Of a stretch of DNA of 64,000 bases, positions 1-64,000 are shown in pieces. The position numbers and the translations under genes were made by a program. The notes beneath the pieces are model-generated. The model was not told where the DNA came from and searched no databases. It was given only the letters and a program-made list of their open reading frames with translations. The DNA comes from Spongilla lacustris (Eukaryota; Porifera; Demospongiae; Spongillida; Spongillidae), in assembly GCA_949361645.1 (NCBI GenBank), contig OX442417.1:14063954-14127953 (forward strand), read 5' to 3'. Within the stretch, counting starts at the first letter, position 1. Each line of letters starts with the position of its first letter.

Positions 1-715
1 GGAAGGTGTGTGTGCATGATGGAAGGTGTCTGTGTGTGCATGATGGGAGGTAGGTGTGTGCATGATGGGAGGTGTGTGTGTGCATGATGGAAGGTGTGTG
101 TGCATGATGGAAGGTGTCTGTGTGTGCATGATGGGAGGTAGGTGTGTGCATGATGGGAGGTAGGTGAGTGCATGATGGGAGGTAGGTGTGTGCATGATGG
201 AAGGTAGGTGTGTGCATGATGGAAGGTGTGTGTGCATGATGGAAGGTGTCTGTGTGTGCATGATGGTAGGTAGGTGTGTGCATGATGGGAGGTATGTGTG
301 TGCATGATGGAAGGTGTGTGTGCATGATGGAAGGTGTCTGTGTGTGCATGATGGGAGGTAGGTGTGTGCATGATGGGAGGTAGGTGTGTGCATGATGGGA
401 GGTGTGTGCATGATGGGAGGTAGGTGTGTGCATGATGGGAGGTAGGTGTGTGCATGATGGAAGGTAGGTGTGTGCATGATGGGAGGTAGGTGTGTGCATG
501 ATGGAAGGTAGGTGTGTGCATGATGGGAGGTATAGGTGTGTGCAGGATGGGAGGTAGGTGTGTGCATGATGGGAGGTAGGTGTGTGCATGATGGGAGGTA
601 GGTGTGTGCATGATGGGAGGTAGGTGTGTGCATGATGGGAGGTGTGTGCATGATGGGAGGTAGGTGTGTGCATGATGGGAGGTGTGTGCATGATGGGAGG
701 TAGGTGTGTGCATGA
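1..715. repeat. Minisatellite, about 20-26 bp unit (tgtgtgcatgatgggaggtagg variants)
   Basis: About 33 head-to-tail copies of a GT-rich unit differing by single bases and by 2-6 bp expansions of the gtgt part. The array is already running at base 1, so its true length is unknown. The same unit forms the array at 42610-43206, which directly follows a GH116 exon, and an unexpanded version lies at 19650-19720 behind another GH116 exon. Reading frames through it are artefacts of a stop-poor repeat. Confidence 0.95.
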
Positions 716-1160
716 TAGCTAAGCGGTAATCAGTTATTAGTAAACAGCCTGACAAGTTTCTACAAACAAATAAGAACAATCATTGCAATAGGAGCACACA
801 AATGAAATCGGATCGCCTAGTAAAGCAGTGTCTAACTTTCAGTAAAACTAGCACAAACATCACACAGGTAAAATCCACGGGGATGACCTCCTACACCTAA
901 CCATGCACATCAGAGGTGAGGTGATGCAATGTGAAGGCACCCTATAATCACATCATGCTCTGCATTTGTAGGCAGTTTCTTCTTGTGGTACATGTACACG
1001 TGTATACAAAGCCTTCAATATTAAATACATGCTTAGAAAAAAAAAATCACTCTGAGGTATCTGTCTTTGAACCCATGCCACCCCTTCCTGTTTGGTGATT
1101 ATTTAAAAAAAATTCCATAAGTACAAAAGGTCAATGGCTGTTACAAGCACTGTGTAATTG
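716..1160. other. Spacer without a recognisable gene
   Basis: No supported coding region. Short stretches (aaatacatgcttagaaaaaa near 1023; a block near 1160-1205 containing gacc/cccctgca and gttgcatcaccct) recur in the same order after the second minisatellite (43205-43470). This marks the spacer as part of the same duplicated segment. Confidence 0.5.
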
Positions 1161-1189
1161 GTGTGGTCAATATGAAAACCCCTGCATTT

Positions 1190-1446
1190 GGCAGTTGCAT
1201 CACCCTCCATGGTGGTGAACATTCCTCCTCCCCCTCCCTCCATGGTGGTGAACCTTCCTCCTCCCCCCTCCATGGAGAGCACACCCCCATGCAGATCATC
1301 ATTATGTTCTGCTTGACCAGTTGGAGATGGCTCTGTAAGTGCCTTGTGTGGGGTAGTCAGTATTTCACCACCATGGAGGGCAGGGGGAGGAGAAATATTC
1401 ACCACCATGGAGGGAGGGGGAGGAGGAATGTTCACCACCACTGAGG
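1190..1446. repeat. Palindromic repeat built on ccatggtggtgaa / ttcaccaccatgg
   Basis: Two arms (about 1200-1275 and 1365-1440) are inverted copies of each other. Each contains two units of ttcaccaccatggagg followed by a purine-rich block. A further copy of the unit sits at 20325-20395 in the GH116 gene, so it is a dispersed repeat. The roughly 100-residue frames on both strands across it come from the repeat and are not genes. Confidence 0.7.
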
Positions 1447-1649
1447 GGAGTACTCCTAGATCTACAAAAGGAATTTTTAATCCACTTTAATAAAGTGCAG
1501 CGGAGAGTTTCCTACATGTACTCATGTACAAATTCCTGTTCATTTGTAAGTGGTGCATTAGAGGGCATGCTTATTGATGGAAGAGGTATATACATGTATG
1601 TTACATATAACTCACACATATCTCTTACAAAAAAAATAGGGGAACAAGT

Positions 1650-1940
1650 AAATTTAAAACGTCTCTGTGTTGAGAAAGTGATTCGTGGTATAGGATTGGT
1701 GGTGCAAAAAGGAAAAGTTTGGTAGGATCCTACAACTATAGCAGTCCTACATTTGCAAATAGGCTTCTTCATTTGCAAATTCAGGACTGAGTAACATCCA
1801 TGCTTGCATATGGTTGTGGGATCCTACCAAACCTCACTTTAACCATAGATATTACTGTACCTTGTTTCCTTGCTTTTTGCACCACCAATCCTACATAACA
1901 CGAATCACTTTCTCGACAGAGAAGTTTTTGATTTATATGT
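1650..1940. mobile_element. Palindromic MITE, family X, copy 1 (degenerate)
   Basis: The left arm (about 1660-1735) carries tgagaaagtgattcgtggta, then aggattggtggtgcaaaaa. The right arm (about 1820-1930) is its inverted copy. The same arm sequence in better preserved form makes up the elements at 12806-13030 and 21452-21722. No coding capacity, so non-autonomous. Confidence 0.65.
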
Positions 1941-3600
1941 TGAATAAAACTGAGTTGCGAATTGCGCGTTATAAGACGTTAAAAAACCCACGTAACAATT
2001 TCATATCTCCATTTTGAATTGGTCAACTCACAATTGCAAGCCAACCGCATGGCCCCGTCATATGCATGGTTTCTCGCCACAGCATGCGCAGAATCAGAGA
2101 CACCCTTTTTTCGTTCTGTCAGCGTGCATGCATGGGTGCATGCACAGCTCAAAGCCGGAAGCAGCCTCAGTGGGTCACGAAGCACGACAAACGCGTCGTG
2201 CCGCTATCCTCATCGCAAGCCTGCAGCAATTGAACTTTGTATCACTTCTCGACCCCGCTTATTACGGAACCCTTCATGTTAGTACCCGGCGTGTCTGTGT
2301 GATAACACCACAGGGTTTGCATCCCTCAGGTATGTTGGAGACCAGAAGTTCAACGCAGTCTGTCTAGCTTTGCTGGAAGACTGGAGGCAGCGTAAGTCCA
2401 ATGATCACAATAAACCGGATCTATGATACTCACAGACACAGATTGAATTTGACCAACTCTAGCTCTATAGGACCATTCTGTCTAGAGTATGTGTTTAACT
2501 TGCTGTGTATGTACATGCATGTACATGTACATACACTGATTTATGTTTCAGTATAGAGGTCTTTTCTTAGGGCATGGCCAAGCTGTACAGTAATGTATCA
2601 TAACGGAATCATTATAGAAATATGCGTCACCCAATCATGACGTCATTGGGTGGCAAAGATATTGGCGCCTGGCGCGCAGGCGTATTACTATTCCTATATT
2701 CATTAATAGAGCTATTATTACACAGCCGGAAGTTACCAATCTGATTCAAACCTGGTGCACGGGTGTTTCAGAGTGGACATTTACGGATATTTAGATGTCC
2801 AATTGCACATTTACGTAAAAATGATTTTGGTAGCTCATTAACGGGCTAACATGTTCAAGGCCTGTTTCCGCTACAACCCAGTTTCACTACGCCTCTCTAT
2901 TGATAATTCCAAGCATAGTATTAGTCTAAGCACAAACCCAAATCAACTGCTCACATGTTTACAGCATTTCAACATACGGCGCAACGTTTCTAGTAATCAC
3001 GTGCCCCTTATTGGCCTTAATTCGTTACGAGTGCATCTTTTGGTGGGCTATTTGTGAGGCTCTCGAACTTCCAGGTGAGTTGTGACGATAAAATACAGCA
3101 TCTACGGGCATTGTAAAACAATTTAAGCTGGGTCATATCTCGAGACGCGATATCTAGGGCATATAAAATCGCGGCTGAAATCTATGAATAATTATCAACA
3201 ACTTGGTTTTTATATATGCTTTGCGATGGAATTCCATAACAGTTAGCTTACAAAACATTGCAGGGTGTGCGGTGGGAGGTTGGTGGTGGCAAATATGTCA
3301 AAAAGAACCATATACAACTCCATATTTTACAAAAAGGAGAATAAACTAGCTTTTGGTATCAATGATCATTCTGCAAACCGTGTAAGCTAAGGGGAGGGTG
3401 TTAAATGCTTTGAGGCAGAAAAAGCTAATACCATTTAAAAGTTTGGTCATGCCCTGCAAGTGGAAAGCCCATACTATAGACAAGTGTGAAGTGAGTGAGG
3501 AGCAAATTATAATTGCATGATCACATTTAGGTTTGCCAGCATTTTGAGGTGCTGGTGAAAGGTAGTACGAAGAAAAAAAAGTGACAAAACAAACTGCCAA
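1941..3600. other. Non-coding stretch, nothing recognised
   Basis: Only short unrelated reading frames on both strands. A run of alternating catgtacatgtac sits at about 2512-2535. No splice-linked coding exons or conserved motifs could be supported. Confidence 0.4.
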
Positions 3601-3699
3601 ATGTCAAGTGCTTCACTACAGTCATTATTTACACATATTGGGTACATTGCACCAGTTTTGATTTCAACCAGTGTCCAGCCAGCTGCTACACAATCAGTT

Positions 3700-3965
3700 T
3701 CTGCCATCAACTATCTAAAGTGTCCACTCTGCCTTTGTATTCTGCACAGACCAGTAGAGCTACCGTGCCAAAGTCTTGTCTGTGCAGAATGACATTGTCG
3801 GCAAACAACATGTTCCTGTTGCCATGACAACTCACCTTTAACTGCTGCCAGCATAAATGCAGCTCCTGATGTCTTCTTGTCCCTCCTAAGTGATGTATTG
3901 CTTCAATGCAACTCATGTAAAACAGAGGAGCGTACCTCTCACATGTTTGCAACACCATCTCCTCC
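3700..3965 (+). pseudogene. RING-type zinc finger relic
   Basis: The + frame from 3712 reads KCPLCLCILHRPVELPC and then SLVCAE, which is the first half of a C3HC4-like RING finger (C-x2-C, then the PVELPC strand and a second C-x2). An in-frame TGA follows at about 3790. The frame then resumes with HCRQTTCSCCH, giving the remaining metal-binding pairs, and later LLQCNSC. The stop inside the finger and the lack of flanking exons point to a dead fragment. The cysteine pattern resembles RING fingers of RAG1-like and TRIM-like proteins, but I cannot assign a parent gene. Confidence 0.5.
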
Positions 3966-5860
3966 ATGTGGTACTGAGGTAAACGTACCATCTGTAATTC
4001 AAAATTCAAAGAATGAAAGCCCAGAGCCCAAATGTTTTGCAGATTCCAACTGGGGGTGGGGGGGGGGGGGGGGGAGGGGGGAGAGTAAGTAAATTTGTAC
4101 AGCAATAATAATTACATGAACTACTCACCATCATTCCAGCCAATAACTCTTGTAAGCATTACAAAAGGTCAAGGCTGAAGTTAAGCATCAAAGCCGGTGA
4201 ACTTTGAGTTGTCACCTTCAACAAGTGAGGCACATACTGAATGATGATTGGTGTATACAAAATGTGGCCCAGCAGTATCTTGTTCTCCTCATGGATGCTC
4301 AGCAGGTTGCAGACACATTTGAAGGGGCCACTCCATCCATGACCAATGTTTTGTAACTGACAGATGAGAAATGTGGAGAGAGTTAGGATATAGCAACATG
4401 ACATCATAGCTGTGGATGGTTATTTTTTGCTATTGTTTCCATTCTGAACTACTTTAGAACCAATTTCCCCATGGTCAATGAAAATATCTCACCCAAAATG
4501 CACCTATTAGAGGAGCACACAGTTGAGTGGGTGAGAAGATACAACTTATGATTTGGCATGCTGGGTGAACAAGGTGCTGAATCAATTCACCGGCGATTCA
4601 ACGCACTGAACACCAACTACAGTTCAATTAGCATTTCAACGCACTGAACACAATCTACAGTACGGTGTATCGTCAAAGAGCGCTTGATAAGTATTGCTCG
4701 TGACTCAATCCGTGCTCAGCCACCAACCACAAAGAGAGCAAAACGTACGCCGGCCAAAACACGTTGCTGCTTCATAGCATAGTGGATTTATACCGGGCCG
4801 GTATTCACGTACATGTAGGCCTACACTCCCTCCATACATGCGCGCAGCACACACTTGACAATGTTTGCACGTTACTTTTTGAAGCATGCAAATCGCGTCT
4901 CAGAAAATAAATACCATAAAAAGAAAGCTCAATCTATGTACAATACCTTTGTAAAAGTCGTTTCTCAACTGGAAGTGCGCACGTTGGGGACTAACCAGTT
5001 TTGAAAACCTACCTCCGCGTAAGTAGGCCGCTTTTGAACGACACTTCTCCAGAGCGTAACATTTCTTGATGCCCAAACACACCTTGTTCAGTAGAGCACA
5101 GTTTCATCTTCAACAATACTTCGTCTAAAAGGTCACCACGTGTTCCATTCAGTAACTGTACAGCGAATTCCAACGGGTACAAATCATTACAACCGTTGCT
5201 AGGTAAGATAATTGCCATTTCAAAATTTCGGGGCGTAGGTCTGAATGTCCACCAATTCAATGGATTGAAACACCCGTGGGTGGGACTCTTCAGTTTGTAC
5301 CAAGGGTGGGTCACAATCTAACAGATAACAACAATCTGATTGTGGTCTGCAGCCTCAATCTGATCCAGATTGTATAACAACTTGACCCACAATTTAATAA
5401 CAGCCTGACCCATGATTGGTAAACAGTTTGACCCAAGATTGAGCTCCCTCGTTCCAGACCACTGTTGCTAGTAAATCAATACTAGCACTGAACCGTAAAT
5501 CGAAATATCTGAGCACTCTTTCTCTGATCTACTGTACACTCGAGCTCTGTGGTATTGTAGTGCCTTAAAGATCTCATCTCGACCTCCTCGCGCGCCTGGC
5601 TCTCTTTCCGTTATCGTTTTCCCCGTGAAATGTAATATGTCAATGGTAAGGATTTGGGAATGTCTGATAATTTATCTAAATAATGCACACTACCTGGTTA
5701 GGTACTAGGTGTTACTGGTTCGCAGCCGCGGTGTGTGCATAACAGGGCAAAGGTATGCTGGTTGGTACGAATTAGGGCGAGCTTATATACTCCTCTTTGT
5801 TTCTGGGTCACATCGTAGCATTGTTATGCAAATTTATAGAAGCGACACGTGCTAGAAGTA
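3966..5860. other. Non-coding stretch with a G tract and short direct repeats
   Basis: A long G-rich homopolymer run lies at about 4054-4080. A direct repeat around tcaacgcactgaacac occurs at about 4597 and 4634. Several short copies of a tgaccca...gattg motif lie at 5305-5450. No supported gene was seen; reading frames here are short and lack family motifs. Confidence 0.35.
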
Positions 5861-5871
5861 CTGACGATATA

Positions 5872-5957
5872 AGAAAAACGCTTTTGTGGAAGCTGAGGAC
5901 GTTCGCCACGTGTACCATCCATTAGAGAAGCTGTACACGCTGCTGATAACCAAAAGG
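5872..5957 (+). CDS. Isolated exon resembling coatomer subunit delta (archain)
   Basis: After a possible acceptor (atataag) the + strand reads NAFVEAEDVRHVYHPLEKLY and then TLLITK, ending at a gtattt donor. This closely follows the conserved N-terminal segment of coatomer delta (TFVE-x-ESVRYVYQPLEKLYMLLIT), a subunit of the COPI coat on Golgi vesicles. A following short block at 5992-6025 (NVLAALLYLRL after a tgtag acceptor) could be a diverged next exon. I did not find the upstream exon carrying the start or later exons, so this may be a stray exon of a larger gene or a duplicated relic. Confidence 0.4.
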
Positions 5958-6039
5958 TATTTTTGTGTATATGTATATATTTTCGTGTAGGAACGTATTG
6001 GCGGCCCTGCTTTATCTAAGATTGGGGAGGGGGAGCCAT

Positions 6040-6041
6040 GA

Positions 6042-6119
<78 letters not shown>

Positions 6120-6131
6120 TGTGTGTGTGTA
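6040..6131. repeat. (TG)n microsatellite
   Basis: About 45 TG dinucleotides with one interruption near 6111. The VCVCVC reading frames here are repeat translations and not proteins. Confidence 0.97.
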
Positions 6132-6181
6132 CATTTGTGTGCATGATGTTACAAATGTGTTTGTACAATCTTTTATGTTTT

Positions 6182-6451
6182 AGGTTGAGTTATTCAATGC
6201 AATTGTCAGAGCACAGAATATTTACAGCAATTGACTTTCATCATTTATCTGTACAGCAGCATAAGAGTTACCTGTCTGATGCCTTTACCACAGATTCCAG
6301 GTGAGCTTAAGAGCCTGTATTATAGTACAGAAAACACATAAATGTTTCTTTTGTTTAGGTGTGGTGATGGTTTGAAGATCTTCAACAATGTTTCCATTGA
6401 GAAACTCAGTGTAGGCCTGCAGAGGTTTATCTTCTATCAGACTGCGCATGT
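6182..6451 (+). CDS. Two phase-compatible putative exons, unidentified
   Basis: Exon 1 (6182-6300; acceptor tgttttag, donor gtgagc) encodes SYSMQLSEHRIFTAIDFHHL and continues to TTDSR. Exon 2 (6359 to about 6451; acceptor tgtttag, donor near gtaagg) encodes CGDGLKIFNNVSIEKLSVG and onward. The AG/G phase joins the two without a stop. A third block near 6585-6671 (SLPEDFVVGIVPSIFCQ, donor gtaaga) might follow. No family was recognised, and the set could be exons of an unidentified gene or chance open stretches. Confidence 0.25.
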
Positions 6452-6671
6452 GTAAGGTACCTTCCACATTAACCTAGGTTAACTCGTTCACCTTCATATA
6501 CATGGGCATATGTGTTACATATAGGCTTAGCATATCACTCTGGCGACTGCTGGTCTTAACTACACAACTATCAAGGGGTTTCAGAACTGTAAATAGTGCT
6601 AATATTCAAATCTTGCACAGCCTACCAGAGGATTTTGTTGTGGGTATCGTTCCATCCATCTTTTGTCAGGT

Positions 6672-7539
6672 AAGAGCATAACGCCTGTGCACCTTAATAT
6701 AATATGATGTGTTTTATATTCCCAGGAGAATGTTTAATGTCTTGCACCATGCCAGAGTTCTAACTCAGGCAGACTCAACTCAGCCAACACAGTAAGCCTC
6801 AACTCAGCTCTGTTGCCCTCAAATTCCAGCTTACCTCAACAGCCTGCTTGAGCTGCTTCACACACTCAACTACATCTCAGCTCAGCCTGTCTCCACTCAG
6901 CTATTCTGGGAAAACCTGTTGGTTACTTGTTGGATTACATCATCCATGCACAATGTTCATAATGGCTACAGAGTACATGTCATGTATGTCATTCAGGAAT
7001 AAACACTAGGTACGTGTAAATTGGCATTTTTTACCAATAAGATTTTACCATGGATTGTAACTAGGTTAAACAGGCCTGCTGTTCCCATTGTTCCCAACTG
7101 TTATGTTCGCAAATTTGAAGAGAGATTGAACAGAAACTCGCAAATGAGAAGACTCTAACGGGATTGGAGTAATATGCTGTACTGCTTAGATGTGTATTTG
7201 TGTATTGTTTGTAACGTGTATTGTATTGTTTTTGTTTGTAATCTTTTGCGAATCGAACCATAAATAAAATAAAAAACATTAAGGGCTGGGAACGCGGTAA
7301 ACATACGTAAATGCGTCCCGGTCTTCATCGGATACCGCGTTGATTCAGACTCATATTTCAGATTGATAGCGACATTTGGAAATCTATGGTAATACAATCT
7401 GGATCAATTTTACTCCCACATATCTGAGCCAAAGGTTTCCACCAAGTCTACGAAGGTCTGGTAAACAATCTGATTCAACACTGGGTACAGGTTTGAGTCA
7501 AGAAAAAACTTCTGGCTGTGTAGTGAAACGGGCTGAACA
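6672..7539. other. Intergenic, low-complexity ctcaactcagc block
   Basis: 6770-6900 is a pyrimidine-rich stretch with repeated ctcaactcagc and cagctc words. The rest, leading to the P450 start at 7540, has no supported gene. It would contain the P450 promoter, but no specific element can be named. Confidence 0.35.
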
Positions 7540-10500
7540 ATGGCGCGTCACATGCACAGCCGATACTTCCTTCGGGTGTTGACGCAGCGTCGTCGCTTTG
7601 CGAGTAATGCCCAAACCCAGAGCCTAAAGCCGTTTTCAGACATACCAGGCAAGTAAAATCCAGTCCAGTACGTTGTGCAATCAGAGATCATATATATATG
7701 ATCTCTGGTGCAATTCAGTAGTGTCAGATGCGCAGCGTATAGTATAGGCGTATTCATAATTTTAATTACGTACCTAAGTTCCTTTTATTATCGTTGCTCA
7801 TATATAGGCCCCAAAGGCCTACCTTTAGTCGGATCGCTGTTCGATGTGATGCGTAACTCGTCCAAGGCTGGAGATGAGAATTACTTCCACCAACTACTGC
7901 TCAAGTACGGTCCTGTTGTCAAGGTGACAATTTTGGGTGAGTTGCAGTTTCACAAGGTGTGTACTTTTGGGCAAGGTGTTTGCTCTTGTTTGAGATACCA
8001 AGGATAACGAAATACAGAAATTGAATTTCTCAATTGACAGCATAGACCTTGGCCGGTAAGAGAAGAACATACCTGCCAGGTGCTATGCCTGCTGCTTCAG
8101 TACTGTACTCACACTATATACTACTGCCTGGTAGTAGCTGCCTGCCTGGGGCAAGCATGAATAAGGCTGCATATTGTCTGTCTCAATGACTAAGAGAGTT
8201 TGGAAAAGCTACATTTGGTAAATGCAGAAGATGCCAAAAACTATACATGTTCCAACTAAGTAACCACTCTTAATTTAAGAAAGTATTATGGCTTGTGACA
8301 TAGAATGATAATTGGACTGATAAATACAAATAAACTTTGCCCACCCCCCAAAACGGGTAGTACCGCAAAATGACCACTTTGTGTTCTGAAAGCTACAAAT
8401 CAGCAGTATCTTATTTAAAATGAAACGAAAAGAATATGCAAGTAACAAAATGACTTTTGAACATGGATTTCAATTTTGAAGCTTTAGAGATAAGGAGTTA
8501 TGTGTGTTTGTAGTTATTTAAGCTCAAATTCGTAAAATTCAATATCTGTCAGAAGGAAATATATATCTCTGGTATCTAGCATTTCTTGGACCATTTACAA
8601 AGTGCTATTTAGTGACAAATGATGGGTTTATATGAGTTTAAATTGGCATGAGATCATCTCATTCCACTGACAAGTTGCAAAGCTCTAAAGTAGCAGAATA
8701 CAACTCTTTCTCCGGAATCCCTTTTAAAATTTACTTTTGACTGAAATCCTACATCATCAAATTCATACGCATTTGCCTGATTGAGTGATGAAATCCCATT
8801 TATAAGGCTTTGTAGTGCAGGCCAGGATCGATCTTTACACAAATTTTTTCATTCTCAGTTCTAAGCAGCCTTGCAGAAAGTGGTCACAATAAGTCTCATC
8901 ACGTGACCCACATCACAAATAATTTTTAACTTGGCACCTTAGGCTGAATACAAATTTATTTAATGTTATGAGAATTTGATGCATGACCAGAAACTATAAT
9001 AAGTGGTCTGAGCATGTAAACAGGTTTACTGAATGTTTGCACCATTGTTATGTGCAGCTCTTTCTAGTACTAAAAATATGTTTATGGTATATTTGGTTGC
9101 TAAAGTCACAACTGTTGGAAAGATCGGTACAGATTTATGCATTTTTTCGAGGTGTCCTTACAGTACGTATGATTTCAGACAATTCAGTACCACTAACGGG
9201 TTAAAAATCTCGTTGTATAAGTGAGAAGTTCTCGGGGTGTCTAATAGTTTTGGCAGCTTGGTAACAGCATTGCCGGTTAGCATATCATAAGAACATTGTT
9301 CTGAGTTTGTACCATTTACATGTGTTTGCTATGAAGTGCATTTAATGTAAAACAACTTAGATCAATGAACTAGATTGAAAAAAAAAAAACAACAACTCAA
9401 AAACATGACTGTGAAATATAGCCATGGCCACTATGGTATATGGAGAAATTGGCTTCAATTTTTAGCCTTTTTTGTATTATTTTAAAAATAACACTGTTAC
9501 CAAGCTCCCCCAAATATTACGAGGATACCCCGGCCAGGGACCTGTCACTTCATTTAATAAAAATCCAAATCCCACGATAATAGCAGAATTGGTTCAATCA
9601 AAAGTTACATGTGTAAAAATTCAATTTGGAACACTGTAAGTATAAGTTAAAAGGAAGGTATAGTTGTCGATGGTGGTTGAATACTCTGTTCCTTCTACTG
9701 CAGGAAACACCATGGTGGTGGTAGGTACACCAGAGGGTGCTGCTAAGATGTTTAGGGCTGAAGGGAAGTATCCAGTTCGGGGTGCTGGAGAGGAAAACAT
9801 GGCCTGGATTTATAAGAATATTATGGTTCCAGCTACCATGGCATTTGCGTAAGTACATTCTGAGTCTCTGTACTTAACCCATTAACAGTATAGCCACAAA
9901 AACAGCATTTCCCCACATAGGCATAACTTTAACGATGATACATGTGCTAGTGTTTGTCAGTTTTTATTATTATTGGGTTGTAATATGGGAAAGTTTACGA
10001 GAAAAGGGACCTAGCGTGTATTAGAAAAAAGTATAATAAAAATGCATTACGTTTGATTTGCTATAACTTCAGAACGATTAACGCTATCAACTTCTTATTT
10101 TCAACACTTCATACTGCACCATTTCTCTATGGATTTTAACACTTTGGAGTCTTGCACTTGCTCCGTGTCAGTATTGCAACGTTCGATACCCCACTGGGTT
10201 CAAACCCGCCATAACTTTCGGTAGGAGTAATCAATTCGCTTCAAATTCGGTTTGTAGGTAGAGAGGTCCTATACCTATCGATTTGTTCTGTTCGTTGAAT
10301 TTTATGCCATCCGTTACGGAGATACAGTTGAACAAACTACGTGCCCATTTTCGCGCTCGATTCGCGCCAATGATTTGGGCAAATTGCGTTCCGCTCAATG
10401 TATGGGGAGGCGGGGATTATACCATTGGCGCGAATCAAGCGGGAAAACGTGCACGTAGTTTGTTCAACTGTATCTCCGTAACGGATGGCATAAAAATTAA

Positions 10501-13500
10501 CGAACAGAACAATTCGATAGGTATAGGACCTCTCTACCTACAAACCGAATTTGAAGCGAATTGATTACTTCTACCGAAAGTTATGGCGGGTTTGAACCCA
10601 GTGGGGTATCGAACGTTGCAATACTGACACGGAGCAAGTGCAAGACTCCAAAGTGTTAAAGTCCATAGAGAAATGGTGCAGTATGAAGTGTTGAAAATAA
10701 GAAGTTGATAGGGTTAACTGTTCGGAAGTTATAGCAAATCAAACGTAATGCATTTTTATTATACTTTTTTCTAATACACGCTAGGTCCCTTTTCTCGTAA
10801 ACTTTCCCATATGAAGACATGATTCACTTTTTCAAGTCAAAGTCCGTGAGCTCATATGACAAACGTTATGACTTAGCAGTACATGTAGTGGATTCATAAA
10901 CTGATACATTGCAGGGGTTGGGGTAAGGGGGGTTATCATAAATCATTTCATTTAGATGGTAGGGCTATCATACCTTTTCTTGTAGCTATCATAACTGTTA
11001 CTATAGTAACTACATAAATAAATATGTTACCGTTTATCAGCTGGATTACTTGCATTTGGAAAATAAGGCATATTCATTAGCTAGAAATGGAGACTTAGAA
11101 AGTTTGATTAGATTTTATCTCAAATGTAATTCATCGTACACAAGTTGCCACTAATTGTCACGCTGTATCTTTCCATATTTGGCACTGTACATGGAAAATG
11201 CTGATGTAAACAATTAATTCTTATTCCAAACATCACCTAATCATGGTTCCACTGACTTTATTATGGACTGGGGATAGAAGCAATGGCTTTTAATAAGAAT
11301 ATGGTACAGGAGGCAGCACATCTTGCAGCAGGATATGGTACATGTACTGGTGGCAGCACGGTCATCCTGCAACATGACTGCTTCCTGGCGTTTTTGTGCT
11401 AATTCATGTCTTGGTCGAATTTCGACTGAACTGCATGTATGGATCCATTTGTCCTCTGTCTCATGTAAGAAGTTTATATATATCATCCAGGTCAGGGGCT
11501 CGTAAATGTATTCAGGTTTTTATATTGTACTGATATTTTAATTATCCGAACTGGACATCAGCTATTGAATACATTGAATTGCTGTGGAACATATTGGTCT
11601 CCTCTCCATAATTAATGAGAGTGGCTAAATGGTTAGGTAAATTTTCCCCCCCCCCCCCCCATAATCATAAAATTAATATTATTGTGCGTGAGTATGAAAT
11701 ATAGTTAGGTGATGATCAAATACTTGTATATTTGGAGAGCTCCGCAAGGTTCCATTGATGATTGTAGCCTACCCAAGCTATGTGACTACATTTTGTAAAT
11801 TATGAGAGTAAAAGAGACGAAGTTCTTTATGGAACGTGACAAATACAGGAAGTCTGAACTGTTTTGTTGTCCATTTATGCACATCATCTACTAGTGATCC
11901 ATAGGAGTATAATTTGAACCCTAAATAATAAAGCCCCTTCAAACTTTGAACCCTGTAACAGCCAGATTTACTTTTATAGTACGGGTGAGGAATGGAAGCA
12001 CATCAGGTCATCTGCATCCAAGCAGATTGTCCCGCGACGTGTGGCCAACTATGCACCAGGACTGTGTGAGATTGGAGACAGCTTTGTGGAGTACATCAGA
12101 CACAAGAGAGGCTCTGATGGCTATGTGGAAGATGTTCACAGTGCAAATATGAAGTGGGCATTACAAGGTTAGCTGTGTATTTGTGTTGACAGACAGTTGA
12201 AGTTAATGTGTTCACAACCTCTAATTACAGAAATGAGTTATATGGTGTATGGAGAGAAATTGAACACTTTTGATGAATCCAGAAAAGATATACTGGAATT
12301 TCAGAATGCTGCTAGTGCATTTGTTGAGTCAACAGCAACTCTTATTACTGAGCCACCTTTTTACAAATATATTCCAACTAAAACCTATCGACGCTTTGTA
12401 CAAGCAATTTCTCACATACATGAGTATGGTATGTTTATGCTTATACATGTCTGTATTCACTGGGTAGTGTGACTAAAAAGCACACTGAAATAAACAGGAG
12501 AAATTATTATTTTGTATTAAATTCTTAGTAGCAATATGCAGAATAATTCAATGATGATAGTGGTGGTGGTGGTGATGGTGATAGTGGTAGCATGCACAAA
12601 GGCCAAGGTACAGTAAATTTTAAACCAATAACAATGGAATCTTGAAACCTTATAAAAATGATGAGTATATTGCAGCAGCAGATGTCACAGTGCCATTTTG
12701 TTGCATAGCGGTGGCAAATGATGACATTGATTTAAATTCTATTTATTCCAACTTTACACTTAAAACCATCCAGTCTCATGGAAAAAAAGCAATTGAACAA
12801 GTAAATAAAAACATTCTCTATGAGAAGGTTGGTGGTTTATAGGATTTGAAGGCAATAGTGGTGTAAAAAAATAAAGGTCTAATAATAAGGAGAAATGAAA
12901 TATAGAATGGGGTGTTACATTGTTCCAGCATGTGCTAAATATAGGACTATTTCATTTCTCCTTATTAGACCCTTATTTTACACACTGTTGCCTTCAAATC
13001 TTATACAGTACCATCTTTCTCTGTTTTTATGTACTTGTATATTATAACATATAGTAGTGAGGGTGCTAGGTTTTTAGTTTTATGCTTTTACTTCAAAAAC
13101 CAAAAGCTACCATGAATTTATGATAGAGGCTAATGATGTTGAACAATTCTGTTACTTTTTGCCCTTGCATGCTTCTGTTAAGGTGTGGCTTTTAGAAAGC
13201 ATCAAAAAGCATGTCTTGTTATACAATGAAAGTTAAAATCATTAATTATGCATGCTATATGTATAGTGGGCATTATTGTGGTTTCCTGCGAATCGTTTCA
13301 AAGCTGTATTCATACGCTACCTAACTCACAAATGACTCGCAGGAAACAAAAAACAATACCATGTGCTTGAATAATTAATGATTTTAACTTGGCTCTGAAT
13401 GGTACTGCATTATTTCCATGTACCGATAGTTATGAAACAAACAATGCACACTTAACCATTAGAGTTTTGCGTTTTGTACTGTGTAGCCTAATAATTAGAT

Positions 13501-15538
13501 TAATGAAGATATTATTCTAAAATTATTAGTTTTAGATTTAGCGTCACTGCTATTTATGCCTTTGTGCACTCTAGCTTGCCATATTTGGGTAATGGCATGG
13601 GATTTTGAACACTGCAGTTTTATTCCAAGTAGGGATAATGTTTGCCTGGCTTCAGATCACTGCTAGGGGGACACAGTCCATGCACTTGGGGTCATTTGCA
13701 GCATGTCACGTTTCCTTCAAAGCATGAAAATATAGTGCCCTTAAATATTTTTTACAATGTTGTTCTTTGTTGATGGGGACAAAATACAACCAAAAATAGA
13801 TAAATTAGAAACAAAATTTAATGATATACATCAAAAATTTCTGATATCTTTATCTGGCACATAATCTGACGCAATAGAAATTTCTTAATCTACAATCAGG
13901 AAAGATTGTTTAAAAAAAAACTAACAGTATTGAAATTAACTAGAATGAATTAGTAATTGGACAACAATTTTATTTAAATCTCCCAACATTTTTCTTTGAA
14001 TGTTATGAATAAACCATTATTATCATTATCCACTAAATGTATTTATTTACTAATAATTTCTCCTATAATTTCTATCGAAAGGGAAATTTAAGTAGATCCA
14101 TTTTATTAATCTTTGATATGATGTACTTCTGTTTGGGAGAGATTTTTAATTAGTTCTATGGCTGGTAGAATTTTACTAAGTTTGTGGTTAAAAAAAAACT
14201 ATTTTCTTCATTTGGAACACCCATGCCTACCCCATGAATTTACTTTTTGATTCTTATTTGTTTTGGAACCCAGGGATAGGTATTATAAAGACCAAATTTG
14301 ACAAGGCAGTTGATGCTGTTAATTCTGGAGTCAATGAGACAAAGGTTGCTTGTAAGGTTCTAATTATTGGACTGGCTCCAGTAGGTTTACTTGGCATTTA
14401 TATTTCAGCAATGATGGAGCAATGGCTCATTGAAGAGAAGTTTTCAGAGAAGGAAATTTTGATGCTGAGCTGTGACGTGTTGGCTGGAGGACTTGATACA
14501 GTAAATGAGTGTGCCATATGGGAATGAAACAGATTATGTCACGTGGTAACAACAGGCCTGAATACATATAACTTTGTATTGCTATCCGGAGGGGCCCGAA
14601 ATGCTGCCTCAATATTGGGGTGCATGCCTCATATTAATGAGCTAGCTTAGATATAAGTATCTAAAAACCAAAAAACCATTTAATTTTTTTATGATCTTCT
14701 TTTTCATATTACCTCACAATGGAAGACTTCCAACACTGCCACATTCTTGCTGCATGAGGTAGCCAAGCAACCAGAGCTCCAGGAAAAGCTATACCAGGAG
14801 GTATCCTCTGTGCTAGGGGACAGAAACTCTCCCTCCTTTGATGACCTTCAGAAGATGACACTTGTCAGGAGCTGCATCAAGGAGATATTGAGGTCAGGGG
14901 AAATGAACTAACATAAAGTAAAATTGAAAAGTTTGTATTTTGCTATAGACTGCAACCTGTTGCTGGGGGAACACTGCGAGTTATCGATCATGAAACTGAC
15001 ATTTGTGGATACCAGATACCTGCAAAGGTTAGTACTGCTTTGACATATAAATATGTGCACTGTGTACCAATAACATTTTAGTCGGAAGTGCTATATGTCA
15101 TATACACATCGAGTCGAGATCCCAAATATGTGGATGACCCAACCTCCTTCAAACCAGAACGTTGGTCCAAGGACTCCACTGAAGATCTGGATGCCTTTGT
15201 ATCACTTCCATTTGGATTTGGCCCACGCAACTGTTATGGTGATGTTATCAGGAAGAGCATTGTTGTGTGAATTAATGCTGATAGCTTTCTTTCTCCTTCT
15301 TGTTATATATGTAGGACGCCGACTAGCAGAATTGATGTTATTCATACTCCTTAGTATGGTACATGTGCAGGTTCTTTATACCATGCAGTGTTTAACAAGA
15401 GTCATGCTTCATTCACAGATATCAAGGAACTTCACACTATTTACTGAACAGCAGTCACTGAAGATAATACAACATACTTTCACAAAGCCTGACGAACTGG
15501 TGAAAATTAAGTTTACTGACAGGGAGAAGCAGTGTTGA
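7540..15538 (+). CDS. Mitochondrial-clan cytochrome P450, copy A (12 exons, 501 aa)
   Basis: Exons: 7540-7648, 7808-7936, 9704-9848, 11980-12167, 12231-12428, 14274-14351, 14409-14500, 14726-14892, 14949-15027, 15082-15238, 15315-15358 and 15419-15538. They join without a stop to 501 residues, normal for the family. The N-terminus (MARHMHSRYFLRVLTQRRRF) is Arg/Ser-rich without acidic residues, as in a mitochondrial presequence, and is followed by PGPKGLPLVGSLFD. P450 signatures: WKHIRS in helix C, GGLDTTSNT in helix I, KEILR (ExxR) in helix K, FKPERW, and heme-binding FGFGPRNCYGRRLAE with its Cys ligand; the RRLAE end is typical of adrenodoxin-dependent P450s. It should be a monooxygenase fed by ferredoxin in mitochondria; the substrate is unknown. 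Intron 1 begins with GC, not GT. AATAAA overlaps the TGA stop. Exons 2-12 match copy B in length exactly. Confidence 0.92.
7683..7704. repeat. Short AT palindrome in P450-A intron 1
   Basis: The core agatcatatatatatgatct is a perfect palindrome, with looser symmetry outside it (ttgtgcaatcag / tggtgcaattcag). It may be a tiny MITE relic. Confidence 0.5.
9983..10812. mobile_element. 830-bp foldback MITE, family Y, copy 1
   Basis: The whole segment is a near-perfect palindrome, with arms of about 390 bp meeting near 10397. The left end starts tatgggaaagtttacgag and the right end is its inverse, with TA at both ends, as expected for a Tc/mariner-type TA target site. A diverged 474-bp relative lies at 56672-57145 in an intron of the SRCR gene and shares the core with tcgcgc and ggcgcgaatcaagcgggaaa. 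It carries no transposase. It sits inside intron 3 of P450 copy A. The 93-residue frame across its centre is an artefact. Confidence 0.85.
12806..13030. mobile_element. Palindromic MITE, family X, copy 2
   Basis: Arms of about 95 bp: the left arm holds aggatttgaaggcaatagtg, then gtgtaaaaaaataaaggtct, and the right arm is its inverse (12945-13025). It matches the element at 21452-21722 over the outer 55 bp but differs inside. It lies in intron 5 of P450 copy A and has no coding capacity. Confidence 0.8.
13225..13395. mobile_element. Small palindromic element in P450-A intron 5
   Basis: Outer arms: aagttaaaatcattaatta at 13228 and its inverse taattaatgattttaactt at 13373. Inner arms: gtttcctgcga at 13280 and its inverse tcgcaggaaac at 13337. 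It is a short two-step palindrome typical of a MITE, of a family different from X and Y. Confidence 0.65.
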
Positions 15539-16775
15539 ATAAAAGCATCACGGATATGTTTGAACCACATTTAGTTTTATAGCTGATTATGTCATAGTAT
15601 CCTATTATCCTCTTCAGGATAGTAATTGTGTTGAACAGTGTTGAAAAAATACGCTTAGCTTCATAGCAGTAGGTATTCTATTATCCTTTTGATTCTCTGA
15701 TGAACTAGTAATTAAATTAATTGACATGAAAAACAATTTGTAGCATAATTGCATTCCACTCCAAGTCCATACAAATCTATGGACCAGAAATGGCTTCATT
15801 TGACACCGCATCCACGAGAAACGCGGGAAATTTTTGGTGTCGAATATTCCCTCCTATCGTTGTTTTGATTTATATAATCAGAAAGCTCACCTATTTGTAA
15901 AGAGTAATTTATACTTTTTTTGGAATGGTCCTTTTATAAATGATTCCCTGTTACATGAAAAGATCGAACCGGTACATATATAGTTTTTGATGTGGTAAAT
16001 GCCCTCGGGTACACTTTTTTCAGGGTCACCACCTTGAGTATTACTGCATTCAACATTGATTACACAACTATAGCAGGGTGCATAAAGCAGTAAGTTACAA
16101 GACATTTTCGCTCGCGGTAGGCAGGGGGCGTGGTCCGTCCATCCAAAGGCAAGTTTTGCAAGTTTAACCAACAAATCTACCTGCATGGATTGAGTCATGG
16201 TCTGTTATTTAGTAAGACAAGAAGAAAGATTCTTAAAGTCTGTCCACGAATTCACTCGAGGTAATGCCGTTTTCTCTTTTCAATACCTTGCGCTGCATAT
16301 CACTCCTACCTTGAGAGTTGATTGCATGTTTTTAACTTAGAGCCTCAATTTTAAACCATTTTCCATACAGTTTTTGTAACGCTCTAGAAGGAATATGTTC
16401 GTAAAAAAAAAAAATCTGTACCTCTTACGCGATAAAGCTAGAACCACTCAACAGGCTATGCAATGGTATGTCTGTTTGAGATACAAAAAAAAAGGAATAT
16501 GCCTCATAATGGTACATGTAGTGAAATCTCCACTCAAAACCAAACAATTTTGTCTAGAGGGAATTAATCATTTCTCTGTTTGCCCCAAAAATTGCAAAAT
16601 GGGCTAAACTTCCCAGCGTTTCTTATGGATGCGGTGATAAACTGCTTCTGTCCAATAATCCGGAAAATTCACCAGCTGTTACTGAGGGGGAGGTGTTGCC
16701 ATATGAGCCAGGGTTAATTTCATTCAAGTAAATACGTCAATATTCTTAATTCAGCCAATCCATTAAAAACCCTAT
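15539..16775. other. Intergenic, nothing recognised
   Basis: AT-rich, with only short overlapping frames on both strands. No motif-bearing coding segment was seen. It separates the P450 3' end from the truncated receptor copy. Confidence 0.4.
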
Positions 16776-17909
16776 GAAGGTAATTGCGTCCTTTGTGAAC
16801 CTTGACCTTGGGCTCCCTCTGTTTCTATGATGGTATGGATGATGCTGACAAGGCTGGCCTTCAGTTTGTGTTCCCAGCCTACCTCCTCATCCTCACCATG
16901 ACAGTCATTGTGCTCTGCCACTACTTTTTTCAGAGATCTCCAACCTCCTCCGCTAGTTCCTGTTGGCCATGGTATAGCATCATAATAGGAGAAAGAGCAG
17001 TTGGTGTAATATCTACTCTCATCTACTTGTCATGTTCCAAATTGTTGAGAACTGTCATTGATGTTGTCACATATTCCACAGTCTACCTGCCCATTGCTGA
17101 CATGTATGTCTGGTTCTATGATTGAAGTATGGAATACCTTCATGGGACGCATACTGCTTTGTTTGTGGTTGCCATGGTGACATGTGCCCTGTAACCTCCT
17201 CCCATACACCTTTGCCATCACTTTCATTCCAATCATTGAATGGTACAGTGAACACAACAGACTGTTCAACTACATGTATATCCACAAGACGGCCAATCAG
17301 ATGAAACCAATGAATGATGCCCACTATGCCCCCTATAAGGGGAAGTGGCGATGGTGGCTGGGAGCAAGGCTTTGGCTTCTAGTTGTGATGTACAGTTTAA
17401 ATCCAGTGTATAGATCTGACAAGCCATCTCTGCTTCTGTCCATCCAGGCTATTGTGGTGATCTTGTTCACCATAGCACAAGCAGGAATAAAGCCATTTGG
17501 ACAGTCATATCAACAGAAAGATAAGCTCACCAGATATACCATCTTCTGCAACCAAATGTACAATTGTCTTGATCTGTTTTACCTCATCAACTATATTGCA
17601 CTAGCTATGTCGATGTCTTACATTCTAGAGCAGAGTTCAGACCAAGCACAGATGACTGTAGTATCTGTTGGTGTTTTGGTGGGTCTCTATGTAGTGGTGT
17701 TGATGGTGACTGTCTTGTACCATCTCATTGTGGTCATCCTCAAGGCTTGCAAGATGTATGACAGAGCCAGAGAGAAGATAAATGGATTATTTGAAAGGAA
17801 ACATGAATTAATGGTTCCTATAGAGCTGGATGACCCCTCCACCAATACTGTCAGCACCACCACTGTGACAGTCAACTTTGGTCTGAGGGAACCACCGTGT
17901 GAAGATTAA
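16776..17909 (+). pseudogene. 5'-truncated 3' end of the beta-helix/multi-pass receptor gene (copy 1)
   Basis: This is the C-terminal multi-pass domain of the 31745-37441 gene in the opposite orientation. It begins abruptly at the segment equivalent to KVIVSFVNLDLGLPLCFYDG with a one-base loss near 16822, and has an in-frame TGA at about 17123 after MYVWFYD. A further frame change near 17190 is followed by an open frame (17211-17909) through LGARLWLLVVMYSLNPVY to the shared C-terminus GLREPPCED. No beta-helix region is present. At least three lesions plus truncation make it a pseudogene, although the last 230 codons are well conserved. Confidence 0.88.
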
Positions 17910-18055
17910 ATGCAAGTTCATGCATATGCCATGTTGAGTGTTCAGACATTTTTGTATACTAATATTATGTCCTGTGAAAAGCTTTGGATACACATGTACA
18001 TGTTCATTTCCACTATAGAATGTTTTTAACCTAGTGTTTTATGAGATCTGAAAAT
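17910..18055. other. 3' flank shared between receptor copies
   Basis: Sequence just after the stop contains tgccatgt...gttcagacat, matching in inverted form the flank of the main receptor gene at 31715-31745. The duplication therefore extends past the coding end. Confidence 0.5.
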
Positions 18056-18059
18056 ACAT

Positions 18060-18490
18060 GTCCCAGGTAGTGCACTTTGTCCAGTTCTAACTGGCACTTG
18101 GATCCCCTCAAAGTCAGCCCAGCATTGGCCAGTCGCTCAAACACCTGCTGCAATTGTTGTAGGTGACACTTCATATTGGGTGAATGGACCAGCGCATCAC
18201 CAATATAACTGGTCTCAAATGACCAGTTACCGACCAGGACAAAAAGCAGTCTTCATGCAGTCCTCCCCCTTTACTGGCAATTGCCAGTAGCCAGAATGTA
18301 GCTTGAGCTATGAGAATATCTGAGAGCCAGTCTTAGACTGCATCAGGTGGTAAGCATCTTTCACTGTCTGCTCATTCAGCTCCCTAGATCCTTATCTCAC
18401 CAAACATCTTTGGGACCTATACAGCTGGAGTGAGCCATGGGCTGCTGCTAACTAATGATATTGGGGTCCAGCAGCTGATGCTCGACATCA
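18060..18490 (-). pseudogene. Ty3/Gypsy-type reverse transcriptase relic
   Basis: Minus-strand frames show consecutive landmarks of Gypsy RT: SSPWLTPAV near 18440, LNEQTVKDAYHL near 18370, SGYWQLPVKG near 18290, then HLQQLQQVFERLANAGLTL and LELDKVHYLG near 18170-18085. These sit in different frames with several stops. The order and spacing fit the palm domain of an LTR retrotransposon polymerase. No LTRs, protease, RNase H or integrase were found nearby, so it is an old fragment. Confidence 0.8.
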
Positions 18491-18671
18491 CTTATGGTTT
18501 AACATGGCTTATCATAAACCATGATCATGCTATTTTAAATCTAAAAATCTTAAACATACTAACTTATTACATCTAAGTGTACTAACTAGTTATTAAAAGT
18601 CTTTATTTTGGTATTAGTGTTACATGTATTGTGATTATCTCAAACTAAAAATAAACACTTATGGTTTAACA
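18491..18671. mobile_element. Short AT-rich insert flanked by a 14-bp direct repeat
   Basis: The word cttatggtttaaca occurs at 18491-18504 and 18658-18671, bracketing 153 bp of AT-rich sequence. The first copy directly abuts the Gypsy relic. This could be a small insertion with a long target duplication or a local duplication; no terminal structure identifies a family. Confidence 0.4.
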
Positions 18672-19317
18672 GATCCTGTAGTGAGCTGGGTGGACAGTAT
18701 TGCATATGGTTGCCATGGTAATATGGTGATCAGAGATGGATGGGAGAAATAAAGATTAGCCCAGAGGCTGCTGGTTATGTACCAAAAAAATCATATCACA
18801 TCAATAAGAGTCTTCGTTTAGATATATTGTGAGTGGTTGTGTGTGCATGTATAGCAACAGTCAACAGCTAGGTGGTGCAGCTCCATTATGTACCTTGGCA
18901 TTTAGTGCAATCTTACGTAATCTACTGGCACTAGATGTTACCTGATGTTTGAAAATAGTGTGTCATGAAATCATGTCCCCTTCACACCTACCAGAAGTGG
19001 CAACAATACAGTTGAGGATATTTAATTTGAGGGTAAGTTGGGGACCCCACCATATATGAGGGGTAATTTTAGAAAAAGTAGGTGGCTTATTCAGACCACT
19101 CCATTTAAGCAATGCCTACCCCTTACATGGTGAGGTAAGGTTGTTTATAATTAATTGTAGGTGTGATTAAAAAAGTGCAAGTAGTCTTCATGCTTTTATT
19201 AATGTTGTCATCATTTACCACTAGTAATCGCCATGGCAATGATACAATTAAAGATATTTAACCCTTAGTTTAGCGCAGTAATTTTAGCCATGATAATTCA
19301 CAGGTGTTTTTAAACAG
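18672..19317. other. Non-coding, upstream of GH116 exons
   Basis: No supported exon. The GH116 exons that would carry the N-terminal domain and catalytic nucleophile are not found here, so the gene appears cut off on this side. Confidence 0.4.
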
Positions 19318-20694
19318 AATATGGACATAGGTGAGGGCAGAGTCATGTCTGATGTCAGCTCCATGTTCATCACCTACCTTCTGGAGCTGTACACCTGGTC
19401 CAATGACAGCTACACCAGAGGTGTGGTCAGGGACCTCTGGCCCACAGCACAGCAAGCGGCCCAGTGGCATCTTGACATCACAGAGAACAATGGCTACCTG
19501 CCCTCATACCTGGCCAGCACATATGACATCCTGGGGCTGGACTCTTATAAGTACGCCACATTCAATGGAGCGTTTCACCTGCTGGCAATGAAGTCAGCAG
19601 AGAAGCTGGCATACCTTATGGGTTAGTCATGGATGGACCACTTGGTGGTGTACATGGGAGATGTGTATGTGCCTAATGGAAGGTGGGCATGTTGATGGGA
19701 GGTGGGCATGTGCCTGGTGTAGCATCCCAGGGGGATCATTCAAGTTGAGATTGTAGCCTTTGGTGATGTAGGGGGAGGGGTTGTCCTGTGGAGATGTAGA
19801 GGGAGGGGTTGTCCTGTGGTGATCCACCTGCCATGATGCTATTGTGAAGGGCCAGGTGGCTGGGGACCAGTACCTGTGGAATGAGGGGCAACAGAGCTAT
19901 GATGCCTACACCATCAGTGGAGGATTTGATTATGAGAGGTACCCCAATTCAACTAACCTGACCCTCTGCCAGTACGAGGTCGCAGAAAGTGACAGGAATG
20001 ATTGCATTCATGGGGATCCAGAGGCCACTAGTGCACTGATGTCTGACAGCTTCTATGCCCAGGTGATCTGGCTGTTGCACGTATCCATGGCAATGACAAT
20101 GCTGTTCTTTTCCTTTGCCAGGTGTTGGCTTATTCTCTAGGTCTGGGCACCCTGGTACAGAATGAGACAAGGTTGAGACTTCACATGAAGGCTGAACTGA
20201 AGTACAATGACTCACCTTGGGGTCTGCTGGCAATCACTGGTTAGTTAGTACAATGACTCACCTTGTCTGGTCACTAATAAATGGTTATGGAATTAAAATT
20301 ACAGAAGTTTATTAAAGTACAAAAACATGGGAGGAGGAAGGTTCACCACCATGGAGGGGAGGGGGAGGTCCAGGAAGGTTCACCAGCACACTATCATTTG
20401 TACAGGATGCCCAAGTAATACCTTCACAAATTCAATATGGGCACTGGCTAATCCGAACTGGGCTACAACCAATATACACCTCCAGGAGGTCAGATATATG
20501 TGTTGTGTGTGCGTGTTTGTGTTTGTAAGATTGGTGATGTCTGGTTTGCAATTGTATTGTTAGAACAGTAGGTCACTTGCTAGCTAGGCTTGAGTGTGTT
20601 AGGATTGGACGGATTTTATCCGAAATGTGGTGTATTTGGAAGTTGTGGATCGTATATTGCCAGTATTGTACATACTTGTACAGCACATGCAGTG

Positions 20695-21075
20695 ATTAAG
20701 GTTTACATACAAAATAAAAATATATGCTTTTTTAAGCACGCAACTGCAAGTTAGACTTTTAATTCTCACCTTATTGAAAAATCGGTTTATGCATACGTTA
20801 ACATCATTAAGTGCATATGCGTATTTTAGAAAGTTGATGTACATGTAAGTTTGTCTAATTGCCAAAGGCGTATTGTATTAAGCATCAAATGAGCTTCTTA
20901 TTTAGCAAGTTTCATCTGAAAAAGTCGACGTAAGTTTGTCTAATTGCCAAAGGCGTTGACATAAAAATAAAAACATATGCTACTGCAAGTTAGACTTTAA
21001 ATTAACACCTTATTGAAAGCAAATAGGTTTATGCATACATGTACGTTAACATCATTAAGTCCCAATCAGCATATG
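20695..21075. repeat. Local tandem duplication in GH116 intron
   Basis: Blocks gcaagttagacttt, ccttattgaaa, ggtttatgcatac and acgttaacatcattaagt at 20745-20815 recur in order at 20985-21060. gtaagtttgtctaattgcca at 20846 recurs at 20931. The unit is roughly 240 bp, diverged. Confidence 0.7.
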
Positions 21076-21451
21076 GACATGCTAATTCTGTGTACCATAC
21101 AAATGATAAGCACCAAAAATTGTGACCGTATCTTAGCCATACATACGTAGCGAACCATCAAAACCAATACACACACTCTAAAAAAAATAGGGGCCTACTT
21201 CTTTTATTAGCGTATAAACTTTCTGACTTTCCACAGGGGGTCATTTTATTCCCACCAGTGTCCAATGTGGCTAAAGTAGACCAATAATGAAAGTAACTGT
21301 TCTCATATCACCAATATGTAACTTATAGCAAGTTTCATTCAAAAGAACACAACAATGGACCTGCTTGGGGATTATAGGGAGTACTTTTGTGCATGGCCGT
21401 TTGTAATAATGTGTAATATATATAATTATATATATAATTATATATATGCAT

Positions 21452-21722
21452 GATATAAAAAACATTCTCTCTGAGAAAGTTAGTGGTATATAGGATTTGA
21501 AGGCAATGGTGGTGTAAAAAGAAAGGGAACAAGGGATTCAGAGGAGATACAATGATTATTCTTATATTTAGCAACATAATTGTAATAACATTCTATACAG
21601 TGCTAAATATAGGAAAAATCATTGTATCTCCACTGAATCCCTTGTTCCCTTTCTTTTTACACCACCATTGCCTTCAAATCCTATATACCACTAACTTTCT
21701 CAGAGAGAATTTTTTTTATATC
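21452..21722. mobile_element. Palindromic MITE, family X, copy 3 (best preserved)
   Basis: About 100-bp inverted arms begin attctctctgagaaagttag at 21464 and end with the inverse at 21710. They include aggatttgaaggcaatggtg, gtgtaaaaagaaagggaaca and agggattcag. Arms differ at very few positions. The flanks continue as gatataaaaaa and its inverse. No open frame of meaning. It lies in the long GH116 intron. Confidence 0.85.
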
Positions 21723-22004
21723 TTGTTTCATTCATTTTTTACGATAAAATCCAGCCGTTGTAATTCCCACGTTTATTGCCTAGCAACACAGTGTTTACAG
21801 TTATGTTACATTTGCAGCTGTTCCATTAGTTCGAAACTTGCGCGCCAAGCTTTCCCTCTTAGAAGCTCGTTTCCCGTCTGAGTTCAGTTCATAACGTTAT
21901 TAAAATAAATGATGGGGAAAAAATATAGAGTTCACAATTTGACGTTCTGTACATTGAAAAGTAGCTTTTTGGTTTAAAACCATTATAACCATTGATGCTT
22001 CATG

Positions 22005-22095
22005 TAATGATCTTGTGGCCTTATGATCATGTGATCTTGTGATGATGTGATTATGTGATCTTGTGATTATGTGATCATGTGATCATGTGATCCTG
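22005..22095. repeat. Degenerate 8-10 bp tandem repeat (gatcatgtgat/gatcttgtgat)
   Basis: About nine imperfect copies of a TGATC-containing unit immediately upstream of the 22106 exon acceptor. Confidence 0.8.
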
Positions 22096-22599
22096 CTATT
22101 TATAGGACACTGACTTGGCATTGTCTGTTGCTGGGAAGGCCTTGGACTACTGGAGGTCAGTTCTTAACGACCAGTGGAACATTGCTGGCCTTCTGGGAGG
22201 TACTCTGGCCAACGATGGACTGCCTTATGTGACCAGTCACTATGGCTTCTACATGACATCATGGCACATTGTATTGGCCCTGTCGGGTCAGCTGGCAAAC
22301 ATGATGCTGGGGTCGCTGACCTTTGAACCCAAGCTGCCCCTTCCTTTTGTGCTACCTGTGATGCTGCCTGGAGTGTGGGGATAAGTGGAGGGGGAGGAGT
22401 TCTCTCCTAAGCACCCCATAGGTGGCTACGTCCAGTACACTGTTGGTCTTAACTTTGGCTCCATCACACTTCAGTCCCTTAGCATTGGTGGGTGTGGTCT
22501 TCCCATCAACGGCTCTCTATCTCTGAGGGCTGACGAGGTGGTGAGATGGGACTGCAGCCTGTGATGTTCCTCTGATGTCATGAGGAGCTGTTATGACAC

Positions 22600-23340
22600 T
22601 GATGTGTGTGCACTGTACTGTGTGTGTTACATGTAGGCTTTGATATGTACACTGTACTGTGTGTGTACCATGTAGGCTTTGATATGTACACTGTACTATG
22701 TGTGTACCATGTAGGCTTTGATATGTACACTGTACTGTGTGTGTTACATGTAGGCTTTGATGTGTACACTGTACTGTGTGTGTACCATGTAGGCTTTTGA
22801 TATGTACACTGTACTATGTGTGTACCATGTAGGCTGTGATATGTACACTGTACTGTGTGTGTACCATGTAGGCTTTGATATGTACACTGTACTGTGTGTG
22901 TACCATGTAGGCTTTGATATGTACACTGTACTGTGTGTGTACCATGTAGGCTTTGATATGTACACTGTACTGTGTGTGTACCATGTAGGCTTTGATATGT
23001 ACACTGTACTGTGTGTGTACCATGTAGGCTTTGATATGTACACTGTACTGTGTGTGTACCATGTAGGCTTTGATATGTACACTGTACTGTGTGTGTACCA
23101 TGTAGGCTTTGATATGTACACTGTACTGTGTGTGTACCATGTAGGCTTTGATATGTACACTGTACTGTGTGTGTACCATGTAGGCTTTGATATGTACACT
23201 GTACTGTGTGTGTACCATGTAGGCTTTGATATGTACACTGTACTGTGTGTGTACCATGTAGGCTTTGATATGTACACTGTACTGTGTGTGTACCATGTAG
23301 GCTTTGATATGTACACTGTAGTGTGGGTGTGTATCATGTA
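22600..23340. repeat. 39-bp minisatellite, about 19 copies
   Basis: The unit contains gatatgtacactgtactgtg, then tgtgtaccatgtaggcttt. Because 39 is divisible by three, long repetitive frames run through on both strands (211, 179 and 160 residues); these are repeat artefacts. The central copies (about 22830-23290) are essentially identical and the edge copies diverge, which suggests recent expansion. It lies just behind the last GH116 exon. Confidence 0.97.
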
Positions 23341-23344
23341 GGGG

Positions 23345-23640
23345 TTTCTGGGTAGATCAAAAGTGGTATTTCTCAGCATGGATAAGTAAATAATCAGTGG
23401 GCAGACAGAAGGGAAATACTAATTTGAGTAAGAATGTTTTCTTAGAAGGCAGTTAGCTGCTGCCTGATACACTATTCCATCATGTGGTGGTTGGTGATCA
23501 TCTCAATGGAGCCTACATCAACCCCTGTGGTGATGTACTCACTGCTAACCTCATCACATGACCTGGGTGTGGTCTGAGCCATTGTTGAATAAATGAGGGT
23601 GTGTCAAGGAAGCTTGTGCAATCATTTGTCAATTGACTGC
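23345..23640 (+). other. GH116-associated 3' segment, possible last-exon remnant
   Basis: tttctcagcatggataag and aataatcagtgggcag at 23371-23410 recur at 39535-39563 in the second block. 23495-23560 encodes DHLNGAYINPCGDVLTANL in the + frame, ending in a stop. It may be the tail of the GH116 gene, but no family motif proves it. Confidence 0.3.
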
Positions 23641-23654
23641 ATTAAAACTGAGTG

Positions 23655-23850
23655 GGAACTCAGGGCCCCTCCCCCAGTGGGAACACGGCGATGCCCCTCC
23701 CCAAGTGGGAACATGGTAGTATTCCTCCCATCAGAGGGACCATAATAGTGCCTCCCCTGCTCTTTGGTCTCTACAAACAAGGTGTGGCAGCTTGGTAAGA
23801 ATGAATGACAGTACAACAAGTGCCCAGACCTTGGCTATAATAATCCCTAA
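23655..23850. repeat. Segment repeated in inverted orientation at 39070-39370
   Basis: cccctcccccagtgggaaca, ttggtctctacaaacaaggt and cccagaccttggctataata here are found as reverse complements at 39080-39250. There the gttcccactgggggaggggc part has been tandemly amplified. The segment marks the edge of an inverted segmental duplication. Confidence 0.85.
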
Positions 23851-24435
23851 GTCCGTTGTATTACAAATAACTACTTTTACCTTCTTAGCCTTAATGTATG
23901 TACTCCACTGAACCCTCTCTTCCACAATACTGCCTTGTAATCAATCAAAAGAGTAGTGTTCTGTTGGAAATGAAGTTATAGAATAAACCTAAGGATGCAT
24001 TGGTAAGCTGTAGATGTACGATCTTAGCCTCGTACCCAGACCCAAATGTACGTAATGGTGATCATCGCTTACAGCAGAGATAATTATCTCTGCTTACATT
24101 ATGACGTTATGTACTGATCATGCCACCTAAAACCCCTCCTACCAGTCTGAACCAGCGTCCGGACCTTGCAGTCTGCATCATACTGGACCTGTTTAGCTTT
24201 TATCTTCCCCTATTCACTTGTGACACTGATCATTTGTGATCAGCCCCATTAAGTTCCATTTGATTGTTGCTGTTTTATAATAAAATGTTCTGTTTTTTAA
24301 TTTAATTTTAATTTTTTAATTTTAATTTTTAACAGTACATGGCATGCGTGCCATGATGTAATAAATATTTATATTCATTACAATCTAAAACACTACGACT
24401 AAAAGTCACAAGATGTGGTTGGTGGGACACATCTG
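23851..24435. other. Intergenic, nothing recognised
   Basis: AT-rich, with a small ttttaatttt repeat at 24293-24333 and a short inverted repeat agataattatct near 24078. No gene seen. Confidence 0.4.
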
Positions 24436-24439
24436 GCCA

Positions 24440-25980
24440 AAATTGCCCTGGCATTCTGCCTCATGAGGATGAGGCTAAGGCAACTGTAAATGGTTGATGT
24501 AACCTCAATAAGAGGTTGACATAGCTGGGTGGGTGGGTGGCCATCTTTTTTGACAGTTTAGACAGCACATCGATAGCTTCATTGCCCCAACCCCCAAACA
24601 CTTCCACAACCAAAGTGATGCATGACCATTCTCTAAGGGCACATGCCTTGTCATTTGCAGAGTGCTTGGATTCCTCTCCCATCTCAGCTGCATGACCACA
24701 GGTTTGAGCCACTTCTTGTAAAAATTGCAAATTTAGCGGAGTGATTACCTTTATGTCAAATGCAGCTGAGCGAGAGAGGTGGCACTAGGATGTCTGCTGG
24801 TCTAGATTGATTCTTAGGAAGAATGCCACTTCCTTTCTCAATTTGTGGGGAAAGGCATGCCTTGTTGTAGAAGTCGGCAATGCAGTCTCTGAGCAGGTTG
24901 TGTCTAGTTATCATATAACCTCTAGAACGGCAAGTAAGCATGTGATGTCCCCAAGCATCCCTGTTGTGATGACAAAGTGGCATCACTGGGTGCTGAAATA
25001 GCATGCAATCTGGCCTTTGTCACAGTGCTGGCATCTGAAAAGAGGGACTTCTTCAATGTGAGAGTGCTGGTGAGGTGGAACATCAAGTACACTTTCAACA
25101 GAGATGGCATCTGGCTGATTGACCATGGCATTATAAGCATTCACTGCAGCAAGAAGGTGGTCTTTTGAATTTACAGAGCAAACATCTGGAGGCACATGGT
25201 TAGAGATGAAATGTATGCAGCAGGAGCATGGTGATGAAGTGAACGCAGACCAGGGCCATCATGGCTCAGGTTAAGTGTGGCCTGCTTAGCTGCTGGAAGT
25301 GTTAATTAGTTCAATTGCTGCAGATAAGTGTTGAATAGACTAAAACACTGCCTCTTACAGAAACCAGCATATGATCTCAGAGGGTTGCACAGTTGGGGTC
25401 AAGTGACAATAGACAAAAAGCATCTTTTCTTTTGGACTCAATGTATTGAGCACAATACTCAGCACTCCTAATGGGGGCACCTAGTGAGGACAGGCTGAGC
25501 ATGGAATGTCAGAAGGGAACACGGAGAGTGCTTGGGCACTGAACAATTAGATAAATTGATGTGAAGACCAGATGTGTCACTGTTGGCTTGCAAGATACCT
25601 AGAGCTCTGGATAGTGCATCTCTTGGTCCTGCCAGAGCCCCATCATCCAGATACCAGCAGTTCAGCAGCATTTCTTAGCACTAGAGGTCTGCAGAGATTT
25701 TGAGAATGGTGCAGTGCAGAACAAGTTCAAAAAGAAGAGGGCACAAAGGGTCACCTTGTTGGACACCTGATGCTGATATTAACTGACCCAGGCCATTGGA
25801 TGCCACTTGATGCTGTGAATAGCACCAATTCACCCATGGAAGAAGCTCAGGGAAGAGAATTTGTTTTATTGATGTCATCAATGATTGGAAAGGGCTCTGA
25901 TCTACATATAGAATTGCACTGTATTTCACTCGAGTTTTTGGATATGCTTGGCTAATTATTATGCATGAGGAAAGCATGGT
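24440..25980 (-). pseudogene. LINE-like (non-LTR) retrotransposon relic: RT to 3' domain
   Basis: In minus orientation the order is: RT motif SGVQQGDPLCPLLF (about 25760); catalytic box CWYLDDGALAGPRDALSRAL (about 25650); SGLHINLSNCSV; a zinc-knuckle-like segment HMLTCRSRGYMITRHNLLRD (about 24920) with RPADILVPP; then AAFDIKVITPLNLQFLQE (about 24740), KHSANDKACALREW and LVVEVFGGWGNEAIDVLSKL (about 24570). These elements in this order characterise one LINE-like family with a C-terminal domain after the RT. Stops and frame changes separate the parts, so it is inactive. The 5' ORF is missing. Four more fragments of similar elements lie at 40570, 46655, 47860 and 58900. Confidence 0.88.
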
Positions 25981-26507
25981 TTGCTTTAATATATTTTATG
26001 TACATGTAACCAATGTTACACAGGTGACTAATAATTACAAAGCAACCCCAGGAAACAAGATAGACTTCTCCCTCCACCTTAAGGCACCTCCCTCCTATCC
26101 AATTCATATTGCTCATGAGTGGTTCGAGGCTAATTTGAGCGCACACAAACACACGCTACTTACCTCCTTTTTGAATTTGGTAAAGATTCTAGGGTCAATA
26201 TAAGGGGACAGATGGAAAATGGTAATTCATGGAGCTGATAATGGATATCCATGACTACCTGTGTACCCTAAGCAACAACTGTGCAGCCACGGTATTGGAA
26301 CTGTTTAACAGTGATGGTCTTCCAGTAAGGGTTTGCTGCAATAGGCTGACACATCCTCAAAGGGAGTCAGCAGCCTTAGTGGGGAAAAAGGGTTCACAAT
26401 TGCAATCAGTGTACTGAGAGGTTTTGTATATACATTATTAATGCAGAGATTTGTACACATTATTTCACACACAAGCATCACTATTTTGGCCATCTTTGCA
26501 CTTGCAC
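25981..26507. other. Flank of the LINE relic and pogo insertion site, no recognised gene
   Basis: Short frames only (for example 26229-26417, + strand, 62 residues, unrecognised). Ends at the TA (26508-26509) used by the pogo-like element. Confidence 0.35.
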
Positions 26508-26509
26508 TA

Positions 26510-28040
26510 CAGTACCCGCTCGCTCCAGCGGTAATTATCACCTTCGCTCCAGCGGAAAAATAATTATATTCACCTGGTACAGAAGAAACTGTTGGTGTAC
26601 TTAGCAAACCTACCTGTGGTTGACTTCTCCCCTCTCTAGATGAAATTCACTGTTGATACGTGGCTTTGCTATGTACACGGCGCTTTGTAATCCACCCCTT
26701 TTCAAACATTTCATTTCCTACTCCGTGCCCCGCCTACCTGAACTTCTTCCCTTCTTTTACATGTACTATGCTGGGTGTACGTAATACCTGCACTTAGCCA
26801 GAATAACAGCTTCAACCTTGATTTGTTATGTTACCTTGATGGAGGGATGGACACAACCTGTTAGTTTTGTCAATGAGCACACAATTCTCTGTCATGTGAG
26901 GATGAAGGTACAAACATGTCGATGCATATGGTGGTGTTGTATGACAAATGTGTACGGTACCATACAAATTGTAGCTGCAGCATTACATGTCAAAAATGGG
27001 ACACCTGATAATGCTTTCTATTTAGGACAGCTTTGCCAACCATTCATACGGAGAACACAGATCAATTGCGTTCAGGTCACTGGCTCATTGAGGCAGATGG
27101 ACGTTGCGGACAAATGTCTGTGGAGTACGATCAAGTCAGGCAGGCTGCCACGGGGATCTAAGCTACATGTAATGCTGCTTCTTTGTATGTGTAGGAACCA
27201 TACACACTTGTGCATGTAGTTAGTTATACGCGTATACGTGTACACCAAATCTAAAACAGTAAATGGTACATACACATGCATTTAGCTTTGTGCAGAAAAA
27301 TATATTGTACGCATGATAAACATCTGGCTGTAACCATGCCCTTACCCCCTTGTGGTGTGGAGAACCCCGCCAGTTTAAGCTTCACACATTGGTTATATAA
27401 ACATGCTTGTGCCCGTAAAACGTGCCGGTTACCTCTTCAATGAAATTTGTATTACTTGAGCCAGTTAGTTTAGTTCAGACTTTTGACTTCACTGTGCGAC
27501 ATTGTACACCTGTAATACAGTTCAATATTTTTACAGTTTGCTTTGAAAAATCACCTTACCAAACCTCATTGAATTCAGAAAACAACCATCTACACTAACT
27601 TGCTCAGGTACTGTCTGTCAGGCTGTGTGACTACTAAAAAGATGGTGGTAAGTGAGCAAAGTGCAGAGCACACACACCTACATTTTAGAGGATGCTTGGC
27701 AGCACCATGTGATAAGGTATTCACATCAGAGAGAGAATGAAATTTACCACTGGCTCATTGTGTAACAGTTGTGCATGCATGGCAGGTGGATTGGGTAAAA
27801 ACAGGCTAGCACATCTGAACCATGCTTACCTTCCATTTTAGATCCATCTTCTCGTACTGCATGTGCCCAAACCCATGACGACCTGACCCAGCAGGAAGAT
27901 TTTCAGATGCATGGAACTCGTAATCATACAAATATGTAAACTGCACGTGGAATGCCGCCATGATAAATAGAACACCCATGAAACATAGACGTCAGAGTAT
28001 AAGGCTGAAAGTGCGCATGAAATAGGGTAACTAAAGCAGT
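26510..28040. repeat. Left long inverted arm of the pogo-like element
   Basis: 1,531 bp, the inverse of 29928-31458. Near both ends are short subterminal repeats (gctccagcgg twice within 60 bp). It contains an unrecognised 133-residue frame at 26818-27219 whose coding status is doubtful. Confidence 0.92.
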
Positions 28041-28369
28041 GGAAAGCTGGGCCCCGATCACAAAACGACACAGGCCAGACCTTAAATAACGCACATGTCC
28101 TCGATAGAACAGTCCATGTGTGTTGCATTAGCATAGCTACCCGGTATGTGTAACTGTAAAGATAACGACGGAAGTGCATACAGGTAATTATAATTAACAC
28201 TCCTCTCTATAATTTGCGCCTACATTCCAGGCAAATCCTTCAATCTATAGGACCTTCACCTTCTCTGTAGGTTTTAATATGCATGCAGGTACCTTAGCTT
28301 CAAACGTAGTCTCGAACCGTCTGTGACCGTATTCGTCCGGTCGTTTCCCGTTATTTCAACTATCAGGCG

Positions 28370-29556
28370 ATGGCACAGTGCTCGAAAACACCAAGACGGT
28401 TTCTCAGTGGGAATGATAAACAGAAAGTGTTGAGTGAACTAAAAGCAGGTTCTTGGCAAAGCCATCCCTAATCGTAGTTACCTAGCTGCAGATGAAGGTG
28501 ATAGCCGTCAAGTTGGTCGTGGCCGCAAAGCAATGAAGGCCAAAGAGCGTGTAACTATTATTCTATGTGTGAACGCCACAGGTAGTTGTAAAATGACCCC
28601 TGTAGTGATTGGTTCTGCCAAGAATCCACGTTGTTTTAAACGGAATCCTCCTAGTCTTCCATATTACCATCAGCTAAATGCATGGAATGACACTATCAAC
28701 TATAACAAGTGGTGCATGGGATAATGTTTTTTTGCCTGCTGTACGCAACACTACACAAGGTCCTGTGGCACTCGTAGTGGATGGGTTTTCAGGCCACGAT
28801 GACAGTTGTAAAGATCCCCTGGGACAGGTCAAGGTTTTCAAATTCCCACCCAATGTTACATCTATTTATCAACCTCTTGACCAGGGTGTTATTGCTGCTC
28901 TGAAGGTCGGTTATAAGAGCAGGCTTTTGGGGAGGTTGGTTGAAACTGCAGATAGATATGATGAATTGCAAGTCCTGGCTAAGCACCTTCCTGCTGGTCA
29001 TGCTGGGCTTCAGTATGGGTGCCAGCCTCATGTGGGAGATGCTATCATGTTATTGAAGGAAGCCTGGGACAGCATCTCTCCTTCAACAATAGCTGCATGC
29101 TGGGTGCACTCAAAGTGTCTTTCAGTCACTGACACTGCTCAGATAGCAAGTGAATGTCGTACCTACAACAGTAAACTAGTACCCATGACAATTGAGGCAA
29201 TGTGCGACAAGCTTTCCAGTTTAACACTTCGTAGCCCATCAGTAGTGAACATGTTGGCTACCATGGATCTTGCTGTTCTTGCTAATGCGGTGCAAAAGGT
29301 GCATGATAAAGCCACAGCAATCCTTTCTGAGTGGTTGCACTTAGAAGAGATGGGCTTCATAGATGTCAATGATGAGGGTGAGGATTCTGATGAGTGCCAG
29401 GATGCAGTTGATAGGGTTAAGCTGCTCAACGATGCATTACTATTGCTGCAGCAGCTTCATTCAGTGGGAGCAAAACTGGACGATCGTTTCATGTTGGATG
29501 CATCTCGAGATTTGTGCTTGCACATACGTTCCATGGAAATCCCTTCTGCTAATTAA
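28370..29556 (+). pseudogene. Pogo/Tigger-type DDE transposase, internally deleted and frameshifted
   Basis: A start at 28370 opens MAQCSKTPRRFLSGNDKQKV, the usual beginning before the CENP-B-type HTH, but stops after 33 codons (28469-28471). A second frame then enters directly inside the catalytic core at AIPNRSYLA, past where the first catalytic Asp (the DETG box) should be. It continues through ERVTIILCVNATGSCKMTPV and GSAKNPRCFK to a frame break near 28715. The downstream frame has VALVVDGFSGHD (second Asp) and FPPNVTSIYQPLDQGVIAAL (third Asp, 32 residues later). Most of the DNA-binding region and the first Asp are missing, so the enzyme is dead. It mobilised DNA by cut and paste when intact. 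Confidence 0.88.
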
Positions 29557-29927
29557 CTCCTGTGTATATATAGTACATTGCTCCGTTCTGTATTACTCTT
29601 GTGTTATGCCATGTGTAATTCATAGTAGGCTGCAATTTTGCATTACATGTAATCGACTTGCACTCATAATCAATAATTTTCATTGCCCTTGAAGGTATGT
29701 TAAAATGCCTATGGACACGATGTCAGATCATTATCTAGACTTATTTGGCCACATGCAGTACCAGTAAGGGCAGACTGTCAGCATACAAAATAGTGTTGGA
29801 GCTATATGTACCTGTTGTTATTTTTACAGTTGCACGGTCTGCTTATTGCTATTAATAGTAGCTAATACAATGCACATGGCTGCTCTATCAAGTATACAAA
29901 TGCTTTATTTAAGGTTAGGCCTGTAGC

Positions 29928-31458
29928 ACTGCTTTAGTTACCCTATTTCATGCGCACTTTCAGCCTTATACTCTGACGTCTATGTTTCATGGGTGTTCTA
30001 TTTATCATGGCGGCATTCCACGTGCAGTTTACATATTTGTATGATTACGAGTTCCATGCATCTGAAAATCTTCCTGCTGGGTCAGGTCGTCATGGGTTTG
30101 GGCACATGCAGTACGAGAAGATGGATCTAAAATGGAAGGTAAGCATGGTTCAGATGTGCTAGCCTGTTTTTACCCAATCCACCTGCCATGCATGCACAAC
30201 TGTTACACAATGAGCCAGTGGTAAATTTCATTCTCTCTCTGATGTGAATACCTTATCACATGGTGCTGCCAAGCATCCTCTAAAATGTAGGTGTGTGTGC
30301 TCTGCACTTTGCTCACTTACCACCATCTTTTTAGTAGTCACACAGCCTGACAGACAGTACCTGAGCAAGTTAGTGTAGATGGTTGTTTTCTGAATTCAAT
30401 GAGGTTTGGTAAGGTGATTTTTCAAAGCAAACTGTAAAAATATTGAACTGTATTACAGGTGTACAATGTCGCACAGTGAAGTCAAAAGTCTGAACTAAAC
30501 TAACTGGCTCAAGTAATACAAATTTCATTGAAGAGGTAACCGGCACGTTTTACGGGCACAAGCATGTTTATATAACCAATGTGTGAAGCTTAAACTGGCG
30601 GGGTTCTCCACACCACAAGGGGGTAAGGGCATGGTTACAGCCAGATGTTTATCATGCGTACAATATATTTTTCTGCACAAAGCTAAATGCATGTGTATGT
30701 ACCATTTACTGTTTTAGATTTGGTGTACACGTATACGCGTATAACTAACTACATGCACAAGTGTGTATGGTTCCTACACATACAAAGAAGCAGCATTACA
30801 TGTAGCTTAGATCCCCGTGGCAGCCTGCCTGACTTGATCGTACTCCACAGACATTTGTCCGCAACGTCCATCTGCCTCAATGAGCCAGTGACCTGAACGC
30901 AATTGATCTGTGTTCTCCGTATGAATGGTTGGCAAAGCTGTCCTAAATAGAAAGCATTATCAGGTGTCCCATTTTTGACATGTAATGCTGCAGCTACAAT
31001 TTGTATGGTACCGTACACATTTGTCATACAACACCACCATATGCATCGACATGTTTGTACCTTCATCCTCACATGACAGAGAATTGTGTGCTCATTGACA
31101 AAACTAACAGGTTGTGTCCATCCCTCCATCAAGGTAACATAACAAATCAAGGTTGAAGCTGTTATTCTGGCTAAGTGCAGGTATTACGTACACCCAGCAT
31201 AGTACATGTAAAAGAAGGGAAGAAGTTCAGGTAGGCGGGGCACGGAGTAGGAAATGAAATGTTTGAAAAGGGGTGGATTACAAAGCGCCGTGTACATAGC
31301 AAAGCCACGTATCAACAGTGAATTTCATCTAGAGAGGGGAGAAGTCAACCACAGGTAGGTTTGCTAAGTACACCAACAGTTTCTTCTGTACCAGGTGAAT
31401 ATAATTATTTTTCCGCTGGAGCGAAGGTGATAATTACCGCTGGAGCGAGCGGGTACTG
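29928..31458. repeat. Right long inverted arm of the pogo-like element
   Basis: Inverse of 26510-28040, ending gagcgagcgggtactg before the TA duplication. Confidence 0.92.
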
Positions 31459-31460
31459 TA

Positions 31461-31744
31461 CACACTATCTGAGCTAGCTGATCTTCTGAAGTGTGATTGG
31501 AAGCACCTGATAGCTATAGCATACACAGCCTTACATACATGCATGTACATTGAAGCACATCCCTATATCACTATAGCCTACATTGAAAGCTACCATCTGC
31601 TTTATTCTAATTTTCCAGCTCCTTTGTCTAACCATATCTTATGATGTTAACATTGTAACAAGTTCTATCAGCGTGCAGATCAGGCTTTTAACAGCACATA
31701 ATACCTAGTACTAACATGTCTGAACACTCTACATGGCATGTACT
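31461..31744. other. 3' flank of the beta-helix receptor gene
   Basis: ttctgaagtgtgattggaag followed by cacctgatagc at 31485-31515 recurs inverted at 41611-41642, another sign of segmental duplication. No coding sequence. Confidence 0.5.
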
Positions 31745-34700
31745 TTAATCTTCACACAGTGGTTCCCTCAGACCAAAGTTGACTGTCACAGTGGTGGTGG
31801 TGACAGTATTGGTGGTGCGGTCATCCAACTCTATAGGAACCTCAAATTTTTCTCGTCTCCTTTCAAATAATCCATTTATCTTCTCTCTGGCTCTGTCATA
31901 CATGTTGCAAGCCTTGAGGATGACCACAATGAGATGGTACAAGACAGTCACCATCAACACCACTACATAGAGACCCACCAAAACACCAACAGATACTACA
32001 GTCATCTGTGCTTGGTCTGAACTCTGCTCTAGAATGTAAGACATTGACATAGCTAGTGCAATATAGTTGATGAGGTAAAACATGTCAAGACAATTGTACA
32101 ATTGGTTGTAGAATATGGTATATCTGGTGCATCTATCTGTCTGTTGATGTGACTGTCCAAATGGCTCTATTCTTGCCTGTGCTATGGTGAACAAGATCAC
32201 CACAGTAGCCTGGATGGACAGAAGCAGAGATGGCTTGTCAGAACTATACACTGGATTTAAACTGTACATTGCAACTAGAAGCCAAAGCCTTGCTCCCAGC
32301 CACCATCGCCACTCCCCCTTATAGGAGGCATAGTGGGCATCATTCATTGGTTTCATCTGATTGGCCTTCTTGTGGAGATAGTTGAACAGTCTGTTGTGTT
32401 CACTGTAGCGTTCAATGATTGGAATGAAAGTGAGGGCAAAGGTGTAGGGGAGGAGGAACAGGGTACATGTCACCATGGCAACCACAAGCAGAATAGTATG
32501 CTTCCCATGAAGGTATTCCACATTTCCATCAAAGAACCACACATACATGTCACCAGTGGGCAGGTGGACTGTGGAATATGTGAAAACATTAATGACATTT
32601 CTCAACAATTTAGAATATGACAAGTAGATGAGAGTAGATAGGACACCAACTGCTCTTTCTCCTCTTATGATGGGAAATCTATACCAACTGGAACTAGTGG
32701 AGGAGGTTGGAGATCTCCGAAGACAGTAGTGGCAGAGCACAATGGCTGTCATGGTAAGGATGAGGAGGTAGGCTGGGAACACAAATTGAAAGCCAGCCTT
32801 GTCAGCATCATCCATACCATCATAGAAACACAGAGGGAGCCCAAGGTCAAGGTTCACAAAGGACACAATCACCTTCATAGGGTTTAAAATGGATTGGCTG
32901 AAGAATGTTGAAGTATTGACTTGAATGATGTTGGCATAGAAGATGAGCCCATAGAGTGTGCCTTGTGTTACAGTGAGGTTGAGGAAGAACAGTGCTGCCA
33001 CCAGTAAGACACCCAGCACTGCAAACATCACAAGTGTGATCAGCCACATATCTGTGCATACCTGGCACTTGGAAGAACCAAAGATCACACTATAGTTACC
33101 ATGGCAATGACCACAAACAATGCCAGTACGCCCTTTATTGCACAAGTCCCCAGGGTTACCTAGAGACAGCTTATTTATGGTACTATTACAGTAGTCCAAA
33201 GGACAGGTTGAAGCCAGTGCTGGAAGAGTGTTATTGTACACACCAACCCAGTTAATTTTATTATTTCTAGTCACAGTACTATCTGATATATCACAGACCA
33301 CTCCAAGTGATGTGAAGAACAGCGAACAGTCACACTTTATCACACCAGTAGAAGATAGTGTGAACCCTGGCTCACATGGTAACAGCTCCACCTCAATGAC
33401 AGCTGGTGAATTATCAGGGTTAGTATTGGACAGAAGCAGTTTAAATGAAGCCATTTTTGGTCCATATATTTGGTACTCTATCATTCCACATACTGTTCCT
33501 ATCCACTGAGCCTCCTGCCGTGGTCCAAGTGTTATGTTTTGAGAGGTAATACCACTGGTATCAATTTGTGTGTAAACCACACTGGGTGATAGGTTGTTTC
33601 CACCATCAACTGAGGTAACATTAAGTTTCACAGTCCCACCAGGATATGTGGTAACCTTTCCTTGGTACTGACTTGTGACATTGCACAACTTAGGGTCCGT
33701 ACAGCCACACAAGAGCACATGTGCTGGAGAGGAGAGTACTTGGGTGTGATTGTCATCCTCGGGTAATGATGTGATTGTGAAATAGCTAGTCAGTGCCTTA
33801 TAAGAATGGATTAAAGTGTCATGTTTTTCAATAGAAGTATAGCAATCATAAATGGGTGTGGCATATACAGCATGACCACCTTGCTGTGCATGGTTATCAG
33901 TGAAGGTGATGGAGAAACTTCTGGGCTCAAAACAAAATGTGGAAGTATAACTACAAATGAAGCGTATGATACAAAGGTGGAAACGATTATTGCTTTTTTG
34001 ACCCCAATCATTGTAGATAGCACCACCAAATCCAGTTGCTACATTTCTGGAAAATTCCACTCTACACTCCTCATAGAAGTACAGTGGGACATCGTTAGAC
34101 AGGCTTATGGCCCCTCCTTTCACTCCTTTGTTCTCTGTGAATGTGATGTTACCCTGCAGCAGCAGGAAACCATTTTGTCCTTGAATGGCCCCTTGGGCAG
34201 AGTTAGATGAGAACTGACTCTCTGTGGGGGTGTTTCCAAAGATGTCCACCTTCACTCCATCAAAGTAAATAGCCCCTCCCCCAGAGCAGTGGTTATCTTT
34301 AATAACCACATCCTGGAGAAGGAGGTGGCCTAATGTCTCTAATATGCCGTACCTATCATTTTCATTTATAACATACATGTAAAGTGCTGCTCCATAGAAT
34401 GCTGTGTTTTTAGTAAATGTGCAGTCTGTGATGTTAACATTGCCTGATGATTTTTCCAACATCACACCACCCCCAGCATAAGCAGCACTGTTATTTTGAA
34501 ATGTGCAGTATGTGATGTTAACATTGCCATGTGATCCATCCAACATCACACCACCACCACCACCACCACCATCAGTAGCACTGTTATTCTGAAATGTGCA
34601 GTATGTGATGCTAACATTGCCTTGTGATCCATACAATGCCACAGCACCACCACCATTAGTATGAAGAATGATTGTAACATTAATAGCAAATTTTCTTGTA

Positions 34701-37441
34701 AAAATGTTGTTGTGAAATGTGCAGTTTATGAAACTAACATAGCCTTGTGATCCATCCAACATTACAGCACCACCACCACCAGTACCAGTAAATACAACAA
34801 AATTAAAACCACCACCAACATAAGTAGCACTGTTGTTCTGAAATGTACAGTATGTGATGTTAACGTAGTCTTGTGATCCATTTAAAAGGACAGCACCACC
34901 ACCAAGACCACCAGAAATGACCATAGTACTGCCAACACCATCATAAGTAGCACTGTTGTTCTGAAATGTACAGTATGTGATGCTAACGTAGTCTTGTGAT
35001 CCATATACATGGACAGCACCACCACCAGCATCACCCAAAATGGCACTAGCATTACCACCAACATAAGTAGCACTGTTGTTGTGAAATGTACAGTATCTGA
35101 TGTTAACGTAGTCTTGTGATCCATTTAAAAGGACAGCACCACCACCAAGACCACCAGAAATGACCATAGTACTGCCAACACCATCATAAGTAGCACTGTT
35201 GTTCTGAAATGTACAGTATGTGATGCTAACGTAGTCTTGTGATCCATATACAAGGACAGCACCACCACCAGCATCGCCCAAAATGGCAACAACATCACCA
35301 CCAACATAAGTAGCACTGTTGTTGTGAAATGTACAGTATATGATACCAACGTAGCCTTGTGATCCATTGAAAAGGATAGCACCCCCACCACCACCAAAAA
35401 TGACCATAGTACTGCCAACGCCATAAGTAACAACGTTGTTCTGAAATGTACAGTATGTGATGCTAACGTAGTCTTGTGATCCATTTAAAAGGACAGCACC
35501 ACCACCAAGACCACCAGAAATGACCATAGTACTGCCAACACCATCATAAGTAGCACTGTTGTTCTGAAATGTACAGTATGTGATGCTAACGTAGTCTTGT
35601 GATCCATATACATGGACAGCACCACCACCAGCATCACCCAAAATGGCAACAACATCACCACCAACATAAGTAGCACTGTTGTTGTGAAATGTACAGTATG
35701 TGATGTTAACGTAGTCTTGTGATCCATTTAAAAGGACAGCACCACCACCAAGACCACCAGAAATGACCATAGTACTGCCAACACCATCATAAGTAGCACT
35801 GTTGTTCTGAAATGTACAGTATGTGATGCTAACGTAGTCTTGTGATCCATATACAAGGACAGCACCACCACCAGCATTGCCCAAAATGGCAACAACATCA
35901 CCACCAACATAAGTAGCACTGTTGTTGTGAAATGTACAGTATGTGATGTTAACATAGTCTTGTGATCCATTTAAAAGGACAGCACCACCACCAAGACCAC
36001 CAGAAATGACCATAGTACTGCCAACACCATCATAAGTAGCACTGTTGTTCTGAAATGTACAGTATGTGATGCTAACGTAGTCTTGTGATCCATATACAAG
36101 GACAGCACCACCACCAGCATTGCCCAAAATGGCAACAACATCACCACCAACATAAGTAGCACTGTTGTTGTGAAATGTACAGTATGGGATGTTAACATAG
36201 TCTTGTGATCCATTTAAAAGGACAGCACCACCACCAAGACCACCAGAAATGACCATAGTACTGCCAACACCATCATAAGTAGCACTGTTGTTCTGAAATG
36301 TACAGTATGTGATGCTAACGTAGTCTTGTGATCCATATACATGGACAGCACCCCCACCACCACCAATAATGTACATAGCACTGCCAACACCATTATAAGT
36401 AACAATGTTGTTGTGAAATGTACAGTATATGATACCAACGTAGCCTTGTGATCCATTGAAAAGGATAGCACCCCCACCACCACCAAAAATGACCATAGTA
36501 CTGCCAACACCATAAGTAACAACGTTGTTCTGAAATGTACAGTATGTGATGCTAACGTAGTCTTGTGATCCATATAAAAGGACAGCACCACCACCAGCAT
36601 CGCCCAAAATGGCACTAGCATTACCACCAACATAAGTAGCACTGTTGTTGTGAAATGTACAGTATGTGATGTTAACGTAGCCTTGTGATCCACATAAAAG
36701 GACAGCACCACCACCACCACCAAAAATGCCCATAGCACTGCCAACACCATTGTAAGTAACAATGTTGTTGTGAAATGTACAGTATATGATACCAACGTAG
36801 CCTTGTGATCCATTCAAAAGGACAGCACCACCACCACCACCAAAAATGACCATAGTACTGCCAACACCATCATAAGTAACAATGTTGTTGTGAAATGTAC
36901 AGTATGTGATGTTAACATAGTCTTGTGATCCATTAAAAAAGACAGCACCACCACCACCACCAGCATCAATTAAAGAAATTGCAGTACTGCGAGCACTATC
37001 ATAAGTAGAAATGTTGTGAAATGTACCTTGCAATCCATTCAAAAGGACACCACCACCACCAGTAGCACTGTTATTCAGAAATGTGCAGTTTGTGATGCTA
37101 ACATCACCTTGTGATCCATCCAACATCACAGCACCACCATAAGTAGCACTGTTGTTCTGAAATGTGCAGTTTTTTATGCTAACAATATCTGTTGATCCAT
37201 TCAACATCACAGCACCACCATAAGTATAAGTAGCACTGTTGTTCTGAAATACACAACTGGTGATGTCAATGTTGGTACTTGATTGTGACGATATCGCTCC
37301 CTGGTCCATTGAACCGCTCTGAAATGTGCAGTTAGTGATAACAGTATATTCTATCGATACCAATTGTATACCACAGCTAATGAATGTCATTCTCTCAATG
37401 GTCAACTTTTGTATTGAGTTGAATCGTAGCACTCTCCCTTC
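31745..37441 (-). CDS. Giant beta-helix (Pmp-like) ectodomain, multi-pass membrane receptor-like protein
   Basis: One uninterrupted exon of about 1,895 codons. The first ~1,000 residues are about 30 right-handed beta-helix coils of the form YVSITYCTFQNNSATYDGVG with GGGAV turns, as in Chlamydia Pmp-type adhesins and parallel beta-helix proteins. Many coils are exact duplicates in 243-bp (two-coil) units at 34880-36810. A Cys-rich part follows (CEPGFTLSSTGVIKCDC, CNKGRTGIVCGHCHGNYS), then about nine hydrophobic spans from WLITLVMFAVLGVLLVAALF to VLVGLYVVVLMVTVLYHLIV, and a cytosolic tail ending GLREPLCED. It is probably a surface adhesion or sensing protein; the ligand is unknown. The frame is closed upstream by TAA, so an upstream exon is required; a signal-peptide exon lies at 38720-38569 but is split by a transposon. 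Truncated copies lie at 16776 and 39795. Confidence 0.88.
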   Translation of the reverse strand, partial: EGRVLRFNSIQKLTIERMTFISCGIQLVSIEYTVITNCTFQSGSMDQGAISSQSSTNIDITSCVFQNNSATYTYGGAVMLNGSTDIVSIKNCTFQNNSATYGGAVMLDGSQGDVSITNCTFLNNSATGGGGVLLNGLQGTFHNISTYDSARSTAISLIDAGGGGGAVFFNGSQDYVNITYCTFHNNIVTYDGVGSTMVIFGGGGGAVLLNGSQGYVGIIYCTFHNNIVTYNGVGSAMGIFGGGGGAVLLCGSQGYVNITYCTFHNNSATYVGGNASAILGDAGGGAVLLYGSQDYVSITYCTFQNNVVTYGVGSTMVIFGGGGGAILFNGSQGYVGIIYCTFHNNIVTYNGVGSAMYIIGGGGGAVHVYGSQDYVSITYCTFQNNSATYDGVGSTMVISGGLGGGAVLLNGSQDYVNIPYCTFHNNSATYVGGDVVAILGNAGGGAVLVYGSQDYVSITYCTFQNNSATYDGVGSTMVISGGLGGGAVLLNGSQDYVNITYCTFHNNSATYVGGDVVAILGNAGGGAVLVYGSQDYVSITYCTFQNNSATYDGVGSTMVISGGLGGGAVLLNGSQDYVNITYCTFHNNSATYVGGDVVAILGDAGGGAVHVYGSQDYVSITYCTFQNNSATYDGVGSTMVISGGLGGGAVLLNGSQDYVSITYCTFQNNVVTYGVGSTMVIFGGGGGAILFNGSQGYVGIIYCTFHNNSATYVGGDVVAILGDAGGGAVLVYGSQDYVSITYCTFQNNSATYDGVGSTMVISGGLGGGAVLLNGSQDYVNIRYCTFHNNSATYVGGNASAILGDAGGGAVHVYGSQDYVSITYCTFQNNSATYDGVGSTMVISGGLGGGAVLLNGSQDYVNITYCTFQNNSATYVGGGFNFVVFTGTGGGGAVMLDGSQGYVSFINCTFHNNIFTRKFAINVTIILHTNGGGAVALYGSQGNVSITYCTFQNNSATDGGGGGGGVMLDGSHGNVNITYCTFQNNSAAYAGGGVMLEKSSGNVNITDCTFTKNTAFYGAALYMYVINENDRYGILETLGHLLLQDVVIKDNHCSGGGAIYFDGVKVDIFGNTPTESQFSSNSAQGAIQGQNGFLLLQGNITFTENKGVKGGAISLSNDVPLYFYEECRVEFSRNVATGFGGAIYNDWGQKSNNRFHLCIIRFICSYTSTFCFEPRSFSITFTDNHAQQGGHAVYATPIYDCYTSIEKHDTLIHSYKALTSYFTITSLPEDDNHTQVLSSPAHVLLCGCTDPKLCNVTSQYQGKVTTYPGGTVKLNVTSVDGGNNLSPSVVYTQIDTSGITSQNITLGPRQEAQWIGTVCGMIEYQIYGPKMASFKLLLSNTNPDNSPAVIEVELLPCEPGFTLSSTGVIKCDCSLFFTSLGVVCDISDSTVTRNNKINWVGVYNNTLPALASTCPLDYCNSTINKLSLGNPGDLCNKGRTGIVCGHCHGNYSVIFGSSKCQVCTDMWLITLVMFAVLGVLLVAALFFLNLTVTQGTLYGLIFYANIIQVNTSTFFSQSILNPMKVIVSFVNLDLGLPLCFYDGMDDADKAGFQFVFPAYLLILTMTAIVLCHYCLRRSPTSSTSSSWYRFPIIRGERAVGVLSTLIYLSYSKLLRNVINVFTYSTVHLPTGDMYVWFFDGNVEYLHGKHTILLVVAMVTCTLFLLPYTFALTFIPIIERYSEHNRLFNYLHKKANQMKPMNDAHYASYKGEWRWWLGARLWLLVAMYSLNPVYSSDKPSLLLSIQATVVILFTIAQARIEPFGQSHQQTDRCTRYTIFYNQLYNCLDMFYLINYIALAMSMSYILEQSSDQAQMTVVSVGVLVGLYVVVLMVTVLYHLIVVILKACNMYDRAREKINGLFERRREKFEVPIELDDRTTNTVTTTTVTVNFGLREPLCED
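34880..36815. repeat. 243-bp tandem units inside the beta-helix coding region
   Basis: Near-identical 243-bp (81-codon) blocks start at about 34882, 35125, 35485, 35728 and 35971 and continue to 36813 with half-unit variants. Each block is one CTFQNNSATYDGVG coil and one CTFHNNSATYVGG coil. All changes preserve the reading frame. The low divergence indicates recent duplication or gene conversion. Confidence 0.92.
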
Positions 37442-37784
37442 TTATGGGGCTTGGGGTGCTGAAGCCATGGAGTCATTGTCATGTCTGGCCTCTCGCCTAG
37501 CAACCAATAGCGAGCATTGTATTACAAAATCAAACAATTATGTACCTTGTAGTCAGAAGGTTTTAAGACACTTTCATTATGAAACCTAGCATGCTAAGCC
37601 TAAATATTATACACAGCAGTGATTTGAAAAATAACTTTAGTCATACTTGAAATACTATCTTGCTATATAATGACAAACTACTTTGACATTTTACACAGCA
37701 ATGATGTCACTTTGTACCACCGCATTTGTTTATGTAATCACGAACAAAGGTTGAAACCCCGACCTAGCAAGCATCTAGCTATCA

Positions 37785-38720
37785 AAAAATGTTGCATGGC
37801 GGTCCTGAAGATATGCGATGCTCTCCGTCGTCCAACCAGTGGCGAGGTGGCCGGGGGGGCAGGGGGGGCAGTTGCCCCCCCAGCTGGCCTTAAAAAGGGG
37901 GCGCCAAAATGACGATAGGGGCGCACCAGCCGGCAAGCAAACTACACGAAATGTGTTTAATGAAGATGATTATTTATGTAGTATAGAGTCATAATGCTGG
38001 GGACGAGTTCATCAATGCGAACGTCGGCGATCGGAGGAAAGAAGGCGGGATTTTACCCCACGTGATATATGTTTGTTACGTAATAGTACGGTTACGTACG
38101 TCCAAGTACATTGCTCTATACATGTAGTTGTAAATAGTTCCGGCCAAAACTTCGGCGGCTTGACTGATGTCATGAGATCTAGAATCGGCTACGTGTTAAT
38201 TGCTACCAGTTTTTGTTGTTATCGTGCTGCTCGAACAGAGGGCACTATTTATTGGTGCATGTTGATTGCCTTAGTTTCCAATACAATCTGTGGAAAAATT
38301 AGAACGTGCACCACAAAAAATTTCGCGCGCTTCGCGCGCACCCTTCCCTGGCGTCGACGCGTCAATTATCTACGTGGAACCCACCCCCTCCTCGCCAAAA
38401 TCCTGCATCCGCCCCTGTAACGAGATATGAAATTCTGACAGAAAGTGTGTTTATGTCTGTGTGCGTGGGGGAGGGGGGGGGGGGGGGGGGGGGCGGGGGG
38501 GGGGGGGGCGGCAGTCTGTGTATTTGCCCCCCCAGTGACAGACAAGCCACCTCGCCACTGCGTCCAACACAACAGTCGTATTGGACTTGAGCGGTCCGCT
38601 GCATAGGTAGTCCTGTAGAGCATAGCCAGGTGGAATGGTAGCGGTGAGGTTGACCTCATCGGACATAACAACCACGTAGCTCCCAAGAACAGATAAAACA
38701 AGTACCATCTGAATCATCAT
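37785..38720 (-). pseudogene. 5' signal-peptide exon of the beta-helix receptor, split by a hAT insertion
   Basis: From an ATG at 38720 the minus strand reads MMIQMVLVLSVLGSYVVVMS, a good secretory signal peptide. It continues to GYALQDYLCSGPLKSNTTVV, the N-cap that precedes the beta-helix in this type of protein. The exon is interrupted at 38561 by a 724-bp element. Removing the element and one copy of the 8-bp duplication lets the frame continue LDDGEHRISSGPPCNIF at 37836-37785, followed by TGA after a T6 run. The uninterrupted exon would lead towards the large exon at 37441. The insertion, and perhaps the TGA, suggests this copy is now disabled or uses another start. Confidence 0.7.
37837..38560. 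mobile_element. hAT-type non-autonomous element, 724 bp
   Basis: Inverted termini CAGTGGCGAGGTGGC and GCCACCTCGCCACTG are flanked by an exact 8-bp duplication, cgtccaac, at 37829-37836 and 38561-38568. CAG..CTG ends plus an 8-bp target site are diagnostic of the hAT superfamily. It contains runs of G/C (38467-38510) and no transposase frame. It lies inside the receptor's signal-peptide exon. Confidence 0.92.
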
Positions 38721-39075
38721 TACTTCGGCTCTATATGACGGCCCTCCAGGTAGAGCAGCTGCATTATATACCATGAGAAGCTGCATTAAGTACGGTTTTG
38801 CGGTTGGACTTGAGCAGATTCCAAATATCACTATTTGCTCTATGGCAGTATAAGTTAGCATTAAAATAAATGTAGGTTGATAGTGATATGTTATGTGTGA
38901 GTATGTAAGTGACTGAATGATGTATTCATTACTTCATGTCCACAGATTACTGATACATCTGGGGGAGTTTTATTCTACCTGAAAATAACTGTTTTTGCCT
39001 TCTACATGTACAAAAGGCTTTGGAAATAAACTGAGTATGTAGTACACCACGTATAATGAAGACTGATTGGTTTAG
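38721..39075. other. Upstream of the receptor 5' exon, putative promoter side
   Basis: No supported gene. The minus frame stays open to 38861 upstream of the chosen ATG, but the extra residues before MMIQ do not look like a signal peptide. No specific promoter element can be named. Confidence 0.35.
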
Positions 39076-39375
39076 GGATTATTTGAGCCAAGGTCTGGGC
39101 ACCTGTTGCATTGCCCTTCATTCTTGCCATCCTAAGCAAGCTGCCACACCTTGTTTGTAGAGACCAAAGAGCAGGGAGAGGCACTATTATGATCCCTCTG
39201 ATGGGAGGAATACTACCATGTTCCCACTGGGGGAGGGGCATCACCAAGTTCCCACTGGGGGAGGGGCATCACCATGTTCCCACTTGGGGAGGGGCATCAC
39301 CATGTTCCCACTGGGGGAGTGGCATTACCATGTTCCCACTGGGGGAGGGGCATTGCCTTGCATTATGTCCTATTC
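39076..39375. repeat. Inverted duplicate of 23655-23850 with a 27-bp tandem array
   Basis: The word gttcccactgggggaggggc plus atcacca is repeated five times at about 39219-39350. The unique flanks are the reverse complement of the segment near 23760-23850. Frames through it are artefacts. Confidence 0.88.
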
Positions 39376-39790
39376 AGATCAAATGCATTTAGCCACACCC
39401 AGGCGACACCCAGGTCATGTGATGAGGTTATCAAAGCCTAAAGTGTACATGGTGCAAATGTTCCACTGTTTCCATGCAGCACTGGCCATGCACCACTATG
39501 TCTTTTCTGGGTATATCACCTCAGATGTGGGCTTTCTCAGCATGGATAAGGGAATAATCAGTGGGCAGCCATACATAATTGTCTACATGTAATAGCCTGG
39601 GTGTGGTCTGGGTTGTGGCTAATGTTCACCATGTACACATCTAATGTTCACCATATATCTGTACACATCTAACACAATATAAAATAGCCAACAATTGAGT
39701 AAAGAATGGATTACAGAAATAATACATGCAATAACTATTACATTTTGTAATTCCAGATAGGTAGATTTGCTAAATAATGTAGGTCTGTGT
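39376..39790. other. Duplicated GH116-block spacer
   Basis: The + frame from 39449 reads MVQMFHCFHAALAMHHYVFS and continues to SMDKGIISGQ. tttctcagcatggataag is shared with 23371. It could be a decayed exon, but no family was recognised. Confidence 0.3.
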
Positions 39791-39794
39791 AAGT

Positions 39795-40527
39795 TTAATG
39801 TGGCTGCCTTGGTGACATGTACACTTTCCTTTCTCCCCTACATCTTTAATTGCCCTCACTGTCATTCTAATCATTGACACAACAGACTGTTCAACTATCT
39901 CCACAAGAAGGCCAATCAGATGAAACCAATGAATGATGCCCACTATGCCTCCTATAAGGGGAGTAGCGTTGGTGGCTGGGAGCAAGGCTTTGGCTTCTAG
40001 TTGCAATGTACAGTTTAAATCCAGTGTATAGTTCTGACAAGCCTTATCTGCATCTGTCTATCCAGGCTACTGTGGTGATCTTGTTCACCATAGCACAAGC
40101 AGGAATAAAGCCATTTGGACAATCACATCAAAAGACAGATACATGCACCAGATATACCATCTTCTACAACCAATTGTACAATTGTCTTGACCTGTTTTAC
40201 CTCATCAACTATATTGCACTAGCTATGTCAATGTCTTACATTCTAGAGCAGAGTTCAGATCAAGCACAGATGACTGTAGTATCTGTTGGTGTTTTGGTGG
40301 GTCTCTATGTAGTGGTGTTGATGGTGACTGTCTTGTACCATCTCATTGTAGTCATCCTCAAGGCTTGCAAGATGTATGACAGAGCCAGAGAGAAGATAAA
40401 TGGATTATTTGAAAGGAAATATGAATTAATGGTTCCTATAGAGCTGGATGACCCCACCACCAATACTGTCAGCACCACCACTGTGACAGTCAACTTTGGT
40501 CTGAGTGAACCACTGTGTGAAGATTAA
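39795..40527 (+). pseudogene. 5'-truncated 3' end of the beta-helix/multi-pass receptor gene (copy 2)
   Basis: It starts in the middle of the membrane domain with frame changes: RLFNYLHKKANQMKPMNDAH is recognisable at 39885-39940, then a lesion near 39965. An open frame runs 40006-40527 from MYSLNPVYSSDKP to GLSEPLCED and the stop. It closely matches both the - strand gene (31745) and copy 1 (17390-17909). All ectodomain sequence is missing. It could at most encode the last three or four membrane spans and the tail; treated as a pseudogene. Confidence 0.85.
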
Positions 40528-40569
40528 AGTACTTAAGATACACCAACAATACACATACATAACCTACAA

Positions 40570-40880
40570 TTCTACAAAGCACCTGCTAATTCTCTTTCTA
40601 AAATGGCCCTGGCCACCGATCGCACAACAGATAAGTTGAGATGGCCACAGATCTCTGAAGCCATTTTTGCTTTAGAGCACACTGTGCCAGATATGGTATT
40701 ATTCCATGGCAAGTGGAATATGAGACTGTCCCAACTCCTGGCACTTGAGAGATCATTAGCAGCATGTTTGCTCAGCTCAGCTGCAAAGGCTGCTGCCACT
40801 AGCTTTCTTTATAGTGGAACAGATGCAACTGTTACATCAAAGGCAGCTGGTTTTCCTCTGTCCCAGGAGTTGACATGACC
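40570..40880 (-). pseudogene. LINE-like 3' domain relic
   Basis: Minus strand: GKPAAFDVTVASVPL near 40850, AAAFAAELSKHAAND near 40795, and SVVRSVARAILERELAGAL at 40630-40572. It has the same AAFD-V and KH-AND signature as the relic at 24440-24760, so it belongs to the same family of non-LTR elements. Its mid part contains an unrelated or frameshifted stretch. Confidence 0.78.
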
Positions 40881-41735
40881 TTTGGCTAGCCCATTTCCCC
40901 CCTACCTCCTGAAAGGTGGGCATGCTGACAAAATGCAGCAAAAATCAGACATGTGCACACACTGCAAATAAGTTGGTCAACGTGACAAGCTAAAGTAGGT
41001 TTTAAGGTCTCCACTACATATTTGAAACCAAACTTTGTCCATCGTTTTGTTTTATTTTTTTTTCAAACCCTCCTAATGGTTAGATGTTTGAACTAGTCTT
41101 TTAAGATTGGAGGAGAGCATTTGAGCATACAGCCACGTGGTCTACATATCTGCTGGCATCCAAATATGCCATCTAGAGCTGGTAGATACTGTCAAGTAGG
41201 TGTTTACAGTTACCAAAGTATTTACTGACGTACCTTTGAAAAATTTTCTCTTCCTCATAAAGATGGCTTCAGTTTGCTGTCAGAAAAACCTTCTTACCAA
41301 GTAAAGCTACACCTGTGGCACATTTTTAAGGTTCTGCAGTGCTAATTTTATTAACTGATACATTTGAGGTGTTTTTATAGTTACTGACATTCACCTTTGA
41401 AACATACCAATTTCAGTTGATCTTTCTCAACATGCATGGCTATGCAGTAGCACATGCCAAGTGAAATTTCTATGTGCATGCATGACCAAATGTAAGGACA
41501 ACTAAATATAGCAAATTTTTGAGTCAAAAACCCAGCTGTCAAGAACATATAGAACTTATGAAAGTGCTTAGTTATTCTGAACAAGTATATATCAAAAGTT
41601 AAGGCTGTGGATGCTATCAGGTGCTTCCAATCACACTTCAGAACACCACCCTTGGCAACAACTAGTTATTAAAGGTGACAAATGCACCATAGTGATTTTC
41701 AGCTGTATTTAATTTAAATAGTATGCTTTTGGCAG
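40881..41735. other. Non-coding stretch
   Basis: No supported exon. 41611-41642 is the inverted copy of 31485-31515. Confidence 0.4.
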
Positions 41736-41969
41736 TGGAGAACAAAAGAGCTAAATGTGTTGGACTTTGGCTTTGCCTACAATTCCGATCTCCTCCCCAT
41801 GCTGCTGCTTTTATTTATGTTGTCCCAACTCCAAGACAGAGTCTTCACCTTGAACAAAGTGAGCTCCAAGTGGTGGGTGTGGCTCAGCCAAGGGATCCCA
41901 CTGTCCATCATACTAGTTCTAGCAGGTGTGAAGGGGACATTATATCATGACACTATTTTCAAACATCAG
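41736..41969 (+). CDS. Single exon of an unidentified membrane protein
   Basis: Between a good acceptor (tgcttttggcag) and donor (cag|gtaaca), the + frame is open for 78 codons: WRTKELNVLDFGFAYNSDLL, then a hydrophobic PMLLLLFMLSQL, a hydrophilic QDRVFTLNKVSSKWW, and a second hydrophobic SQGIPLSIILVLAGVKGTL. This looks like two membrane segments joined by a short loop. The phase at both ends is zero. No partner exon was found. It precedes the GH116 exon but nothing links it to GH116. It may be an exon brought in by the segmental duplication. Confidence 0.4.
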
Positions 41970-42104
41970 GTAACAGTGCTGTAGATTATACTTAATGCCA
42001 TTTTACTCACAGTATTGCCATGGCAACAATGTACAAAACAGTACACCACAACAATATGATGATAATGCTGTAATGGTATTTGTATTTGTATTTGTGCATG
42101 AGTC

Positions 42105-42371
42105 AGCTCCATGTTCATCACCTACCTTCTGGAGCTGTACACCTGGTCCAATGACAGCTACACCAGAGATGTGGTCAGTGACCTCTGGCCCAATGCACAG
42201 CGAGCGGCCCAGTGGCACCTTGACATCACAGAGAACAATGGCTACCTGCCCTCTCACCTCGTCAGCACCTATGACATCCTGGGGCTGGACTCTTACAAGT
42301 ATGCCACATACAATGGAGTGTTTCACCTGCTGGCAATGAAGTCAGCAGAGAAGCTGGCATACCTGATGGGT
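42105..42371 (+). pseudogene. GH116 catalytic-domain exon, copy B (isolated)
   Basis: The same exon as 19355-19621: SSMFITYLLELYTWSNDS, LWPNAQRAAQWHLDITENNG, then SHLVSTYDILGLDSYKYAT up to KLAYLMG and a gttaat donor. DNA identity to copy A is high. The first 12 or so codons present in copy A are replaced by unrelated sequence ending in gtgcatgagtcag, which may act as a new acceptor. No other GH116 exon follows before the minisatellite, so it is a relic or lone duplicated exon. The intron after it holds the 42610-43206 array. Confidence 0.82.
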
Positions 42372-42609
42372 TAATCATGGATGGACCACTGGGTGGTGTA
42401 CATGGAAGATGGCCTTGTACCTGGTGGGAGGTGGGCGTGTATATTGTAATGTATGAGCATGACAGATGTTATGTCATTATGTGCATGTGTATAGAGTAGC
42501 TGGGATTGCTGTATGCTAATAAGAACGAATCCAGATTCATCTGTCAACCTATCGGTACATGTAGGTATACAATGTATATGATTGGATGTGGGCGTGCATA
42601 TGATGGTAA

Positions 42610-43206
42610 TGGCATAGGAGGTAGGTGTGTGCATGGTGTGTGCATGATGGTAGGTAGGTGTGTGCATGATGGGAGGTGTGTGTGTGCATGATGGGAGGTA
42701 GGTGTGTGCATGATGGTAGGTAGGTTTGTGCATGATGGGAGGTATAGGTGTGTGCATGATGGGAGGTAGGTGTGTGCATGATGGGAGGTGTGTGCATGAT
42801 GAGAGGTGTGTGCATGATGGGAGGTATAGGTGTGTGCATGATGGGAGGTGTGTGCATGATGGGAGGTATAGGTGTGTGCATGATGGAGGTATAGGTGTGT
42901 GCATGATGTGAGGTATAGGTGTGTGCATGATGGGAGGTGTGTGCATGATGGGAGGTGTGTGCATGATGGTAGGTAGGTGTGTGCATGATGGGAGTTGTCT
43001 GTGTGTGCATGATGGTAGGTGTGTGCATGATGGGAGGTGTCTGTGTGCATGATGGGAGGTAGGTGTGTGCATGATGGGAGGTAAGTGTGTGCAGGATGGG
43101 AGGTATAGGTGTGTGCAGGATGGGAGGTATAGGTGTGTGCATGATGGGAGGTAGGTGTGTGTATGATGGGAGGTGTGTGCATGATGGAAGGTATAGGTGT
43201 GTGCAT
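42610..43206. repeat. Minisatellite of the same unit as 1-715
   Basis: About 28 copies of tgtgtgcatgatgggaggta-type units with 2-4 bp length variants. Frames of 221-236 residues on the minus strand (SCTHLPP...) are repeat translations. Located in the former intron right after the GH116 copy B exon. Confidence 0.96.
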
Positions 43207-45214
43207 AAATACATGCTTAGAAAAAACTGTTAGGATGGCACATTCACACCACACTTAGTCTATTGATTCACACTGCACCCAAACATGTACTGTACATGCA
43301 AAAATGGGTGCCATCTTTAGGTAGGACTGCAGGACAACACCAAAGGTATAGATAAAAGGACATTCCCCTAAGCCCATCAAAAGCAGTGAAAACTAAATTA
43401 GTTATAGTTAGTGTGGCCAATGTGAAGAAGACCCCTGCATGCATTTGATAGTTACATCACCCTACCTCTCACAACATCTTCACCACACCTCTCTATTATC
43501 ATATCATATGTACCCTCATACTTCCTCATTATCCCTTTTCGCTCTCATTATCCACATCACAAAGCTTTCTCTCTGTGAATGACATTTGCCTACATTACAG
43601 CCACACATAGGAAAAGAGGAAGATAAGAGGGTGGATGAGAAGGTGAGGAGAGAATGTTGTGCAATAGCTTATGGGGGGTACATGATTGGCTTCCACTGTG
43701 CCAGTCATTTTCATGTACATACATGGTAGGCTGGATCCATTCAGCATACATGTATAATTATTTGCTATTACAGAAAAAGCAAATTTGTAGGGGCATGGCA
43801 GGGTGAGAGAGAATAACTTTGTATTGCATCGTTCTGTACCTAGGCATGTATGCTCTACCAGAGGCAACACTACATGTATATCAACTACATGCACACGTAA
43901 AAGACATCGTAAGATAATGTTCATGCAAAAAAAAAATTGCATTGCAACTCATAGATCATTTATGTCATGGGTTTATACAGCAGGACTGAGATAACTAGCT
44001 GAATGTTTCAAAGAAAGCACTATTGTTTGTACAGGAAGTTCAGGGGTGGTTTATAGAACTTTCCAGAACTACCAAAAGAAAAGCAATAATAATTTATATT
44101 ACCATTTCATTATGTACATTGTATTCTTAAAAAAATAGGAAGAAATGAAAAATAAAACATTTTGATGCGTCTAGAGACAGTCATTAGTAAGCATTAAAGT
44201 ACCACCCCTCAGTACCAATACTAGGAGTATCTGCACTTGTGCATGCAATTTTGTATGGCCCCCTAATCAAAACCTTTATTTGATGCGTGACCCTTACAGA
44301 TGCAGGCTCACCACTCAAACCCCAGTAAACGCAAGTTGTGCTGACATATTTGCTGGTGATGGTGTAGGCTTTGTCCCACCTGAAGGACAGCTAAGTGGCC
44401 ATGTGCGCTTTAAATAGAAAGGGGCCAGCCTCCTTATCTAATCCAATGAAAGGACAACTGGGATGAAGGTGTCTCTTCTGTCTTTTTCTGCATTCTCTTT
44501 TTCTCCTGCAAGCTAGATTTAGAAATGGCATTAATTGTTCATTTGCAGAGTAAATTTAATAAGTGCATTCACCTGTTGCTAAACACGTCTGATGCCAAAA
44601 GGTCAAGCTTTAATCCTGGATCTACTTGAACTGACAGTAGTTCCATTTACCATTGGTTCCTTGATGACTTGTGGCATCAGCTTATTGGCCAGTCTCCAAA
44701 TCAGTTGCAGAAGAACCAGTCTTCATACAGCCTAGAGCTATTAGTTAATTTTAAAAGTACATTACAACGAATGTTGATAATTTTATATGTATTGAATACA
44801 TTACTATTGAATCAAGATAAGTTTTGTAGACACATGTTATTCAGTCACTGTCTTTAAGAATCTAATTTCATTTTGAGCGATTTAAGGTTAAAATTAATTT
44901 TCCCACTGTACTTGATTTGGGATTCTGATCGATTGTAATGAACTATTAAAAAGCTACTCCTATTGCTGTTAAAGCTTTTAAAAACAATTAAGTATTTAAT
45001 CAAACCCTTTCATTCACTCTCAATAATGAATTCACTTTGACAATTTGGTTAAAAAATCAAAAGGATATAGGCCTTGCTAATTTGTACATAGGGACCTGTT
45101 GTCATCTAGTGTTTCTTTTCAATGAATCTAATTACCTGAAAAGCATAATATGATACTATTACATAGCATAAATGTGGTTCAACTAAACATAACAATGACA
45201 ATGATGTTTTTTTT
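43207..45214. other. Non-coding stretch between GH116 relic and P450 copy B
   Basis: 43205-43470 parallels 1023-1205 at the left edge. The rest is AT-rich, with no supported exon, and ends at the P450 stop codon. Confidence 0.4.
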
Positions 45215-48200
45215 TCAAAGCTGCTTCTCCCTGTCAGTAAACTTAATTTTCACCGGTTCATCGGCCTTTGTTAAAGCAAACTGTATCATCTTCAGTGACT
45301 GCTGTTGAGTAGAGAGCTTGAAGTTCCTTGATACCTGTGAATGCAGCATGAACTCTTATCATCAAAACACTGCATTGTAGGAAGAACATGTACTAACTGA
45401 CCATGCTAAGGAGAATGAATAACTCCAGTTCTGCTAGCCGACGTCCTAAAACCATAAGGAGAAAGAAACGTATCAGCATATTATTCATGCAACAATGCTC
45501 AGAACATCACCATAGCAACTTCGTGGACCAAATCCAAATGGCAGTGAGATAAAGGCATCCAGATCTTCAGTAGAGTCTTTGGACCAACGTTCTGGTTTGA
45601 AGGAGGTTGGGTCATCCACATATTTGGGATCTCGACTTGCAGTATATGTGATATATGCCATGTCAGTCTGAAATGTTACTCCTTATGGTACACAATGCTT
45701 ATCAAAGCAGTACTAACTTTTGCTGGTATCTGGTAGCCACAAATCTCAATTTCATGATCGATAATTCGCATTGTTCCATTAGCAGTTGGTTGCAGCCTAT
45801 AATAAAAAACCTTTCAGTTGATGTTAAATACTTTCCATTTCCCCTCACCTCATTATCTCCTTGATGCAGCTCCTGACAAGTGTCATCTTCTGAAGGTCAT
45901 CAAAGGAGGGAGAGTTTCTGTCTCCTAGCACAGAGGATACCTCCTGGTACAGCTTTTCCTGGAGCTCTTGTTGCTTGGCTACCTCGTGAAGCAAGAATGT
46001 GGCAGTGTTGGAACTCTGCCATTGTGAAACAATATGAAAGGTGCATCAAAATGAAGATCATATACAAACATGTAATGAATGTTATACGTATTCAGGCCTG
46101 CTCTGTTACCACCAGTCATTCCAATATGGCACAATCAGATTTACTGTATCAACTCCTGCTGCCAACATGTCACAGCTCAGCATCAAAATTTCTTTCTCTG
46201 AAAACTTCCCTTCAATGAGCCATTGTTCCATCATTGCTGAAATATAAACACCAAGTAATCTTAGTGGAGCCAGTACAGAGATCAGAACCTTACAAGCAAC
46301 TTTAGTCTCATCAACTCCAGAATTAATAGAATCAACTGCCTTGTCAAATTTATTCTTCATAACAGCTATTCCTGGATTGAAAACAATCACAAATGATCAT
46401 GCCCTAAATTAGTATTTTTTCGAATTGCCAAGGGGCTTAAAACATTGCATGAAAGAATTAGTTTTAACATTAGGCGAGATTATTTCATTACGTCCCATAG
46501 GCTATTGTATATGGAATTGTATTTACTTATATTACTCCTCCAGTATTAATGATAGAAATGCAGAAATTATGTTTTGATTTTTTTCCCTGTGGATATTGTA
46601 GCAAATACCTCAAGGCATAGTGCCTGGTTGAAACTAGAGTCACCTGAGGGTTAATGATGAACAGAAACTGGGAACTGGGATAAATCACAGTGCCCAAACA
46701 GTTTTTTTAATTTGATGAAGAAGCCAATTGGTGTACCCAATGATTGCTAGATATCTAAGGCTTTCAACACTGAAGATGACTTTCCAGCAAGGGCACCATC
46801 GTCAAGATACCAAGCGAGAAGAAATACATGTAAATCGGAGCAGCCAACATCAGACATGATGGTATTATCAAAGCAAATAGGAATGGTCCAGGGGGGGCTT
46901 ACGGCTGTATCAAAACCAGGATTGGGCCAGGTGGGTTGCGTGCTGTACGCTTTACGCTAGACCGATAAATGAGGATGCATCTATGTATAATAAAAATCGT
47001 TTGTGACCAAAGGGACTCCTGGAGGGTTGCAACCCCCAAACCCGCCCCCCCCCCCCCCCCCCCCCCCCGGATCCACTCCTGGTCGGCCATTCCAAAGCCG
47101 TCAACCATAAAGTCAATTGTTCAAAATTGAGTCAGCTATTACTCTTGCTAGAGATGGCTTGTACTATAAAGTTTCCCAGATAATAACATCCGCAGGATTA
47201 GCACCAAATTCGATGGAGACATGGCAATTTTTATACAATCTAAGCATCCAGAGGATCCAATTCTTTACCAACCTACAGTGACAGTGTCCACTGATCCTAT
47301 CAGACTTCCCAGTGATTTTAATAGAATGACGATTGTAAGGTCTTTTCCCAAATTGACTGTTGCAGCTCTGGCATGCATGTTCAACATATTCTGGATGCTG
47401 CCACCATTCTCTTGCCAACTTTTCAAGGGAACCCTCTCTCCCCCCCCCCCCCCCCCCCCCTCCCGGTGATTAGCTGTAGTGTATCCACAGAGACTGGGAA
47501 CGGGGTACATTCCAATGTTACGCCACACCCACTGGTGGGAATTATACGTGTTTTGTGCATTTGCCAGTTGTACCTGAAAGAAACATTTTAGTTGATGTTC
47601 TTCAAGCGCAAGCTGTGGAGTGGGGGGCATGCTAATAACTCTTTAGAAATTTTCGTTTTCATCTCAGTAAGCTAAAGATCTTACTTGTCCCATACTTAGT
47701 AGTGCGTTGGTAGTGGGTTAGGTGAAAAATGCTTGGAACAGTTACATGCATTCGCTGTCGTTGAATCATTCCCACCAGTTGGAATGCACCTCGTTGCCCG
47801 TCTCTATGGATACTTATCTATACGTTTTGTATTGCAGCTATGTAACATATCTGGCTAATTATAGTGTGACAGTGTATGCAGCAGAACAAAGAAAACATGC
47901 TGCAAATGGCCCCCACCTATGGTAAGAATCGGCTAGATAGGTGGACATGATGATGGGGATATCATCTAATCTATTACATATTAAATTTTCAAAACAGAAA
48001 ATGTCCCCTGTATATTAAATGTTCAAAACTTAAAACAATATCCAGTGCGCATGCTTTAAAGTTTTATAACTGTATGCGTAACACAGCTACAACATTGCAA
48101 GCTACGCGCACAATGCACAGTGAATACAAACATAAACATTAACATACCATACTCATGTATGCGAGTAATTGCTTGTACAAAGCGTCGATAGGTTTTAGTT

Positions 48201-51200
48201 GGAATATATTTGTACAAAGGTGGTCCAATATGGAGAGTGAATAATAACTCAAAGAATGCAATGGCAGCATTCTGAAATTCCAGCAGATCCTTTCTGGATT
48301 CATCAAAAGTGTTCAATTTCTCTCCATATACCATGTAACCCATTCCTGTAATTAGAGGTGTGAACACAAATTTTTTACTTCAAGTCCTGTCTCTTAACAT
48401 ATGCACAAATCACAGCTAACCTTGGAATGCCCACTTCAAATTTGCACTGTGAACATCTTCCACATAGCCATCAGGACCTCTCTTGTGTCTGATGTACTCC
48501 ACAAAGCTGTCTCCAATCTCACACAGTCCTGGTGCATAGTTGGCCACACGTTGTGGGACAATCTGCTTGGATGCAGATGACCTGAGGTGCTTCCATTCCT
48601 TGCCTCCACTGTGCAAAAAGTAAAAGTAAATTTGGCAGTCATGGGGTTCAAATTTTGAAGGGGTTGATTGTATAAAAGCTGTTAGATCATGCTTGGATGT
48701 GTTGTAAACTGGAATCTCTCTCCATGTGTTTAAATGGTCATGCATTTTGAAATGGATATTGCACAGGTCCCCATGCAAATAGTTCTAACATTTTGTATCT
48801 TGTATTTTGTTCCATTACGAACTTTATCTTTTTTTTACTCCGTCCTCTATAGAATGTAGTCATGTAGTTATGTAACAAAACTTAATAGTGTGCAAAGGCA
48901 ACTCGATTTTTTTAAGAAGGGGCAAAGATGGTTTCCATACAAATAAACATCCCAGAAAAAAAGGTTCTGTAATTGTGGAAGCTGAAAACCTTGGAAGTCA
49001 TTCATTTTTGGTTATCCTACATGACCAGAAAGAAGATTAACAGAGCAACAGATCTTCTCTATTACATTCTCTGCTCTTTGCTTGGGGGGGGGGGGGGGGG
49101 GGGGGCACAGATGAATAAAATCTTTATACCGAAGGCCCACTCCTGGACCAGTATTATAACACTACTACCACTTCTAAATCAGATGAAATCAATGTCCTGC
49201 AGTGCAGACTTACATTGAACTCAATGTTTTTTAGTACCTTTGCACATCATATGGAAGAACCTATGCAAAGATTTTCATTAAAAAGACTTACAAAGTAGTG
49301 ATAAAAAATAAAGCTACAACATGTTAATAATATTGATGATATGACATAAACAACAAGGTTACATATTTTTGATAAGGATATGGTGCTGGTGGCTGCTGGG
49401 TCATTGTGTTTTGTGCTTCATGTTTAAACTGAACCATGCATGCATATACATGATATTATGTGTGTCCATTTATTATCTGTGACATGTTAAGATGTATATA
49501 ACTAAGGTTCTGTGCCAGGGTATGCATAAATATTGTTAAGAAAGGATGCTGTTTATGAATCCATTAAGTCAGTGTCAGTTTAATTTCACAGGTGGCTGGT
49601 GCCTTCGTATTACAACCCAATTTTTAAAACATACTAAGAGTTAGGCCTGGATGTCATGGAGCTTTCAAATGACTACTAAAATGTACCGTAGGAAATGGAA
49701 AAATGCTGTTTTCATGGCTACTGTTATACTGTAGAGATTCAGACATACACTTACGCAAATCCCATGGTAACTGGAACATTAATATTCTTATAAATCCAGT
49801 CCATCTTTTTCTCCCCAGTGCCCCGAGCTGGATACTTCCCTTCAGCCCTAAACATCTTAGCAGCACCCTCTGGTGTGCCTATCACCACCATGGGTTTTCC
49901 TGTGGCAGAAGGAAGAGTATAGTTGTCAACCACAACATTCAACTACGTAATATCATAAACATTACATGTACACTAATAGAGGGCTCGTATGAAAGAAGAA
50001 ATAGACCTGAATGTGGCATAGCAATTTACATACCAAAAACGATCTGCATGATTGTTGGTTGGTGTGTCAGACTTAGGCTTAGTCAGAGCTCTATTTCTAC
50101 CTTGATATGCAATGTTTTTATACATCGCAATTATGAACATTATACTATCTATTAGACAAAGACTGATTAATAATAGGAATAACTTTTTTTATTGATGGAG
50201 AGTTTACCCAATCCAGCATGCTTTGGACTGCAGAAAATGTGGTTTGATATCATCCTATGGCACAATGAGGTGAGCGGAGATGCTTTGGGTGATCTTGCAT
50301 CCATTGCATTTAGGGATGTGATCAGCTTACGTGGAGAAATGGGGAGTTGCAACCCGTGGGTTAGCGATCTTTGCACTCACGACATGGAAAATTATTAGAG
50401 CACCAAAATCAATTTCTACATAGAGAGATGATGTATGAACAAGTGTACGAGATTTTGAAACAGAAAATATTTTTACCGTTACGAAAAAATAGTACTGACT
50501 GCTTTAATTGGTAAACGTAGAATATTTATTGTGGCAAAAGGGTGCTTTTGTTCATGGACAATATCCATGGTACAATTTTTAAAAATCAAATCTTCAAAAT
50601 TCTGCATATAGAACACCCTGAGCAATTGGATTAATTGTTGCCTTACATGCAAGAGGTTACACCTTACCTGTGGAACTGCAAGTCTGCAACTCACCCATAA
50701 TTGTCACCTTGACAATAGGACCGTACTTAACCAGTAGTCGGTGGAAGTAATTCTCGTCCCCAGCTTTGGACATGTTGCGCATCATATCGAATAACGATCC
50801 GACTAACGGTAGACCTTTGGGGCCTGTTTTAAAAAGAAACATTAATAAAGAAACTTAGGAGCGTTATAAAAAATTAATATTGTACGTTTTGCATATTATA
50901 TCCAAGGGCTTAGACGATAAGTGTCGTTTCCGACGTCACCTAGTCTACATGTACATGTACGCTCTTTTGTTCTTGCAATGCATTGTGTCACGTTCTCGGA
51001 CCTTTGCGTAATAGAATGGCAACGATCCTCCGGCTGATTCAGTTCTTGATCAAACTATGCTGCCAGCAGTATAAAGCTTGACATAATGGTTTTAAAACGA
51101 CTTCTGGTATGACAGACTCTGTCAAGCCGTCGGAGGAACACTGTCCGAGCGGGAAGAAATGATTCCGAACGTTGCCATTTTGGTCCGCAAACGTGACACA

Positions 51201-51398
51201 ATGTCTCCGGTGTTTTTATTATTATTATTTTTTCGTTCCGATCTTTCTTGGTACACCTACGGGTCCATTTTGCGCCTACGAATGAATGTATTACTTACCT
51301 GGTATGTCTGAAAACGGTTTGAGGCTTTGGCTCGCAAAGCGGCGCTGCGTCAACACCCGAAGAAGGCAATATCGTCCGAGCATGTGATATTGCGCCAT
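45215..51398 (-). CDS. Mitochondrial-clan cytochrome P450, copy B (12 exons, 498 aa)
   Basis: Exons on the minus strand: 51398-51299, 50823-50695, 49899-49755, 48608-48421, 48345-48148, 46371-46294, 46236-46145, 46015-45849, 45796-45718, 45667-45511, 45445-45402 and 45334-45215; all GT-AG. They join to 498 residues without a stop. The N-terminus (MAQYHMLGRYCLLRVLTQRR) again looks like a mitochondrial presequence. Signatures: WKHLRS, AAGVDTSSNT (helix I), KEIMR (ExxR), FKPERW, and FGFGPRSCYGRRLAE with the heme Cys. It ends REKQL, where copy A ends REKQC. All exon lengths except the first equal those of copy A, while introns differ greatly, so the duplication is old enough for introns to be remodelled but coding selection has held. 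It should be a ferredoxin-dependent monooxygenase; the substrate is unknown. Confidence 0.92.
46655..46840 (-). pseudogene. LINE-like RT fragment (YLDDG box) in P450-B intron 5
   Basis: The minus strand reads LAWYLDDGALAGKSSSVLKA and then, after a stop, TPIGFFIKLKKLFGHCD. This is the catalytic D-D box and the following helix of a non-LTR reverse transcriptase, similar to 25650. Confidence 0.75.
47040..47068. repeat. Poly-C tract
   Basis: A homopolymer run of more than 20 C. Similar C/G runs occur at 47440-47460 and 49084-49105, all in P450-B introns; such runs are also prone to assembly error. Confidence 0.9.
47860..47935 (+). pseudogene. Small LINE-like 3' domain relic
   Basis: The + frame reads VYAAEQRKHAANGPHLW, the KH-AN(D) signature of the family seen at 24440 and 40570, here in the opposite orientation. 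Confidence 0.5.
50165..50400. other. Unassigned block in P450-B intron 2
   Basis: A GC-richer segment with frames of about 68 residues on both strands, no motif recognised. It may be part of a transposon. Confidence 0.3.
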
Positions 51399-51849
51399 TG
51401 TTCAGCCAGGCGTATCGCTTTTTACGAATTGATTGTAGACAAAGGCTAGGCTAGCAACAACAACAACAACAAAAAAAAGTATGCGGGATGTCCCTCCTCA
51501 CTTTAAAGTGGTAACAATCACTTGTTTGCGCTCCCGGTGATTATCTATTGGAACGTCCACGACGCCATAATTCGGTATAGGTGTTTTGATTATTATTATT
51601 CAGTATTACTATTTTATTCTTTTACCGCTATAACTCAGTAACTTGAATCCAAACACATTTAAAATACTCAACTATTATTATTGTAACTATTATCCATATA
51701 CATGTACAAAATTACAGGGGAAAAAATAATCTTCACTGAATGTCTTCACTGAATGCTGGCCAACAGAATTAACCCATTACAGATACAGCGTATCCTCAGC
51801 GGACAGCATTTGAAGCAGGTAAGAGCCTAGGAATTGTACTCTCCCGGTG
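51399..51849. other. 5' flank of P450-B
   Basis: Contains an aac trinucleotide run at 51449-51470 and AT-rich sequence. The promoter of copy B is expected here but no element can be defined. Confidence 0.4.
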
Positions 51850-52724
51850 CAGTGTTGCCGCGGTCCACTACTTTTCAGTGGACCGTGGACCGCGGTCAAA
51901 CCTAAGTAGCCAGACCGTGACCGGACCGCGACCGTGCACAAATCAAACAATCCAGGACCGTGACCGTCGGTCGGACCGACGGTCGGACCGCGGTCCACAA
52001 TGCTGATAATATAAATCCAAGAAAGGCAATGCAAATGCAACAATGACAACACATACATACACACACACATTATGAAACATACAACAAAGTACAAAGTCTG
52101 AAAAAACAATGCTATTTCCAGAAGTATTGATTGTGGCGTAAGTCTTTCTGGAAGCAGGCGCCATCTTTTTTTGTCGGTTATGTTTTTGGCCGTGGAAAAA
52201 ACCCTTTCAGAGGAAGCTGATGAAGCGGGGATGGCCAAGTATTTTTTTGCAAGCACTGATATAATGGAATAATTAGTAGCATTAACAGACCACCAGTTAA
52301 GTGGGTCCAATCCTGTCAGATGATCTGACTCTGGCACTGCCAGATACCTACATGTACAAATCAACATTATCATAATACATAACATTTCAACATTCATTTT
52401 TGAAGTACCTTTTTAGTTCTTCATCAACACGATCATCAACAGTGTTAGACTGAAAATAGCTGTGTTGGTGTTGGTAAAGCAAAACTGAAAAGTAACTTTG
52501 CTTCCTCAAACACACTTGACAGCTTTGTCTTCTTTTGTCCATGCGTATTTAGGCGTGGGTACGAGGGGGACCGCGGTCAGACCGTCGGTCCAGTACTGCT
52601 TGGACCGTGACCGTCCGTGACCGTCCGTGAATGAAAATAATAAGGACCGAGGCTCGCGGTCCAGCTAAAAATGGCGAGGACTGCGGTCCGGACCGTCGGT
52701 CCCGGTCGGACCGCGGCAACACTG
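51850..52724 (-). mobile_element. hAT element, 875 bp, internally deleted, carrying only the C-terminal dimerisation domain
   Basis: The termini CAGTGTTGCCGCGGTCC and GGACCGCGGCAACACTG are exact inverses, flanked by the 8-bp duplication tcccggtg (51842-51849 and 52725-52732). Subterminal zones on both sides are packed with ggaccg/cggtcc motifs. On the minus strand, about 52345-52110, a hATC domain is recognisable: DPLNWWSVNATNYSIISVLA, then KKYLAIPASSASSERVFSTA. The BED finger and RNase-H-like catalytic core are missing, so it is non-autonomous. Confidence 0.93.
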
Positions 52725-52732
52725 TCCCGGTG

Positions 52733-53330
52733 TCTGTTTACTAGACAATGCATTACCAAGCGCCTCAGTTCAGAAATTTTTTACTCACTGATCCCAAAAC
52801 TCCTGAAATCTCAGACTTAATTAACACATGATCTGATTTGTGCTTAGCTTGATTGGCCACTCCTCCCGCCTCTGCAGCTGCAATAGCAGGACAGGGGCAT
52901 ATGACAAGGAGCTTACCACCATGCACACCTCAAGGGTACCATGCACCAGAACAGAAAAGGCCGGAAGGTTCCAAGTGAGATTGAATCTGGGCAGCAGTCA
53001 TGGCCCTGTGGATTATATTATTTGGTCGCTTCAGAACCGCAATGGTTGACAACTGTGAGGTGTATATTTAAAAAAAATGCTTCTGGGCCATATAAGAAGA
53101 CCCAGTGAAGTGTATTTAGCCATATATTATAGTCCTGATTCATTGTTGCATGCAACCATTTGGATAAAAATTTCATTTCTCAATCTGCACGTTCTTAGTT
53201 TTCCTTTCAATCCTCACTGAAATCTTCCAATGCTTTCCCATGCATGTTTCATGAGTGTGCTTCAGTATAGGAAAATTACTGCAACCTATATTAGGTGGTG
53301 TATGGAATAATTTGTCTGTCTTCTTAATAC
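52733..53330. other. No recognised gene
   Basis: The + frame 52840-53049 (69 residues) is open but has no recognisable motif. The rest is AT-rich. Confidence 0.35.
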
Positions 53331-53331
53331 T

Positions 53332-53724
53332 TCATTGTTTATTTAGCTTCTCCTTGTAGCAGTTGACTTTAAGTAATTCGTTCATTCCGAGTCTGAGGTG
53401 ATGCCGGCTAATAGCCTGATTATGAATAAATTTGTTTCCACTATTCTTTAGGTTTGTGATAAACCTATAATATGCATACATGGTGGTCATGCTGTGATCC
53501 TCATTGTTAGAATTTAAAAAAAAGTTAGCATGCAATAAGGGCCGTAGATCGGCTCCCCCGAATACACAAAGGAGAAGTTCAGATGGCACTGATAATTTGA
53601 AATCCAATTTCATTTTTGAAAATCTTGTTGCCTTTCTTTTGCCGGCTTGTTCTGGAAAGTTAATTCTATTAAAACCTCCATTGAAAATGTCAACAAGCAA
53701 TATTCTTGCTTTGAAACAGTCCAA
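53332..53724 (-). CDS. Unidentified 130-residue open frame
   Basis: A minus frame with a fairly balanced composition and basic C-terminus (RHHLRLGMNELLKVNCYKEK). It has no signal peptide, membrane span or known motif. It could be part of a mobile element or a chance frame; no exon partners found. Confidence 0.25.
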   Translation of the reverse strand: MDCFKARILLVDIFNGGFNRINFPEQAGKRKATRFSKMKLDFKLSVPSELLLCVFGGADLRPLLHANFFLNSNNEDHSMTTMYAYYRFITNLKNSGNKFIHNQAISRHHLRLGMNELLKVNCYKEKLNKQ

Positions 53725-53949
53725 TTGCTAAGAACCTATGACATTAATGATTTGCAGTGCAAAAAAAAATGTATTGCTTGGATTTCATTATGACCACTAA
53801 CAATAATAAAATAAAATCCTACCAAAATGTCTACATCAACAATGTTTAGGATATTATTACACCTGATGCAATTTGGGGCTAGTTTGGAAATACAAAGTGT
53901 TATTGGATGATTTTGCTAAATCAATTGTTTATCAGACTTTAGTAACTCC

Positions 53950-54030
53950 CAATCCCAACATTGGATGAGTGGCACATCATATCAAATAGTGATCTTACTA
54001 ATGGCAGATCTTTGGGACTGTTTACACTCC
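53950..54030 (-). pseudogene. Relic of P450 exon 2 (third P450 copy)
   Basis: The minus strand reads PKDLPLVRSLFDMM, preceded by an intact-looking acceptor region (gtgtaaacag). It matches exon 2 of both P450 genes (PKGLPLVGSLFD-M). Similarity fades after about 60 bp. The orientation is the same as copy B. No other P450 exon is seen near it. Confidence 0.75.
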
Positions 54031-54395
54031 TGCAGGACAACCTACCTAGTGCTCAAGTCAAAGCAGAGATAATATTCTATTATAAAACCAATCAAATACA
54101 TGTAAGTATAGTTGGGAGTCAGTATATTGAGTCTTAAGAAACCTTTTGGCTGAGCTCATGATCATCCAGCCATTGGAATTTTAACCAGGAATATGTAATA
54201 ACAATTTAATAGAGCCCTTACTGCAAATTTGGACAGAATGGTTACTGAGGAAGTCTCTACAGATTAAAATTCTATGTTCATTTCAGCTGAGCAAAAATTA
54301 CACTACATGTACATGTTAGGCAATGGAATTAATAAACTACACTTGAAACTGCAAAGTCATATATGTTTCAGCTGGTCTCTGTGGTACGTATGACA

Positions 54396-57300
54396 CTAGT
54401 AGAATCCTGGATGATATGTAACTTCCTTCTTCTTGCGTCTCTTTCTGCAGCAAGACTTGCATTGAATGCAAGCATAAGCTACAATGGAAACCAACATGGC
54501 TGCCAAAATGAGTAACCCAAATGATCCTAATGCCATAGCAACAATGTCATTAGTTGAAAAGTCTATAGTGGAATGTGGAGGGATGGGTCCTGTGGTTGTT
54601 GTGGTGGTGGTGGTGATGGAAATGGAGTCTGAGTACCCAGCAGTGTTGGGGTAGGTTGATGATTGGAAATCTTCTGACTCTGTAGCTGTGGAAAAGAGAG
54701 AGAATGGCCGTAAGGATTCGGCAGACAGGGAAACCATAAAAGAAGATGTCAGAAGAGAAGACAAGTGAGATACTGGTATTGACACAAAGGTTTGTGTTTG
54801 CACAGAGGTTGACTGGATGGATGAAGGTCTTATGGTAGTCTCAGTACTGAAGGTGACTGCATCTTGGGATACTGCTGCACTAGTGGCCATTGCTAGACTG
54901 GTACTAGCCTCAATTAGTGATGTCGTTTGAAGAGGGTTAGCGGTGAAAGTATGTGCAGTCTGATATATTGTACTAGATTCTGCAGGAGTTTCTAAAGGAG
55001 ATGTAGGGTGAATGTTTTCTGCTGTGCTAGTAGATTGTATTACAGCAAAGGATGATGATTCTACTAGAGTTGCCAATCCAGTGGAAAGACTGGTCTCGGT
55101 AGCAATGGTAGTTTGTAAAATAATAGGGACCATTGGTATGGAATAGGGTTGAGTATTTGATGTTTGGTAAGAGGGAGTGCCAGTACTGGTGGCTGCGGTC
55201 TCAGATATAATCAGAGAAGCAGCTGGGTGTGTTATTTCGGTTGAAGGTTGTTCTTGAGTGGATGTTAAAATACTTGTGGGAACTGGTGTGCTCTGCATAG
55301 GTTTGCTGAAAGTGGGCACTGTAGCTGAGGGTTGTTCATCAGATTCTACTCCTGCTTGTTGAGAAATTGATAGTTCAGCTGATGTTGGCATCAAACCTGG
55401 CAGGGTCGTATGCATGGAAATAAGTGTAGGAGATCCCTGCAACGAGGTAGCGGACTCCACCAGAAGTGTTGTAAAGAGAGGTTCTGCTGTGGACCTTGTC
55501 CCATATGTTTGAAATGACGGAGAAGGGAAATAAGAGGCTGTAGTGATATTCACAGCTGGCTCTGGTTGACAACTATCAATGGAGGTGCTACAAGAACCTC
55601 CGAGTATGAACTCTGTACAGCACACACACACACAAACACACACATGTAAAATCACACACATGCATAGACCATGAATAATGCATATGGTATATATAATTGT
55701 ACCATTGCCAATTATGCTCACACAACTGACCACATGACACAACTAGCGAGCCTGTGTTGCAGTCTTTGGTCCACTGTTTGCTGACTTCTGCATAGGAGTA
55801 GCAACTTGTAAAGCACGCCTGAGGTTCCCCACAGTGGAATGATTTCAACCACAGCACTCCACTGTATTCCCTGCACGAGGGAGTTAAGTGCTATGATAAG
55901 GGTCATGCAATCCTGCTGGTTTAATAATATTACATGCACACGCACTGTAAAAACATAATTATAATAGCCTTGCTGTCAATCCAATTGTTTCAAACACCAT
56001 CAGATTTAAAACCAAATCCAACTAGTAGGTTTAGAACCCTATATTTGGAGTGATATGGACACGTTCAAACCACAAATTGCAAGCTTGTATCGTGCTGCAA
56101 TAACTAGAACTACAAATTCATACTAGAGACGATAGGTGATTATAGTATTTGGCGACTTTATAGTTTGGGTGATTTTTCATCACCACGGGATTAATACAAT
56201 TGGTGCTCTTCCAGACAGATGCACCTTGTAGTGTTTTTTTTTTTTTTTTTTTTTTTCCCCCATTGTATGTAATGATTTCTATCAAGGTCGCCTGGTCTTA
56301 TATATATTATTCCAAGATGGGCACTAGTATAGGGTGGGTCAGTCAAGTGTAAGTATTGAAAACTAATATAGAAATCGAATTAATTGACACTTACGAACCT
56401 AAAATCTAGTCCGTTGAAGTTTGTGTATCCAAGTTGTCGGCAGACCGAATTCGCCTGCGCAGATGCGACGTTATCACTGCATACGCCACCCCACTCATGG
56501 TTGAGGTAGATCTCGACAGTTCCTTTGGACGGGTAGGGTCCAACCAGTCGTACCTGCCCCTCATATGGATTCGCCCAAATCGGCACCGAACCTAAGTATA
56601 TGCACGATTGTGCACGTGAGTGACGTCATGCGCACAACGATATAGCGAGTTACGTTATACATGTATTGTATATGGGACAGTCGCCAGGATCTTAAAAATT
56701 CTTTGCGTTTTGATCATTATAACTTCCCAATGATTGGAGTCTTGCAGGAGTAACCAAATTGCTTCAAATTCGGTTTGTAGGTAGATACAGTTGAACAAAC
56801 CACGTGCACATTTTCGCGCTCGATTCGCGCTAATGATTTGGGCGAATAGCGTCCTGCTCGATGTATGTGGAGGCGGGGATGATATCATTGGCGCGAATCA
56901 AGCGGGAAAACGTGTTCAACTGTATCTCCGTAACGGATGGCAAATTATCAAACAGAACAATCCAATAGCTAATTTGGATTAGAAGCGGTTTTGATTAGGT
57001 ACCGAACGTTACTAATACTGGCACGTAGCAAGTGAAGTTTTGAAATCGGAAGTTAATAGGGTTAACCGTTGGGAAGCAATAGATCCAAAAGCAAAGAATT
57101 TGTATGACATTTTATACTTAAAATCTTTTGCGGCGACTGTCCCATGCAAATGTCGCATCATTAATTAATTTATCGCACTTACTACATTCGATGGCGACGT
57201 CCTCGTTGTGATCGCAGTGAACGCAAGGTCCTTCCGTCCAGCGACATCGCAACACGTGCAGCTCGTCTCCTGCGCAACGCGAGTCATTTAGGAAAGTCCA

Positions 57301-57719
57301 CTGCGAGTTCCCCACTCCGAACGAGCTATATGTGCGTATTGGGGTTATAAAGACCCGGATTAATTACGTGCACGATATTATATTAGTGCATTGGCCAGGG
57401 AGCGACACTGTTTATCGTACCTGTTTATTGCGAGACCGATGTACTTGCCTCCTTCGTATCCCAGTTGGCGGCAAGCTACATCTGTAATCCTCTGGTCGAA
57501 GGTTCGATGGCTCACCGTACCCCACCCGTAATCTCCACCTAGGAATATTTCCAACCTTCCAGCTGAGGACGTAGCGCTGATACCCGCCAATCGTAGATCC
57601 CCAATATTCTCCGCAGCTGTCAGTATGAGAACACGACATTCAAACCTTGTCAAGAATGAAGTACCTTCTTTTCTTAACGAACCAACTCTGAAGCAGAAAA
57701 GGACTACCAGCAGTTTCAT
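54396..57719 (-). CDS. SRCR receptor: signal peptide, two SRCR domains, mucin-like stalk, TM (647 aa)
   Basis: Exons: 57719-57665, 57616-57421, 57325-57183, 56591-56399, 55870-55731 and 55612-54396. All phases fit and the total is exactly 648 codons with the stop. Residues 1-18 (MKLLVVLFCFRVGSLRKE) are a signal peptide. SRCR 1 runs from ENIGDLRLAG through GRLEIFLGGDYGWGTVS, VACRQLGYEGG, DELHVLRCRW and VAIECS. SRCR 2 runs from QVRLVGPYPSKGTVEIYLNH through WGGVCSDN, SVCRQLGYTN and LVVSC. Then come about 320 Ser/Thr/Pro-rich residues (an O-glycosylated stalk), one TM span (ALGSFGLLILAAMLVSIVAY), a CCRKRRKKK stop-transfer and a short tail ending TYHPGFY with two tyrosines. It is a single-pass surface receptor; SRCR domains commonly bind microbial or self ligands. 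It is head-to-head with the paralogue at 60654. Confidence 0.92.
56220..56260. repeat. Poly-T tract in SRCR gene intron
   Basis: About 25 T followed by CCCCC. A simple repeat. Confidence 0.9.
56672..57145. mobile_element. Foldback MITE, family Y, copy 2 (474 bp, diverged)
   Basis: It begins atgggacagtcgcc and ends ggcgactgtcccat. Arms pair imperfectly around a centre shared with 9983-10812 (cgctcgattcgcgc ... ggcgcgaatcaagcgggaaa). It sits between SRCR exons 3 and 4 and ends 37 bp from the exon 3 donor. No coding capacity. Confidence 0.8.
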
Positions 57720-58860
57720 CGCCAAACTGGCCCAAATCAAATAGCATGCGATAGATGATTAAATTTGAAAAGAAAAAGAAAATCACAATGCCATTCAGTC
57801 TATATATTAAGATGAATGATGCAGCTTGAAACGATTTTTGAAGCTTGAAAAGAGATTGTTGTTAGACACTTAGTAACTGCACTCAGGTTTGTAAAGTGAC
57901 GGGTAGTGACGTACAGACTATTCAGGTTGATAATAAAAAAAAACATCTGCATGGCATGGTGCAAATGTCTCCTCCGATCATTTACACCGTAGCCGGTGTA
58001 AATGCGACAAGTATTGCGTCATATTGGTCTGGGAACGGGACTATACGGGACGAATTGGTCGACGAGACGATCAGCTGTACGTACATAGGCAGAGACGCAG
58101 AGACAAGGCCAATATTAGGGGACAACTGAAGATATACTTAATTATCCGATGTAGAATCAACACTTCAGCCAGCGGGGTTCGAGTGTGGGAACGACTGTGC
58201 ATTACTAATCTCTTTTCTAAGTTTCAGCAGTCTGCCGGACTGCATTGTGCAGCGGCTCGATCCAAATACGCTCGTTTTTTTATTAAAGTCTTTCGCTGTT
58301 TTGCGTATATAAAGTAGGATTATATACAATTATGAGTATCTTCACTATATTGAATAACTGAATGTTTTATTGTTTCAGGGCCTACGGTCATTAGTTAAAA
58401 TTCAATGTTATTGCAATAATTACTATCAGTTATAGCGATTCAATTAAGACATATGTAATATCATAATAAGCAGCAGAAAAATCATTAGCTTACCTTCTAC
58501 ATTATATTGCTTGTATACTATGGTTGTGATCATGCCACCATGGCGCATGCATCTTTTTGGCTTTCTGAACGAGTGGGATATGGTGGCTAGCTAGGTTTGG
58601 ACATATATATCTCCGGCAAGATTTTTCATGTCAGTCCGCTTATATTGATATAGGATTGGATCCATTAGGTCATCATGCAAGGTCTCCACCATAGATACTT
58701 TTTTTCTTCATTGCATTGCGTGAGGAGAGGAGACATCCAACAGAGACCTAAAGCACGGAAAATTAGGACTGACTACTAGAAAGTGTTTATGATAAAAACT
58801 TACACTAACACGCTAATAACAGAAACACAAGCTAATATATACTCATACACCTAAACCATA
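57720..58860. other. Shared upstream region between two divergent SRCR genes, left part
   Basis: No gene was recognised; frames at 57896-58317 are unsupported. It could hold the promoter of the minus-strand gene. No specific element is identifiable. Confidence 0.35.
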
Positions 58861-58861
58861 A

Positions 58862-58932
58862 ATCAAAACTTCATTTTCCCAAGGTAGATGTTGCTCTGAG
58901 CAACATCTACCTTGGGAAAATGGAGTTTTGAT
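58862..58932. repeat. Near-perfect 71-bp palindrome (hairpin)
   Basis: Arms of 35 bp around a single T at 58897, with one mismatched pair (58871/58923). The core arm is aaggtagatgttgctc. It abuts the 3' side of a LINE-like RT fragment. Confidence 0.9.
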
Positions 58933-59290
58933 TGACACCACTCAAGCATAGGAGAGACAAGGCCACATGTGGGTCAATTGCTGCTACATCAACCAAGCAA
59001 GACAAAAGTTTCTTTGCATCAGCCCAGCAACGAACTCTAAACAATGGAAGTAATAACCTATTGGGGCAATTAAACTCCTCCCCACCCCCCCCCCCCACCC
59101 ACCCCTGCCCCAGAATGTCAAGGTGACTGCAGATGGAAACAGAGTTTCCATAGTGACAAAAGAGCTCACATTTCACCAACTTGATGTGGATGCCCAAAGA
59201 AGGGCCCAGCCCATAACATAGCTGAGCAACTTCCATTGCAGACCCCATCATCAAGATACAAAGCCTGAAAGAGCAGCCAGACATTTTCAG
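58933..59290 (-). pseudogene. LINE-like RT fragment (YLDDG box)
   Basis: The minus strand near 59275-59240 reads ALYLDDGVCNGS (RT catalytic box). In a neighbouring frame it reads GIHIKLVKCELFCH near 59200-59160, the helix that follows it. A C-rich run lies at 59082-59096. Several frame changes, so a relic of the same class as 25650 and 46700. Confidence 0.78.
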
Positions 59291-60653
59291 CCTCTGGAGA
59301 ACCAGAGAAAAAGCAATAGAAGACCAAAGAGTTCACCTTTTCCATATTCTAGTAACCCATCAATGGTAAAATCCTTGTCATTATTTTTTCATGACATTAA
59401 ATGGGAGAAACCACTGAGGCGTGCAAAGCTGAGTTTTGCAATACTTTGAGCAACAAATCTTTGCTTGCGTGGTTCTCACACCAAGTGGAGAAGTGATGCT
59501 GGAATGGATGATGGTGCTGGGCTACCTGCAGAATTGCCATGCAAAATTGGATTAACACTTTCTTTTGTTCTGTCATTTTGTTGTTTATGTTTCCTCTTTT
59601 ACTGTTATTATTATTATTTATGTGTTCACAATACATGTACTATCATTTTTTCAAGACAAACTCACACAATGATTTATCTCATCAGAAAATAAATATTCCC
59701 ACCGGCAGATTTCTGTCGCCTCAAACCACCACAAGGATACCGAAACTACTATAAAAGGATGGCGATAACACCGTAGGAAATTTGGAATGGGGGGTGCCAA
59801 GAATTCTAATACTATTAGAATAGCCGTTTACGCTCGTGATAAGCGCTTCAGTGGTTTCTGGCCACACTGCCGGATCTCTTGTACATGTACCCATGTACAT
59901 TGGCATGTAGAGATCCCCACTTTTATGGCTTCCAAAGTCGATAAGATCTATTGGCGTACCGTACATGTATACGTTGCTACTAACTAAATCTGTGTCAAGA
60001 ATGAATAAATCCCCTTATAAAAATAACAAAACAAATCCAATTAACTCGGCAGTACGTTTCAAACTTGTTGGTTCTACTGCACCTCAAACAGTACGCTTTA
60101 ATTGTGCACGTGACGAAGATACAAATGTAATACACCTGTCATCCGAATTTCTTATCTTATGAGATCCGAAAGAGGTTCAAGTTTGGGAAAGAGTGAACGT
60201 TGTCCTTATTCACTGAGCTTTCTAAGCGTCGGCAGTTTTACAATGCATTGTTGGCATTCGATGACGCTATCCAAATACTGTAAATTGTTTTGCTAATCGC
60301 ATTCATGACGCTTCAAGCCTATGATCCGCATGATATGTATAATATTAATGCACTGCCGTATACCAATACGGACTCCATTGTTCGGGAGAGGCTGTTGATA
60401 CTGTATTCCTTTGTTAGATAACACAATGCTATTGCAAATCATTACAAATGCATCAATGAAGTTTGACTGAATGATATTGGCATCATATTGCATTGCATAT
60501 TGCTTGTCTGCAGTGCTCTTCACGTTCTAAAAAAAATCACCCTATTTAGCCAATCCAATGGCGTAGATGTGGGATGTTCAATGAATGTCATTTTGAGGAT
60601 TTTCCCCAATAGTGGGCGGCAACCAATCTAAGATGGAATGATATTGATTCGAT
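59291..60653. other. Upstream region of the right SRCR gene
   Basis: No supported gene. acatgtacccatgtacat at 59882 is another of the frequent catgta palindromes. The promoter of the 60654 gene is expected near its right end. Confidence 0.35.
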
Positions 60654-63319
60654 ATGGTGCAGGTGGTAACTACAATCGCCACATTACTAGTATTGTCCAT
60701 TATTCTCGGCGCCGGTAAGCCTCCAAAACGTGGGTATAGGGTTGCCAACCGGTGACGGGCCATGAATGCATGATCTGATGTACGTGCGTAGGTGCCCAGC
60801 TGTATAATATTGGAGATCTGAAACTGAATGGAGAAGGTTGTACGAGTACTGGCGGAAGGGTGGAGATATTTATGATGAGTCAGGGACAGTTACAGTGGGG
60901 TACGATCAGTGCCGTCAACTTCACCAAGAGTGCCGCGGACGTAGCCTGTCACCAGTTGGGCTACTCGGGAGCCCTGACGTTCGATTTTGCTGCCAACACG
61001 TACGTATACTGGACGTGTGCCGTGATTATGAAGTGTGGTGTACTGACACCTGTACAGGCAGGGATAGTTGGCAACGTACGCGTGTGCACAATATATATAA
61101 CGGTTTATTAATTTAATGGTATCACCTCAGAATTGAATGCCATACAATGGACCGTTATACAAAACATCAAGTATACACGCATAAGCCGGCTAGCTGCGCT
61201 GTGTCTGTTCATTTGTTGATATAATTTATGCGTGGGACACACTACTATCTCTATGCACAAACTATCTCCCTTTCTTCAGCTAGTCCTCCTGATTCCAATG
61301 TGTACAAGTGGTTTACGATGCACATGTATATTATACATGTATCCCCTCCCATCCAAGGTCATGTAAAGTTGGTTCAGGTACAGTATGGCTGAGCGGTCCA
61401 AACTGCACTGGGAACGAGCTACACATCCTTCGCTGTCAGTGGACTGACTCTCCGTGCACCTCCTGTGCTCACAGATATGACGTGGCCGTCCAGTGCAGTA
61501 CGTTAAACCACTGAGAGATAGAATAGCAGTTGTAACAGTCCCCAGACCTTGTCTTACAGTCCCCAGACCTTGTCTTACAGTCCCCAGACCTTGTCTTACA
61601 GTCCCCAGACCCTGTCTTACGTGTTCAATGAACCTTTTGCTTCCATTTTAAGGATTCAACAAATGTCGTCAATAAAATGATTATGTTGAAAACCTGGCTT
61701 GCACATTATATAAGGCACTGGTTTATAATTTGGCCATCATATGTACATTTGTGTACTACCTCTAACTTTCCATGGCCAGCTTGCAAAAGAAGAGTGACAC
61801 ATGTATAAAAGTGTATGAAGAATGCTGTGCCTTGTAACACTGTGCTGGATAGGTAGTCAGATTTTGGCAAGCTCATTTTAGTGGTGCATGGATCTAATTT
61901 TGGGGGGTGGGGTGGGGGGAGGTAATTCATTTGGGTCCAGATAGATTGCATATGTCTAGGTCTAGTTCACTGTGATACAATAAAGACATGGGCATAGCTG
62001 CATCATACAATTTTTTTTATTTACTTAGGTTGGAACATCATGCACCAAAAACCCTTTAAAAGTATTTCTGGAATGGGGGGGGGGGGGGGGGAATGGCAGG
62101 ATAGGGTAAAGGGGTGCCATTTGACAGCTGAATACGACTATGGGCGGGAGTGGGGTGCTGTCCACTTTGGCCGATTCATGTTCCCAGTAATACTGAATAC
62201 TTAATAACTATTAGAAGTGTGGAGAGGGGTGCCACTCAGTCCCGAAAGGGCCCCCTCTACCCCCCCCACCCCCCCCCCCTTGCCTGTCACTATTGTTAAA
62301 TTCAGTATTTTCTACAGTTGCATGCATGCATGAGGAGAGCTGCACAAAGGAGAATATTTGATACCATGTCCGTCGGATCATGTGGGAGGTCACATGATGA
62401 GGACTGTTATAAGGTCACATGATGAGTACTGTAATTAGTGTAAGGTCACATGATGAGTACTGTAATTAGTGTAAGGTCACATGATGAGTACTGTAATTAG
62501 TGTAAGGTCACATGATAAGTGCTGTAATTAGTGTAAGGTCACATGATGAGTATTGTAATTAGTGTACGGTATATATGTACGATCACGTGATGAGTACTTG
62601 CTGATGAGTATGTACTCATCCCTAGGTTCAACATCCATATGGGATAACCCTTATGAAGGCTCTGTGCGCCTTTATGGTGGCAACATCATATCCATGGGGG
62701 AGGTGATGGTGTACCTGAGGGGACTGTGGGGAGCAGTGTGTGCTGACAACTTCACTGATGCTGCAGCAGACTCTGTGTGCAGGCAGCTTGGGTACACTGT
62801 CTCTAATGATCACTACCAAGAAAGGTATATGTGCTTGTGCATGTTACAACTAACATTTGGTCTGGGGACTAACCTTAGATTTGCAGTCCCCAGGCTATAT
62901 TTAATATGCAATCCCCAGACCATAGTCGATATGCAGTCCCCAGGCCTAATATGATATAGATACCGCTTTTAAGCATTACTTCTCTTCATGCCATTAGGAC
63001 AAGTGGTGATATGTGGCTGAAGACCTTGCATTGCAATTCAGCTCAACCATGCTTCACTGACTGCTATGACTACCCTGAGAACTCATCTTGGATCACAGAC
63101 TGTTCATCCCAACCAATTAGTGTATCCTGCGGTATGTGTGCTGAACTAAAAATGATGGCAATTGAGATCTCATAAGTATTTGCTTTCAGAATATGATAGC
63201 AGCAATGTCCCATCGGCTGGAACAGATTGCCAGCTTGTCTCTTCGTCGGCCACGCCCACAGCCACGCCCTCAGAACTGCTGACAGTGTCTCAAACCACAC
63301 AACTGACACCTGCTACAAG
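60654..63319 (+). CDS. SRCR receptor paralogue, incomplete at the window end
   Basis: Exons: 60654-60714, 60792-60999, 61358-61497, 62626-62824, 62998-63131 and 63190-63319 (donor ag|gttaga). Phases match the minus-strand paralogue exon for exon. The signal peptide is MVQVVTTIATLLVLSIILGA. SRCR 1: LYNIGDLKLNGEG, GGRVEIFMMSQGQLQWGTIS, VACHQLGYSG, ELHILRCQW, VAVQCS. SRCR 2: GSVRLYGG, GEVMVYLRGLWGAVCADN, SVCRQLGYT, MWLKTLHCN, ISVSC. Exon 6 starts a Ser/Thr/Pro-rich stalk (SSSATPTATPSELLTVSQTT). The TM and tail should lie beyond the window. It is a probable surface receptor. In its paralogue the stalk is one long exon, whereas here a possible donor at 63320 is followed by a GGGA repeat and a 33-bp array. 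Confidence 0.88.
61535..61622. repeat. 21-bp tandem repeat (agtccccagaccttgtcttac) x4
   Basis: Four near-identical copies directly after the SRCR exon 3 donor. Looser copies of the cagtccccag word recur at 62885-62945. Confidence 0.9.
61623..62394. other. SRCR intron with G/C homopolymers
   Basis: A G run lies at 62073-62091 and C runs at 62261-62279. No gene seen. Confidence 0.5.
62395..62570. repeat. 31-bp tandem repeat (aaggtcacatgatgagtact ...) x5-6
   Basis: Units contain ggtcacatgatgagtactgt followed by aattagtgta. Small variants include taagtgct. The array ends about 55 bp before the SRCR exon 4 acceptor. Confidence 0.92.
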
Positions 63320-63324
63320 GTTAG

Positions 63325-63480
63325 AGGGACAGAGGGGGGGAGGGAGTGAGGGAGGGAGGGAGGGAGGGAGGGAGGGGAGGGAGGGAGGGAGGGGAGGGAG
63401 GGAGGGGAGGGAGGGAGGGAGCATGAGCAATGTGGAGGGGAGGGAGGGAGGGAGCATGAGCAATGTGGAGGGAAGATGGA
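63325..63480. repeat. (GGGA)n purine repeat with an embedded duplicated 36-bp block
   Basis: Runs of gggaggga; the block gcatgagcaatgtggagg occurs twice (63420, 63451). It interrupts the stalk-coding frame. Confidence 0.92.
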
Positions 63481-63544
63481 AGGGGGATGAGTGACTGCGA
63501 CAACGCATGTAATCAGATTGGAAGATTCAACTATGCTAAGTGTG

Positions 63545-63868
63545 ATGTTGTAATGAGCACACCTCTAAGATGTGAACATGTTGTAGTGAGCACACCTCTA
63601 AGATGTGAACATGTTGTAGTGAGCACACCTCTAAGATGTGAACATGTTGTAGTGAGCACACCTCTAAGATGTGAACATGTTGTAGTGAGCACACCTCTAA
63701 GATGTGAACATGTTGTAGTGAGCACACCTCTAAGATGTGAACATGTTGTAGTGAGCACACCTCTAAGATGTGAACATGTTGTAGTGAGCACACCTCTAAG
63801 ATGTGAACATGTTGTAGTGAGCACACCTCTAAGATGTGAACATGTTGTAGTGAGCACACCTCTAAGCT
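63545..63868. repeat. 33-bp minisatellite, about 9-10 copies
   Basis: The unit contains gtagtgagcacacctctaag, then atgtgaacatgtt; copies are almost identical. The 11-codon periodic frames on both strands are artefacts, although whether the SRCR stalk reads through cannot be excluded from this window alone. Confidence 0.95.
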
Positions 63869-64000
63869 GTGGGGGACTAACCAGGGCACAAGTGGCGCAA
63901 AATCACCAGGGCCCACTGACGATAGGAGCCCATTATTACTCCACATATGTAGAAGCCTACAATCGATGAATTTAATTAGTTAATAAAAGTCCCTCCCCCC

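Follow-up and report, generated by a model that had tools for sequence, protein, structure and literature searches.

We analysed a window, i.e., a 64,000-nucleotide stretch of DNA that lies inside the 17.78-Mb chromosome 3 of Spongilla lacustris, and find that it carries one copy of a large, lineage-expanded and mostly intronless gene family. The family's sequences show a signal peptide, a cap, a Pmp helix of gene-specific length, an Ig/macroglobulin-like domain, a Cys-rich stalk, nine spans and an LREPL(L/C)E tail, where folds and spans are predicted. The window copy looks disrupted at its 5' end, a point that was missed in the first reading. The overall explanation that we prefer, and to which we give slightly less than an even chance, is that the family provides surface recognition or adhesion receptors and that the window copy is a disrupted member.

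The 5' part of the window copy is composed as follows.
38562..38720, minus strand: signal peptide and first 53 residues, MMIQMVLVLSVLGSYVVVMSDEVNLTATIPPGYALQDYLCSGPLKSNTTVVLD (tblastn with family member P0004, residues 1-53, 94% identity)
37837..38560, no strand assigned: hAT-like non-autonomous mobile element of 724 bp within the coding sequence (sequence; genome copies)
37782..37836, minus strand: continuation of the N-terminal cap, DDGEHRISSGPPCNI (alignment to the intact neighbour; reading frame)
37443..37781, no strand assigned: second lesion, about 339 bp without family counterpart, in a place where about 57 bp that code for the cap are missing (alignment to the intact neighbour)

The original prediction had treated 31745-38720 as a single receptor. 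This has to be given up, since the piece with the signal peptide is split from the open reading frame (ORF) by the 724-bp element and the second lesion. Window positions 38808-38561 share 96% DNA identity with the intact neighbour. The element ends in a 15-bp terminal inverted repeat (CAGTGGCGAGGTGGC), and on either side of it stands the same 8-bp target duplication without mismatch (gttggacg, 38561-38568 and 37829-37836; examined for the window copy only). The genome holds 39 further near full-length copies at 84-98% identity, and 33/40 copies, including that of the window, match over exactly positions 1-724. That is, short terminal inverted repeats, an 8-bp target duplication and dispersed copies with the same ends are all found, as for hAT-type elements; the superfamily name is presumptive and follows the usual features of hAT elements. 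For the 339-bp sequence of the second lesion, no second copy was found within the 264 kb searched.

We also considered introns as the cause of the split 5' end and rejected them as the normal condition of the family, given the target duplication of the inserted element, its copies elsewhere in the genome, and the lack of a break at this point in 12 of the 14 genes examined. In these 12 the whole architecture, from signal peptide to tail, is in one unbroken frame, and we thus attribute the split to lesions rather than to introns of the family. The 14 genes include the window copy and were mostly picked for long open frames; the two exceptions are L023, which has a stop, and the window copy itself. 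Reading the sequence by eye, we found no obvious in-frame splice pair that joins the signal peptide and the ORF. Since the signal peptide is cut off by the hAT-like insertion and the second lesion, the window copy probably does not give rise to a surface protein.

Downstream of the lesions, the gene continues with the following features.
31745..37441, minus strand: open frame with helix, Ig-like domain, stalk, membrane domain and tail (ORF reading)
34560..36962, minus strand: amplified block of long-loop coils with a 243-bp two-coil unit (types A and B alternate, order ccAccBABABABcABABc)
33368..33736, minus strand: Ig/macroglobulin-like beta-sandwich (structure model 2, residues 16-138)
33056..33376, minus strand: Cys-rich stalk with Cys conserved across the family (alignment of 92 sequences)
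31910..33046, minus strand: membrane domain, nine long helices and a beta-hairpin after helix 4 (model 2, helix limits, hydropathy)
31748..31771, minus strand: conserved tail end LREPLCED, cytoplasmic if there are nine spans

The open frame spans 1898 codons with neither stop nor frameshift and contains a GTG-start ORF of 1895 aa (31745-37432, minus strand). This ORF matches Pfam Beta_helix (E 2.8e-36) as well as PF02415 (Chlam_PMP; E 2.9e-27, 92.2 bits, cut-off 20.6), and the FxxN/GGA repeat motifs are found. Of the roughly 30 Pmp-like coils expected from the original prediction, the Pmp type is borne out by the Chlam_PMP match, while the number drops to 26 when strict [CSN].F..N coils are counted. 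The tandem array at 34560-36962 can be described with a period of 243 (9.9 copies) or 120 (19.8 copies), both divisible by 3. It was further said that many coils are exact duplicates in frame-preserving 243-bp blocks. The in-frame 243-bp array is there, but only two coil pairs of the gene (9/11 and 12/19) have the same DNA sequence, while coils of the same type are 94-100% identical. Exact repeats reach up to 232 bp, and for the 16 exact repeat pairs of at least 100 bp the spacing is a whole multiple of 243 in 7 and otherwise in 9.

Next, we compared the coils of the window gene with those of other members. Coils within the gene are alike at a median of 79%, compared to 55-60% against the coils of seven paralogues, despite 91-95% DNA identity of the C-terminal domains; the suggested homogenisation of the repeats within the gene is thus supported. 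Such strong gene-specific coil likeness is seen in 1 of the 8 genes compared, namely the window gene. Loops of its 243-bp unit have a median length of 17 residues vs. 5 in most relatives. Type B loops of the array show zero variation, so loops are not uniformly diversifying. Among the matches listed, no other gene of the genome exceeds about 73% along the length of the unit, and, judged from these sequence comparisons, the two-coil 243-bp unit is therefore one that was amplified recently inside the window gene. Rfam gave zero matches over window positions 30000-42000.

Structure predictions were made for two family members. The first model (P0004 at full length, 43 sequences) has a mean pLDDT of 61 and a pTM of 0.51; its membrane part stays below pLDDT 50 for the most part, while its beta-helix (residues 31-340) reaches block pLDDT values of mostly 80-96. 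Model 2 (Ig-like domain and membrane part of the window copy, 92 diverse sequences) has a mean pLDDT of 87 and a pTM of 0.82. A Pmp-type right-handed beta-helix is thus predicted for the family on P0004, in line with the Beta_helix match of the window ORF, and a nine-helix membrane bundle on the window copy, such that both parts named in the original prediction are recovered. The predicted helix has three PDB matches at E <=0.001, all of them beta-helices (two to PL6 lyase, one to AlgE4); the TM-scores are low, at 0.12-0.16 of the long query.

The combination of beta-helix ectodomain, Cys-rich segment and polytopic domain is likewise recovered from the Pfam matches and the nine helices of model 2. 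A plain hydropathy scan by itself yields only five spans, four of the nine model helices have hydropathy scores < 1.5, and several membrane helices are polar; the membrane domain is probably nine-span. By the inferred sidedness, the hairpin after membrane helix 4 should be extracellular. Within the stalk, C193, C198, C223, C226, C239 and C242 (numbering of the 678-residue piece) are invariant in the 92 aligned sequences. The tail pattern [RK]E[PS][LVIWF] occurs within the last 60 residues of 99/121, 56/120 and 53/119 proteins of three lists, compared to 109/5950 shuffled tails (control for the third list). When searching the PDB for the fold of the membrane part, matches to the Ig-like domain took up the lists. 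The C-terminal profile had zero matches among PDB sequences, and the whole window ORF had a chance-level match only (E 0.25).

We find at least 86 family places in the S. lacustris genome; a single cluster accounts for 22, and 13/86 have stops. Intact members include neighbour A with 6 coils and L021 with 42 coils in open frame, and the window holds two further copies.
16639..17906, plus strand: 5'-truncated, frameshifted family copy (tblastn)
39800..40524, plus strand: 5'-truncated family copy with broken frame, on the opposite strand directly upstream of the window gene (tblastn)
A scan of the genome with PF02415, whose profile is just 19 positions long, gave zero matches; P0004 matches NCBIfam TIGR01376 (E 6.9e-11). 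The database proteins P0001, P0025 and P0027 are identical over their full length to genes of this same genome, and P0002 and P0003 differ from its genes solely by four extra start residues; for this reason the five were set aside as stand-ins for other individuals.

Among database proteins, relatives were retrieved via the C-terminal part or the family profile, as had been proposed. Here, 120/120 listed close relatives and 107/120 listed distant ones carry beta-helix/Pmp domains. The supposedly unusual fusion is therefore real insofar as a Pmp-type helix sits on a polytopic domain, but it is no one-off, i.e., it is common to hundreds of relatives, some of them below 33% identity. Using two short peptide patterns, we found no relatives of the C-terminal domain among 39 pattern matches in prokaryotic genome contigs and none among 53 in viral contigs. 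A bacterial origin or contamination was rejected based on these scans and the location of the window within a 17.78-Mb chromosome. Because 14 close Ephydatia proteins form a clade that excludes each of 11 genes taken from the Spongilla genome (support 0.958), the Ephydatia and Spongilla expansions are, by this grouping, separate.

The originally suggested copy-number variation of coils between individuals stays a conjecture; our comparison covers paralogues of a single assembly. Here coil number differs between some near-identical paralogues, i.e., 11 vs. 13 coils at 99.6% and 19 vs. 21 coils at 98.8% C-terminal DNA identity; among the five close paralogue pairs compared it differs in 2 and is equal in 3. 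For database proteins (116 of the 120 close ones used), it differs in 16/16 pairs with at least 97.5% C-terminal identity, but this sample is biased, since the database merges proteins > 90% identical and thereby hides pairs of equal number. Eleven of these pairs are among Ephydatia proteins and 5 involve P0077.

The array of the window gene may well be neutral, which in our judgement falls just short of the halfway mark. That is, GGT-rich coil DNA would have slipped and duplicated in a minisatellite-like manner, before or after the 5' break, with frame-keeping as a by-product of coil-sized units. This agrees with the disrupted 5' end and with the confinement of the array to the window gene. 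Furthermore, pN exceeds pS among its coils (0.133 vs. 0.092), and dN/dS of its C-terminal domain is 0.47-0.75 when compared to six others, which give 0.25-0.50 when compared to one another (15 pairs). On the other hand, its excess of amino-acid changes (29:8 vs. 115:74) is suggestive only and not significant (p = 0.06), and neutrality sits less well with 1898 codons that lack stops and frameshifts and with periods divisible by 3. Nor is amplification confined to broken copies, because intact-looking paralogues vary in coil number in frame and L021 keeps its 42 coils open.

Three further explanations concern the function of the family. The membrane part could be an ion channel distantly akin to the fungal/protist TRP-like proteins (Pkd2/Flc) with the helix as a tethered gating sensor, which we regard as unlikely. 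Besides several polar membrane helices, a weak Foldseek match points this way: a Megaviridae 'transient receptor potential ion channel' model aligned over 466 columns (TM 0.31 of query, 0.47 of target; prob 0.91, E 0.25), and two more Megaviridae proteins reached 0.45-0.49 of the target (E 4.6e-3 and 3.4e-2). No viral model matched at E <=0.001, though, PF06011 was unmatched at E 1 in 21 family members, and the PDB lists were taken up by the Ig-like domain. More doubtful again is a structural adhesin or matrix rod without sensing role. A beta-helix is long and rigid, and Pmp-type proteins of Trichomonas raise adhesion according to PMC6701047, but a conserved multi-span domain plus a conserved tail exceed the needs of an anchor, and nothing more than a transmembrane domain plus sorting motifs is described there for the trichomonad proteins. 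Least probable of all is allorecognition, for which helix length and loop sequence would tell self from non-self tissue. The multigene cluster, the lineage-specific expansion and the coil-number differences between some near-identical paralogues would fit. Yet the five database proteins compared turned out to be genes of the same assembly, dozens of open copies per genome suit a microbe-receptor repertoire equally or better, and a transcriptome study of grafting in Amphimedon (PMC5450542) lacks the terms 'outer membrane', 'pmp' and 'beta helix' in its main text.

We also related the family to known systems. Chlamydial Pmp proteins combine FxxN and GGA motifs with a regular right-handed beta-helix of variable rung number whose loops leave one face, as described in PMC10715098. 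The sponge proteins share the motifs and the predicted helix (PF02415/TIGR01376), but carry an Ig-like domain, a Cys-rich stalk and a helical membrane domain instead of the autotransporter barrel, and they form an animal, mostly intronless family that occupies 86 or more places in a single genome. No C-terminal autotransporter beta-barrel is listed by Pfam or NCBIfam, and the model shows helices. T. vaginalis has 48 Pmp-like proteins, which are likewise eukaryotic, expanded and membrane-anchored with Pmp repeats and a cytoplasmic tail; they are described in PMC6701047 as having a transmembrane domain along with NPx[YWF] motifs in the tail, in contrast to nine predicted spans and an LREPL tail in the sponge proteins. 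NPx[YWF] is absent from the 54-residue tail of the window ORF. With the TRP-like proteins (Pkd2/Flc, the PF06011 family) the membrane fold may be shared, given the above weak Foldseek match; these proteins have an Ig-like domain ahead of the membrane part and are not known to carry a Pmp helix. Sponge aggregation factors carry Calx-beta and Wreath domains and differ in that a Calx-beta match is absent from the sponge Pmp-type proteins examined. They are a gene family discussed for adhesion and allorecognition, as the main text of PMC5450542 has it.

Under the preferred explanation, a family protein would be a surface receptor for recognition or adhesion. Loops off one face of the helix would bind microbial or cell-surface ligands, probably glycans, and the conserved membrane domain and tail would relay the contact into the cell, be it as signalling, ion flux or uptake. 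Coils would be gained and lost in frame, probably via unequal exchange, such that the binding rod would evolve faster than the membrane part. In line with this, the C-terminal domain is constrained among the six other copies (dN/dS 0.25-0.50), compared to a coil-to-coil pN/pS of 0.80-1.44 in four genes, where two genes rest on 4 and 10 pairs. The window itself makes a clear case of birth and death, in that a copy which a mobile element has broken carries a new gene-specific array.

Sponges recognise tissue with precision and deal with microbes, but little is known about the receptors involved. The family has features typical of a recognition repertoire, namely high copy number, clustering, expansions specific to single lineages, and an ectodomain that changes fast next to a constrained membrane part. 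Its ectodomain type, best known from Chlamydia, is here placed on a helical membrane domain. We put forward, as a possibility with the balance against it, that it is a new class of animal recognition receptor in sponges. Pmp helices whose length can evolve would sit on a nine-span and possibly channel-like domain with a conserved tail, and each genome would have dozens to hundreds of such genes, mostly without introns. Diversity would arise as coils are gained or lost in frame and, in some genes, through a homogenised gene-specific loop pair. If true, this would be a length-and-loop code unlike the Ig, LRR, SRCR or NLR repertoires. Such families are candidates for microbe or cell recognition in sponges.

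The stretch under study and the two parts of the disrupted gene within it are as follows.

C3:14063954-14127953, forward strand: the window, on contig C3 of the 248.56-Mb genome
38720-38562, minus strand: signal-peptide piece, terminating in gttggacg (38568-38561)
37441 to 31745, minus strand: open frame of 1898 codons, from ORF reading

In Pfam, the open frame scores E 2.8e-36 against the right-handed beta-helix and E 2.9e-27 against the Chlamydia Pmp repeat, and it continues into a membrane domain. The original prediction of a beta-helix joined to a probably nine-span domain holds for the architecture; the helix, the beta-sandwich and the nine membrane spans are model predictions. Pmp coils are likewise present, but we count 26 strict FxxN coils instead of about 30.

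Coil length in the central block is 39-42 residues, and the 18 coils that measure 39-41 residues follow the order ccAccBABABABcABABc, where A and B are two alternating types. Identity is 94-100% among A copies and 98-100% among B copies, compared with 80-85% between the types. Variable bases are few (8/120 among six A copies, 4/123 among six B copies), and 10 of these 12 sites fall on first or second codon positions. Tandem Repeats Finder reports 9.9 copies of period 243 for 34560-36962. Exact duplicates in 243-bp blocks had been described; the longest exact repeat (232 bp) has a spacing of 243, and 7 of the 16 exact repeat pairs of at least 100 bp are spaced by a whole multiple of 243.

With regard to homogenisation, coils within the window gene show 79% likeness to one another, vs. 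55-60% to those of seven other family genes. Since within- and between-gene likeness is similar for those seven (e.g., L021 and L031: 77-78 within, 76 between), strong homogenisation is a property of the window gene and not of the whole family. A genome search was made with one 243-bp unit (40/142 candidates scored; 322 matches, part of them listed). Among the matches listed, 13 overlapping or adjoining stretches of the window gene reach 83-100% and one 74%, while identity along the unit is about 72-73% in the next-best genes (short pieces up to 86%). As far as this search shows, the unit thus arose and was amplified within the window gene.

According to passages of PMC10715098, the variable loops of chlamydial Pmps exit one helix face between FxxN and GGA. 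Measured accordingly, by a simple pattern that also catches a few non-repeat stretches, loops of the window gene have a median of 17 residues. Medians in six other genes of the genome are 5 (five genes) and 9.5 (one gene), and the largest among database relatives P0001-P0120 with at least four measurable loops is 11. A hydropathy scan flags three window-gene loops as hydrophobic.

The C-terminal domain occurs at 86 or more places on nine contigs, a lower bound since 86/520 candidates were scored. At 73 of the 86 places the match is free of stops, and 22 places lie within C3:13.16-14.10 Mb. The longest open frame among them, L021 (C3:13294000-13301500), encodes 2128 aa with 42 coils. Three protein searches found at least 918, 290 and 889 relatives (each from about 8000 candidates; best 120 listed). 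Those with an organism name are from Ephydatia muelleri, and some others are genes of this same genome. Beta-helix/Pmp domains are found in 120/120 rows of the first and 107/120 rows of the third of these lists, and the C-terminal domain is kept in relatives aligned at 27-33% identity. In the C-terminal-domain tree, 14 Ephydatia proteins form a clade (support 0.958) from which genes of this genome are absent. P0189, a fifteenth Ephydatia protein, branches deeper, and the 11 of 14 examined genes used in the tree group with four further database proteins (support 0.569).

Some near-identical paralogues differ in frame by whole coils. That is, L030 and L032 have 11 vs. 13 coils at 99.6% identity over the last 1488 bases, and L025 and L026 have 19 vs. 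21 at 98.8%. Numbers are equal for L028/L029 (99.6%, 11 each), L024/L027 (99.8%, 16 each) and L022/L024 (96.7%, 16 each), such that 2/5 pairs are unequal; L023 was excluded on account of a stop that interrupts its frame. All 16 pairs of close database proteins are unequal, a biased count, given that database merging above 90% identity hides equal pairs.

The 5' end of the window copy is disrupted. After gttggacg follows a 724-bp insert, starting with CAGTGGCGAGGTGGC and ending with the reverse complement of CAGTGGCGAGGTGGC, then a second gttggacg, after which the coding sequence of the N-terminal cap resumes. In a second lesion further on, 339 bp stand in place of about 57 coding bases of the cap. 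A single frame from signal peptide to tail is found in 12 of the 14 genes examined (mostly chosen for long frames), among them L021 and a neighbour at window -82789 to -79331. Among six other copies the C-terminal domain is under constraint (dN/dS 0.25-0.50); between these and the window copy dN/dS is 0.47-0.75. The window copy has 29 non-synonymous and 8 synonymous private substitutions; the corresponding ratio is 115:74 for seven others (p = 0.06) and 85:51 for five cluster genes (p = 0.08). We take this to be a disruption, probably a recent one.

The insert (37837-38560) belongs to a 724-bp hAT-like element family dispersed in the genome. Among 40 of 639 candidates scored, window copy included, 39 are further near full-length copies at 84-98% identity, and for 33/40 the match spans exactly 1-724. 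In other parts of the window, one ORF matches the hAT C-terminal dimerisation region (51780-52397; PF05699, E 4.6e-17) and another the DDE_1 superfamily endonuclease (28678-29553; PF03184, E 9.3e-17).

Elsewhere, 54396-55742 encodes a 448-aa Ser/Thr-rich mucin-like protein without a Pfam match. It has a single hydrophobic segment, which is C-terminal, and its basic tail ends in KKKEVTYHPGFY; a 417-aa frame about 33 kb beyond (window-relative 87761-89014) has the same ending. Coding-looking minisatellite arrays (22744-23379, 42635-43206, 63463-63969) comprise PTWYTHSTVYISK-type repeats, a 22-bp array of 26.5 copies and STPLRCEHVV repeats, and long HHAHT/PSCTH-type repeat frames span window -2133 to 779.

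The LREPL end is retained in very distant family members. After removal of 3+3, 45+19 and 17+21 truncated or motif-less proteins from the three lists, REP[LVIWC] occurs within the last 45 residues of 97/114, 35/56 and 32/81 of the remaining, C-terminally complete proteins. A broader pattern in the last 60 residues, with none removed, is found in 99/121 (window included), 56/120 and 53/119, compared with 109/5950 shuffled tails of the third list. The tail matches neither dileucine nor NPxY signals in standard form, and to our knowledge it fits no known standard sorting motif; it is a candidate short binding motif.

Among the best matches listed in open-licence full text, no paper treats the family in sponges; in the same body of text, no paper at all pairs sponges with PF02415 or Porifera with 'outer membrane protein pmp'. 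Section 9 of PMC10715098 lists Trichomonas, Phycisphaerae and Methanobrevibacter as having Pmp-like motifs, with sponges not named there, and gives more than 100 non-chlamydial species for PF02415. In the Ephydatia genome paper (PMC7385117), tandem duplication comes up in general terms; the terms 'beta-helix', 'membrane protein' and 'allorecognition' are absent from its searched main text.

We suggest that proteins of the family would sit at the cell surface, where their loops may bind ligands and the membrane part and tail may mediate signalling or uptake. Recognition of microbes or cell surfaces is our preferred reading over allorecognition, because none of these findings speaks to differences between individuals and because a large repertoire per genome suits many ligands.
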